Below are positions 1 through 64,000 of a DNA stretch of 64,000 nucleotides, one piece after another. Position 1 is the stretch's first letter. The number at the start of each line of letters is the position of its first letter. This stretch comes from Albifimbria verrucaria (taxonomy: Eukaryota; Ascomycota; Sordariomycetes; Hypocreales; Stachybotryaceae), in assembly GCA_020081605.1 (NCBI GenBank), contig JAHREC010000049.1, positions 3,844,001-3,908,000 of the forward strand. Reading direction: 5' to 3'. The notes beneath the pieces were generated by a model. It was not told the DNA's origin. It was given only the letters and a program-made list of their open reading frames with translations, and made no database searches. The translations under genes and the position numbers were made by a program.

Positions 1-29
1 AGACAACTGCGATTAATTCACAAGGCCAG

Positions 30-1187
30 TGCACTGAGGAGAAACCGAAATGCAGGGCTTGCCTTCGCCGCGATATCTTATGCGAATATCCCGAACAGTC
101 CCAATCCCAACCATCTAGGCAAAGCGAGACACTTTCGCCAGCAGACGACTCTTCGCTCAGTACCTCTCATCAACCATGGCCCGAGCCGCAAGGGACCCCG
201 GCAGTAGGAACGCAAGACTTTGCAGCAGCCTCGCCATTGACATCTGTGGCGACCCCAGCTACAGAATCTTCGGGCGCTTCTACTCTTGCAGCACCGCTCA
301 GCTTTACCATTCATGATTTGGCCCTCCTACACCATTGGACTGTGTGCACCAGTGTTGAGCTTTTTGAGGCTGAAAATGTCAATAAAATTTGGCAGGTAGT
401 GTTCCCGCAGATCGGGTTTCAACATCCTTTTGTTGCGCGTATCATATTGAGCTTGGCTGCTTTACATCTTGCAGACATTCATGGTACAAAGAGTAAGTCA
501 TATTTACTCCAGGCGGCTCACCACCACAATGAAGCCCTTCAAGGATTCCAGGTTGCCATTCGAAACATCAACAGCGATAATAGCGAGGCATTAATGGTGT
601 GGTCCATCCTGAATCTCCTTTACGTGTTTGGGGTTTCGAAACCACGCGGCGAGGAACAGAACAGTGCGACCTACGATAAGGACCGTATGCTTGGGATGGA
701 ATGGATTCCTATGATGCGTGGCGTGCAAGCGGTGCTTACTCCCGTCTTTGGAGTTCTGAGATTTGGCCGTCTCCGATCTTTGATGGACGTGGACAACTGG
801 ATGGAGCTCGACCCGGATCAGGCCACCTCATTATCACGACCAGGCGATATTCATCTATGCCAAACTCGTCAATCGTGGAAAAACAGTGCTAACGCTGATA
901 CATATGAAGAAGCACTCCACTCCCTCAGAAAATGTCACATGTTCATTGAACAATTCAAGACCATGGATGAGGCAACACTGGCTGGATGGGGTCAAAACAG
1001 AAAATGGTCTGGACCCTTCATTTTTATAAACTTTGCGCCTGAGGAGTACTTCACATTATTGCATCAACGGCAGCCTCCTGCTCTGATTTTATATGCATAC
1101 TTTGGCGCGCTCTTACATGAAGTTGGTGAATTCTGGTTCTTGAAGGGATGGGAAAGGGAATTATATATGTGGTTGACGAGTTACTAG
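30..1187 (+). CDS. Zn2Cys6 fungal transcription factor, 5'-partial, C-terminus frameshifted
   Basis: Nuclear regulator of the binuclear zinc cluster class. The window opens inside the gene: an intron probably ends at 29, and the exon starts with the second half of the zinc cluster (C-TEEKPK-C-RA-C-LRRDIL-C). A Ser/Pro/Thr-rich linker follows. The regulatory domain of the DUF3468/Fungal_trans_2 type contains IGFQHPFVARIILSLAALHLA, EWIPMMRGVQAVL and SWKNSANADTYEEALHSLRK. The frame stops at 1185-1187 just after GEFWFLKGW. The shifted frame continues with the usual family ending (LLGNYWRPSIIWPLQ) to a stop at 1241-1243, so one base seems lost in the GGG at 1150-1152. Target genes cannot be inferred. 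Family assignment is strong; the first zinc-cluster half lies outside the window. Confidence 0.85.
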   Translation, partial: CTEEKPKCRACLRRDILCEYPEQSQSQPSRQSETLSPADDSSLSTSHQPWPEPQGTPAVGTQDFAAASPLTSVATPATESSGASTLAAPLSFTIHDLALLHHWTVCTSVELFEAENVNKIWQVVFPQIGFQHPFVARIILSLAALHLADIHGTKSKSYLLQAAHHHNEALQGFQVAIRNINSDNSEALMVWSILNLLYVFGVSKPRGEEQNSATYDKDRMLGMEWIPMMRGVQAVLTPVFGVLRFGRLRSLMDVDNWMELDPDQATSLSRPGDIHLCQTRQSWKNSANADTYEEALHSLRKCHMFIEQFKTMDEATLAGWGQNRKWSGPFIFINFAPEEYFTLLHQRQPPALILYAYFGALLHEVGEFWFLKGWERELYMWLTSY

Positions 1188-1585
1188 GGAACTACTGGAG
1201 ACCATCGATAATTTGGCCTCTCCAAGTAGCTGGGCTGGCCTGAGTTGATCAATAGTGCTACTGACTCAATATAATTTCTTCCTTTGAAGTTTCTCAGGCA
1301 CGCTTTCATGCCTCTTAGTCATATCTGAGCTCATCACCAAAATCCTCAGGTAGTTGGGACCAGGACGAGTGGACAAGGGAAAAGTAGTTATTTTCTGCAG
1401 TTATCCATAAACTTATCCGTGTGATCAAGAAAACCTAGTTGCTATCGGCTTTTGATCCATATCTCGAAATCAGATGCATGGGTATCAAGATATTGTAGAT
1501 GGCAGGCATCCGTATAATATCTATTTTACAATATAGATCTATGGATACTCATCGTTCCAATCGATTATGGCGATGTACAGCATTC

Positions 1586-3594
1586 TCAGCTTAGTGGGTG
1601 TACCTCTTCGGTAGGTTGTTTTCCCTTGGCAAGCTTCGTGTTGATGACCTCTGATGAGTCCACAACCATAACTGGAGGAAGCTGTTGGCCAATTTTGCGG
1701 CGTCGTTGCCAAAATCTGAGGAAAGGATTAGTCGGATAAATGACAAAACTCAGAGTCACTTACATAAAGCCACCAATAACAGCAGCAATGAACGGGACAC
1801 CAAGGCCCACGCTCAACCCTATTATGAGCTTGTTATTGTTACCACTGGTCTTGCCGTGGCTCGCGTCTGTCTCATCCGTGCCGTCCATCTCGCCATCGCC
1901 ATTAGCCTCACCACCAGGGTTGGTGTCTTTCTCATCATTTTTATCGTTGGAGGTATCATTGCTGTCATCGTCTTCACTAGGCTTGGAAGGCGTCTCCGAC
2001 ACCATGCTTTTAACGCGAGAGCCAAAATCGAATGTGCTGAGAACTTCGAGTTGAACTGGGTCCGGGAATGTTGCTTTCACACCGGAAGGGACGGCAGTTA
2101 TCAACGTCTCTACCTCAGTGATTTTCTGCACTGTCAGTAAGGATGCGGGACAATCCACCAGGTTTGTTTCGCAAAGCGACGCGGTATATGTTTGTTCACG
2201 TGTCAGAGTAGTAGTTGTCGTTCTTGGATCTCGATTTTGTGGCTCTCTCACAGCTATAGTAGCAGTCCGCCGTGGTCTGGGTCCATCGATTGCACAAGCA
2301 CTTGCAAGTGTAGTGGCAAAGAGAGCCTTTTCAGCCGTGCCGGTAGGTCCCCAGACATTACCGGCAATACCAGCCGTAGCTCCTGCGGCAATGCCTAGAA
2401 CAAACTGGTACTCTTGTACTACATCCAAGGCGCATTCGGCATCGTCAGCCGTATTAGCTGTCACATTCGTGATGAGCTGGGCTATGTTTGCATACACCCG
2501 AGTCTCCACGCCCACTGAACCAGACCATTCACCGATATTGAACTTGCTCTTCTTGAGGAAACCCGGTGTTAGGTCATGGCCGAAGGAAAAGCCTGCCCTG
2601 AGGGAGAGCTGAATAACGCCTTGTAGTACAGCTCCCGCTGCTTGGATTGTAACTGGAAGGAATTCAAACTTTCCTCCGTTGCTAGATACATCAGATTAGT
2701 CATTAGATATAACATGAAAAGGACAAGGCTTCCCTACAACTTGGTGTCTGATGCCTCCTTGGCGAATAGAGCCAGCCGAATCAAAACTCCATCCTCAAGC
2801 AAGAGATGGAAACCACTGGTGATAGTTATCTCTGAGTCCACACTGAGGAAAAGGTCAATCGAGAAGACCAATCCGAGGAATAAATCCTCGTCAAGCTCGA
2901 TTCCTAACTGCGTGCTCTTGAAAAGATTCAGTTTGTAAGATAGATTACTACCAAGGGTGATGTCGAGTTCAACAAATATCTCAACTCCGTCGAATTGAAA
3001 CTCGAGTATCGTGCCAGGAAAAGCATCCACGTCGATATCAAATGTTATATTTGGCGCTGGGATATCGACTTCGAACTCGGATAGATCGGCATCAAAGTCA
3101 CCGATCCATGTTTTTATCTGGTCAATTGTGTCTGAGATGGAATCTTCAACTGTTTCCACAGTCTTTGACACATCGAAGTCGTCTTCGAGGGTAAGAGTGG
3201 CCCTTACTTTGCCTCGAGTGTAACATCTGGCACAAAAAACTCGACGCCGACGGATGCTTCGATTTCTTCTTCTAACTTTTTGTCTTCGGATGACTCCTTC
3301 GAGGCCTGCCCTTCACTGAAGAATCTGTGTTTTAGTTTCGGCTGCACTCAGGCTAAATGGGATTGCTTACATCCTGAAAAGAGTTACTCCACTGAACGAC
3401 TTATCAAGAGATGTGCTGTTGCTGAAAGTTCTGCCAGTTTTCCTCTGGCTGATCTCAGCAAGTCGACGATAAACGTGGCCAATAGTGTTGGACTTTGTGG
3501 AAGACTCCGGCTGCCCAGCTACAAGAACCATGGATCCTTGAGTTAGGGTAGCTAGAACAGCCAAGAGCAGCATAAGGAATACTCGAGAAATCAT
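1586..3594 (-). CDS. Secreted/cell-surface type I membrane protein, uncharacterised fungal family
   Basis: About 616 residues in four exons: 3594-3371, 3315-2738, 2681-1764 and 1715-1586. The start at 3594 gives a clean signal peptide (MISRVFLMLLLAVLATLTQG). The ectodomain is rich in Asp/Val beta-like segments (residues about 100-270), then has a Cys-containing region and an acidic Ser/Asp/Gly linker. A membrane segment (LIIGLSVGLGVPFIAAVIGGFIF) is followed by the stop-transfer WQRRRK and a tail of about 40 residues. Introns have good donors and branch sites (gactaat in intron 2). One frame break: a stop at 3204-3206 interrupts coherent coding, explained by loss of one base in the TTT at 3208-3210. 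I recognise the overall type from Sordariomycete genomes but know no function. A surface or adhesion role is inference. Confidence 0.65.
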
Positions 3595-3872
3595 CTTGAA
3601 TCCACAAAAATCAGCAGCTCGTTGCTGGACTTTGCAAGATGGAAGCAAGATCGATATTATATGGTGGATCAAAACACACCTTGTCCTTGCCTCTTTGCTA
3701 TGTTTTACAACGAAAGTAACATTCTTTGAGAAGGGTGGTAGCAGGCTGATATTTCAGCCCGTGTTCAACCAAAAGCCATGGGCCGCACGGCCAATTGAGC
3801 TACAAGCTGAATGAAGATATGCATGTTGGTTGTGAAGTTTGATCCTTCGGCCCCTTATTACAGGGACCCTGG

Positions 3873-3879
3873 ATTTATA
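3873..3879 (-). promoter_or_regulatory. TATA-like box upstream of the membrane protein gene
   Basis: On the minus strand TATAAAT lies about 280 bases upstream of the ATG at 3594. The distance is long, so this is only a candidate. Confidence 0.25.
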
Positions 3880-6177
3880 CCCTGGCATTTCGGGACCGTG
3901 GTATCGGAATAAGGCTGTGAGCTCCACACCTAAATCACAGCCACAAGTCACACAGCCATTTACATGAAGAAACTTGTACTTCGTGAACTAAAGTCCCTGA
4001 TGAATAGCATCGATGTGTCATGGGTCTATTGTTCTTATCCTTTAAATTCGGTGCAATTAGCCTGGTTATTTTTCTGGTATATGGACTCCTCGAAATGACA
4101 GTGTTGGTAAGTTCCTATCTTAAAACCGGCCACACTTACAAGACCTATACTTGTTCTGGCATCATGTTCGTTGGTACATGGCGCCATTGGGTATCCTGCT
4201 GATCCATGCTCAGCAATGCCTGTATCCTGGTACCGAATATGCCGGAGAGCAAAACGGACGGGGAGATAACTCCGGTGCCTTTGCCCTGGTAAGGCTAGCG
4301 GGAATTAGCACCGGTGATATGGTTGTTTCCCCAAGTCCACATGGATCAGCGCCGACCAATTTGCTGCCACGAAATAAGCAAAATTAAAGGAAGGGAAACA
4401 AGGATCCCGGATCACCTATGTTTTGGAGAGTATGTACGGATACGTTACTCGAAAGCAGGGATATAATAGGACTGGGAAAGTATAATTAGGAAGGGAAAGA
4501 ATTGTGTTGCTTTCTCTTTGATGCTGTTTTTGTCTCATCAAGAGTGTGTCTGCCCTCATTGCCGCATCTCAACATCTGTAAGATGGCTTGGCAGTTGAAA
4601 TACATGCCAACATGAAAGTCAGGCCACAACGAGCCATCGTAGAGACGCCGGCGATCACTATAGTTTTCGGACCATGACCGTCTACTGCACACGGGAGCCC
4701 GTAAGCGAGCTTGTGCAACTGCGCAGCATCCGAATGGAAACCACTTGTCAGGGTGAGCACCATACCAGGGTGAATATCTGGTAGTCCAGGGCTCTTGTTA
4801 GAACTTAGTAGACGCTTTCAACGTCTATCATTGACTTGTATTGCAATGAATGATGATTCGTATAGAGGCCTCAGTGCAAACTATAATTCATTATCCCATA
4901 TGGTTGGCCAGGCATTAGCTTAAGCAAACTAAAGGCTGTGATAGCAATGGTGGACTTTTGCAATATAGAGCCCTGTCTTCGGTGAGAAACTATGAAGGGT
5001 TAAGGTAGATGTGACTGGTCTGAAATTGTAGACAGCTTGTAATTTTCAACGAGTGAAGTACACCTATTTAAATACAGTTGAGCCGTTTATCTGGGTATTA
5101 TACCTCGAGGTCAACAGCCTGATCATATATACGGAGCGTATTGTGTTGGACGTGGAAGGGAAAGGATGTAGATTCGGCGTTTAATTTTAGCTACCCTAGA
5201 TGAGTTTTCCATCGCTTTTCTCAAAGGTATAAAAACTGCAGTTTGCCTCTTCCTATAGGAAATGGCAAGCATATATCTTTTATTATTTACTAAAGATGCA
5301 GTCCTTTGCTTGATGTAATAAGGTTATATGAAATATTCACCCAATAGTTGGCATTTAATTCCACTTATTGTCATCCTGACATTGTTGCCATGACCTTCAA
5401 TGTAAGCGGTCTCGTGGTCTGACCCGTGGTGTTGCTTTGACCCAACAAATTGTAGGTCAGGTCCTTAGCCTGCAGCTTCAGGCACGCAAGGCGATCGGCC
5501 CATCGGGGAGATATGTCAAGCAACAACAGAGGCAGGGGCGCGGCCAGTGTGAAATTGGTCACAGCTTGGTCAGTGTACATCCCCAGTCCATGATGCGAAG
5601 CCGCGCGGGTAATACATAAGCATGTCTACAATAATACCTCTTAGCATGAGATAGTTATTACGAAATCCAATTCAGTAGGTACGCGGCATTATAGACATCT
5701 TGCACCATCTGCTGGGCTTATCAATCACTCAAAGAAACACCGGCATCCCACTCGCATCCCACTGACTCCTGCATCAACGTCATCTGATTAACGACAGAAA
5801 AGGTAGGCACTTGACAGGTCTAGCTTACATAGCCTATGCCGAATACCGCCAAGGATTTGAGCGCGATCATGTCGGTTACGTGGGGAAAAGCGGGCATAAG
5901 ATCTGTGATTAATGTAAAATGGCTACGCCTAGCGTGACCCTCCAATCAAATCGTGATGGCCTCGGGGCGATTCCGAGTCAAGATGCAGATGCTTTAGTCT
6001 GATTGGAAGAAAGCCAGCATTTCTACGTCTGAACCTTGATGTCGAGATGGGACCCTTGATGGGCTAACCACATGCGATATCGGGTGTTTCTCTTTGAGGT
6101 AGGTTGTATACGAGTGCTTGTAAATCAGACGAGTGTCTATGTGAGCATACGAATAACAGGCTACAACAGTGGCAGGA
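3880..6177. other. Gene-free spacer, 2.3 kb
   Basis: Only short overlapping open frames on both strands and no recognisable domain. A TATAAAAA at 5228-5235 (+) is followed by no usable coding frame. AT-rich and low-complexity stretches suggest decayed sequence. Confidence 0.5.
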
Positions 6178-6185
6178 TATAAGAG
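6178..6185 (+). promoter_or_regulatory. TATA-like box of the solute-binding protein gene
   Basis: TATAAGAG lies 103 bases before the ATG at 6288, a plausible fungal core promoter spacing. Confidence 0.4.
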
Positions 6186-6287
6186 GCGCCTTGTTCCCAT
6201 TTAATGAGAAATGTTTCCTCTGCAGTGTTACACATCTACAACATCAGGCCATTCTCCAATATTGTTGCTTAGAACCCCGTGGCAACC

Positions 6288-7432
6288 ATGATTGCATCAC
6301 CTTCCCTAATCAGCCTACCATTGTTTCTGGCTAGCTGTGTTCTCGGAGACAGCTTGTTAGGATTCAAGGTAGCACCTGAAATTGAGACCCGAACACTCGA
6401 CGAGATTCACAAGGCAGCTCTCGCTGAAGGCGGCGTTGTCACTCTTTGGCATGGAGGCGATGAGCCGAATCAACAAGATGCGCTGAAGCAGGCATTTGAG
6501 CAACGCTTCCCGGCATGACACTTAATGTTACAGTGGACCTCTCCAAGTACCACGACGCAAGACTGGACCAGCAGATCGCCACTGGCAAGGTGTCAGTCGA
6601 CAGCATCATTCTCCAAACGGTTCACGATTACCCTCGTTGGGCTGACGAAGGTGTGCTGTTGAATTACGCTCCGGTGGGATTTGAGGCAATCAACGATGCT
6701 GTCAAGGACTCTTCATCAGCAGCTTACTATGGACTCTTCTATTTCTTATGGCAGACCATTTACAACACCGACAAGCTGGGAAATATCTCAATTGTGGAAT
6801 TTGACGATTTCCTCAAGCCCGAGTTAAAGAACAAACTGGTGTTTACCTATCCCAACGACGACGATGCAGTTTTGTTCGCTTTCGAACTTATGTAAGATAT
6901 CGTTACAATTGGATATTCAGGTCGTATCTAACAAATTGATAGCCTTCAACAGTATGGGATCGAATGGTTTGATGCTCTTCTGAAGCAGAATCCTAGATGG
7001 GTCCGCGGCACTGCCACTCCATCTGCTCTGCTCACATCACCTAATGAGACCGTTGCGGCTACCTTTACCAGCTTCTATAACTTCAATTCCACTCAACGCA
7101 TTAAGACGTCGTTTCCGACCAAGGCCCAATTTGTGTCGTGGCCCCAAACTGGGGCAATCTTAAAGGACGCGCCTCACCCGGAGGGCGCGAAACTGCTGCA
7201 CAACTACTTGCTGTCTCCAGAATATCAAGTCAACACTGGCTGGCCTATCCGCTACGACGTTCCTCTGGACAAAGGCTTTCCTCTTCCTCCAATTCAGGAG
7301 GTCAACTCCACGAACCCGACAACATTTATCAAATGGATGGCGAACCGTGAACGGGTTGAGAGGCTGCGATTTTGGTTCGAAGACCGTATTGGCTCTGCAC
7401 AGGGTCTCAGTCCTCTTCATGACGATCTTTGA
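6288..7432 (+). CDS. Bacterial-type extracellular solute-binding protein (ABC Fe3+-transport periplasmic component-like)
   Basis: About 364 residues in two exons, 6288-6891 and 6943-7432. The start at 6288 gives a signal peptide (MIASPSLISLPLFLASCVLG). The body matches the COG1840/SBP_bac_6 type of substrate-binding protein. Landmarks are VVTLWHGGDEPNQQDALKQAFEQ, DSIILQTVHDYPRWADEGVLLNY, the hinge region FLWQTIYNTDKLG and KLLHNYLLSPEYQ. Fungi lack the ABC importer that such proteins serve in bacteria, so the role is unknown; ligand scavenging outside the cell is inference. The frame breaks at 6512-6513, where RFP should run into GMTLNV; one missing G in CCCGG explains it. With that base the exon phases fit exactly. 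Probably an old bacterial acquisition, now with an intron. Confidence 0.8.
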
Positions 7433-8518
7433 ACAGTTTCTTCTTCATAGCATGCATGAGCTGCACATGTATTATTAGCTACCCTACGGCGATCAGTCAA
7501 TTGATGCTTACATTTTATGCTAGGTTTATGCACCTACTTTGACAAGTGAAATCGATTACCGCGTTAAAGGCCGCTACAAATACGAGATAATGTCACTGTA
7601 GCTCGGGAACATCCGAGAGCGTTGGGACTAGTTCATTTTATTGTACAAATCATAAAAGGGCATCAAATTCAATAGTAGACTTCGCTTTGACCTCTTGAAT
7701 ATCACGGCTGTGGTGCATGCATCTTGGCAGGGGCATGCCAAGATCACACCTTGGGTTTCCAGATTCGTCTAGCCACGGATGTCGCTGATGGCACCGAGGT
7801 CCTGTGATAGAGACGACTGAGGCACTCCCAGCTTCTACATAAAACGGCCACCTCGTCGATATGTGGAGCTGAATGGTACTAGATCAATTAGGCTCTAAGT
7901 TGGGCTCTAGACCTCATAGCTCCGGCAGAAGTCATCACAAGATTCGAGCGCGTCAAACTATATCGGCAGAACATCTTCACCAAGATCAGCCATTGATTTC
8001 GCTCAGCCCCGGGAAAAATGAAGATCGTCCCGCCCTAATTGTGGCACGGATCGCTCAAAACACAGTAACATTGGACTAACGCAGGGCGGTGCTCCAATGA
8101 TTGGCGTGGCATCCGACGGCTGTTTCCATGGCTTGCACTACGCATGACCGATGTCTCGTAGCCTACGCCATAATGTGAACAACCCAGCTTAGCTCCGGGA
8201 GTCTCGCTGCAACAAGGAACGCGCAGCTGAAAATGAGAGCACCTCAGCTGCTGGCCTAGCGCTAGGGGTCTCCGGATAGCTGCCACGCAATGCCAGTTTC
8301 TGTAGCGTCTTGTCTAATAGCAAGCCGTGAATAACTAAACGTAGTTTTGCGCTTCCAGATGCGTTGATCTAGGCCCTAACAGACAAGTGTCTTGGAATGT
8401 CCCGTACAAATCTCGCGTGCCACATGGCAGGGTTTTCTAGTTGGTGCACCCTGCTTGAATTTAAGTCCTCCAGAAACCCATGTTGGAAGTTGGGGATTGA
8501 AGATCAAGCACCACAATA
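7433..8518. other. Intergenic spacer, 1.1 kb
   Basis: No supported gene. Contains the 3' flank of the solute-binding protein gene and the 5' region of the CFEM receptor gene; open frames here are short and show no domain. Confidence 0.5.
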
Positions 8519-10140
8519 ATGCGCTTAGGCATGCTCAGAGTTCTGCTTTTGGCAGCTTTTGCTGCTGGAGCATATGCGCAAAGCGAGCTGCTCAAATACG
8601 TCGGCAAGATGCCAGAATGCGGTGTAAGTTCTGCTACGCTTGTGTCAATGCCGCCTACAAGCATGGATACTGATCATGTCTTCAATCATAGCTTACTTGC
8701 ATCATGGAAGAAGTACCGCTATCCGTTTGCGGCTCGCTGGCCAACGTGACATGCCTTTGTACAGACCCGGAATTATTTGTGTCAACGCAAAACTGCGTCG
8801 CGAAAGGGTGCGAAAACCCTCTGGATGCTATAGGTATACAGTAATCCCAGCTGAAAAACTGTAGCTGTGCTAACCCGCCTGTACAGACGTAGCCAGATTG
8901 GAAGCCGAAGCTTGCCAGCGACCTACGCGCGATCGCCGACACGACCTGGATGCAGTATTGGTAGTCTTACTCCTCGGAGTTATTACCGTCTTGGTCAGAC
9001 TCTACGCTCGATGGTCGACCATTGACAGCTTCATGAACGACGATTGGATTATGCTCACTTGCGTGGTACGCCGAATCAGCTCTGAAATATTTGTCCTCTT
9101 GATCGCTAAGACGCTCGATAGGTTCTTTATGTGCCTTTCCTCATCATTGGGCAGTACGGTACGTTTCAATGGTTCTATCAGCAAGGAAACCCACATCTAA
9201 TATCAAGTCAATAGCGGGTCGAGTCGCCTTTGGACGCGATATTTGGAAGGTCGATACCGCAGATCTTACGATGGGCTTGAAGCTCTTTTACATAGCACAG
9301 AGCTTCTACTTGGTCTGCCTGGCTCTTACCAAGCTATCGCTGCTCTGCTTCTTCTTACGAATCTTTCCCAACGTGGTGTTCCGCTGGATAACCTACATCA
9401 CTATGGTGATAACAGGTCTATCGACAACCATCTTTGTCTTCATGCAGATCTTCCAATGCACCCCAGTCTCTTACAACTGGGAGGGGTGGAAGGGCGGTTT
9501 CGCCTCTCATAAGTGTGTTCAAATTAACACGCTAGTTTTGACGGCTGCAGGCTTCAGCATCGGGCTGGACTCAATAATATTGATCCTTCCGTTGCCGTTA
9601 CTGTTCGGGCTGCGAATGTCTTGGAAGTCAAAGGCGGCCATCTTGGTCATGTTCAGCCTTGGAATTTTCGTTCTTATCACGGCATGCGTTCGCCTGCGCT
9701 ACATCATCCTATACAAACAATCCCTCAATCCCACCTGGGACCACACCGACGTGCTGATTTGGTCGGGTATTGAGGTCGCGGTCTCTATGATTGTGACGAG
9801 TCTCCCGGCCATTCGAATTTTGTTGAGAGATCGCGTTATCAGCAGCTTTCGTAGCAAGTTTTCCAAAGGAGGTCTCTCCGGCAATTCAGGATCACGGACC
9901 CAGAATGAGTTCACTGGCAACTCGAAGCAATCGTCCACAACAGGTACCAAAGATCACGAATTTCACCGAATGCCCGAGCCGCCAGGGACACCTGCTGGGA
10001 AACCCGGGTCCAAGTTTAGTGTGTTTACAATTACCAGGAAGGGAGGCAACAACGAGAGCGAGGAGACGCTGGAGTTGGGTAATCGGATTGGGGACAACGC
10101 CAACCCATCAGAGATTTCATACACGACCACGAGGAGTTAA
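8519..10140 (+). CDS. CFEM-domain Pth11-like seven-transmembrane receptor
   Basis: Five exons: 8519-8623, 8692-8833, 8887-9065, 9122-9158 and 9215-10140, giving 462 residues with no frame problem. A signal peptide (MRLGMLRVLLLAAFAAGAYAQ) is followed by a CFEM module with eight cysteines in the order PEC, LTC, SVC, VTC, LC, QNC, KGC and EAC. Seven hydrophobic segments follow, starting DAVLVVLLLGVITVLV, with the Pth11-type signatures NDDWIML, GRDIW, ALTKLSLLCFFLRIF and FQCTPVSYNW. The Ser/Thr/Gly-rich cytoplasmic tail is about 110 residues. Proteins of this class sit in the plasma membrane; Pth11 of Magnaporthe is needed for surface sensing during appressorium formation. The ligand here is unknown. 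Convergent with the next gene. Confidence 0.93.
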
Positions 10141-10493
10141 AAGGTTCCTGAAACGAGAATAGAAAAATGCAAGCTCATGGGGAGTTGGAGCAGTGAAAAG
10201 ACAGAAAAGTAATACCCACATCCTAGCGAGATGGAGCATGATCAAGCCTGCTCAATTGCACCAGAGCGTTTCATTTTGAGATTCAGCTTGAATAGGTAGA
10301 ATATGTTTGTACTTAGACTTTTATTTAGAGCCTATGACCGTGAATTCTCATACGCAGGTTGAGTTCAGTTTTCATGACCCTATTTGGTATGCAAATGTTG
10401 TATGCATGAGCTACCATGCCAATTTCTAGATCTACTTTTTGATGTACTGTACTTTGGCGACTATGAATATATGCAAAAACATCATGCTTGCGC

Positions 10494-11136
10494 TCAGTTG
10501 AACTCATAGGCCTATGCAATCGTAAGTATACTCTCCAGCTGTACAAATACTTGCACTTACCAGAGCCTGCCATGCAACTCCAGCATATTCTGATACACTC
10601 TTTCCATAATTCGTGAAGCCCAAGTTGACATAGTATGGCACAAGCCTCTCATAGGTCAGGATAGCAATGCGGTCCACCTCTCCCGTGTGACGCATCTCCT
10701 CGATATAAGCCTTCATCAGACTCTTGCCAAGACCAGCTTTCTGATGCGAGGGAGACACGGCTAAGCTATGGAGAGCGATTGTGCGGCCTCCTGGTCTGTG
10801 GCCGATTGATTGGGCCGTGGAGTTGACCTTCCAGTCCTCTGGATACGACATATCCACGTCATGTATCCTTTCGTTGTCGGTCTTGGTGGAGATGGTATGA
10901 GCTAGCAGATGATCCCCATTAGCCGCACGAATGAAAAGCCCGCGGCATGTCTCGGGGCTCACGCTCAGGCGGTACTCAATCTATCAAATGTCAGAATTGC
11001 CCACACTCTATGTTTTTAGTGCACACCTTCTCGCGAGATGCTGCCTCGTTGGGGGAAAGGCGGCTGCTTCAACAGCTACGCACTCATCTAGATCGTTGAT
11101 GGTGAGCTGCCGGATGTATGTGTCTGCGTGTGCCAT
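10494..11136 (-). CDS. GNAT-family N-acetyltransferase (AANAT-like)
   Basis: About 182 residues in three exons: 11136-11027, 10980-10561 and 10511-10494. The start at 11136 begins MAHADTYIRQLTINDLDE, the usual N-terminus of fungal arylalkylamine/polyamine acetyltransferase-like proteins. GNAT motif A is clear: IALHSLAVSPSHQKAGLGKSLM, with the acetyl-CoA loop QKAGLGKS. The C-terminal part RLVPYYVNLGFTNYGKS is motif B, and the last exon adds AYEFN. The frame breaks in exon 1, where five Gs at 11051-11055 (C on the coding strand) should be six. With one more base exon 1 is exactly 37 codons and joins the intron at NEAASREK. Predicted cytosolic; the amine substrate cannot be read from the sequence. 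Confidence 0.85.
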
Positions 11137-11781
11137 GATTATAACAAAGGATAAATTGTATCTGGAAGTGAAGTTTGCAGACGATTGGGTGGGAGGATAA
11201 GGAATATCATATATGATACATCTGGTTGCCATCCACACTAGACCCCACCAGCATGCCGAGACAAGGGATGACTGACTTGATCCTAATAGTGTAATTCGTC
11301 GTGGTCATTGGTTGGAATGGGCAAGGTGTCTAAGCCGCCCCACTGGAAGGGCTCGCCTTAGCATCCGTCTTCGGGGTTTGTGATGGAGAAGAATGAACAG
11401 GGTATGATGATGCGAAGATGTATGAATGGATGGGTAAATGCAAGGCAGCAAACATACTGACAAGTGTTCAATTTTAGAATGAGTAAGTTATATCAGCCAT
11501 CCATTGCAACAATGTACAAGAACACCATTATATTTTACGCTATCTGTCTTCATGACTCTTTAGAGAAACATCCGTGTCTTTGCAGATTACTCTTTCCATT
11601 GCCTTTGGCCTGTGTCTTCCAGCCTGTTCCACCCGAGATTTACGCATAGACTATTCAAAGTATGAATAAGCAATTCTAATACCCAGATTTATGTACCCGT
11701 CGCTCACTGCCCCCAAAATATATCAGGTAAAACAGAAGACTATTACTCGAATCTGATGAACAATGGTTGCAAAACCTATTC

Positions 11782-14329
11782 CTAGCGTAACAAAACCGGT
11801 ACCATAGCTTGTGGATCAGCCGCCTCGCCGCTCATCAAACCATGAACATAACATTCGCCGACGAGTTGATAGATATTGTTCCCGGTATCTTCGTCCTGCC
11901 CGCTAGGTCTGAGAAGAAAGGGCACAACTGCGCCAGGAATCACTGCCACAACATCTCCCTTCTTTGACATTGCCGGCAGGACGCACATGTATCCATTCTT
12001 CGTGATGCAGAATCGCCTCGAATAGCATTTGGACTGTGCTGAGGTGAGCCACCTAGAGGCGAGTCTCATACGGATGTAGATGTCTTCTCTGGTCAAACCT
12101 GTGTCATCCTCGATCTTTTGGTCCAGCACGAGGTACTGGATCGCATACCGATAGTACTGTCCAAAAGTTTGTGAAGCAGGCCACATATTCTGGGCTGCTT
12201 CAACTCCAGAAGTGGGTGCATCGCAAATGAGGGTTCGCCACAAGGCATCTTCTATCGACTGTCCTGTTTTGTCGTAGTTCACGGGGCCAGCATGTTGTGC
12301 CAGCGCCTGAGCCTCGCACAGCCAGAACACAGTCTTCTCATGAGTATCCCCAGAATTCTCCGTCCATCCCGTATCAGGGTCACTTTTGATTCTCTCAAAT
12401 TCATTTCCTAAATGTTCAGCTTCATCGACCAGGATTGCATTCAAGCCCAACATGTGTCCATGTGTTATGTAGGGGTTTGTACGGGAAGCCTAAATGATGT
12501 CCGATAGGATTCGCTCCACGTTGGCAGGTTACCAATCACACAGCGACCAACGATTGACCAGTCCAGGGCCCAAGATGGAAGACTTTCGTAGTTACGCGGC
12601 CATCCAATGCCGCTGCAGTACAGTAACTGAGAAATGCAATCTTCCTGAGAAAAGAGATACAGAGCGGCATTCATGTAGACTTGCTCCACAGACTTGGTGT
12701 AGTCAGGACGCATGAGTGGATGATCTTCTTCTGGAACTAATCCAGTCAGTGCAAAGATTTTGTCCCGTGGATCGGTCGCTTGGAAAGTCCAGCAAACCTG
12801 CAACAATTCCGTCAGGGTCCTCTTTGTGGTGGCCTTCTCCGGTGTTTGAAATGAGTCGCGGACGTTTTGGAGGATAAGGGCATTCATGGATGTGGCCAAG
12901 GCAGGGGACCGCCTCTCGATTCCCATGCCGGTATCCTCGACCATGACACTGAAATCAAAAGACAAGAGGAGCCGAGGAATCACACGAGCTAGCGTCTGCC
13001 ACCGTATTACTTGTCTGCCATAAATAACGTGCAGTGTCCGGTTGCTCGCAACCTCCTGAACCATCCAGATGCGGGAAAAGTACGAGTGGCAGAGCATATC
13101 ACCAACCGCGAGCCAACGGGGACTTCTACGCTCTTTAACATACTTCTCGTACAGCTCCGAGTCTGAAGGCTTCTCAGTCTCTATGTAGTCGGACAGCTCG
13201 AGAATGAGGCTAACCGCAAGGTCGGAGTTTCTGCCAGAGCCAAGCCACACAGCTACTTGAGAGGCCCTAGAGTAGATGGAGGACATAATGCAAACTTGCT
13301 GTGCCTTCTCTTCGTTATCATCTTGGTTGATACAAATCGCATCTATCCATATAGTGCGAGGTGACAAGATGGGGCTGCGATCGTATAATAGGTCAAAAAC
13401 GTTTTGAGTTGTTTTGAAAGGCTTGCCATCGATGAAGATTGTTTTTGTCTGAGCTGGATCCCCCAGGTGTAAGACATGGCTTCGTATGGTGGAGGGTTTG
13501 AAAGAGAAACATGTATAATCCTGCAGGAGACCTCGCCATTGGTAACTCTGGGCAGAATTTGCAACAAGCGAATTTCGCCGATTTCAGATTGAATAGCCTC
13601 GTGTTGATAAGGATCGGATGCTGGCGAGTTCTTGGGGTCATCAGGAAATCGGTACTCGCGGACACGCTTTCCCAGGAGCCTGCAGAGTGAATCAAACGAG
13701 TCCCGCACAAACCGACTCGCAACAAGCCCGTAGAGGAGAGTTGGAATGGCCAAGATGGTAAGTGCTGTCCAACTCCAGTCCATGGCTTCCATTAGAGTGG
13801 GCGGTTGGTGCCACAAATCAGAAGCCTTGCCTTTTACCACCGAGATAGTCTTGTTCGGATAATGCAAAAAGATGGAATACAGAACGAACAGAGGCGTCGT
13901 TATCGTGCCAGTTTTAGAGTAGGAGTACCACAGCTCAGTGTTTGGCACGTCCAGGTCGGGAAAGCAAAGAGGACTTGCAACAAAAACAAGCAGCATAGTC
14001 ATGCTAATGACAAAGGTTGCATCTTTCGGATTCAGAAGCCAGTCGCATGCCAGTGCCACTATGGGAACGAAGCGGCCATTACGGACGATAACGCTGAGGA
14101 GCAAAGCAGCCCAGAGTCTGCCGATTTTGAAGGCGACCCAGTCCAGGAGCCAGCCAACAACGGCTATGGTGAAATGGCCAACAATGCGAGCAGTCCATGT
14201 TATCACCCACCATAGCAGGCGGTCCTGGCTCTTGGTTAATGTGAACATTTCGACGTGTTGGATGAGCAGTTTCAGCAGGACACCTGATTTTGCTGATAAA
14301 CCAAGCTGAAAATGCACTTTTGTTGTCAC
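11782..14329 (-). CDS. Heterokaryon incompatibility (HET) domain protein with N-terminal membrane segments
   Basis: Intronless frame of about 849 residues with two breaks. Residues 1-210 hold four to five hydrophobic segments (for example WWVITWTARIVGHFTIAVVGWLL and FVISMTMLLVFVASPLCF). The HET domain (PF06985) starts near residue 285 with PPYEAMSYTWG, then TIWIDAICINQDDNEEKAQQ and FSRIWMVQEVASNR; PSWALDW follows. The C-terminal part has YCVLPAMSKKGDVVAVIPG and RPSG..YQLVGECYVHGLM, typical of the region behind HET domains. Frame breaks: five C at 13460-13464 (six expected, right after YTWG) and four G at 12472-12475 (five expected). HET proteins trigger programmed cell death on recognition of non-self; most such paralogues have no tested partner. 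The membrane region is not part of the classic architecture. Confidence 0.85.
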
Positions 14330-15595
14330 CTGTTGGACTGACGTAAAAGAGTGGCTGCGACCGTGTGACGATTCACAGAGTTTCGAACACTCTAGACATT
14401 AGTAGTCTCGAAATAGACAAGTAATTCGATTAGGAACTAGGTGGTCTCTTATTTAACTCATGATTTTTGGTATGATGTTGGAGGATGCAAAGTTGATGAA
14501 TATCTGTACAGAAATATTCAGGCATCCAAGAGCTGAAGTGGCAGGGCACGTGCTGCCTGCATAGAGGCTCAGCTAATTGTATAAACTACTAGCTGGGTAT
14601 TAGTTCCAACTCCGCCAAGGATCGACAATGTACAGCGATTTGTAGGATAGGGAAGAATATTGCAGACATGAGTTGTTTATTTCTTTGGGGTGTAGAGGCC
14701 CATTATTCACTATTTAAGCGTGGCAGAATGATGGTGACCTACTTTACTGCGATGGGCATTTGGAGGTACGTCTGAGATGGAATATCTCGAGAGGAATCAG
14801 TGGATTTAAAAAAGAAATGAGAAAGTGAGAAAAATAAAAATGAAAGTAAAAATAATCGCAATTTCTTCTTCTCCTTTTTTAAAAATTGGATATCATGTTT
14901 CCAACTAATCATACCTTCCTCTTGACCAAATGGTGAGGTATTGAAGACGACCATTGCGGGGAGCAGGATGCCGCACGTTGACTCTCATACGAAGTGGTTC
15001 CAGTTCAGCCTCACCTATAGAGCTTGAACAGGACTAGGCTAACATTACAAAAGGTACAGCATTTTATTTTGGCAATTTTTTCAAGAAAATGATAGAATAA
15101 AAGCAAGTTCGTCTGAATTTGAACAAAAAAGAGAGAGAAAAGATCAACTCCAACCTTCCAGGGCCACCTCAGTTTAAGCACGCAGCTCCCACCACTAACT
15201 AACTCACTAGACTCACCAGCAGCCGCTGACCATCACAACACAGGCGCTTATCCCTTTTCGTTTTTCCCATCCCCGCAAAAAAAACGCCCCTAAACCAGTT
15301 ACAACCCCCATCCAATCAGGGTTAGTGGGGCTGCGTGGTTCCTACAGCAGCAGCGTCAACCGCAGCGCTAACCAGCCAACCAGCTTGGGACGTCATCGCT
15401 TCCCTTTTTCCTGGTCCCTCCCCGCCTTCGCCTGGTCTTGTCCTGTCCTGACAGCTCTTCTCAAGCATTTTTCCCTTCTCTTTTACTCAACTACAGCCTG
15501 TTCCACGATTTGACTGCTTTGGTCGCCTCGAGATAGCATCTACGCGACTCATTGTACAAACCTTCTTCTCGAAACCTCCCTTCCCACATCTCACA
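14330..15595. other. Intergenic region between divergent HET and PIN1 genes
   Basis: Holds both promoters. Contains an A-rich stretch (14806-14890), a C/T-rich strand near 15240-15480 typical of strong fungal housekeeping promoters, and the 5' leader of PIN1. No gene seen. Confidence 0.5.
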
Positions 15596-16361
15596 ATGGT
15601 TCGTCTCCCTCCTCTCCTCCCCCTTTCGCATCGCTTCTTTCCCTCGCTGGCTCGCTCGCCCTCGATACCACCCACCGCGATCTAGACCCTTCCCCTTATC
15701 CCTCAAACTGCAACCCTTCCTCCTCCGACCCGAGACATAAACAGCTGATTTCCCCGCCTCCCTCCCCAGGCCGATTCCTCAGAGACAGGTCTCCCCCAAC
15801 TGGGAGGTGCGCCATTCCAACTCCAAGAACCTCCCTACTACTTCAACTCCATCGACAAGGTCTCGCGCTGGGAGCCCCCGCCGGCACCGACACCGACCGC
15901 CTCAAGCACTACATGGCTGCCCACCACTCGTCGGCCAACCGCGCCGGCAACCTGCCCACCGCCCCCGAGGGCAAGATCCGCGCCGCCCACCTCCTCGTCA
16001 AGCACCGCGACTCGCGCCGCCCCTCGTCCTGGCGCGAGGCCGACATCACCCGCTCAAGGACGAAGCCGCCAGCATCATCCGCGAGCATGAGCAGCGCATC
16101 AAGTCCGGCTCCGTCTCCCTCGGCGAGCTGGCCCTCACCGAGAGCGATTGCTCCAGCGCCCGCAAGAGGGGCGACCTGGGCTACTTTGGAAAGGGCGATA
16201 TGCAGAAGGAGTTTGAGGAGGCCGCCTTTGCCCTGAAGCCTGGCGAGATCAGCAGCGTCGTCGAGACGGCCAGCGGGCTGCATTTGATTGAGAGGTGAGT
16301 CGCATTTATCAATCTTACCACCACCACTGTCTGTCTAACCTTTCATGTCAGGTTGGAGTAG
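15596..16361 (+). CDS. Peptidyl-prolyl cis-trans isomerase, Pin1/Ess1 parvulin type
   Basis: Acts in the nucleus on phospho-Ser/Thr-Pro bonds, for example in the RNA polymerase II tail. About 180 residues: exon 1 is the ATG only (15596-15598), exon 2 is 15770-16294 and exon 3 is 16352-16361. A WW domain (NWEVRHSNSKNLPYYFN..SRWEPP) precedes the parvulin domain (KIRAAHLLVKHRDSRRPSSW, SDCSSARKRGDLGYFGKG, FALKPGEISSVVETASGLHLIER-LE). The frame is broken four times by short C runs: 15793-15797 (two bases short), 15833-15835, 15875-15879 and 16055. With these five bases added the length is exactly 181 codons. Because this gene is normally conserved and often essential, the breaks point to sequence error. 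The first intron's donor (gttcgt) is unusual, so the exon 1 boundary is less certain. Confidence 0.88.
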
Positions 16362-16989
16362 GTCACGTCACACGCAGCAAGTCGATTTCTTCTTCACATC
16401 ATGCTATCGATGGGTCAAGGCACAATTCACATGTATTGAAACTCCCTCTATTTATCGTCTGCCCACAGCCGACACAAGCCCCCTTTCCTTGTCATCGCGA
16501 CCTACTTGGGTGGCCTTACTCCCTCCGGCTCCGGTCCCAGCAACAGAGATCCCGAGGGTCAACTCCCGCCAAAATATTATGGCTCGCCTCGTCAGGATAT
16601 CGCCCTGTAGCCTTTCCAGATCCTTGGTCGTAGTGAGCTGCGGGTCAGCCCGGATCTCGGCCCTTTGTATCACCCCCACGAGTAGGTGCTCTACTCAACC
16701 AAATGAAATCTACAAATGCAAGTTACATACATAAAACGTTATCGAATGGCCTCTTTAAAAGCCAACAGTACGGTAAATCAGCACATGCATATTCTCGTCC
16801 TTCACGTTCACTTGTTCCGTTGCAATGAAATCAGCCAAACCAAACCAGACCAGACCAAACCAAGCAAAAGAGGCGAAAAAAGCAAAAACACAAGCCAGTC
16901 TACCCGCCGGGCGCTATGCACGTTCATGTCGTAAAACAAAACCCCTCCTGTACATCCCATGCTCTCATACATCCGTAATCCGTACTCCT

Positions 16990-19000
16990 TCACATGCTCG
17001 CTAGACCCATGAGAACCTGCTTGAACGGGTCCACTGTGGTCAGGACAACCGTCATGACGCCAAAGATGGTCATGGCCAAGGCTGCGTAGGGCGCGGCTCG
17101 GCTTTTGGTTGCGTAGAGGTAGGCGACACCCATGGCGGCGCCGTTGATGCCCACAGTGATACCCGCTGCAATGGTTGCCGGGCTGTCGCCGAGGAGTTGT
17201 TCGAAGCTCTTGCGGACGATACGGGGTTGGTGAGGTACTTGCTGTCGCGCATGGACGCGGCCGAGAGGTACCATTTCGATATCGTCAACATCTGGACCAG
17301 CCTGTTGTGATGTTAGTGGCGCGGAAGCAGGAGCGGGAGCTGGGGCCGGAGCCGGAGCCGGAGCAGGAGGTTGGGTGGGGTTTTGGTCAACACTTACACC
17401 TAGCCTATGAAGCACGAAGGGGTACATGAGCTGCCCGAGAATGCCGTTGCTGACAACCAGTGCCGCGTTCACAGCGACGCTGCCGCCGACGATTTGCATG
17501 GCCGGCTTAGACAGCGCCAAGGTGACGGAGCGGGCAGAGAAGGCCAGAGCCTCGGGAGCGGCGATGCCCATAAGCTTGCCGGCAAGTGCGCAGAGGAAGA
17601 CGTTGGCAACGGCGGCGATGATGGAGATGATGACTGTGCAGAGGCCCGCCATGCTGAAGAGCTGGTGACGGCATTCGTAGAGCTTGAAGCCCCAGACCAA
17701 AAGGCCGCATTCAAGGAGGGAGAGCGCAGCATCACCGGCACCAAACCATCCCGTGGGGTTGAGAGGAATGGTGTTGCCAGTGACCTTTGCTGTCCAGAGC
17801 GCGTAAAGGGTGAGCCGCCGCTGAAGATCTTCAGGATGTCAGCCAGAGGGGACCGCGCATGATGGCCACCTTGGTTCTCGTGTAAGCCGTTAGCAAAAGG
17901 GTGGTGAAGAGGACAGGGTTCAAGAGAGTGACGATGATGTTCTTGCCACGCGGTTGAGATGCCATCCAAGACGATGTCTTGAAGTGCTTCTGAGCGCACA
18001 CGCACAACATCCATATGAACCAGACCCAAAAGCCATCAAGAAGGCGGTGATCCTTGGTGACCATGGCGACGGGAAGGCCGAGAGCGAGAATGCCAAACAG
18101 AGCCGTGGGAATGGGAAAGGCGCTGTTTCCGGAGCCAATGCGTTGGGGAGTGGAAGAGTTGGAGCTGCAACTTCGTCTGCGTTGGCAACAGCCGGGTCTG
18201 CTAGGGGCGCGGGTTGAGGACAGGACTGGGAGGCCGGGGTGTGCAGTCGAGATTCTTTGTCGTCGACGGTGCTGCCACGGTCAGGAGTCGAGTCGCCCTG
18301 AGCCGTCGTGCTGCCAGAGGCATCAGACGTGCTCCAGTTGCTAGGCGTGCGCGAAGCAACAGTAGCGATGATGACCAGAAGACCAAACGACAGGAGGAAG
18401 AAAACAGTCCAGGAGGCAAAGTTGGTGAGAAGAAAATTGGCGATGATTCGGGCAATCTCGCCAGGCTTGAGCATCTGAGTTTCATCGAGCTTGACAAGTG
18501 GAATTGGGAAGCCCAAACCGAGGTGCGCGTTGATGAAGTCGACCTTGGCCTTGATATGGGAGACGTAAAAGGCTTCAGTTGTCTGAGAGGATGAGTGAGC
18601 GGCTATCATGGCGCCAAAGACAAGAATCATGCCCAAGATTGAGGAGAAGAATTGGACGTGGGCGCGCGAGAGCGGCACGCTCAAGCCCCAGATGACCAAT
18701 TCGCTGACGAGGTAGATGGCAAAACTGACAGTAGATCAAGCGCATAGATGAGCGCATTGCGAAAGCGAGCTTTCCAGAGGGAGACAAGGTCAAAGTCGCC
18801 GTGTAGCGACCGGATGCATCGACAGCCATCACGGTCTCGACCACGGGAGTTGAGGATGCGGTTTGGAGGAGGCTGACGAGGGAGCTGTCGACCAGCGAAG
18901 ATAGCTCAACATGGAGGAGAAAAGGCCGGGCCAAAGCGGGCCGGGACGCAGGACTGGGAAAACTGGAAAAGCAGGAGAATGGAAAGGCAAGAGGACTGAT
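16990..19000 (-). CDS. LrgA/LrgB-family integral membrane protein (PLGG1-like)
   Basis: Stop at 16990-16992; the start is not resolved and lies somewhere near 18850-19100. The N-terminal half shows LrgA-like membrane segments (NALIYALDLLSV, IYLVSELVIWGLSVPLS, FFSSILGMILVFGAMIAAH, SWTVFFLLSFGLLVIIATVA), then a polar Ser/Pro/Ala loop. The C-terminal half is LrgB-like: FSARSVTLALSKPAMQIVGG, VSNGILGQLMYPFVL and GITVGINGAAMGVAYLYATKSRAAPYAAL. Plant PLGG1, of the same family, exports glycolate/glycerate from plastids; the fungal role is not known to me. The frame breaks at short runs near 17805-17807, 17848-17851, 18145-18148 and 18721-18724. A Pro-Ala repeat (about 17309-17394) may be an intron read through in frame. 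Confidence 0.65.
17325..17375 (+). repeat. GGAGCC-type minisatellite
   Basis: Tandem GGAGC(C/A/G)G units, read on the minus strand as a Pro-Ala repeat. They lie between a gtaagt donor (about 17394, minus) and an acaacag acceptor (about 17309, minus), so they may be intronic. Confidence 0.55.
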
Positions 19001-19269
19001 CAAGTGACCGAGGCAGCTGTCAGGGCGAGGAGAGCACGACGATGGCAGTTGCCAAAGCGAGCACGCCAAGCCAAATCGATCAGGAGAACGGTAGCACTGA
19101 GACTCTAGCCGTGTTGTCGAAAGATTGGGAGAAGACGAGACGAGAAGAAAAGGTAAAGAGACGAAGGGCTTGGTCAGTTGAGTTGAAATAGGATCCAGGG
19201 ATACCGTATGTTGGAACCACCCTCCTTGACATGAAACAGGCGAACAAGATGAACCACTGGACTAACATT

Positions 19270-20824
19270 AGTTCATAATGTCATGCTCTTCACCAAGAGA
19301 CAGGACTCGTCGTCCTCGAGGACAAAACAGGAGAATTGACGAACAGAAGCAGGTGTCCGCGCGATCAGCAACACGTTGGCCAACACGCTGCGATGTTCTG
19401 AAAGACGAGGTCGGTGTGCAGCGGTTGGCCATTGTCTGACAGATCCATCGCCATGCGCCTACCCTCTGCTACCTGGCACCCCGGCTTCGATCATTACGTC
19501 GTCGTATACGACGGATCAGATAAGCCACGGCGTCGGAACGGGAGGGTCATAGTTCAGGTGAGGTTGTTTGGATGACCAGATAGCTGGGTCTGTCAGGCAT
19601 GGCACGGAGCGGATAGCACCGTAGCCCAAATACCAATTGGAAGGATGAGCATGGCAACGGAACCGATTGGATCTGGTTCACGGGGAGGATGAGGAGTCAA
19701 GAGGTAGCGAGACATGTCGACTGTTAGTTCCCGTCGGGCGGATGATCCGGGGCAAACTTTCAGGAGGTGGTGTCAAAAACATTCTTATTTCGTCTGATTC
19801 ATTCGTCACATTAGCAATTGGGACGGGTTGATGCTATAGGAGTTCAAAGAAGACAGAATGAAGGACGTGGAGATATGAGAGAATGATATGTGCCAGGTGT
19901 TGACGCCGCAAGAGCCTTGACTTAGACGTGAAGTCGAAACGAAACGAGCCTCACGTGAGCCGCTGTTTATGCATCAATTTCTAGGCTTGTCTGTCTGTGC
20001 CTTGCATGCCCCGAACCAGCTGCACATCTTCAAACCCCGGAATCTTTCAATATTTACTTAGATAACTATGGAGGGTCTGATTTGTGAAATTGGTCGAATC
20101 TGCAGCAAGAAGAACGCCAAACAACAGACCCCGGCGCCAGATCGTTTGCTGCAAGATTCTGCTGAGAAGAGGAGATGAGATGTGACGGAAGATCCTGCTG
20201 GGCTTGCTGTTGGTTACAGGGGCTTAGCGTGGTTGGCAGTGTGTTGGCGTATTGAAACAAGGTCTTGGCAGGTGAAGAGAAGGACGACTTGGGCTTGAGA
20301 TTATCTTCCAAATATGCTAAAACAACAGATTTTTTTTTCTTTTTCGATGGCCTATACTACATATGCTAGATTAGTAAAATACTTGGGGTTTCTTCCATTA
20401 TGGTGATATTTCAAATCAAACCTCCATACTCGTTACAGTATCTCTTGTCCTGACTTGTCACTGCTTGGCCAGCGTCAACAGCACTGTATCTCGCTGTAAT
20501 GTAAGGTAGTACATGTACCTAACCAGACTGGCGGTGGACGAGGCTAGTCTCCTCTCGGCCACCCACTTTGCTTTGCTTGCTCTGTGGTTTGTCTTTAATC
20601 CAACTTCATTCATGTTTCCTTTCGCAACTCCACCAATTCATGTCCTTGACAACATTCATCCTCAAAGAGAACACAGAACTCACAACAATCCACCGAGTCG
20701 GCAACTTTTCATAACATAATTTTTTCACAAAGGCATTGTTCTTCACTCTCTCTGTTGTTCACACCCAGTCATACCGCCATCTTCACCAACCTCACCAGCA
20801 CCCTGCAGACTCCCGAGCCCGTCC
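19270..20824. other. Intergenic region, 1.5 kb
   Basis: Divergent promoters of the LrgA/B-like gene and the coiled-coil gene. Includes a T-rich tract at 20328-20344. No convincing coding frame. Confidence 0.45.
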
Positions 20825-22582
20825 ATGGATCTGTCCACCAAGGACCGCGCCGAGGCCCTCCTCCTCAAAGCTGCCACCGCCTACAACATCCGCGCGCGTC
20901 GCGAGGATGTGCACCAGGCCGTCGAGGACGCCGCCTTCGCCGAGTGGGCCGTCACTCACCTCCACCCGGACACCCTCGTCACCCCGGATGAGCTGGCCCT
21001 GTGAGTTTCCCGCCCTACGAAAAACGGGCCCCTACTGACGGCCCCGTGCAGCTACACCGCGCTCGACAGGAGCGGTGAGGTCGACAAGCTAGCCGCGCTG
21101 CACGACCTAGGTGACGCGCCCGACGTCGACGAGGATGCTGTCAGGGCTGCCGTCGACGAGCTGAGGCGGTCTACCCAGAGCATTGCCAAGCAAACCGAGG
21201 CCTTGCGCCAGCAGCAGGCGGCTCTGCAGCGCATGATTGCCAAAGAAGCCGACACCCAGGCCCGTCGACGTGATCTCGAGGCTTCAAGGCGCCGGAAGCA
21301 CCAAGTCCAGTACCGGGAGTTGATGGCCGATGTGAGTCCTCCTCCGTCCCCACCCAAGCTGCAAACACTCAATTCCCCAAACAGGTAGCCGAGTTGACCC
21401 AAGGAATCGAGTTTCGTCTCTCCGACCTTGAAGACCAAGCCAAAGACTCAGGCCAAGGCCTCACCACTACAATCAACACCGCCTTTCAATCCGATGACAA
21501 GCTTCTTTCTGGTCTTCAAAAGCTTGGTTGGGAACTCAAGCAGGAAGATCCCGAAGAGTCACAGGATGTCGAGAAGTTGCGTGAGATTTGCATGCGGTAA
21601 GTCTTATTCTGTAAATTTCGTGGTGTCACTATTCATGCTTTGCTGCAGCTTGATCAAAACTACCGTCGAGGCTGTTCGCGCAAAGCTCGATACGGTTTAC
21701 CTTGACGCCCTATCCAGCAATGACGTATCTTCTGGCGAGCACGTCTCGCAAGATGACGTGAAAGCCCTCGAGGAGGAGCTCGAGTCCCTTTATTCAGAAA
21801 TTTTGCCCGTTGCACAAATGGTTGTCGAGCAACAACACCTCGAGCCGGCGCTCAAGTCTGTTTCTGCAAACAGCGGCCAGAGCATCAACCACTCCGCCAC
21901 CGCCATCACATATGTAAGTAACTAGCCACGTACTTCCTGCACTCAAATCTCACAGATATAGGTCGACCAATGTCTGGACTACCTCCTCAACCGCATCCAG
22001 CTCCTCCACGACCGCGTCGATACGCACAAGTCTCACCAAGACGCCGCCACCACCATCACAGCCATTGCCAAAGACGAACTCGCAACCGCTGCGCCCCGAC
22101 TTCCGCCACCACCAAAACCCCAAGTCCCCGCCTCGCCAATGCGTAACCCTTCTCCTATCCGTCGCCGCGCCAACACGACTCGTCGTCGTTCCTCTATCGC
22201 TCCAGAAGACACCCCTCTTGAAACCTTGCTGGCCTCTCTCGCCCTCACCCTTCCTATGTCAGAAACTGGCGACCCAATGTCACAGATCAAAGCCATGGAA
22301 GCTCTTCTGGCCGAACGTACTATCAAAGAAGCCGATGTAGCGCGCAGCACGCAGGAGTCCTTCGAAAGCGGCATCATGGCACAACTCGACGATGCGCGAC
22401 TCGCGGTGCAGTTGCTCAAGGACAGCATCCTAGCAGAGACTCCATTTGGAGAGGTGCAGCTCGTAGATGGCGAAGTTGAATCATCGATTGTGTTGCTGGC
22501 GCAAGAGGTGGATAAAGCAAAAGACAATTGGCAGATGTCGAGGCACATCGAGGTGGAGGGAGCGAGAAGAAAGCAGAGTTAA
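20825..22582 (+). CDS. Coiled-coil protein, possibly an augmin (HAUS)-like subunit
   Basis: 517 residues from five exons: 20825-21000, 21052-21331, 21385-21596, 21649-21913 and 21962-22582. All exons are in frame, with no homopolymer break. The N-terminus (about 1-90) is a compact helical region with EWAVTHLHPDTLVTPDELALYTALDRSG. Heptad-like coiled coil then covers about 95-300 (RQQQAALQRMIAKEADTQARRRDLEASRRRKHQ). A Pro/Arg/Ser-rich disordered linker follows (PPPPKPQVPASP, SPIRRRANTTRRRSS), then a last helical stretch. The pattern recalls HAUS3-type augmin subunits, which bring gamma-tubulin to spindle microtubules, but I cannot confirm this by eye. A different microtubule or septum protein is possible. 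Expression and coding quality look good. Confidence 0.8.
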
Positions 22583-23241
22583 TACAGAGATGGGGTTCAT
22601 AGGTTATGCCTCTCCCGAATATAACAAATAAATCAATTCCATCAGTCGTTCCATGATAAATTATTGCCAGGCCATTTGCCAGTCTTAAGCTTAATATTAT
22701 GAAATATCTTAGGATTGGTAGATGATCCTTTTGGGACCTTTTTCAAGGGTAACTGTTAAAGGAACTCGTCCAGCAATGCAATATTTTTGTATCTCATAGG
22801 CCTATTGGAGAGAGATGAGAATCTTGATTGGCCGATAAACTACGTTGGCTGGGCAAAATACCTATCACTCTGGAAGAGTCAACCCTAGTTATTGACTAGC
22901 TGGAGGTGAAATCTTTATTGTATGCCCCTTCTCACTTATTCACATTATCGATACCGTCTACGTAATAGGTACAAACTTAGCCACCATGCCTTCTTGCCAT
23001 GGCAAGGTCCATAAGCTTTCCCTTCAGTGCCTAATTGATGCCCAATTCCTAACGTCTTGTGTAGTGTCGTGTTTGATCTGAATGCAACAAGGGATTCTTC
23101 CCAATTAGGGCCAATAGCTCAACAGTCATCTTCAAGTGGCTGGCTGATTCTAAGACCCGGCTCGGATTGCGATTGGGGGCCGAATGGCCATCCCTCGTCA
23201 CCCAAGTATAAGATTCCTTGGCTAACCTGCCAGCTACTTGA
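22583..23241. other. Intergenic spacer
   Basis: AT-rich 3' flank of the coiled-coil gene and promoter of the small secreted protein gene; nothing else seen. Confidence 0.45.
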
Positions 23242-23249
23242 TATAAAAG
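23242..23249 (+). promoter_or_regulatory. TATA box of the secreted protein gene
   Basis: TATAAAAG lies 100 bases before the ATG at 23342, matching a strong inducible core promoter. Confidence 0.5.
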
Positions 23250-23341
23250 TGCATAGCCCGGCGCTTGTAGATATCAGAAGCGATTCGAGCAACGTGAATC
23301 TTTTTGATCATATAATTGACACCCAGTACACAACATTCGAC

Positions 23342-23980
23342 ATGTTCCTTAGGACTTTTGTTGGTGCAACTCTTGTGTTGGCCCCTGCTGTTTTTGCTGC
23401 TGGCGCTGGAGCTGATGTTTATACCTGTGTATACTATCCAAGCAAGCCTGTGGAGCCTGTGGATTTCAACTTTGTAGCTGGAAGTAGTTCTGATGAGTAT
23501 ATGAAGTTCAAAGGTAATGACTCAACCGTCATAGCCTCCTCTTTCGGCCTGACCTGCACCTACATAGGATACGTTCAGGTGGCCGATTCTTACCATGACG
23601 GCCGATGGTCGCTTGAATACACTGCTAGCGACGCTTCCAGGGGATCTACATCGAGTGTATGGGAGACAGGATCCAGCGGAAATGTAGTCACTCTCGAGAA
23701 TAGTCAACCTGGGACGTATATCTGCGAATGCCAGTTATTGTGTAACTCGAACAGTTACGAATGGCGGCGTAATGAATCAGGAAATTCTATGTTTGTGGCT
23801 TTGCATCCGAGCTTGCGTGACCTTCCTTGTTGCTTATGTGGCATACAGATCGTATTTGACCCGACGAGAGCCTCTCAGGCAGTCTCTGCATCCCCTGAGC
23901 CTCAGAACAATGTGGATCTGATACAAATTTCCCTGCAGCAGTCTATCAGGAGTCTATTACATATCTCATTCATGCCATAG
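23342..23980 (+). CDS. Small secreted cysteine-containing protein, unknown
   Basis: 213 residues. The ATG at 23342 is chosen because it starts a clear signal peptide (MFLRTFVGATLVLAPAVFA, then AGAGADVYTC). The mature part has cysteines in YTCVYY, LTCTYIG, YICECQLLC and DLPCCLCG, a size and pattern seen in secreted effectors and hydrophobic-surface proteins. The same frame is open upstream to 23057, but that part lacks coding character. The last 60 residues look less regular, so an unrecognised 3' intron or earlier stop is possible. No family recognised. Confidence 0.6.
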   Translation: MFLRTFVGATLVLAPAVFAAGAGADVYTCVYYPSKPVEPVDFNFVAGSSSDEYMKFKGNDSTVIASSFGLTCTYIGYVQVADSYHDGRWSLEYTASDASRGSTSSVWETGSSGNVVTLENSQPGTYICECQLLCNSNSYEWRRNESGNSMFVALHPSLRDLPCCLCGIQIVFDPTRASQAVSASPEPQNNVDLIQISLQQSIRSLLHISFMP

Positions 23981-24127
23981 ATAATGTATACTCCTATCAG
24001 AGACAAGGACAAGACTTCTTATGGGTCCGTGGGATATCGCCGATAAACCAGTTGAGTTGGTTCGGTTTCAATAGGAAAACCAAGGTTATCAGGGATATCC
24101 CACCGCTACCATGTACAAGTTTAACCT

Positions 24128-26046
<1,919 letters not shown>

Positions 26047-26205
26047 TGTTAATCGTGGGGAAAATGCCTTTACGGGTTAAAAAACACGCCTTGTAAGTTC
26101 AATCTATTGGGTCGTCAAGAGGAAATTTAATGACACTTGGGTTAAGGTGGATAACCTTAGAATGAAGGAAAGGAAACACGCCCAAGTAGTAAGGATATTC
26201 TTCTC

Positions 26206-26213
26206 CTTATATA
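26206..26213 (-). promoter_or_regulatory. TATA-like box of the mutase gene
   Basis: TATATAAG on the minus strand, 160 bases upstream of the start at 26046. Confidence 0.4.
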
Positions 26214-26774
26214 ATAAAGGCTGAACCTGCCGCCGTGCCTAAATGTTGTTGGTTTTGCTGGCGTTTCTGCGGTCAAGGGTAATCCCTGGCGCACATCAAA
26301 TCGGAGCTACGGCCAGTGTCTTGCGGAGATACCCTTTGGGTGGAATAACGTCGATCATTCTATTTGGAACTATCGAATGCCCTTGAACCAGCTCTTCATT
26401 CGCTTTTGCGACCATCTCCATCTTCAGCATGCCTTACGTTTCAGCTGCGATCTATCTGATTAACGCAGCATAGCTGGATATTTCAATATTTTGTTTGCCT
26501 TTCTCTCTCCTTGTAAAGTGCTTCACTATTAAATACAGCCCGTATACCACTACAGAATAGACAACGGCTGTTTCCTTTTCCGCTTCGGGAACTGAGCAGA
26601 CGCCGCTTTAAACTGTGCTATCCTGAGCCGCCTGAACTGAACAGAGAGCTCATGGCGAGCCAGGCTGAGGTTGTCTGAGTAAAGAGTCCCTGTTCTGGTA
26701 CTATACATACCACCCCTCCGCCTCATTTTCGCATTTCAACCTATCTGTCCATTATCCTTTTCACGTGAGACATC

Positions 26775-27610
26775 TCACGCCTTGAGAATCTTGACCAGCT
26801 CAGCAACGATGGCATCTCCTGCTTCTGCGGTGCCCGTGTTGCCGCCCATGTCCTTGGTTCTCAGCCCGGCGTCGATGGCGGCGCGGACCGCATCCTCGAC
26901 GATTTTAGCCTCGTGGGTAAGATTCAGAGAGTACCGGAACATCATGGCCACGGAAAGGATGGTGCCAATGGGATTCTAGAAATGATGTCAGCTCTGTACT
27001 TGCAGTGAATAGATATGAATCGCCCGAAACGGGTTCTTGACGTACGACAATCCCTTTCCCGGATATGTCCGGCGCGCTACCTGTCATCTGCGTTAGTGAC
27101 TGATATCTACATAGGGGCTCGAGTGGAGGATAGGAGTCTTACCATGAATCGGCTCATAGATGGAACGCAGTGGAGAGCTCGGAATCCCGCAGAGACTCGC
27201 GCTCGGGAGGAGGCCGATGCTTCCAGCTATGGCGCTCGCCTCGTCGCTGAGAATATCGCCTGAAAACTCGTCAGCTAAAACGACTTCGAGGTGGACAAGG
27301 GGCTTCGCTCACCTGCCAAGTTGGGCGCTATCATAACGCCATTCAGCTGCCTCGGGTTCTTGACCATGATCATGGCCGCGCTGTCAATAAGCTGATGCTC
27401 GACCTTCAGCTCTGGAAACTCGTTTTTGAAGACCTCATCAACCACGCGACGCCAGAGTCTGCTTGTCGCCAGCACGTTCGCCTTGTCCAGCGAGATGACC
27501 CGCGATTCTCCCCTAGTCCTAGCCAAGAAGCCACCCATCCGCGCGATACGCTCCATTTCTGGTTTCGTATAAACAGCAGTGTCATCCGAGCCAAGAGGTG
27601 GACCTCTCAT
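26775..27610 (-). pseudogene. 3-isopropylmalate dehydrogenase (LEU2-like), 5'-truncated fragment
   Basis: C-terminal half of a leucine-pathway dehydrogenase (beta-decarboxylating family). Clear blocks are [101 protein letters not shown] and GDAIVAELVKILKA. Introns lie near 27312-27259, 27141-27075 and 27045-26977. The N-terminal half, with the catalytic Arg/Tyr region and ELTGG motif, is not found upstream on this strand; sequence past about 27640 is unrelated and has stops. So this is a truncated copy, not the working housekeeping gene. Copies of leu2-type genes do occur in fungal metabolite clusters, and this one sits next to the RiPP genes, but a role for it is speculation. Confidence 0.75.
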
Positions 27611-28382
27611 CCATTGCGAAGATTGTTGGCTGTTCGTCTATGGACGATCTCGGGGTTCCGAATACTGCGGTCAGCATACAGGCTCCACTCGTTGCTATCA
27701 CACTGCATATCGTTGAGATAGGAAATAGATCTTAAGGTTACATTGTTTTGGAGGGGAAAATGCATTGCCCCGGGAACGTCTGGGTTACTACCCTGCAAAC
27801 GATATGCAACCCTTGTGTGCGCATTCTTGCTCGAGTTTGTGGAGTATACTGTGTACATCCCATACCTAGTGACTTTGAGACAGGGCTGTGGAGCTTCAAA
27901 AGTTCAATGCATAATGATTGTGACTCTGATGAACTAGTTTAGGTGCCATGGCGTGATCATGATTCTATCTCGGCCCTGTTTACTGCGTCTTGTACATCGG
28001 CATCGTCCTGTGGCTACCTGAATCACGAGTGCACATCATGAATATTCTCACTATGCCGAAGACTCCCCAGATGGAACATTCCAGCAAGTTGAAGTTGAAG
28101 AGACAATATTTTGTCCTACTAACATGCATACCCAAAATGTCTCTTATCCACCTACTAACCACGGGACAGTTGTCATGTACATTCGTTCAAAATTGCACAG
28201 GCCTGTCCGAAGTACAAGGTGAAACAGGTAACTGGAAATGCGGTGGTCTACGTGAACCTAACTAAGAACCCTCAATCCTGATCTAAGAGTTATTGAGAAA
28301 AACCACTCTGAATTCGTTGAGAGTTGAGATCAGGGAAGAGCGGATTGGCTGGGCCTGGCCTAGTTGACCCAAATATTCTGCC

Positions 28383-29148
28383 TCACTCTGAATCTGTGTT
28401 CAATGCTACTCCAGCCTCTGTATCACGGCCGGGATCTAAAATAATGTTGCCGCAGTGTTTGACGTGTCCCTCACTGTCTGATCGCGGTTCCACCATCTTT
28501 CCATTAAACCGTGCCCTGTGTTCTTTCCTCCAGTAAAAGATGCAATGAACGACATGCCAATGACCGGTCATATGGAATCTTCCATTAGGATCACCGGCCA
28601 TTTTGGCAATCTCCTCAACACTGATCTCTTTGGTATGTGCGGAATCAGTCCAGTAAGTCCATTTGCCATCGACTCCTGGCCCAGAACGCTCAAATTCTTC
28701 TGTCAACTCGTCATCCCGACAGTGTTCAGGAAGCCAAGCAGCGGCCAGCGAGTCATACTTGCAGCCCAAAGCTAATGCTTCTTCGATGGACTTACCACAA
28801 TCACAGGACCGAAGTTCAAGTGCATTGTGTTCTTTAGCTGACACTTCTCCTTTAAATGGACATGTTCATGGGCACGCGTTAGTGGCTGAAACAAGCTGAT
28901 CAGACCGGAGATTGCAAATGCAATCAAGATCAAATCTTTCACAGTAGAAAGTGAAGGCTTGAGCCAATTTCTGGAAAGTATTTCAGGGTGCTTCGAGAAA
29001 TCGTTGGAGGAAACCGAAGAGCTATCCGAGTTGTCGTTAATGAGGGATTGCCCTTCTTGGCCTCCTTTGAGCCTATCACTATATGTCAGTCTCTTGCTTT
29101 ATAAAACATATAGATTATGAATTGTCACCATTTATATTTCGATGCCAT
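28383..29148 (-). CDS. UstYa-family (DUF3328) oxidase A of the RiPP locus
   Basis: About 238 residues: exon 1 29148-29129, intron, exon 2 29078-28383. Type II membrane topology: a polar N-terminus, one membrane segment (VKDLILIAFAISGLISLF), then the lumenal domain. Family hallmarks are RSCDCGKSIEEALALGCKYDSLAAAWLPEHCRDDE and two HxxHC motifs, HVVHC (in TGHWHVVHCIFYWRKEHRARFNG) and HVKHC. UstYa proteins cyclise ribosomal core peptides oxidatively in ustiloxin-type pathways; the His/Cys motifs are thought to bind the metal. One frame break near 28848-28852 (TTT one short) lies between the membrane segment and the Cys motif. With it the length is exactly 239 codons. It shares the minus strand with oxidase B and lies about 2 kb from the precursor gene. 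Confidence 0.85.
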
Positions 29149-29815
29149 TATGATAATCTTAACTTTGGATTTGAGTCTAATGCTTGAAGAAGATGTGGGA
29201 GTAGAAGTTACCCGTTGCACTGGGGCTTTGGGGGTAGAGACTTAGACGGTCTCAAATAATTGCATAAACACTCAGGGATGTTCAAGAACATGTGGCAAGC
29301 GCCCGACCCCTCCTTAATCATCGAATGAGCCGAGTCAGCTAGCTAACCAATCCCCACTCCCACTCCTACCTGGATGGATGCATATGGGTCAGACATGGGC
29401 GACGCTGCAGCGCTGTGGCCGAGTCATTCAAGTTACATCGAGCTTATTATCCTGTGTCATCTGAGGATCAAATCAACGTCGGGCACAAGCTAGAAGTTGA
29501 GCTTGAGCATCTCTCTACCTTCTGAAAATTTCCAAAGGAAAATACCAGGATACGCAGAGTTTCCGTCAAGTGTTTCTTAACGAATTTGCCTATCGGTCAG
29601 TTTCTAAATTCCAAAAGGTCATCACTTTGAATTATTTCATGAATCTTACAGTACAACATTGAGTTACTTGAAGTCATTGTGGTCCTTTCTATTGATTTAT
29701 AGCTTTCAAGTTTTACGACAACTTATAGTTCAATTTTTCTCTCACAAAAGTGGTATGCTCTCTTAGGGAGAACATGCTCTTAACAGTTCGATTCGAAGAC
29801 AACCATTTATCTTCT
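29149..29815. other. Intergenic spacer between two UstYa genes
   Basis: AT-rich, contains the promoter of oxidase A; no coding frame supported. Confidence 0.4.
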
Positions 29816-30484
29816 TCACTTTAACATAACGCACTTATGGTGAGAGGCTTTGATTCTCGTATTTTGTGCTTTCCAATCTTCAAACAATGCCGTGTTTGCA
29901 CAATGCATCGTATGAGTGAACTCTGCAACAGTCTCCACGACTGGTTTGTTGAGAGTCAACGCATGGTGTAGCAGCTCCCAAGTGTACATGCAATGCATGA
30001 CGTGAAACTGGTGGTTTGTCCAAACATGAGGAGTATGTTTCAAAACCTCTATGTCTTGTGGTAACTCTTTCGTAAGATTGGAGTCTGCGTACCACTTCAA
30101 TCCACCACGCTCCTGGGCTTTCTCCCAATAACGGTTGAAGATTTCCTCATCAAAGCACTCGGGTGGTTGCCATGAGTAATTGAGGACATTGAATGTGCAA
30201 CCTAGTGCAGTAGCTTCTTCTGGGGTTGAACCGCAATCATTGGTAAACCCACTGGATGAATATTTCGGACCCAAATCGAGAGTTGTGAAAGTCAAAACGC
30301 TGACGATGATGACTATGATCACAGACACCGTAAGACGTATTGCAGTAGAAGAGAAAATAAATTGACGAAATCGCGATTCCGTCACCTTGCTTAGTGAAGA
30401 CTTTTCTTTGAGGTCAAGCTCGACAAAGTCAAGAGCGGTTATGGTCTCTTGATCACTTTCCTCTGAGCTGGTTGAACGAGGCAT
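29816..30484 (-). CDS. UstYa-family (DUF3328) oxidase B of the RiPP locus
   Basis: 222 residues, single exon, unbroken. Polar acidic N-terminus (MPRSTSSEESDQE), a membrane segment at about residues 45-68 (SSTAIRLTVSVIIVIIVSVLTF) and then the conserved domain. NDCGSTPEEATALGCTFNVLNYSWQPPECFDEE corresponds to the Cys-Gly start of the family. The two motifs are HVMHC (in TNHQFHVMHCMYTWELLHHAL) and HTMHC. Spacing between the motifs is about 33 residues, normal for the family. Predicted oxidative tailoring of the repeat peptide encoded 0.7 kb away and transcribed divergently from it. Paralogous to oxidases A and C but clearly diverged; which reaction each performs cannot be told. Confidence 0.9.
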   Translation of the reverse strand: MPRSTSSEESDQETITALDFVELDLKEKSSLSKVTESRFRQFIFSSTAIRLTVSVIIVIIVSVLTFTTLDLGPKYSSSGFTNDCGSTPEEATALGCTFNVLNYSWQPPECFDEEIFNRYWEKAQERGGLKWYADSNLTKELPQDIEVLKHTPHVWTNHQFHVMHCMYTWELLHHALTLNKPVVETVAEFTHTMHCANTALFEDWKAQNTRIKASHHKCVMLK

Positions 30485-31219
30485 GGTAAAAGTGACTGCT
30501 CAAAGTTTCTCTAAGTCAGATTCAGAGTAAGAAGGAGCTAGAGCATGATGAAAACCATGGATGAGGAGGACGACGGAAAGGTATCCCTCCGCTTTGAAGA
30601 AGTCCTATGTCAGGCGAGAGGGTTAATCAACATAGTGGTGTGTGAAGCATACCATCCAAGGAGGAGCCGGATGATGCCTCGCAGATCAATGGCGGTGTGT
30701 GTGAGATATTGAAGCTAAATGCTACAGGAATGTCGTACGATCTGCTGTAGCAGGAAGGTGCATTGTGATGAGGAGGCTTTAAGCGTATGTGGCAAGCATA
30801 TCTGACTGCAGTGTTACGCATCTACACATCCACCATGATCACATCCGGAAGCGGAAACTGCAGCTTTGGACAGGGTCACCAGAAAATAGTATCACAGTGA
30901 ACATTCCATTGTCAACCATACTGTGCAGAGGTCCGTTGTCATCTTGGCCCTTTGCAGTTTGGTATATGCACAAGGATGGGTATTGCATCTGATGTCGTAC
31001 CCTCCTGGCCCTCACCACCATCGCGACCTGTGGGTCCTCGAGTTTAGTCTTTTCAACTACTTTGAATATCTCATTGCACAGAGGTCTTGTGGTTTAGGCA
31101 GACTAGGAGTATAAGTCTCAGACATTCCCACATTAAACATACTCCAGCACATCAACCCAAACTGCTAGTCTGGATCACCTACCCTCAATATTTAGATCAT
31201 ATTCTTTAGCATCTTCATA
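30485..31219. other. Divergent promoter region of oxidase B and the precursor gene
   Basis: 735 bases separating head-to-head starts at 30484 (-) and 31220 (+), so both genes could share control elements. No TATA box at a good distance for the precursor. No gene seen. Confidence 0.5.
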
Positions 31220-32000
31220 ATGAAGTTCCTTCTTTACGCTGCTTTGGCCTCTGTGGTTATTGCTGCTCCTCTTGTTCAGCTCAACAATGAAGCCTGTAAG
31301 TATCACACTTTCATAATTGATGTATGTCAGCATATGAAAACTTACGTCTCTTTAGTGAAAGCTCGCGAGCCTCAGTTCCAGGTTGGTTAAACCTTTTAAA
31401 TACCAGAGAGTCTACTAATTCAAATTAGCCGTTCAAGGCCGATGAGAAGGATGCCGGCTACAGGCGTGACCCTCAATTCCAGCCATTCAAGGCAGACGAG
31501 AAGGACGCTGGCTACAAGCGAAGCTCCCAATTTCAGCCTTTCAAGGCTGATGAAGAAGAGACTGCTTATAAGAAGCGTAACCCTCAGTTCCAGCCGTTCA
31601 AAGCTGATGAGAAGGACGCTGGCTACAAGCGAAGCCCTCAGTTCCAGCCGTTCAAGGCAGACGAGAAAGATACTGCCTACAAGCGTGATCCTCAGTTTCA
31701 GCCTTTCAAGGCTGATGAGAAAGATGCCAGCTACAAGCGCAGCCCTCAGTTCCAGGTTAGTTAGTCCTTCAAAACACAGAAATTTATACTAACCAATTCA
31801 GCCCTTTAAGGCTGATGAAAAGGAGATTGCTCACAAGCGTGATCCTCAGTTCCAGCCTTTCAAGGCTGATGAGAAGGACGCTGGTTACAAGCGAACCCCC
31901 AGTTTCAGCCGTTCAAGGCTGACGAGAAGGAAGCTGGATACAGGCGTGACCCCAATTTCAGCCATTCAAGGCAGATGAGGAGAAGGTAGATCAGTACTAA
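31220..32000 (+). CDS. Repetitive secreted RiPP precursor (dikaritin/UstA type), Kex2-processed
   Basis: About 209 residues from four exons: 31220-31295, 31356-31381, 31429-31755 and 31802-32000. A signal peptide (MKFLLYAALASVVIAAP) and a short leader end at KAR. About ten repeats of the type xPQFQPFKADEKDAGYKR follow. Each ends in a basic Kex2 site (KR, RR or KKR), so mature peptides of about 16 residues are expected. QFQPFKADE is invariant in the repeats read in frame; the first residue (D, S, N, E or T) and positions 12-16 vary. Two runs (31896-31900 and 31950-31953) are each one base short and put the last two repeats out of frame; a stop then follows shortly. Such precursors feed ustiloxin, asperipin, phomopsin and epichloecyclin pathways, and the neighbouring UstYa genes support the same role here. 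Product and bioactivity unknown. Confidence 0.85.
31368..31990 (+). repeat. 54-base coding tandem repeat, about 10 units
   Basis: Direct repeats of 54 bases (57 in the third unit) within the precursor gene, with strong nucleotide identity in the CAGTTCCAGCCTTTCAAGGC core. Two units are split by an intron at the same codon boundary. Confidence 0.9.
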
Positions 32001-33743
32001 TAAGCCCCAAGAAAGCCATACTGTGGAAAAAATGTCTCTGGAGAGGTAGCTGCGTGACTGCAGAAGGACAGCTTACTGATATGGGTTGAATATGTAACTG
32101 CACAGACACTCGTTACCCCAGGAAAGTAAGAGTGGGAGCAGTGCAACTGTTTCTTGGATGATGTCACTCTTTTGGACTAAAGATAGGTTAAGGATTGATT
32201 AACAGTGTTGCCTTAAGTACAATGATGTTTTTATTCGTGTGGAATTAGATTCCTTGTCGTTTTTGGTGTGAATTTTTGACGAATCCAACGAACGATATTT
32301 CAAACCAGCGGCCCTACTACTATCTTATGCGGTACCCCTAGACGATGCATGTTTGGCTCACAAACATTTTGATTTATGGGTAGTGTCATGTATGCGTCCA
32401 AAGTAAAATCAGCCTCCACAACATTGGAAGAAGGAGGGTTTAGATCAAAATATGCTTGATCCCACGCTTGCACTGGATATCATGTATCAGAGCCGCAGTA
32501 AGCGATGGCTATCGTGTCACTGCAAAGGCTCTTTCCAGTTAGTAGTAAGAGATCCGGTCAAATATCTTCAACAGGACTATGCGGAGGATGTACAGTCTAT
32601 GCATGACAAGCCCTCGTGGAGGGATGCGTATGCATATGCACATGCACTCTAACTAAGCCCGTGTGCGGCACAGGTCCTGGGATGCCGCCTTGATTTACAA
32701 ATCTCATAATGACATGGTGCATGATTTGACTGTTTTTGGAAAATGGTCTCTGTGGACCTCTTCAACGTTATATCCGCTTCTAATTGGTCCCATTTGCCTA
32801 GATAGGTTTTGAAAAACATTGTAAACATGTGATGATCAATATCCGAGAAGGACGTACGAAGGTGAGGGTTCTCTTTGCAAAACATCATAATAGAGACTTG
32901 CGTAAGTAATGATGCTCTAGATGACTCGGTCCTACATCGCCAGCTTGCTTATCTCGTTTATGACATAATAGCATTCACCCACAGGCCCAAGATTTGAATA
33001 ATCCTGGCAACTGCTTTTTTGCTCAACATAGGTATATTGGTGCTTGGTTGATAAGATCCTAAACTGGACCAGGTCTCACATGTGGAGAAAGAGGGTCTTA
33101 TGCGTTGCGACCTTGGTCCATCTCTAGATGCAACTTCAAGCATCGCGTCACTCAATAATGAACATGGTACGCCATGCATTAGAACAGGGCTTCCCGCCTG
33201 AATAACATCGATGAGTCCGGACAAGACTCGGTGTCACTAAAATGTGCCGAAGGCGAGAACACGATAACAAAGGCTGGTGTCTATGTCAGCCCGTTGCCCC
33301 CATGCTGACTGTTTCCAATAGCAACCCACCTTAGTCCCGCACTGTTGATCATTAGATATCGCCATGTACACAGTGCTAGACATCTGGGTCTGGCCGTTAC
33401 AGCAGATCCGCCTGGGAGACCAGAGCCTCAGTGAGGACATATCGTGCCACGCCATTGTCCGACTGCAGGCGTCTAAGGTAGGATCCGATGTGACAACAAT
33501 GTGGGCTCACCAACACAATGCATAAGTGCCTCCTGTACCATAACTAGTTACTTGTGCCCTCGGAGATGTTACGTTTGTCATTCGGTTTTCAAGTCTAGCG
33601 GAGAAATGTATGGAGACACATGGGAGCCCCATCTTAGACATACCCTCCGACATTGATTCTTCCACTTCATTTTTTGAACCAGAATTTACCATATTCTTGA
33701 CCAGGAATCTAAAGTAATTCAAGCAAAGTCTCATTACGAAACC
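32001..33743. other. Region between precursor and oxidase C, 1.7 kb
   Basis: Short open frames on both strands (for example minus 33455-33237 and 33224-32958) without domain, start context or family likeness. It may hold decayed coding sequence; nothing supported as a gene. Confidence 0.4.
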
Positions 33744-34498
33744 ATGGATGACAGTCGGTGCCCAACACCAGAGAAGGAGCCATTCCTTCTGGGTTTACCC
33801 GCTAATATACATCGTCGAAAGGCCTGGAGCCCAAGATTTGTCGCAGCCTTTTGGTCTGCGGGTCATATTCTTCTCTTCACAATTCTCGGTGGCATCCTAG
33901 TTCTCACTGTTCGAGACACCATCATCAAAACAAATAATATGCCATCTTCTCTCCCAAAGAGGACAGAATTCGGAGGCCTGCCAGTGCAGTACGATGACCC
34001 CAAGGTCCATATGTCATTTGTCCCTCCACTGGTGGTGCCGCAGCAGCCCGGAAGGCTGGTTGCGGGTTCGATCTCTTTGCCAATGGATGGGCACCTGGCC
34101 CGTGTTTTGACGCGGAGAAGCATGACTATTTTGTCAATCAGCGTGACTACTACTTTTGGGAAGACAAAGCCAAGAATCACCGGGTACATCAAGACAAGCT
34201 GCTCGAGGGAAACTTAGAATACCCAGAGCTGTTTGTTAGCTTTGAGGAACACTACGAGCACTGTCGCTACTTGCTCAATGGGACAAAGCGCTATGCCCAC
34301 AACCCAACTCTGGGAGTCTTGGATATTCACATGGATGAGGAGCACATGAATCATTGCATCGACTTTTTGAAAGAGTCACGAGACCCATACAACTTGGAAG
34401 AAGGAGTCATAGCGTACTTTGGGCACAGGAAATGTTTCCTCCCCGTTCTGATATCAATTCTGAGCTCTAATGGATGGAAAGCTTGCCATCACGTATGA
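33744..34498 (+). CDS. UstYa-family (DUF3328) oxidase C, divergent member
   Basis: About 251 residues, single exon with one break. N-terminal cytosolic part (MDDSRCPTPEKEPFLLGLPAN), membrane segment (AGHILLFTILGGILVLTV), then the lumenal part. GCGFDLFANGWAPGPCFDAEKHDYF is the counterpart of the Cys-Gly region, and two HxxHC motifs follow: HYEHC (before RYLLNGTKR) and HMNHC (before IDFLKE). The break is a CCC at 34047-34049, one base short; with it the gene is exactly 252 codons. It is transcribed in the same direction as the precursor and closes the locus on the right. More distant from A and B than these are from each other, suggesting a different reaction. Confidence 0.8.
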
Positions 34499-34819
34499 TG
34501 CTTTCAAGCAGGAAACCAGGGATGGGAAGTGGATGGGACATTCTTGAAGACTACTATGGTGCAATTGACGTCCATTCGCAGGAATGGTACATACCACAAA
34601 TCATAGTTCGCTCACCTGCGAATCCAACTTGGTGAACGATTTCGTGTTGCTGTCTTAGCACATGCTGTGCATAAATTGGTGATGCGTATGCTCTTGTCGC
34701 AGTCTAACGGTTGTCCTAGGATAGGATATAGCTATAGGTATCTGTGAACAAAGGCTGAAGCCGTAAAAAGGAGGATAAGGAAAATGAAATAAACAATCGA
34801 AAAGAAGACAGAAAAAATA

Positions 34820-34919
34820 CAGGTTCAGGACTCAAACCCGGCTGTCTGGTTCCCCTTCGAAGCACAACGTGATTATTGGGTGTCATAATCCGCGTATTTG
34901 CCAGCTACACCATCCTCGA
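34820..34919 (-). tRNA. Degenerate tRNA-like Pol III unit, copy 1
   Basis: Reads on the minus strand with an A box-like GGTGTAGCTGGCAAATACG and a B box-like GGGTTTGAGTCC, then a TTTTTT stop (about 34813-34818). Acceptor and T stems are poorly paired. The anticodon position reads ATG in a long interrupted loop, so this is not a working standard tRNA. About three-quarters identical to copy 2. Confidence 0.4.
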
Positions 34920-34994
34920 GCGGTCCTCCTTTGCAATTAGTATTTATATCAAGTTTAATTTTGAAGTCTGGATTAAAAAGAATAATAAAAATTG

Positions 34995-35093
34995 CCGGGT
35001 CCAGGACTCAAACCTGACTCTCTGACCCCCTTTCGGGCACAATATTGCTATTGCGTGTCAAAGTCAGCGTGTTTACCAGCTACACCACCCCGG
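34995..35093 (-). tRNA. tRNA-like gene with intron, Gln(TTG)-like, copy 2
   Basis: On the minus strand: acceptor CCGGGGT pairs nearly fully with GACCCGG, the A box is GGTGTAGCTGGTAAACACG, and the anticodon loop CTTTGAC has TTG. An intron-like insert of about 25 bases follows the anticodon. The T arm TCAGG-TTTGAGT-CCTGG is intact, and a TTTTT terminator lies just downstream (about 34987-34991). Two mismatches make function uncertain; it may be a tRNA-derived relic that is still transcribable. Confidence 0.5.
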
Positions 35094-35165
35094 GTGACTC
35101 TCTGCAGCTTATTTTATTCTATATAAGACTTAATATTTAAATTTTGAGTAATGTAGACTAGGAAA

Positions 35166-36297
35166 AGAGTTTCCAACCCTGATAGCCAGCCTCAATCTCT
35201 CTCCCTCTTCCTATAAATTACGGTTCTTGGTTGCATGCGTCATAGTCTGCTGGCTTACTGGAGTTGTCTGACACTGCGTTAGGTTTCTGTTATGTTTGTC
35301 TATACCGAGCTACGAAGAATGTAGGTAGCCAAAGCCGTCCTGTGGGACCACTGCTGCTGTCGTGGGCCATGCGACCTGCCTGGCTGTTGAGCAATATCAA
35401 TTTCTGACCAAGACGAGGAATAACATGCATCATGCATAATGCAGCATCACGGCGTGGCACAATCTCGCCACTATACAGCCGTTAAAGTGCAAAGTCCCTC
35501 ATGCGTTGAATCACCTAGACTGGTTGGCGTGGGACATCCGAGGCCCACGATGCTGGGAGTCGTGTCCCGGAACCATCCGGTCTGCACAACTACCAAATCA
35601 GTCAAAATGCACCTCTCAGCCCTAAACTCACACTAGGGAGCCTTACCTGCAGTGTGGGATCCACCACTGTTGGTTGCTTACCCCAGCTGATCAACAGATG
35701 GCCTGCTTATGGAAGGTATGTATACAGTACACGGTGCAGCCATCATGTTCGGGCCCTGGGCTCGGGCGCAAGCAAGGCATCTCGTAGAAAAAGGAATAGA
35801 TCAGCATATGCAGGAATTCAATTCTTAGTTTCTCATGCATTAAAAATGCGATATAATTGGCTAATCGTTGGTGTAACACCAGCCAGGCAACTTTGCGCTC
35901 CATAACGTACTCCCAAACTAGTAGGCCCTGAACAAAAGATCCCCAAGATCAGTGGTCAGCTTGTGCAGATCTTATATTCTAAACAATCCTAGTAGTGTGA
36001 TTGTGTAACCTGCAGTCGGTCTCGTCCTGCAGTTCACAGCATTCAAGAAACATACGCTGCGATTTCTTGGATAGGCAGGTGAATGAATACATATCTGCAA
36101 GGATATCATAGAGCTCTCCGGGCAATTCTCCACAAGTTTATATGGATAACACATGAACAATCATAGCGGAGCAATTCTCCGTGAGCACACCAGCATGCAT
36201 GGTCGATAGATTTCAGGGTTGAGAAACAGCAACTTTCCATGGCTTCCTATGTAACGTAGTACATTTTATACGCAATCGATATTGAAATTATTGCCGC
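35166..36297. other. Spacer without a gene
   Basis: 1.1 kb with only short frames on both strands and no domain. Confidence 0.45.
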
Positions 36298-37741
36298 CTA
36301 CGTTTCAAGGGCTAACTCTGTATACACCGCTTCTTTGTCATTCCTCCTCATCTTGTATACACCCTCCCGGATTGCCGGCGTCCATGTCATGGCGATAGCA
36401 ACCACACCCACAGCAACGAACCAGCACACCATGTAGATAGAGCTCGTCTCGGCGAGTTTAAGCCCACTGGATCCATGTCAGAAGTGTTTGTGATGTATGA
36501 AGAATGAATGGAACTTACAGTCCAGTGTTGACCCATGCAAACACAATAACTCCTCGTCCAACCCAGATATGGAAGTGAGAAATCAAGGTCCGCTTGTGAA
36601 GCTTCACGTAGTAGACATGATGATAGTATCCGAGAAGTGGTTGAAGAGCCAGAAAGAACGTGACCAGTGTCCCTAGGGTCAAGTGCTGAGAAATAATGGT
36701 CCGCGGCTTCATCTATCACCGAGTTAGCATGGGCAATGATGGAATAAACACCTTAAATACCTCAAAGTTGCCCCAAGATCTTATAATTGCTAGCGTAGCC
36801 GAGGAGAAAGCGATCATTACTGCTGCCATTTGGAGGATCCAGTGTACTTGGAAGCCTTTGGGTAGGCCACTACGGAGGTACACGACGGCAGTAGGCATCA
36901 AGACTGTGAATGAAATGAGCATCGAGGTACCGTGATAACTATGCCACTCATTGCTCTGCGGCTTGCCACCGTCCAGTCCAACCGTTTGTCGTCCATTATC
37001 GACAAACTCCGGCGGAGTGGGTGGAGCGGCGTTGGACTGAACCATGCCCATGTTGAGTGAGAAGTGCTCTAAAGCGAGGGGTTAGCAACGAGGTCATGGA
37101 CTATCCATTTCTAACCCACCGTATACTGTATGCAAGCCAAGAGGCACTGCTTTGTCTGTAGTCTGTAGTCTTACGCGGGATTGCGTAGCATAGATCATGG
37201 GCTGCGCTGCGGACTTGAAATCTATGGCATGTCCACTCCATTGGTCACATGAATAGCAGACGATTGATATATCATAATACTCGTCCTGAACAGACACGCT
37301 GAGGACATCGTAGGCTGGGGCATGCTCGGCCGGTCTAGGTGGGGAATGTCCCCTGTTCCCAGTCAACATCTACACACGATTTAGACTGTGGCGGCCTCAA
37401 ACTTACGTTGTGGATCTTAGGCTGACGGTCGCATCGTCAGAGTCTGCTGATGATGGGTAGAAGACAAACATTAATGCGCCCGACATGGTTTGGCCGGTAC
37501 CCACGGCGCTCCATCCCAATCTCCTAGAGAACTTAGTGGACGTGCGAATGTATAAATCATGACCACCTGATGAAGAGTTCCGGTAGGAAGAAAAAGTAAA
37601 GCAAACGTCGATTTCGAGCTCACTGTCTGTGTTGCAAAACTGCGCTGGCGATGGTCCACGCCCGGACCCGTGAGCAAGGGCAAGCCCAAGAAAGCAGAAA
37701 GACAAAAGAGCCAAGAAATTCATCTTGCTTCGTGAATTCAT
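36298..37741 (-). CDS. DOMON-cytochrome b561 membrane oxidoreductase
   Basis: 412 residues from five exons: 37741-37407, 37352-37120, 37068-36761, 36712-36519 and 36466-36298; all phases fit and nothing is broken. A signal peptide (MNFLALLSFCFLGLALA, after MNSRSK; the ATG at 37723 is an alternative start) is followed by a DOMON/CDH-cytochrome-like domain: FCNTDSELEIDVCFTF, GWSAVGTGQTMSGALMFVFY and IVCYSCDQW. The b561 part follows (HSYHGTSMLISFTVLMPTAVVYL, FQVHWILQMAAVMIAF), with spaced His residues for two hemes and HFHIWVGRGVIVFAWVNTGL. The C-terminus is a final membrane helix and short tail. Family members move electrons across membranes, often reducing iron or feeding secreted oxidases; the partner here is unknown. 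It lies 1.8 kb from the RiPP locus and is probably not part of it. Confidence 0.9.
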
Positions 37742-37798
37742 ATGTAACCAAGTGTGGGAGGGAGTTAGTGAGAGGAGTTTGTTAGAGGGGCAGGGACT

Positions 37799-37806
37799 TA
37801 TTTATA
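37799..37806 (-). promoter_or_regulatory. TATA box of the DOMON-b561 gene
   Basis: TATAAATA on the minus strand, 58-65 bases upstream of the ATG at 37741. Confidence 0.5.
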
Positions 37807-38387
37807 TCCTGTGGCCAAGCACCAGTCTATGCATGATCGACTCACCCAGTGCTTGAGTAATCATGCATGCAACTTGGCCTACATTCCACAACCATCTGTT
37901 ATAAACTTTTGCTCCTGCAAATAATTTTAATTAATTGATCTTGTGAGAGGAATCTTGCCATTTGCAACAAACCAGCCCGGCAAATGTAATGGTCAATACA
38001 TGCTGTAACCTGATATCAGGAGACTGGCTCCATAATCTACACGAATTCTCACTGGCTGCCTGATCTGTATGTTGAGGCAACATGTCGGAGGCCGACCATT
38101 CACTTTGTGTAGGCCAACAGCTGTCTGCCGCGTTGCATTTGTTGCATTGAAGGCAGCTAATAAATGGAGGTTTGAGAGCGTCTAAGAATGTGGTTCGCCA
38201 ACTGTTCTGCCTAACGAGCCTCTTCGAGCCCAAGGTAAATAGATGCGCCAACCCTCATAAATTCCACACAGAAATGCACTTTCCTCACGGGTATCTCATT
38301 CTCTGTAGTTTCCATCTCCTCTATCAATCATACACCTACCGCAAATCCAGCATTTCTATCTTATCCCTCTCATTCATCTCGTTCACC

Positions 38388-41300
38388 ATGGCATACGATC
38401 AGGAAATGACCGCAATAGTCGCCTGACAAAACTTTTCCACGCTGTCACCACAGGCAAACAACAGCTTAGAACACTTAATGACTCCAAGAACTTTCTCAAT
38501 GCCTGTACACTTCAATGCGTACAAAATTCGCCCAGTTATTGCGTCGAAATACTACTCTCTCGTGCTGGCGGCCTCAATTCTCTTAGGTCTTCTGTGCGTA
38601 ATGGTCTCAACCACGATTTCATTGTGGGCTCGACATTGCCATTCATTGCAAAACTGTCCAACCAAGATGTGGCAAGTCTTAACAATGGCGAGTTCCTTGC
38701 GACTGTTGTACACGCAATTGTGTACCCTTGCAGTTTCTGGGATGCACTCCTGTTAGCACATCGGAATGGCCACATCTTGGAAGACAATGCCGAGGCGTTC
38801 GGATGGCTTTGTCTCCAAGTCGCAAAAGCCCATGCGAATGAGAATGACTTGGTCAAGCATTTTTCGGACCTCGACGTTGTAATCCAAAGCAAGGCTCTGC
38901 TCAACTCTCCAGCCCAAGAGGTTCGGAGTTTCCACCATCGCATCGAAAAAGTCTTACAGTCCCGCAGCTCCAATAAGACGAAGATTGTACAATCGGATCT
39001 TGATTCACCAGGAGGTCGACACGATAACGACTTTGCAGACTTCCGACAGATCTGCTTGCTACCTACCAATGATGAAGTGACTTCCAAAACTTCTCCTTAC
39101 TTGCAGCGTTTGAATGACGTATTTCAGCAATCAAATGATTTGAATGCGCAAGACTACCTCGATTGGCTATTTCGTCTTCTCAGGAAGACATGCTAGCAGA
39201 GCTACGAGAAGACTTCCAGGCCGCTCTTAGCCCCACCACCAAGAAAAGGAAACCACTCATATTGGGGGTTGAGATACATTGGATGTGACCTGGGAACACT
39301 TACAAGAGCACTTCCCTGTGCTGTCAAAATGTCTTGTGTGGTTGGGCTTGGATTTCTCGCCAAACTGCCCCAACAAAAACGTGGGGCTTGGCTCAAGGAT
39401 AATAAAAGTTTCCTGAAGCATCAATCTTTGGGTGTACTTTGCAATTCAACAGACATAGTTGCATTTGGAACACTACGTCGAGATGAAGATAATCTTTACG
39501 TAGCCCACCTGTACTCAGTATTCAAATCGATAACGAGACAGCTTTGGGTAATGCGGTGAAATACTTGAGTCAACCAGACACGAGCTCTCTCAGCTTCATT
39601 GTCATCAACACTGCTACCTTTGCATATGTGCCAATTTTACAGCAATTACAAAAATGAGAGAGCTCCTTTGAACCGCCACTTGTTTAGTCTTCGCAGTGAT
39701 GACGGTGACGACGACGACCTTAATCTATCGAGTAAGCTTTCGGCATTCACTACTCGTTTGAGTAAAGCTGTACAATCAGACGAGGCAATAGCTTTGCCGT
39801 TTCAACTATCTGGAGAATCAGTGCGAGTTCGAGGAGCACAGCTTGAATCCCTATTAAATGGCTTGACCAACCCGCTAGCCCAGATTCAGGGTCCTCCAGG
39901 GACAGGAAAGTCGTTTATTGGTGCCTTGCTTGCCCGAACGATTCTTGAGTTCACAAATCACCGCATTCTCGTCTTGAGTTACACGAATCATGCTGTGGAC
40001 CAATTTGTAAAGGATCTTTTGACATTGGCGTGAAAGCGGAGATAGTCGTAAGACTAGGTTCAAAAAGCTCTGATGCCACTGCTTCAACAAAAATTGAAAA
40101 TTACATGAAAGACAAGTCATATGGGTTGAAGAAAGAGGAATGGAATATAATCAGTTCCATGAGGCGAGATATGGTAGATCTTGTGGGAGAACTTGAAGCT
40201 GCCAACTCTTCTCTCAAACGTCAGCAGCCAACTGCAAGCCAAATTTTGGACTACTTGGAGTTTTCAGAAAATCATAGTCATTTTTGGGACGCTTTTCAGG
40301 TGCCTCAAGTGGATGACGGGTTCGTGACAGTGACTAGAGATCAAAAAGAGGTGACTTCAGAACATCTTTACAATATTTGGCTGGCCGAGAAAATACCCCG
40401 GCATTTCAAGAACTGGTCAATCGTATGGCGCCGGATTGTCAACTCGTGTGGGAAATACCATTCGCAGCACGACATCAATTTCATGCTACTTGGATAGATT
40501 CCGTACGTAAAGAGCAGATAGCTGCGTTTGTCGAGTATGCTGCACAGCACAACAATCTTCAACGTCGAATCAGTAGCATTTTTGACGAACCCAAGAGACG
40601 AGTGCTTCGCGACAAAAGAGTCATTGCATGCACAACAACTGGAGCGGCCATGCACAAGTCGATTATTGATAGCACCAACCCAGATGTCGTCATAGTCGAG
40701 GAAGCTGGAGAAATTCTCGAAGCACATGTCGTAACTGCTCTGGGACCTCTAACGAAGCAACTCATTCTGATAGGCGACCACAAACAACTCCCCCAAAGGT
40801 GAACAATTACGCTCTTTCTAAGGAGAAAGGCGACGGATATGATTTGAATGTTTCGCTTTTTGAAAGACTTATTCGGCATGGAAATCTGTATTCAACCTTG
40901 CGCCAACAACATCGCAGTCATCCTGATATTTCTTCTTTTGCTCGAATGCTTGCGTATGAGAATCTTGAGGACATGCCGTCGACGCGCAGTCGAGAATCCA
41001 TTCGTGGGCTTGAAAGTCGAGTGGTTTTCGTTCATCATGAACATGCCGAGGAGAGTCTCGCTGGGACTCAGGAAAAACGAGACGCTATGATGAAGGAGAG
41101 CAAGAAAAACCTCTTCGAGGCTAAGATGGTTTTGAAGTTGGTCAAGTATCTAGGACAGCAAGGCTATAAAACTGACAATATAGTTATTCTGACGCCTTAT
41201 TTGGGGCAGCTGTCGCTCCTCAGAGAAATCCTCCGACAGGAAAATGATCCGTATCTGAACGATTTGGACTCTCATGAATTGATGAAAGCTGGTTTGATGA

Positions 41301-44300
41301 CTGAGGCAGCCTCTAAGCTAAACAAAAAGCCCATTCGTTTGTCAACAATTGGTAATGCAACCTACAGAACACATATATAATGCGTACTGACTCTGCCAGA
41401 CAATTACCAGGGAGAGGAAAGTGACATTGTCATTGCCTCTTTGACTCGAAGCAACAGCCGAGGCGACGTCGGTTTCCTCTCTGCTCGTGAACGCCTCGTC
41501 GTTCTAATGTCACGAGCTAGGAACGGAATCATCCTATTTGGAAATATGCACACTTTTCTCAAAAGCAAGAAGGGAAAGAAGTTTGGGAGCTCTATTTCCA
41601 ATCCCTGAAAGAAAAGGGTTTCTTGTTTGATGGGGTACCTGTCTATTGTGAACAGCATCCAGACCGGCATGTTCTGTTGAAGACCCCTGAAGACTTTGAC
41701 CTGCACTGTCCCGATGGTGGTTGTGCCGAGCAATGGTAAGCCATTCCTATGTCAAAAAGCTAGTCATTGACTCATCATCCAGCGATAACACTCTAAAATG
41801 TGGCCACAAATGTAAACGTCGATGCCACCGTCTGCAAGACCATACCAAGGTAGGGTGCACAAAGATACTGTCGCGAAGGTGCAGTCGTGGCCATGACGAG
41901 AAGATACGTTGTGGCCAGGAGGCCCAAGGATGCAAGCTGTGTAAGAAAGAAGACGAGGAAACCAGACGAAGATTGAAGCGCGATATTGAGCTGGAAAGAA
42001 AAAGACAAGAAGCCGAAGACAAGTATCGAAAGCAACGCCAAGAGATTGAAGACGAAATGGATCTTCTCCAACGCCAAATGAAATACGAGCAGGAGGAGCA
42101 AGATCAGATGAAAGAGATCAAGCAAAAACAAGAAACCCTTAAAAGCTTAAAGCAAGCAAAGCTGCAAGCCGAAAAGACGAAGCAACAACGTGCAAAGGCT
42201 CCCGCAGTGGCAAACGCAGTGCCAGTATTTGATATTGGGTCAAGTGATGCCGCGTCAGAGTGGCAATACTTCAAAAACAACGAAGGCGCCACAAACGAGG
42301 CCCTTGACGAGCTGATGGGGATGATTGGGCTCGAGTCCGTGAAGAAGGAGTTCTTGTCAATTAAGACAAGTGTTGATACAAAGTTGAGGCAAGGCGTTTC
42401 ACTTTCCAAGGAGAGGTTCAGTTGTTCTCTTCTTGGAAATCCTGGAACTGGTAAGCTAGGAAAAACCTCTCGCTTGTAAGTTGGTGGTGCTAATTATTCA
42501 CAGGCAAGACAACCGTCGCACGAATTTGGGCAAAATTTCTTGTCATCGTCGGTGCTATTCCAGGACAAGCCTTTAAAGAAACCACTGGATCAAAGTTAGC
42601 AAGTGATGGCGTCAAAGGTTGCGAATCCCTTCTTGAAGGCATTAAGAATGAAGGCGGCGGTGTTTTGTTCATTGACGAAGCGTATCAACTTTCATCAGGC
42701 AATAGTCCTGGAGGAAAGGCTGTGCTAGACTTCCTCCTCGCCGAAGTCGAAAACCTTCGCGGTAAGATTACCTTTGTTCTCGCGGGATACAGCAAGCAGA
42801 TGGAATCCTTCTTTGCACATAATCCTGGCTTTCCCAGCCGATTCCCTATTGAAATGAAGTTTGAAGACTACGATGATAAGCAGCTCCTCAACATCTTCAG
42901 GTTGCAGCTCCACAACCAGTTTAAGGGACGAATGGGTGTTGAAAATGGCTCTGACGGCTTATATGCACGTATTGCTACGCGGCGCATTGGCTACTCCCGT
43001 GGAAAAGAAGGCTTTGGCAATGCCCGTGCTGTTGAAAACTGTCTCAGCAATATTTTGAAGCGGCAGGCAGATAGGCTGGGTCGAGAGCGACGGGCCAAAT
43101 TGAAACCAAACGACCTCCTCTTAACCAAAGAGGACATGATTGGACCTGAGCCATCAGGAAGCTTGCACAAAAGCAAAGGGTGGCAAGCTTTGCAATCTAT
43201 GACAGGTTTGTCCGAGGTCAAACAAACAGCCAAGGTACTATTTGATACTTTAAAGACCAACTACGAAAGAGAACTCGAAGAGGAGCCGTTGATTGAACTC
43301 TCGCTTAATCGTGTATTCGTCGGCAATCCTGGAACTGGTAAGACAACTGTCGCCAAGTATTACGGACAAATTCTCGTCGACTTAGGTCTGCTGTCGAATG
43401 GCGAAGTTGTCATCAAAAATCCTTCCGATTTTGTCGGTGCTCACTTGGGTCAATCAGAAGCACAGACTAAAGGAATTCTTGCAGCCACCGTTGGGAAGGT
43501 ACTTGTCATTGACGAAGCATATGGCCTCTACGGTGGGAGCGGCTCATCAGGGGAGGACCTGACACGAACATTTACAACACAGCCGTCATTGACACGATCG
43601 TGGCTGAAGTACAAAGCGTTCCTGGAGAAGACCGCTGCGTGCTACTTCTAGGATACCAGGACAAAATGGAAACCATGTTTCAAAACGTGAACCCGGGCTT
43701 GAGCCGCCGATTTCCCATGGCATCCGCATTTGTGTTTGAAGACTTCGATGATGATTCACTAATGAAAATATTCGATTTCAAACTGAAGAAGAGTGGCTTC
43801 CAAGCATCGGATGCGGGAAAACGTGTCGCTCTAGAGGTTTTAACACGTGCAAGAAACCGTCCACACTTCGGGAATGCAGGAGAGATTGATATCCTTCTCG
43901 ATAGAGCCAAAATCAGCCTTCAGAAACGAGTTTTTGCAGGTCAAGCAACGTACAAGGACATTTTCCAGGCTATCGATTTTGATGCAGATTATGACCGAGT
44001 CGAACGCTCCGGTACGAATATTCGAACGCTGTTCAAAGGAGATGTTGGTAGAGAAGCTCTCATAAAGCTCCTTGAGGGCTATCAAAAGCGCGTGTACGAT
44101 TGCAAACAATTAGACATGGACCCTGAAATTCCATTTAACTTCCTGTTTCGGGGCCCCTGGAACTGGTAAGACGTCTACGGCAAGGAAGATTGGCCAGGTC
44201 TATTATGACATGGGCTTCTTGTCCACTCCCCAAGTTGAGGAGTGTTCTGCCACGCAACTCATTGGGGAGTATGTTGGTCAGACTGGTCCAAAGGTTCAGC

Positions 44301-45339
44301 GTCTAGTTGAAAAGTCACTAGGAAGAGTTCTCTTTATTGACGAAGCGTACAGGCTGAGTGAAGGTCATTTCGCAAAAGAGGCATTGGATGAATTGGTGGA
44401 TCTAACAACAAAGCCCAAGTTCCAAAACAAGCTTATAATAATTTTGGCTGGCTACGTTCAAGACATCAACCAACTCATCTCCAGGAATCCGGGCATGACG
44501 AGTCGCTTCCCAGAGGTTGTGGATTTTGCACCGCTTGAACCAACTGCATGTTTCAAGCTCATCACCAAGCTTCTGGAGGAGAAAAGGAACATCTCGAGTC
44601 GAAAGGGAAGACTCTCGACATCACATGTCTTTCGAAAGCTCGTTCTGTGTTTCGATCCAATGTGGAGATGAAGCTAGAGAGCTTGTCCAAGCAGGAAGGC
44701 TGGGCAAGTGCTCGAGATATCCAAACTATTGTGAAGTCCATATTTCGTGGGCTTAATCTTAATCCCACGAATATAAGTGTTTCAGAGATCGATGTCGTAC
44801 GAAACATTGATTCGATGTACGTGGAAAGAGATGAGAGGATGCGAAATAAACTGGCAAATGCCCCAATGGTCCAAAACTCAGGCTTGATGCAAGACTCTGT
44901 CAATAAAGCTCCAGCGGCAAGCAACACGTCAGCCAATACTGCCGCTACAGCTGAAGAAAGTATAGATGAAGAAGAGGAAGAGGAAGACGTAGAAGCAACG
45001 GTAAAACCATCAAGTCGACTTGGTATCCGTGATGCAGGTGTAAGTGACGAAGTATGGGAGCAACTCCAACGCGATGCTGCAGAAGAAGACAGGAAAGAAA
45101 AGGAGTTGCAAGAGTTAAAACGAAAAGAAAAGACTGCCAGCGAGGCACAGCGGAAGATTCTGGTTCGACAGATTCTAGAAGAGGAGGAAAGGAGGAAGCA
45201 GGAAGAAGCAAGGAAGAAAAAGCTGATGGAGATGGGTCTATGTCCTATGGGCTTCAATTGGATCAAGGAGAGCACTGGTGGTTATCGATGTGGCGGTGGC
45301 TCACATTGGATATCAGATGGTGATGTAGGAACGCTCTAG
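38388..45339 (+). CDS. NFX1/ZNFX1-type SF1 helicase fused to three CbbX-type AAA+ ATPase modules
   Basis: About 2,270 residues with at least three introns (41354-41399, 41733-41779 and 42452-42504). The N-terminal helical region of about 480 residues starts MAYDQE. The UPF1-like SF1 helicase has GPPGTGKSF (39890), SYTNHAVDQF, VIVEEAGE (40698), LIGDHKQLPP, RQQHRSHPDI, TIDNYQGEESDIV and LMSRARNGIILFG. A cysteine/histidine NFX1-type segment (LKCGHKCKRRCHRLQDHTKVGC) follows, then a charged coiled coil (about 41945-42215). Three AAA+ modules of the CbbX/SpoVK class come next, each with Walker A (GNPGTGKTT, GNPGTGKTT, GPPGTGKTS) and B (FIDEAYQL, VIDEAYGL, FIDEAYRL). A second coiled coil and a short C-terminal Cys-containing motif end it. 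At least eight one-base contractions break the frame, for example near 38403, 39194, 39260, 40793, 41578, 44155 and 44592. Role unknown; relatives act in RNA surveillance and silencing. Confidence 0.88.
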
Positions 45340-46025
45340 GCTCCAGCGTGTTTTTGGATGTTTGTAACTAATTTTGAAAGATATAATATAAGTGATAGTA
45401 ACCAATTTCCTCTCAAAGGTCTATCAAGTACCATAGAGCTAAGTTGATTACCAAGTATTTGCAATTTGGACCATTTATACCTTCCAATCTCAAGACAACA
45501 CAAACAGGTCCTTATCAAGTCGAATACACTCCTACATATGCCTCGGTCTCCCCAAGTCGTAAGTGGTTCAAAGAAGGCTACCTCTTCTCTCTTTTGTTCC
45601 TTCAGCACAGCAATAGTAGTAGAGTTTATGATCCTATCACTGTCCCCAGAAGAGGTCAATGAATAGGCGCGTCCTGTTACTACTTCATCATCCTTCTTTA
45701 CTTACCGCCTGCAGCCCAGTTGTTCACAATGCTCCTTAGAATGCGAGTATAATGAATGTTAATTTCTACACTAACGTGTGAGCACATGTAACGAATGTAT
45801 AGGTGAGTACATGTAACGAGCGTATCCACGACTACATCGCGTGTCGAACAGTGGTTGATCACTCAGAGCCACTCCAATCTTCTCCTCTTCAGTGATGGTT
45901 CAGCACCAAACATCACAGCACTCTTCCACCGAGCCTTCGTCCCTACCGTGGTTGAGCACCTAGTCTAGCACCCTTTCACTCTTCCAAGCCCTAGGGGCTC
46001 CTTGTGGCGTCTGTTGCCTAAGCGC
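45340..46025. other. Convergent 3' spacer with a 25-base tandem repeat
   Basis: Between the helicase end and the secreted protein end. Holds two imperfect copies of GTGAGYACATGTAACGARYG (45778-45802 and 45803-45827). No gene seen. Confidence 0.5.
45778..45827 (+). repeat. Two-copy 25-base tandem repeat
   Basis: GTGAGCACATGTAACGAATG and GTGAGTACATGTAACGAGCG begin the two adjacent units. Confidence 0.7.
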
Positions 46026-46390
46026 CTAGGCACTGTAGGAGATCACACATCTAGCGGGGTCGAAATGGTGGCCCAACTCAGTAGTATGGGTCTCGAGATT
46101 GTAGCACGTCTTGGACTTGAAATAGTCCCCACCATAAGCCCATGTATCATACAGATAGTTTGTCGCGCAATCGGCAGACCCGTAAAGGCGATTCTCTGTC
46201 CCCGGCCACCATATCCATTCTCCCTATAGGATATGAACGGGCGGAGGTTCGAGTTCTGACTGTTGTCTACGACATTGGTGTCGTAATGCTCGCCTGTGCA
46301 GTCCCGTCCAGTGAAGGCCGTTATTCTAGCCGAGAGGCCGCCCTGGATGAAGGCAGCAGAGGCAAGAACAAGAGTTGTTGAGAAACGCAT
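46026..46390 (-). CDS. Small secreted protein, unknown fungal family
   Basis: 121 residues after allowing for one break. The start at 46390 gives a signal peptide (MRFSTTLVLASAAFIQGGLS). The mature part is ARITAFTGRDCTGEH..NLRPF, then GYGGRGQRIAF, and in the shifted frame GSADCATNYLYDTWAYGGDY, KSKTCYNLETH and FDPARCVISYSA. The four cysteines (DCTG, DCAT, TCYN, RCVI) suggest two disulfides. The break is an AAA at 46187-46189 on the plus strand, one base short; with it the gene is exactly 122 codons. Its features resemble small secreted proteins common in plant- and insect-associated ascomycetes; function unknown. Confidence 0.75.
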
Positions 46391-46504
46391 TTTGGAGGTT
46401 ATGGTATAGATTGTGGGAACTGTAAAATTCTGATTTGAGAGATGGTTTATGAATGAAGAGTGTGATGATTCAGGATGCATTTCAAAATTGAAGTGAATCT
46501 TGGT

Positions 46505-46514
46505 CCTTTATATA
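46505..46514 (-). promoter_or_regulatory. TATA box of the small secreted protein gene
   Basis: TATATAAAGG on the minus strand, about 115 bases upstream of the ATG at 46390. Confidence 0.55.
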
Positions 46515-48129
46515 GAAGAATTTAACCAACAGAGACCAAGTCTTGTGGCTCCTCTCAACACAAGTAGTCTTACTTTCACTCACTGGCGCTCTGCATACAC
46601 AATTGAATCATTGTGGATGCCGGTGATCGTCTCTGCGTATTCTTACGGCCAGCGTATTTAAGAAACCGCTGAGACCCACTACACTCCCAAATATTCGAGT
46701 CTGGATTATTTCTCGCGATGTCATAAGGATTCATCCTTTGTTTGCCATTTTGTTATCAGATAAAATTTGGGGAGTTGTGTCATGTCAAGAGTCGCAAGTA
46801 AGGAGTAACAAAACGCCTATCATAAGTTGTGTCGACCTTTGATGTTCCTCGTCTCTGAGATTCAGCACGGTTTGTAATATGAATTTCACGTTCTTCTGAC
46901 TTATATCCCCACACATGGCTTTAGCCTCAGGTGAAATATGATCACATAATGTCTTTCCTACGTCCCTCTGGCGTACTCGCTAAAAGCTGACTGCATTCAA
47001 TTGGATGTGTCAGACGGCACATCTTGCATGCTGATCTATAGCAAGCTAATGGTCATCAAGTCGCGTAAGATAGTTTACCTTTCTGAGGCTTAAACCTCGG
47101 TGTTCAAATGGTCCTTGGCAATATTTATCTGGAGCTAACGCCTCTGAGGTGCGTCAGCACCAGCATACCAGGACTTGGCATGTCGCAAGCCTCGTATTAT
47201 GCTATAGTGTTTATAGGAACTCCTTGGATTATAAAGCTTCGTCAACGGGCGTAGTTTAATATTCACCAATGACATATCATCTCCAAATACTTGCTAAATG
47301 CCTCACTAAATGATAGACCAAGCAAGAACGATGTCCCGGTAATGACGAGTAATTAAAAGACGTTAGGATCAACCCAAGAGACTTTGAATCAAGTGGCCCG
47401 GTGCTACCGATGGCGGAAGCTTGAAACTACGCAAATTCAATAAAAAGATGTTTACCCCTTATCCATTTCATCTATGCCTTCCAAGCGAGCGCGGATTGTC
47501 ACATAAGCCGGGCTTGATGAGAAACTTTGCCGTTTGCGTCCTCATCGCATTAATATTTCATGAGAGAAGGCCCTTACACTCCAAATTCAAACATCGTGAC
47601 AAGATGCACAGTAGTCTGTCAGGCTTAAAAAGTCATCACATTGATGTTGATAAGGCGACAGAGTGTTAGTCTCACGATGATAATTATACCGATGCGCCGA
47701 GACAAATACCTTGCCTATAGAACTAAAAAGAAAATTAAATCATCTTACTAGACCTATATGTAATTTCCTTCCAAAACTCTTTGTTCAGCAAGTTAGATTT
47801 ACCACGCGTTTGGCTTGCTTCTACGATTCACTAAGTGTGGTAAAGTATATAGCAAGATAGCAATGCTGGACCTTAGTAAATGAGATGTTTGCTGCGCCCC
47901 TTGTTCCATAGTTCAACACCTCCTCCTTTCTTCATTCATAATTGCATGAATTAAACGCCAGCCTCGCAGCGGCAGCGAATACGGCAATACCACTTTTTAC
48001 GACATGCCATTTTCGTTGCAGCCGAGACCCGAGCTTCTCCGGGTGTTTTGACGACGACAGATATCGTCGACGTTTTAGAGACCGGGGCCGTGCCTGGAGT
48101 TCTGATATGCAGTGTGGTCATACTATCTA
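46515..48129. other. Spacer without a supported gene, 1.6 kb
   Basis: Short frames only; AT-rich, no domain and no repeat structure seen. Confidence 0.45.
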
Positions 48130-48694
48130 TCAGGAAATCCACATGCGAATCGGTTGTAGAAGTTTTTCTCTCGAGTTCAGTGGTGAAACAGGTGTAGACC
48201 GTGGAGGAGTTGAGCGGCTTGACCTGAACATGTGTTTTAGAAAATATTAACCACGAAGGTAGACTCACTTACCCTGGGGTTGTTTGGGAGCGAGGCGTTC
48301 CTGGAGCTGGACTCCAGGTGTAAGACGACGGATAAGAAGGCGGGGATGAGCCTCCAAGCTCTGCACGGCCCGCGGTAGAGTCTGCCTCGTCGTCTTCTTC
48401 AATGTCTTCTTTGAACCCACATGTCTTTGTTCCACACGAGTACCAAGGGATTACACCTGAACTTGTCCCAACATCTCGGCGGCTTGCAAGTCCGCAGTCG
48501 CAAGGAGGATTACCTGGTTTTATTCCTATATTGTCGTTCCAAGTTACGAACTTCCTCGAGTGTCCCCGTTGGCAGTAGTAGTACGGACGGCCACTATTGG
48601 GACCAAGACTTGAGGGCTTTACTGTCGCAGACAATGCCGGCTGCCCACAAACAGGACATGCTGGAGGTGTCGGAAGCGGGAATCTGCCACTCAT
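48130..48694 (-). CDS. GRF-type zinc finger protein
   Basis: 171 residues from two exons, 48694-48273 and 48223-48130; phases fit. The GRF zinc ribbon (PF06839) is seen as CPVCGQPALSATVKPSSLGPNSG..YYYCQRG-HSRKFVTWNDN, with a second Cys-rich block PPCDCGLASRRDV, IPWYSCGTKTCGFKE resembling another zinc-binding unit. An acidic stretch (DIEEDDEADS) and a Ser/Pro-rich disordered tail continue through the intron into exon 2 (STPPRSTPVSPLNSREKLLQ). GRF fingers bind single-stranded nucleic acid in topoisomerase III, APE2 and NEIL3; as a stand-alone small protein its role is open. The start at 48694 is the first ATG giving the domain without extra upstream sequence. Confidence 0.8.
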
Positions 48695-51600
48695 AATAAC
48701 AGGGATTATGGATGATCTTTGAACGATTCCAAACAATAATTTGTGCAAGACTTAACGAAGAAACGAAATGGTAAGAACAAGGCATGATATGGTTTTTAAT
48801 GGGATCATTAACACTCACATATCTCTGCGCAAGAGCTGAAAGCAGGGCACAAGCCTCATGGTGGATACAACCTCATAGGGAGCCTTGTTGCCGGTTCCCC
48901 TGCTTTGCCGGCAGATCCTTCAGTCCGGGGCTGATGGCCGCATGATAACAAGACCCTCTACCGGAGGGCTTACGGTGAGATAGCCTGTGGCTGTCAATGT
49001 TACAGGTTGTACACCGCCATGGCGCTGAGGTGCCCATTTCGTTGGAAGATTTGAGCAAGGCCAGCCATGGCGCAGCGGTCGACAATCAGGCTCACGTCAA
49101 ATAGCATAGACGGCTTTAGCGCCGTATGCCTCGTCTGCATTCAATCTGTGCTTCTTAAACAAGAAACACTTGCCCTTCGCAGTATTGATGCTGCAGACCT
49201 AAAACAAAAGCGTTCTCTATTAACTAATGAAGACTAGCCGCAAGCCTCAGCTGGCAATCGGCGCGTAGGTACAACGGCAAGCTCATGCAGTCGTCCCGCA
49301 TTATGTCATTGCTGAAGACCTGAGTTGACACAGCCTCAGCCTGAGATTCCCTTGATTTTTCCAGCTCCTAATCATGGCAGTAAGAACGCCGGTTGTGTCA
49401 AATGAAACCTTGGCTTTTGCCAGATGTAAAGCGTTCAGTTTACTTACTGGATAAATTTTTCTTTTGATCCAGATAATGTTGCATCATAAGAGGTGTTGCT
49501 GAAGAGAATATATGAAGCATTCTTACCATGGTAGGAGTAAAACTTTATACTGGGAAAGTTGTGTTTGAATAGACTCTTCGCACAGACTATAAGATTTGTG
49601 CTATGGCTACTAGACATATTCACAAAAGCACATGTTCGGTAATCGACTCGGTCATCTTCAATTGCCAGGCCGAACAGTCCTTACGCTAGGGTCGCAGCAC
49701 TAGACACAGATATATGCTAGGTGACCTTCTTGAAGTTACTGAGAATAATATGGAAAGGCTTAAATTATACGGTCGTTGACACTCTGCCAGGCTTGTAGGA
49801 AGCCAGCTGTTTGGATCAAGTCAAGTGGGGACCAGATGCTTGTTTACTCTGTTTCCTGGGGCAGTATAGAACGGTTGTTCAATCCTTATAATATCACTGG
49901 ATAATATTGAAGTAAATATTAGATGCAATGAAGCAAAGCCTGTTGATGTGGTCATGTTTGAAGTCAACGGAATACTTAGCTCGAAGTATCCGGACGGAGC
50001 ATGTTACCCCACACACTCAGGCTTGGCTGGGCTATTATTGAGTCTGTCGTATGCACTGGATATGTTAAGCTTATAAAATTGTTGCGTTGATGTATGCGTA
50101 GCAAAAGGGCGGCGAAATCATGGATATAGTCTAAAGCTGAGTAAGACGAGAGCTGCTGGCATGTTTAGCCCAAATCGTGTTTGATACCACTCCATCCTGC
50201 GTAACATGACGGCTCCAGGAAAGCCTACTTGAGGAAGAACATCTGCTGGGTTTCCGATGAAATATTATAGCCTTCAGTCTCCCGCCGAGAACGCTAAGTT
50301 GAAATAACGTCATATAATTTTTTTTTTTTTTTTTTTTTTTTGGGCAGGATACAGTGTCGGGTAACTAACGCTGGCAGATATTGATCATTGAAAGGGCTTC
50401 CGAACTCATGTGGGACACTTCATAACCAAAGGGAGATCACCAGGCAATAATGACAAGACCAAAAGTACCGCACTCACCACGGAAATTTCTTGTCTCGTGA
50501 GGCTATGTCGACATCTTATGAGAGTAAAGTGACTGCGTGGCTAGGCACGGCGAGATGCTGCTGGTATGGCGAAGCCATCTCTGACAGTTACTGGTTCACC
50601 TGACCAATCCCCTGGGCTATAGATATGATTCTGCATTTAGCAATTATGGCTGGCCATTTCAAGATCGCTCTCATATACCAAGGGCTAAAGATCATGCAAG
50701 ACTAGAAGTGGATGAGATCGGGTGTGTGGGATGCAAATAACTAGGAGAATATGCTTCCGAATAATGCAGAGGAATGGTTCACATACCCGGTTCGAAAATA
50801 GGGGATCCAGTGCCAGGCAATCTCCGATCGTTAGTTTTCAAAAGCCCGTTTCAAGGCGAGGGCGAGGGCGTAGGCCGATGTTCCTTTTCGCCCGCTCAAA
50901 GATGGAGCGAACCGGGCTAATTGATGCCGAACATGGGTTTCAAGATCGGGCTAAAGGACGCACAAATTACATGAGGTACAGCAGATTTTTGCCTACCGTG
51001 CCCCTTAGAAGACTTATCAGCCATTGCCCATCAGGTTTCTAAAATCTGAATATTCCCTCAACCAGAGGAAGAGGAATACCCTAAAGTTGGTTGCCGGCTG
51101 TTTCACCAGCGGGGTGCTCCATTGTGGGGATTTTCAACACGCTATACAACCTGCAGAACGTAGCTGCAGCCGTTAGAGTAAGTATATCAATGGAGTCTGT
51201 GATTGAGAGCTATGCCGGTGGGTTCGGTGAGAAACATGGCATCCACTCCATACCATCCGCCATCCATGTCTGAAGTTCGGTGTAATCCTGGGGTTATTCA
51301 AGGTCAGCAATGGTTCATTTCCATGAAACTAACGTGCATGAAAAGAGGCTCTTGAGCTAAGCCAACCAGTGCCTAGACTTCATCTAGTTGAAGCACTTGA
51401 ACCTACTTGGAATCATCAGGCATTTATGGTATACGCGTATCACTACTGCCAACACTTACCATACACACATGGATATTAGATATTGCCGAGACTTGTAAAG
51501 CGCCCAAAGATTCATTGTGTTTGATCCTAGAGGTACAAAACAACAGAAAGTATTGCCAAACATATCAGCATATCAATCACTAGATTTTTGCGTACCACCA

Positions 51601-52275
51601 CCAGATACCGATGGTTGAGGCATTGATCCAAGGAAAGGGCAGCTCTGACCAATTCCAAGTAATCCCCATAAAATGTACGGCTTAAGGATGCAATGGGTGA
51701 ACATTGTTTTCAGCACAAAATTATCTGGACCGAGCATCAGCATAAGTTGTAGTTGAGTATGGATTCTCATCTGAAACCCAATACGGGCGGCAAGATGCAG
51801 GAACACATGAGAGTGGCAGCTGTTCGTTGTTAAGATAGGGAGGACCCCGCGCTGGCCAGGGTTCCCTTGCAAGCGTGTTTCAGAATAGCGCGATGTCTTA
51901 CCTGTCAGTCGTTTGTCGACGGGAAGGTTCCTGAATTGAGGAACATATCCTGCTTGCCCCTTTGCCTGAAGGCAAGCTGATGTGCAACGCTGCAGGGAAT
52001 TGGTCGTGGTAGCTGAATATGGTAGTTTAATTGTCGGACAGCGCTCTCTTTCACTAAAACATGGTGGCTAGGACTTGTGGACCATGAGTAGTTCAGGGCG
52101 CTATGTATATCATCTCACCCCAACGCTAGAGAGTTTTCTTTTCTTTCCTCCAGGCACCTCGAGTTCAACTCCAACTACGCCGGTCGTTCGTTTGCGGTTG
52201 TTATAGTTGTTTCTTTCATTTCATTCCTTTGCTTCAAAGCTGTCACTCCTTTGCAACTGCATCAAACCTATCAAG
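48695..52275. other. Gene-poor region, 3.6 kb
   Basis: No supported coding frame. Contains a run of 24 T (50318-50341) and scattered short frames (for example 50722-51042, +) with no domain. Could be decayed mobile-element sequence, but I see no terminal repeats or transposase motif. Confidence 0.45.
50318..50341 (+). repeat. 24-base poly-T tract
   Basis: Uninterrupted T run. It could be a retroposed poly-A tail on the minus strand, but no target-site duplication is evident beside it. Confidence 0.9.
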
Positions 52276-53384
52276 ATGCGTTCCACTCTCTTCCTAGCTG
52301 GCGCCGGCATCGCCAGCGCTTACACTATCACCACTGCTGGCCGCTTCATGGAGAAGAACATTGACCCAATTGTTATTCCTGGAAAATACGAGAGTCATCT
52401 TCACACGTTCTTCGGAAGTGACAGCGTGTCTGCCAACACGACTACTTCCAAGGAACTTCAAGAAGGCTGTTCCACGGCCGAGAACCCTAACGATTTCTCA
52501 TCGTACTGTACGACAATCTTGTTGCATTGAACCCCATAGCCAAATATTGACTTTGACATATAGGGGTCCCCACACTTGTGTTGAAGAAGGACGACGGCAC
52601 TGTTGAGAACATCCCAATCTTCCGTTTCAGTGCATACTATGTCAGCATCGAGAATGCCGAGATTGCTATCCCTCAGAACTTCAGAAACGTCGTCGGCAAT
52701 GCATCCGCTACTACCCAAGACGGCGTACCTGAGCTTGCTGGACACTCGTGGTTCTGCGAGGGTGCAGACTCTGGCGAGAAGGATCCGGCTGCGTTCCCTA
52801 CGAAAACATGCCCTACCCACCTGCAGACACTGCTCCTCTTCCACGATTGCGTCAACCCTGACACACTCGAATCGGATTATTCTGGCACACAGCATTGGAC
52901 CAGCTTTGGCGTGCCTGCCAACCGCTGCCCAGCGAACATGAAGCGTATTCCACAACTGCGATTTAGCATTCGTTACGATTTGCGCAAGATCCTCCCCGAT
53001 GGCTGGGAAGGCCCTCCTCCTTTTGAACTAGCTTGTGGACCTTCATACTGCTTCCACGGTGATTTCATCAATGGATGGTTGCCTGAAGCCGCGGAGAACA
53101 TGCTGAAGGCCAACTCCAAGCGAGACTTTGCTGGTGTTGATGGACCCAACGGTGCATACAACGCTGGCTCCATCTGCGGTGCCGAGAACGCTCACGACCA
53201 AAGCCCTAACGAGGGAACTTCTGACTTCACTGAAGCCAGGAAGATTGTAGAGGATGTCAACGCCGCAAAGTCTGAGGCTGTTCCGACCGAGACCAAGGAG
53301 AACGTCAAGGAAGAGGATGACGAGTTCGAAACCGTTGAAACCTGCACTGTCACTCGTCGCCGCAAGTTTCGTCGTCGCAACTAG
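52276..53384 (+). CDS. DUF1996 secreted protein
   Basis: 350 residues from two exons, 52276-52507 and 52564-53384, unbroken. Signal peptide MRSTLFLAGAGIASA, then YTITTAGRFMEKNIDPIVIPG, KYESHLHTFFGSDSV, SSYWVPTLVLKK, FRFSAYYVSIE, CPTHLQTLLLFHDCVN and CFHGDFINGWLPEAAENML. These are the DUF1996 blocks, including the conserved HxHTFFGS start and the many histidines and cysteines of the fold. The C-terminal 70 residues are acidic then basic (ENVKEEDDEFETVE, RRRKFRRRN). DUF1996 proteins are secreted or wall-associated and sometimes carry WSC domains, absent here. Biochemical activity is unknown. Confidence 0.9.
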
Positions 53385-54417
53385 ATGCTAGGTTACCAAG
53401 ACTCTCAGGTTACCTTCTTTGTATATACTTAGATATTTCTAGCCCAGCTTGGGAGCATCAACTGGGTTGTTATGCAGGCAAGTTAAGCGGACCAACACCC
53501 AAGGTTAATCATGAAATTATTCATGTCTCACGTTGGTCACGTTAGTGATTTTGCAAAAACCGTACTCCCGTCCCGTCATATTTAAAAGGCCAGACAACAC
53601 ACAAAGAATTGCTAGTTACTCAGGTTTACGCGCCGCAACGCCCATTTTTACCAACCGGCAGAATGAAATCTTTGGACGTGCTCGTGTTACGTGGCAAATC
53701 AAATACTGAAAAAAGACTTGTTGGGTTGATTGTAACAATTCTCGTGGAAACCCCTAGCCTTGACATCAATAGTTTCTTATCTTGTTGTCATCTGATTTCT
53801 CGATGATAATCTCATGTTAAGCCTACGACAACTCCTTCAGGTGTCGTACTGGAACTTTTATCTCCGGCTGAACATTTAGAAACTGGACTTACTCTTGCAA
53901 CTGACAGACGCAAATTTGGCAGATTCGATGACAGGCCAAGTTAATCTAAACCCATGGCTTACAAACAGTTCCTAGTTAAACCAAGGATCTGTTTCCGTCA
54001 GAAACATGTCTGTAGCCGGAGACCACATGTAGCTTGATCAATTACTTATTGTGAGTGTAGGAACAGCCACCATATTACTGTAGTCCCATCGTTGCTGCCA
54101 ACTTGCCAAGCCAGTATTATCACAAAACTGACTAAGCTAGGTTGTGAAATGGAGTTCACCTGGAAGTTTCAGGGGTTCAGGGAAATGAGGAATCAAGAAT
54201 CTGCTATCCTATCACTCCTCTTCTTTTAATTCCCCAAGTGGCCTACTAAAACCTAGAGCTGGGTAGCCTTAATCAGAGTTATTCGGCCACTGCTTAAGTC
54301 TCTTTTAGCAAGCTTCATCCGCGCTGTGTCCACTGGCCTGCATATAGCGCGCATTACGCCAACAGACACGACGCAATCCGCCTACGAGCTCGCAACCACC
54401 AAACTAATCGGCCCTTC
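53385..54417. other. Spacer without a supported gene
   Basis: 1 kb of AT-rich sequence between the DUF1996 gene and the 204-residue protein gene. Confidence 0.4.
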
Positions 54418-55032
54418 ATGTCAACACCAAGCCACACTAACTCGCAAGGGACGCCAGAATCAAGCGGATCGGATTTTTATGAACTCTCAGCCGAACGACA
54501 AATTCAGTGGTTACTGAATTCGGAGCCAGATGCTAAATGGGGCTGGGTCGTCTTTAGATGTACCTACAAGCCAGAACTAGACAAAGAGTGGGAAACCTTC
54601 AAGCTTCGAATAAAATCCAGGTTTCTAGAGAATCTCCATGAATCCGATGCTCCAGATATCGCTGAAAAGCTTGAAATGGTCTTCATCGAAGATCCGGAGC
54701 TTGAGGGCGCCTCTATGGAAGACCTAAAGCAGAGGTTTAGGGCATGGGCACGTACCGAGAACCCAAACATCAATCCTACGCATTGGTTTTGCGGCTCTCG
54801 GTACACATATTTTCTGTACATTGACGAGGATGCATTGGTGAGCAACTTGTGGGGTTATGCGGCCATGTCCACATTGTCCTGGGCTGGAAAGATCCGCTCC
54901 CCTGAGGAAGCCGTAGATTCTTATGGTTATCCACAGGACAACGAAGACCACTTGAAGCTCGAAGCGCTGAAACTTAATCGCGAGCTTTACAGTGAGTTGG
55001 ACCATGATGAGATGTGGTATTTGTATTTTTAG
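54418..55032 (+). CDS. Uncharacterised 204-residue protein
   Basis: Single exon. A Ser/Thr-rich N-terminus (MSTPSHTNSQGTPESSGSDF) is followed by WGWVVFRCTYKPELDKEWETFKLRI, LEMVFIEDPELEGASMEDLKQRFRAW, RYTYFLYIDEDALVSNL and SWAGKIRSPEEAVDSYGYP. The WGWVVFR..Y start, FIDED-like centre and charged C-terminus are typical of a fungus-specific lineage of soluble proteins that I know only as hypothetical. No signal peptide or membrane helix. Coding character is good throughout and the frame is unbroken. Confidence 0.75.
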   Translation: MSTPSHTNSQGTPESSGSDFYELSAERQIQWLLNSEPDAKWGWVVFRCTYKPELDKEWETFKLRIKSRFLENLHESDAPDIAEKLEMVFIEDPELEGASMEDLKQRFRAWARTENPNINPTHWFCGSRYTYFLYIDEDALVSNLWGYAAMSTLSWAGKIRSPEEAVDSYGYPQDNEDHLKLEALKLNRELYSELDHDEMWYLYF

Positions 55033-55392
55033 CTGCTACACGTTCAGTACACTCGATATCTTTTGGTCAACATCCGACTTGGGCAAATATTGGCAAGTTT
55101 ATGTTTAGACTATGTAAATATGCAAAGCAAATTGGTATCTTTATCCTTTCCCTATACATCCACTGTGCAGCTTCCAAACCGCCATGTTTGACACTATTAA
55201 TCTTCCAAAACAACCTCCGCTGCGACTCTAATTTTGCCAATTGAACCGACTTTGTCTCAGCATGGTTATGAGACCACTTGGAAGCATGCCCTGTTCAATC
55301 ACATTCAGAGAACCAAACCTCGCAATCATTTCCTTCGCATATAGTTGAACAACCCATATTTCATAGCTGCTCCAAGATTGCAACTCTTTAGT

Positions 55393-57895
55393 CTACCCAT
55401 CGTGCTCGGAAAGGACTTTCGCCTCGCCAGTCAGAGTGACGTTTCGTGCCATAGGAGACTCCAGTAAGCGATTGAATATGCGGTCTAGATTTATACTGGT
55501 GATCTCGCTGTTCTTTGAATACTCTTCGAAGCTCATGAATTTTTCACCTCGGAGGTCTTCCCATTCTTCCTTAGACGAACGCAAGTGCGCGGGTAGTGGT
55601 TTCTTGCGAAGCAGCACATCGTCGTTCGAGACTGTTGAACCCTCAGCATCAGATGATGCATCACCATCCTCAAAAGCCTCCCTTTGGATCTCGTACTCGG
55701 ATCTATCGGCAGCCCAGAACTCGTTCATGAGGTCTTCCGGCTCCTTAACACTATTATCACGGATCAAGTATAGGTCAATAAGTGGGTTCTGAAGCCCCAG
55801 CCCTCCCATTGCGGTCGGGTAATAGATGAACCCATCTGGAATGTTTTCTACCCCAAGTCGCTTTTCAATCATATGTTTCAAATGCTGGCCGACACTCCTT
55901 CTGATGATTGGAAGACCTCGGATTGAATATGCTTGAATGTCTTCAAAATGGCATCGACATGCGGACGGCCAAAGCAGGCGGCTACTTTACCACAGTTGTT
56001 GCGAAAATACCGAGCCCCGTATAGGTTCCAAGCTTGGATGAAGTCGAACACACTGGTGCAGGCCTTGAGCTGCAGGTCAAGCTCCTTGATATGCTCGTCA
56101 ACCTTCTGTTGGTCAATCAAAAATCGGCCTGAGGTAGAATCAAGCTTCAGGAAACCCCAAACTATGTTACCGTCAGGAGATTTGGAGCGCGACTGGCAGG
56201 TTCAGTTGATCCTTTCTTTGGAACACGGCAAGATCCAGTCTTTTCCTCGTTGAATTCCAAACCCATAACATTAGCGAACTCAGTCAGAGCGCTCCAACCT
56301 CGAGTACAGGTTTCATCGTCTCCCCAGAGCCAAAGGTCGTCGTGAAGTCGATACAGGCGAGCGCCGTTGGCCTTCTGGTTAACTGCAAAGTCGGAGCAGA
56401 ATAGCAAAGCTTCGCCAAAGAACGTAGACAGAGGAGTACCGATTGGGGTTCCGCGTTTTCTAACCTGTGGTGTAGATCCTTGAGTTGAGTCCTCAAATAC
56501 AAACGGAGCCTCAAGAACTTTCTTGAAGAAAGTAATCCATTCTTCCTCAAGCCCGAAATATTCCAGAACAGCAAAAGGGAGCTATGAGGCATCGAGGGTC
56601 CGAACCACTTGAAATCTGAGCGGACCACGGTTGTGTCTCTACCCATATTTTTGCGCAGGATGATGTGAGTTTGAACTCGATGGATGAGTTCTTGGACCAC
56701 AATAAGAGGGCTGGAACGTGTGTCGGTTTTCTCTGGCTCGGAGGTAGCATCACCATATGATCCACGATGTTCAAATAAATCCTGGGGTAATTGGTCCAGA
56801 AAGATAGTATTCTTCCAATGTCTTTCCGCGTTCGAGCTGACATTTCCCAGGGCCAAACGTTTATAGGCTTCGCTGCTAAGGAAATATCGACGACGCCGGA
56901 GGGTCTGTTTCGACAACTTCTGGGTCGACGACTTCCACACGCCTCGCATCGTCGTGAACGAGACGAGTAAACCCTCAGACGGACTCCCCATTGAAGTCCT
57001 ATCCAGTGCAGAAAAATGGTCTGCAGCAGGTCTTCATCCGGGTAGAAGCGATAGCGGCCATTGAGCTGCCGGCGCTGTTCAATCTTGATTACACCGTCCC
57101 AGCTGAATGAGGCACGAGTTTTCAGTCGCATATTCAACACATCGGCTATTTCTTTGAGCACAGCCTTGTTTCCAAGAAACTCATTCAGCGCAGCTCGTTT
57201 GGTGTCAGTGATGATGTCGCTCTTGAGGATACCTTTGATGCATCCTTCGACTTTGTCATCTGAGAAGCGTGCCGTTTCATCAAATCTCTCCTGGAAATAT
57301 TTCACATTCTTTCTCAGGGTTTCCAATTCAATAGCAACCTCTTTCGAAGGGCTATTAGCGAATAGGTCGTCGAGGTATTTTTAATCGCAGAGGCATCGGT
57401 TTCCTTAGCAGCGAAAACGTATTCCTCCCACTGAGCACGTTGCTTGTGCATCTCTTCACGGCCCAGTTTGACGAGGTCGGGATCTGAGTCGGCCTTTTTC
57501 AAAGCCGAAGAAGAGACCCATTCCTGTACCAGCTTCCCATACAAGTCTGCAAACTCGTACTTGGCAGACTGTGCATTGAGCTGTTTGAAGATCGTGTCTT
57601 CGTAATCCGCCAGGTACCCTTCGGAAACCGCAGGATCGAATTCTGCCTGATCTGCGTACCGCCGCAGATTTTCCAGAGGGAAAATTGGGTTGTCGGCTAA
57701 CCGCTTCATGGTTGGGAGCTTCTCAGCTCCGTCGAGAAGCAGATGAACCCTCTTGGCGCGAGACTGCTCATCCTTGGCCTTGTCCAGCAACGTGCGTTTG
57801 GCGGTTTCGTAAGCCTCCCTCTGGGTTGCCAATTGAGCGAGCTTCAAGTCGGTCACGGCGTGAAGCGTTGCTGTCAGGACCTCAGAGGACGCCAT
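55393..57895 (-). CDS. rvt: Cellular reverse transcriptase-related protein (rvt type)
   Basis: About 835 residues, intronless. The start at 57895 (MASSEVLTATLHAVTDLKLAQ) begins an N-terminal coiled-coil region (about 1-140). The reverse-transcriptase core follows: HWIGLQWG, TTVVRSDFKWFGPSMPHSSLL, RGTPIGTPLSTFFGEALLFCSDF and the catalytic block YRLHDDLWLWGDDETC near 56346. ENIPDGFIYYPTAMGGLGLQNP is the distal conserved block. This combination (SMPHS, HDDLWLWG, GGLGLQ) matches rvt genes, single-copy non-mobile reverse transcriptases of fungi and other groups. No endonuclease, gag or terminal repeats are seen. Five one-base contractions break the frame (near 57378, 57016, 56583, 56172 and 55885); with them it is exactly 836 codons. 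Cellular role unsettled; non-templated NTP addition and stress induction have been reported for the family. Confidence 0.85.
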
Positions 57896-58520
57896 GTTGC
57901 TGAACAGACCGAAGTTATGGGGTTGATTGATGGTTTGATGTGGTGATGATGGTGCCTGTCCTTGTTTTGGGATAGCTCTCCATTTAAATAGTTTGGCTAA
58001 GTGGCCTGAGCTCCATTTAAAGCAGCAAACCCCATGAGGCTGAGTCACCGGTGAGCCGATTTGAGCCTCTGGGTCTCAATATTGTTCGGCGAGCTCGATG
58101 CAGTCAAGCTACGAGGCATCGACAAACTGCTGCCTAGAAACAATTTGGTGAAGATTTTGCAAATTATTACGCAGCTATTCTCGTCTTAGGAGATTTGTTC
58201 AATCCGACGGTGTCGTTTTAGCCTGTATTCCGTAGAACTCCACATCATGACGATCCACCAAGATCCCACCACAGCTAAAGAGCCCATTCATAGCTCCATT
58301 AAAGAATCAGGACTTAGAACCCGTGTTATTTTGCCTAGAATTTGCATTCCGAAATGAATTGTCAACTCTCTATTCCATGTCCGCCACACTCACAACCTGG
58401 TTGGTCTCATCACACAAAGCCCATACAGAATCCCTCATCCAACCAATTCTTCACCGCTTGGCTCGTCTCTACTATCCATGGGTGTTGGGAAGATTCTAAT
58501 CTGACATATTGGTAAACTTA
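57896..58520. other. Promoter region of rvt and 3' flank of the CoA ligase gene
   Basis: No coding frame supported; both flanking genes are on the minus strand. Confidence 0.4.
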
Positions 58521-60496
58521 CTACAGCTTCTCCTTGGTGCGTTTCCTCGGCGTGTATAGCTCGATTTCCAACCCCTTGACATCCCCACTCTTCAGCACCC
58601 TTCGCAAGATCTTACCGCTTGGGGACTTTGGTATCTGGTTCACAAACACGATGCCGCCTATGAGCCACTTGAACTTGGCTGTCTTTTCTTCGACCAACTT
58701 CTTTAGGCGGCCTGCCAGAGCTCTCATCTGTTCGCCATCCTCAGATGGGTTACTAGCCACAACATACGCGCGAGGCCACTCAGTTGCTTGGTTTTTGTCA
58801 TATACGGCAATGACACCAGCATCAGCTACCTCTTTGCTGCTGCAGAGAACTGCTTCAAGTTCTGCTGGAGCAACCTGGAAGGCTCGAACCTTGATGAGTT
58901 CCTTGATGCGGTCGGTGATAGTAAGTCGGCCATCGTTGCTGAGCGTTCCAACATCTCCAGTCCGGAACCACCCATCGTGTGTAAGCGATTCCGTTGTGAT
59001 GGACATATCAGGTGATCCGTTTATAACAGCACCATGAAACGGCAAATAACCTGTCATAAGAGATGGTGAACGTATGAAGATCTCTCCGGACTGCTCCGCT
59101 GCAGCAGGCTGAGATGGCTGACCGCTCACAGCCTGGGAACCATCAGATACCATCAACTCCACACCCCAATGAGGCTTTCCGGTGTCCTCGTGTTGGGCCA
59201 TCATTTCCGTTTCGCCCAGACCCTCTGGAGACTGACGCTGCAAGCTTCTGTCAGACCGTAGCCCAGTCGCACGCGGAAGCCAAGTCTCTTGTACACCTCG
59301 ACCACGACTTCATGGCTAAGTGGCGCTCCGCCCGTGACACCACCAACGACTTTGCTGAAAGCGTTTTTGCCGGTTTTGTCACGTCGAGCGTATGGCTCTA
59401 CAACCGGGGATTTGGCCAGCATAACAGCGACAGGCGGTGCCATGTGGAAGTATGTAATGCCCTGTTTTGGAATGGCTGCAAGCACGGCATCTAGCTTGAA
59501 TCCGGTCATCGTATAGACGGTAGACCCAGTACATATAGCCAGCATAAAGGCATTGGTGAGTCCGAAAACATGGTAGAAGGGTACGTAGCCAAGCCAGTGC
59601 TGGTTCTGCCCTTGGTAATAGTCTGCGTCGTGCCAAAGGGAGGCCACCGAGAAGTTGAGCGCATGATGGGAGAGCAAAACACCCTTTGGCTTTCCTGATG
59701 TACCCGAAGACCAAAGGATAACAGCCGTGCGAGAGCGCGAATCGAATTTGGGCCCGGATGAGGCTTGAGCTGGTGCTGATGCAAGGAGATTGCGCCAGTC
59801 AAGAGACGAAAGCTTATCCACAGGCGAAGGATAGTTTTCGTTGGCCACTTCAACCGTAAATACAGGCACTGCAGTGAAATACTGCTTATCCTCTTGGAGG
59901 CGCAGGGCTTCTTGCATTGGGCCGAGGCACGAGCTGGCCGTGATCACGGCATGTGGCCGCGCATTTTGAAGAACCCAAGAAATCTCGCTTGCGGTAAGAG
60001 ATGGCGATACCAGAGTCGCTGTGAACCCAGCAGCCCATGTACCCAGCAATGAAGTCGCGAACTGCAGGCAGTTTGGCAATTGGATGAGAACTACGGGCGC
60101 GATCTCTGGGCGTGGACACGTAGGGGTAGGTGGCAGCGTCCAGACATCATCAGGCCTTAACCCAAGCCCACGAAGGCCGGCTCCAAGAGCGAGAGCATCG
60201 TTTCTCAGTGTTGAATATGTGAGCGCGCGGTCTTTTTCGGGTCAGTCTGTAGATCTTGACTTTAAATGAGGGCGTTGCGGGCTTTAACAGCCGCTAACGC
60301 GTAAGACGAGCTTACCGGACACGTGGTCGACAAAGACTCTGTGAGAGCCATGAATTGAAGGGACACGCTGCGCTTCGGGAGTATAAGCATTGACGGATTG
60401 AAATGGGTTGCTAAAGAGCCAGTCAAAGACGTTGCCGGAGGAGAAGTCCTGTGGAGTCCCAGCGACTGCCGAGGTCGTGCGGTTGGGCCCAGTCAT
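58521..60496 (-). CDS. Acyl/aryl-CoA ligase (4-coumarate-CoA ligase-like, AMP-binding)
   Basis: About 638 residues. Exon 1 is 60496-60316 and exon 2 is 60254-58521 with two breaks. Adenylate-forming enzyme: it activates a carboxylic acid with ATP and transfers it to CoA. Motifs are ILWSSGTSGKPKGVLLSHH (ATP loop), GYVPFYHVFGLTNAFM, VVGGVTGGAPLS, RLGYGLTEACSVS, WFRTGDVG and the catalytic lysine region QIPKSPSGKILRRVLK. The substrate cannot be read; the class includes coumarate, fatty acid and luciferase-like enzymes. Breaks at a CCC near 60242-60244 and near 59220-59230, one base each; with them the total is exactly 639 codons. The N-terminus lacks an obvious organelle signal and the end (KEKL) is not a standard peroxisomal tripeptide. 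Confidence 0.9.
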
Positions 60497-61025
60497 GATC
60501 CGCTTCCCCAGACCAATGGATGGGGCAATCGAGGTGTCAAATCAAGCGTCTGCTTCAGTCAGTCAGAATTGAAGGAATGAAGCACAAACTGTTCAAGGGC
60601 CTCGCGTTCTTGGGCCGGGTCTATATTGGCGATTTAATGGGTTGCCTACTCCTGTTGGACTTGAGGTTGCATCCAGCGGGGATGATCAACCGGTCTCTCG
60701 GCTGTTGACGCCGGCATTAGATGCGACGCTACCCTGGACGGGGCTATCCTCAAAGGGGCCAGTTTGTGATGTGAATAGCCGTTCAAGCTTGGAGTCTTGA
60801 GCTCTTGCTTTTGCAAGTCCCCATTGATTGTAGACGCTATTACTCAAGGGCCACCGTTGGGCAACGCAACATCCAATTAGCTTGAACATGGCTGCATACC
60901 GTCTCGTGGGAAATACCCCAGCTCAATAGTTTCCAATTGATGATTCGCTTTCTATCGTACATGGTCGCTATGCCAGACCTGATCCCCACTCACGCCAAGC
61001 CAACAAATCCAATTCGCCCTCAGCT
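60497..61025. other. Spacer
   Basis: Promoter of the CoA ligase gene and 3' end of the SigF/NTF2-like gene, both on the minus strand; no gene seen. Confidence 0.4.
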
Positions 61026-61787
61026 TCAAGCCGTCTTCTTGACAGCACCTCGGTTCAACACCAGGTAAAGTGGTAGCAGCAGGAGCGAGCCAATCAGGCT
61101 GAGAAACGTGTTTTGGAGCTGCCAGAGGTACACAATGATTTTGCCCGGCAGTGAAAAGACAAAGCTGATGCTGTCGTCGAGCGCATAGTAGTCATCCTGG
61201 CTAGCGATGTAGTACTTGGCGCGCCCTGGCCAGGTCCAGCTAATGCTGCTGACTCTCTCCTTCGGTCAGCGTGCTCCTCGCTACAGTTTCATTCGAGTTC
61301 CAGGATGTGCGCTGGACGAGTTGAAGGACGGTAACGAGCCGCACGGGCGCTCTGTGGAAAGGCACAAACCACAACGAGAATGTCTGACAAAGCGATACGT
61401 AGAGTTGATTGGTTCGCTGGTCAAAGACTGTTGAATAGTCAGTACACATTATGCGACCGCGGAAAGCACGAGGACCGACCTGCAGAATCGACGTGAATGT
61501 CGATGCGAGGGCTCAAAGTTCGGTACCATCGGTAGATGCCCAGAATGACCCAGAGTGAGTCAACTTGGCTGGCCAAAGGAATTGTTCCCTTGGAGAAGCC
61601 AGGAACACGACAGAATGGGTGAGAGAATGAAGCATCACGGAGGAAGTACGTGTTGAGCGCCGACTCTTGCTCCTGGGGGCTGCCTGTGGTCAATGACGAG
61701 ATGACACTCGCAATCTCCTTGACTGGCAGCAAGTTAGCCAGTTGAACATTCAATTGAACAATGAGCGATATTACCTGGATGCTCCAT
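61026..61787 (-). CDS. NTF2-like protein of the fungal SigF type with C-terminal membrane segments
   Basis: Exons 61787-61775, 61722-61480 and 61427-61026. The start MEHP joins VKEIASVISSLTTGSPQEQESALNTYFLRDASFSHPFCRV, the hallmark of the SigF-like NTF2 domain. The domain continues with YRWYRTLSPRIDIHVDSAVFD, LYVSLCQTFSLWFVPFHRA and, in a second frame, SWTWPGRAKYYIASQDDYYAL. Two hydrophobic segments near the C-terminus (FSLPGKIIVYLWQLQ and FLSLIGSLLLLPLYLVL) suggest membrane anchoring. The frame changes near 61255-61275; the shift equals two lost bases or one extra base, so an unrecognised short intron is also possible. NTF2-like folds often bind small hydrophobic ligands; the role here is unknown. 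Confidence 0.75.
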
Positions 61788-62268
61788 TGCGAGGATAAGT
61801 GTAATGCGACTGTAATGAACAAGATGGTATACCGACAAGAGCGGAGCAGGGCAAATAATGGTTTATACTAGATTGGTGACGTGCACAAAGATTAGCGACC
61901 GGTACGCGACGGGATGAATGACCTCGGAAAGTCTTAACCACGAGATTAGATCCGAAGCGTCATTTGCTCACGTCTGCCTCGAAAATGTTTCGCTAAAGAA
62001 TGGCTGGCTCTGCGTCTCATTATCATCATGGTGGAGACGAAGGAGTTCAGCAGGGCTTGCAGAAGCATGTGAAACTGACGTCACGATATCGCAACCGACT
62101 TGCGACGCCAAATCGTGATCCTGTTAGTGAGCAATGCCATTAGCATTAGCATTAGCAGATATGACGGACTACTTAGTGGGCCTGTCCCCTGCATTCCCAT
62201 CCAGCTTGGAAATCCCATCTCAATTGACTTTTACTCTTCCAAACATATGATTGCGGAGAACTATCAAC
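61788..62268. other. Divergent promoter region
   Basis: Separates the SigF-type gene (-) from the monooxygenase gene (+). Contains a short TTAGCA-type tandem repeat at about 62142-62158. No gene seen. Confidence 0.45.
62142..62158 (+). repeat. TTAGCA short tandem repeat
   Basis: About three units of ATTAGC in a row; a simple repeat. Confidence 0.7.
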
Positions 62269-63907
62269 ATGACTTCGAAATCTGAGGTCGTGAATCCCTC
62301 TTCCATCCACTGCTCTTCCTGTACCAGGTGCTGCAGTGGTTGATTTCAAGACGCTGGCTCCGAAGCCACCGAAGCCCAACGAGAAGTTGCGCAGACCCAG
62401 AATCGCAGTCATCGGAGGCGGCTTAACAGGTGTTACTGCTGCAGCGCATTGCGTCGGCCATGGCTTTGACGTGGTTCTGTTCGAGGGCGGCTCCAAAGAG
62501 CAGATTGGTGGAATCTGGAGTGTAAGTATAGCCCAGCGATATCGCCGTAACCAAATGCTAATATTAATTTCAGAGAGTCAACGACACTTCTGGCCTCCAG
62601 ATTCATTCTTTGATGTACCGATTCCACCCTGCCGTTCAATGGCAGCGAGGCTATCCCGACCGCCAACAAATTGTGCAACAGATCCGGCATCTCTGGAAGA
62701 TGTACGGCCTCGACGAGCGAACCAAATTTAATACAAAAGTCGAAAAGGTATACAAGGACAGCCGTGACCGATGGATCATCAACGACACGTCCAACGGTCG
62801 ATTTGATGGCGTTATTGCTGCGATTGGCACTTGTGGTGAAACCAAAGTGCCGCATATCCCCGGCATGGACAAGTTCAAGGGCTCCATCTACCACTCCAGC
62901 GAGCTGACTGGGTAAGGAGCAATTTGTAATCCAAGCATTATTTTTACTGACAAGATAACAGAAAGGACGCCAAAGGCAAGAAAATCGCCATCATTGGTGG
63001 TGGTGCATCCGCCGTCGAAGCCCTCGAGTTCGCCTTTAAGGCCGGTGCAGCCAAAACATCAGTCATCTCCCGATCCGACAAATGGATCATCCCTCGAAAC
63101 ATGTTTGTTAATGTCTTGCTGAGTTTGAACATTTTTGGCCAGCAGACCATATTTTCCTTTATCCCCGAATTTTTCCTTCGAAAGTTCTTTTACCGTGATC
63201 TGGAGCACCTCTCGCCGTACGACAAAGGCATATTCATGGATACGCCAATGGTCAACTCCGATGTGATGGACAAACTCCGAGAAGGAAAGGCTGATTGGGT
63301 TCGCGCCGATATCCAAGGCTTCAGTGAGAATGGTGTTGTGGTCAATCGTCGTGCAAGGGGCGTTCCTAAGGGCGGCCCTGGACACGAAGAGACCATTGAA
63401 GCCGACATCGTCGTGATGGCTACTGGATTCAAGCGACCCTCGCTATCATTTCTCCCCGACGAATGCTTCAAAGAGCCCTATGGGCCGCCAAACTGGTACC
63501 TTCAAACCTTTCCTACACAACATCCTTCAATCTCTGCCATCAATTGCACGTACATCAACGCCATCGGCACGGTCGGAAACTGGCACATTGGAATCTACAC
63601 ACGCATTCTTCTCATGTTCCTCGTCGATCCTTTGACCCGCCCAAGACAGTTCTGGATGGAAAGATGGATCGATATGACCAAATTCCTCAAGATGACCAGC
63701 CCCACGGGTGCATTTGACTTCTTTACTTACCTGGAACTCCTGTGGTGGTTTGTGTTCTGTGTCAGCTTCAACCCATTCCGCTGGAAGTGGGCACTCTTTG
63801 TTTTCTATGGAATTGGCTTTGGTCTGCCCAACTCAATTGTAGAGATGGAGCAAAGGATCCTCAAGACAAAGAGCTACGAGGACGCTGACGAGGGTGTCAG
63901 TCTGTGA
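62269..63907 (+). CDS. Flavin-containing monooxygenase
   Basis: FAD/NADPH oxygenase of about 510 residues. Exons 62269-62521, 62574-62911 and 62962-63907. The FAD loop RIAVIGGGLTGVTAAAHC is followed by IGGIWS, WQRGYPDRQQIVQQIRHLW, IAAIGTCGETKVPHIPGMD and KGSIYHSSELTG. The NADPH loop KKIAIIGGGASAVEALEFA follows, then VVMATGFKRPS. The C-terminus is hydrophobic (LELLWWFVFCVSFNPFRWKWALFVFYGIGF), suggesting membrane attachment. The first 25 residues are unclear: the frame from the ATG at 62269 must shift before 62330 by two lost bases or one extra base, or a small upstream intron exists. Substrate unknown. It is transcribed away from the SigF-type gene. Confidence 0.88.
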
Positions 63908-64000
63908 GCTACAACGCTCCGAAACAATGATCGATATGATGTGGCGTAAGAAGAAACTGGGCTATCGGATTACTAGGACTTTAAGGAGGGTCAATACAGG

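What the first reader, a model, noticed from the sequence alone, without database searches (positions are those of the whole stretch)
28383..34498. Minimal dikaritin-type RiPP locus with a new repeat peptide
Seen: a secreted precursor with about ten Kex2-separated repeats (QFQPFKADE core) and three genes for UstYa-family proteins, each with two HxxHC motifs. Known: this pairing defines ustiloxin/asperipin/phomopsin/epichloecyclin pathways, in which UstYa proteins cyclise core peptides. Inferred: Phe/Tyr residues of each 16-residue peptide are oxidatively linked. The repeat does not match any core I know, and no P450, tyrosinase, methyltransferase or peptidase is adjacent, so the three oxidases may do all tailoring.
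Basis: partly seen in the sequence, partly recalled or inferred. Interest (0 to 1): 0.88.

Follow-up and report, generated by a model that had tools for sequence, protein, structure and literature searches.

The report
Fungal repeat peptide with oxidase trio
A fungal gene for a secreted protein made of ten near-identical peptide units sits among three genes for membrane proteins that look like distant relatives of copper enzymes known to reshape fungal toxin peptides, so the locus probably makes a new modified peptide that standard searches would overlook.

Summary
A secreted, intron-split precursor (31220 to about 32000, +) carries 10 copies of QFQPFKADE, nine preceded by Pro and nine by a dibasic site. 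All 24 core differences from consensus are at third codon positions (pS 0.83, pN 0), so the peptide is under selection. Three neighbours each have one hydrophobic helix and two HxxHC motifs.

They are not ordinary UstYa proteins: none reaches the Pfam UstYa cut-off, and none of 17 #2-family members matches it at E 10. Profile comparison with shuffle controls supports distant kinship for #3 and a pooled family, not for #2 alone. Relatives of #2 and #3 share contig lengths in five cases, including Beauveria thailandica genes five tags apart. The precursor has no detectable relative.

Best reading: a Kex2-processed repeat-protein RiPP locus, probably Ste13-trimmed to a 14-mer and oxidised by a diverged UstYa-like trio. 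"Dikaritin" is not established: no tyrosinase, methyltransferase or peptidase in the pieces scanned. Frame breaks in precursor, #1 and #3 look like assembly errors, directly supported for #3 only. Chemistry and function are inferred.

The parts
31220..32002 (+). Repeat precursor gene: signal-peptide-like N-terminus, 10 repeats of about 18 residues with invariant QFQPFKADE core; exons 31220-31295, 31356-31381, 31429-31755, 31802-about 32002
   Evidence: Reading frame changes before repeat 9 and again before repeat 10.
31382..31428 (+). Intron 2 (47 nt, phase 0), splits the first repeat between QFQ and PFK
   Evidence: CTAAT site 33 nt into the intron.
31756..31801 (+). Intron 3 (46 nt, phase 0), at the same place in a later repeat; 73% alike to intron 2 over 49 nt including flank, so repeats were probably duplicated together with the intron
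   Evidence: family D4; CTAAC site.
28386..29148 (-). UstYa-like #1: short first exon 29148-29129 and intron 29128-29079 (by eye), then one hydrophobic helix, HVVHC and HVKHC; one frame change near 28850 (by eye)
   Evidence: 33% identical to #2 over the matched part; PF11807 E 0.15, 12.3 bits against a cut-off of 25.
29819..30484 (-). UstYa-like #2: intact single-exon gene, 222 aa, one membrane helix, HVMHC and HTMHC
   Evidence: both HxxHC motifs invariant in 17 of 17 aligned sequences.
33744..34498 (+). UstYa-like #3: one membrane helix, HYEHC and HMNHC; two frame changes in this assembly (near 34000 and near the end)
   Evidence: near-identical P0017 is in one frame across both places; PF11807 below cut-off.

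Best explanation
This is a compact RiPP locus of the Kex2-processed-repeat-protein (KEP) type. The precursor enters the secretory pathway. Kex2 cuts after the dibasic sites, Kex1 trims the basic residues, and a Ste13-type dipeptidase removes the X-Pro dipeptide. This leaves a 14-mer beginning at the invariant core (QFQPFKADEKDAGY in the commonest form). Three single-pass membrane proteins with their double HxxHC site in the Golgi/ER lumen oxidise it, by analogy with the copper-dependent DUF3328/UstYa enzymes, most likely by hydroxylation or side-chain cross-linking at the two invariant Phe residues, the neighbouring Pro/Lys, or the C-terminal Tyr.

Shown by sequence: repeats, processing sites, selection on the core, the double motifs, and distant kinship of #3 and the pooled family to UstYa. 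Supported indirectly: linkage of #2 and #3. Inferred: the proteolytic steps, the oxidation, its site, and that the three proteins act on this precursor.
For: Ten repeats with only synonymous core differences, pN 0 and pS 0.83. Pro before the core in 9 of 10 copies and a dibasic site before 9 of 10. The invariant block starts exactly where Ste13 would leave the N-terminus; XA/XP after Kex2 is the STE13 signature (PMC6339444).

Double HxxHC in all three proteins, in 17 of 17 for the #2 family, and in 13 of 14 for the #3 family, the exception being a truncated model. The #2 model has one membrane helix and each motif on its own helix, 158-177 and 189-200. This is the architecture described for CctR, whose motif binds two coppers (PMC12435403).

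Profile comparisons against 60 column shuffles each: #3 family vs canonical UstYa, score 40.4, best shuffle 19.2; pooled family 35.1 vs 22.0; #3 vs #2 family 54.4 vs 25.2.

Five #2/#3 relative pairs share the longest-contig length, including Beauveria thailandica MY4824_004890/004885. In the same genome a #1/#2-type protein sits with canonical UstYa genes and another repeat array in L006.
Against: No protein reaches Pfam's UstYa cut-off, and none of the 17 #2-family members matches it even at E 10. The #2 family alone does not beat shuffled columns: 23.4, best shuffle 23.4. The precursor has no detectable relative among 4025 candidates, so synteny of the precursor with the enzymes is not shown. 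The shared contig lengths are indirect. The #3-family model is poor (pLDDT 48). Foldseek finds no solved structure alike. The precursor, #1 and #3 are frame-broken as assembled; only #3 has a relative that supports an assembly error. Tyr, the usual linkage residue, is not invariant here. The Ste13 spacer is unlike ustiloxin and phomopsin precursors.
Confidence: 0.68

Rival explanations
1. The precursor yields an unmodified linear signalling or defence peptide (alpha-pheromone-like processing by Kex2, Kex1 and Ste13), and the three double-HxxHC proteins act on something else.
For: Pro after the Kex2 site in 9 of 10 copies. Le Marquer et al. say Ste13 is not predicted to process ustiloxin/phomopsin precursors (PMC6339444 section 16). 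Most KEPs have no DUF3328 neighbour (22% have one; PMC7329392 abstract). Only the enzyme pair, not the precursor, is seen elsewhere.
Against: The array lies between #2 and #3, and it is the only such array found in the 64 kb window. Umemura reports that almost no pheromone gene has DUF3328 neighbours. The genome has a separate alpha-pheromone-like precursor with WCYRPGQGCW repeats.
Confidence: 0.2
2. The locus is decaying: the precursor, #1 and #3 are pseudogenes of a former RiPP cluster.
For: Frame changes in the precursor (two), #1 (one, by eye) and #3 (two).
Against: Both out-of-frame repeats keep the core peptide with no non-synonymous change. P0017 from a near-identical fungus is in one frame across both breaks of #3, although that record itself begins after the membrane helix. 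#2 is intact. Unrelated window genes (helicase/AAA 38309-45339, dehydrogenase and mutase-like pieces) also seem to change frame (by eye), which points to assembly indels.
Confidence: 0.08
3. The repeats form a structural or surface protein (a Rep-type, Kex2-cut wall peptide), with the enzymes unrelated or cross-linking it in the wall.
For: Short Kex2-cut repeats of this kind also occur in fungal wall peptides (recalled, not from a call).
Against: The core is short, charged and hydrophilic apart from two Phe, and the neighbours are double-HxxHC proteins.
Confidence: 0.04

Closest known systems
Ustiloxin, phomopsin and asperipin-2a pathways (dikaritins; UstYa/DUF3328 with Kex2-processed repeat precursor)
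   Same: Secreted multi-repeat precursor with dibasic sites beside genes for double-HxxHC membrane proteins.
   Different: Core unrelated, with no invariant Tyr; X-Pro (Ste13) spacer; no tyrosinase, methyltransferase or peptidase found in scanned pieces; enzymes below Pfam's UstYa cut-off.
Epichloecyclins (GigA precursor; DUF3328 protein in the cluster)
   Same: Kex2-type precursor with few accessory genes (GigA named in PMC7329392, DUF3328 in PMC12048977, passages; the small gene number is recalled).
   Different: Different core; three diverged enzymes here.
CctR, copper-dependent DUF3328 hydroxylase of cyclochlorotine (PMC12435403)
   Same: One membrane helix, luminal domain, two HxxHC motifs on two helices (model of #2).
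   Different: CctR acts on a non-ribosomal peptide; copper binding here is untested.
Ascomycete alpha-pheromone precursors
   Same: Signal peptide, Kex2 sites and X-Pro spacers before the repeats.
   Different: Core unlike the pheromone decapeptide; a separate pheromone-like gene exists in this genome; enzyme genes adjoin.

Membership tests
Kex2-processed repeat proteins (KEPs) | Secretion signal at the N-terminus | tested here: met
   Hydrophobic stretch from residue 3 by Kyte-Doolittle, mean 2.14; no dedicated predictor was run.
Kex2-processed repeat proteins (KEPs) | Several near-identical repeats separated by dibasic Kex2 sites | tested here: met
   10 repeats, 9 preceded by KR/RR.
UstYa/DUF3328 (PF11807) | Match above the curated Pfam cut-off (25 bits) | tested here: not met
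   #1 12.3 bits, #3 9.4 bits, #2 none (#1 and #3 as pieces); 0 of 17 #2-family members at E 10; 10 of 14 of the #3 family at E 10 or better, best E 0.012.
UstYa/DUF3328 (PF11807) | Two HxxHC motifs | tested here: met
   All three proteins; 17 of 17; 13 of 14.
UstYa/DUF3328 (PF11807) | N-terminal membrane helix and helical domain carrying each motif on a helix | tested here: inconclusive
   Seen for #2 (pLDDT 69 overall, block means 72-89 over residues 151-200); #3-family model too poor (pLDDT 48); #1 not modelled.
UstYa/DUF3328 (PF11807) | Profile homology to canonical members | tested here: inconclusive
   #3 family and pooled family exceed all 60 shuffles; #2 family alone does not. The aligned stretch (40-58 columns) is the motif region only.
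UstYa/DUF3328 (PF11807) | Copper-dependent oxidation | not testable with these tools
   Needs biochemistry.
Dikaritin gene cluster (five-gene sense quoted in PMC12048977) | Repeat precursor with leader | tested here: met
Dikaritin gene cluster (five-gene sense quoted in PMC12048977) | Tyrosinase, methyltransferase and transporter/peptidase genes | tested here: not met
   No tyrosinase, methyltransferase or peptidase among 34 neighbour ORF pieces scanned against Pfam. Transporter-like hits only far off: an LrgB-like membrane protein at 16990-17838 and a sub-cut-off solute-binding piece at 6932-7432. Small exons may be missed.
Dikaritin (later sense: a DUF3328 protein defines the class) | DUF3328 protein acting on the precursor | tested here: inconclusive
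   Double HxxHC present, Pfam cut-off not met; action on the precursor untested.
Ascomycete alpha-pheromone | Kex2 plus Ste13 signature | tested here: met
   Pro before the core in 9 of 10.
Ascomycete alpha-pheromone | Pheromone core sequence | tested here: not met
   QFQPFKADE instead; a pheromone-like gene is elsewhere, L026.

The most novel reading that the evidence does not exclude
A RiPP family whose modifying enzymes are all of a diverged, Pfam-invisible branch of the double-HxxHC copper oxidases. Three of them cross-link a Phe-Gln-Pro-Phe-Lys core that lacks an obligatory Tyr, on a precursor matured like a pheromone (Kex2 plus Ste13). Surveys that require DUF3328 hits would have missed it and other clusters of its kind.
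Probability: 0.3. Interest if true: 0.75.

Novelty: new variant of a known kind. Interest (0 to 1): 0.5.

Why it matters
Umemura's survey (PMC7329392, passages) called DUF3328 neighbours with Pfam at 1E-5; none of the three proteins, as scanned here, would pass that. If this branch really modifies repeat peptides, the reported 22% of KEPs with an oxidase neighbour is an undercount, and a profile built from the present alignments could find the rest. A core under complete purifying selection but without an invariant Tyr would also test whether these enzymes need Tyr at all.

Tried and rejected

The precursor search against 5.8 billion proteins found none of 4025 candidates at E 10. Unspliced gene calls on fungal metagenome contigs would miss an intron-split gene, so this is weak evidence of absence, but annotated Beauveria and Metarhizium proteins are in that database too.

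An alpha-pheromone role was considered and disfavoured. Electron supply: a gene with weak CDH-cytochrome similarity lies about 2 kb beyond #3. It was considered as a partner, since CctR's authors expect an accessory electron or Cu(I) donor, but there is no evidence of linkage.

The profile control for the #2 family alone failed. I therefore rest kinship on #3 (A4) and on the pooled family A5 (32 rows: #2 and 14 of its relatives, 12 relatives of #3, and pieces of #1, L006 and L007; P0001, P0016, P0029 and the window piece of #3 were left out). A2 used 9 ORFs chosen among the 35 PF11807 matches in this genome for open frames.
Full report
Observation. The window is G000:C36:3844001-3908000 of a 48.4 Mb assembly in 41 contigs. 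The precursor starts at 31220 and is split by three short introns. Its frame is open through eight repeats. Repeats nine and ten are each in another frame. The ten QFQPFKADE cores differ from the consensus at 24 nucleotides, all third codon positions; pairwise pS is 0.83 and pN 0. The five linker codons after the core do vary (pN 0.20, pS 0.71, 9 copies). In 20000 trials with the same number of random changes per copy, none kept all ten peptides. Introns 2 and 3 lie at the same spot in the repeat, both in phase 0, and are 73% alike over 49 nt with their flank, so the array probably grew with its intron. Exon 3 is therefore a symmetric exon that could be skipped in frame, which might vary repeat number (inference).

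Processing. Pro precedes the core in 9 of 10 copies, and KR or RR precedes the unit in 9 of 10; the first copy follows KAR. Le Marquer et al. (PMC6339444; outline with abstract, Results part 2 and section 16 read) define XA/XP after the Kex2 dipeptide as a Ste13 signature, typical of alpha-pheromones, and state that Ste13 is not predicted for ustiloxin and phomopsin precursors. The present precursor therefore differs from those. Its invariant block begins exactly where Ste13 trimming would end.

The three enzymes. #2 is intact, 222 aa. Its 16 relatives are 47-98% identical, with named ones in Beauveria thailandica, Metarhizium anisopliae and M. acridum. Both HxxHC motifs are invariant in all 17 aligned. 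#3 has 13 relatives, including B. thailandica, a Xylariaceae sp. and a record labelled Photinus pyralis, a beetle, possibly fungal contamination. #1 is 33% identical to #2 over the matched part. All three have one hydrophobic helix. Pfam's UstYa model does not recognise them above cut-off, although it matches 35 places elsewhere in this genome. By profile comparison the #2 and #3 families are homologous over 111 columns (probability 93%), and #3 and the pooled family match canonical UstYa around the motifs (75% over 40 columns, 45% over 58). Sixty column shuffles each stayed well below these scores. The #2 family alone scored no better than its best shuffle (probability 3%). The AlphaFold model of #2 (mean pLDDT 69) has a membrane helix 38-70 and puts each motif on its own helix; the #3-family model is unreliable. 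CctR, a DUF3328 hydroxylase, has this architecture and a binuclear copper site formed by the HxxHC pair (PMC12435403; parts 1 and 2 of 3 read).

Linkage. In the two hit lists the longest-contig lengths coincide for five pairs of #2 and #3 relatives: 60108, 9062, 23418, 3922 and 188383 bases. The last pair is B. thailandica MY4824_004890 and 004885. Five of the 13 #3 relatives are thus probably on the same contig as a #2 relative. On the 3922-base contig the two genes take about 1.4 kb and leave at most 2.5 kb. I could not fetch these contigs, so the precursor's presence there is not shown.

Genome context. All 35 PF11807 matches fall in 20 stretches of 10 kb that I fetched. Six of the 20 also hold a dibasic-separated repeat array: L006, L008, L011, L012, L014, L020 (found by script, then judged by eye). 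The window's locus is an addition that the Pfam search did not show. In L006 a #1/#2-type protein stands between two canonical UstYa genes near a repeat array. L007 also has one with canonical genes but no array was detected. The diverged branch thus occurs in ordinary clusters as well; here it is the only kind of oxidase seen.

Neighbours. In 34 neighbour pieces Pfam shows a fungal rhodopsin-type protein, GNAT, HET, a PPIase, an LrgB-like membrane protein (16990-17838), a dehydrogenase piece, AAA pieces, a DUF1996 protein, an AMP-binding enzyme, a GRF zinc ribbon and weak oxidoreductase matches at 62951-63907, and no P450, tyrosinase, methyltransferase or peptidase. The pieces are a selection; 54 ORFs of 150 aa or more are listed.

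Frame breaks. P0017, from a near-identical fungus, is in one frame through both places where #3 changes frame in the window; its record begins after the membrane helix. The out-of-frame repeats keep their core, and other genes of the window also appear to change frame (by eye). Assembly error is the likely cause; for #1 and the precursor there is no relative to prove it. I did not restore any frame.

Known work. Umemura (PMC7329392; [quoted passage not shown] Her neighbour search used Pfam at 1E-5, which this locus would fail. The core string was not found in fungal papers: QFQPF gave one oat paper, PFKADE none (supplements not searched). PMC12048977 (passages) quotes both definitions of a dikaritin cluster; the five-gene one is not met here.

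Verdict. A real, selected repeat-peptide locus with a diverged UstYa-like trio: a new variant of a known kind, with the chemistry unproven.

Noticed in passing
window 36387-37801 (-): Gene pieces with weak similarity to the cytochrome domain of cellobiose dehydrogenase (below cut-off) followed by a hydrophobic, b561-like piece (by eye; no Pfam match), about 2 kb from #3; a conceivable electron donor, not linked by any evidence.
   Followed up: partly
L006, L008, L011, L012, L014, L020: At least six other dibasic-separated repeat arrays beside Pfam-recognisable UstYa genes in the same genome, for example NQAGWGKR, VVADGFKKR and DAAWVFTGGNVKR repeats.
   Followed up: partly
L026:1114-2109: Alpha-pheromone-like precursor with WCYRPGQGCW repeats.
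   Followed up: partly
window 24316-25785 and 27275-27903 (-), 38309-45339 (+): Genes that look like a UDP-galactopyranose mutase (by eye; its pieces have no Pfam match), an isopropylmalate/isocitrate dehydrogenase piece and a helicase/AAA protein seem broken over several frames, suggesting frequent indel errors in the assembly.
   Followed up: partly
window 31429-31755: Exon 3 of the precursor is a symmetric phase 0-0 exon bounded by two similar introns; skipping it would give an in-frame precursor with six fewer repeat units.
   Followed up: no
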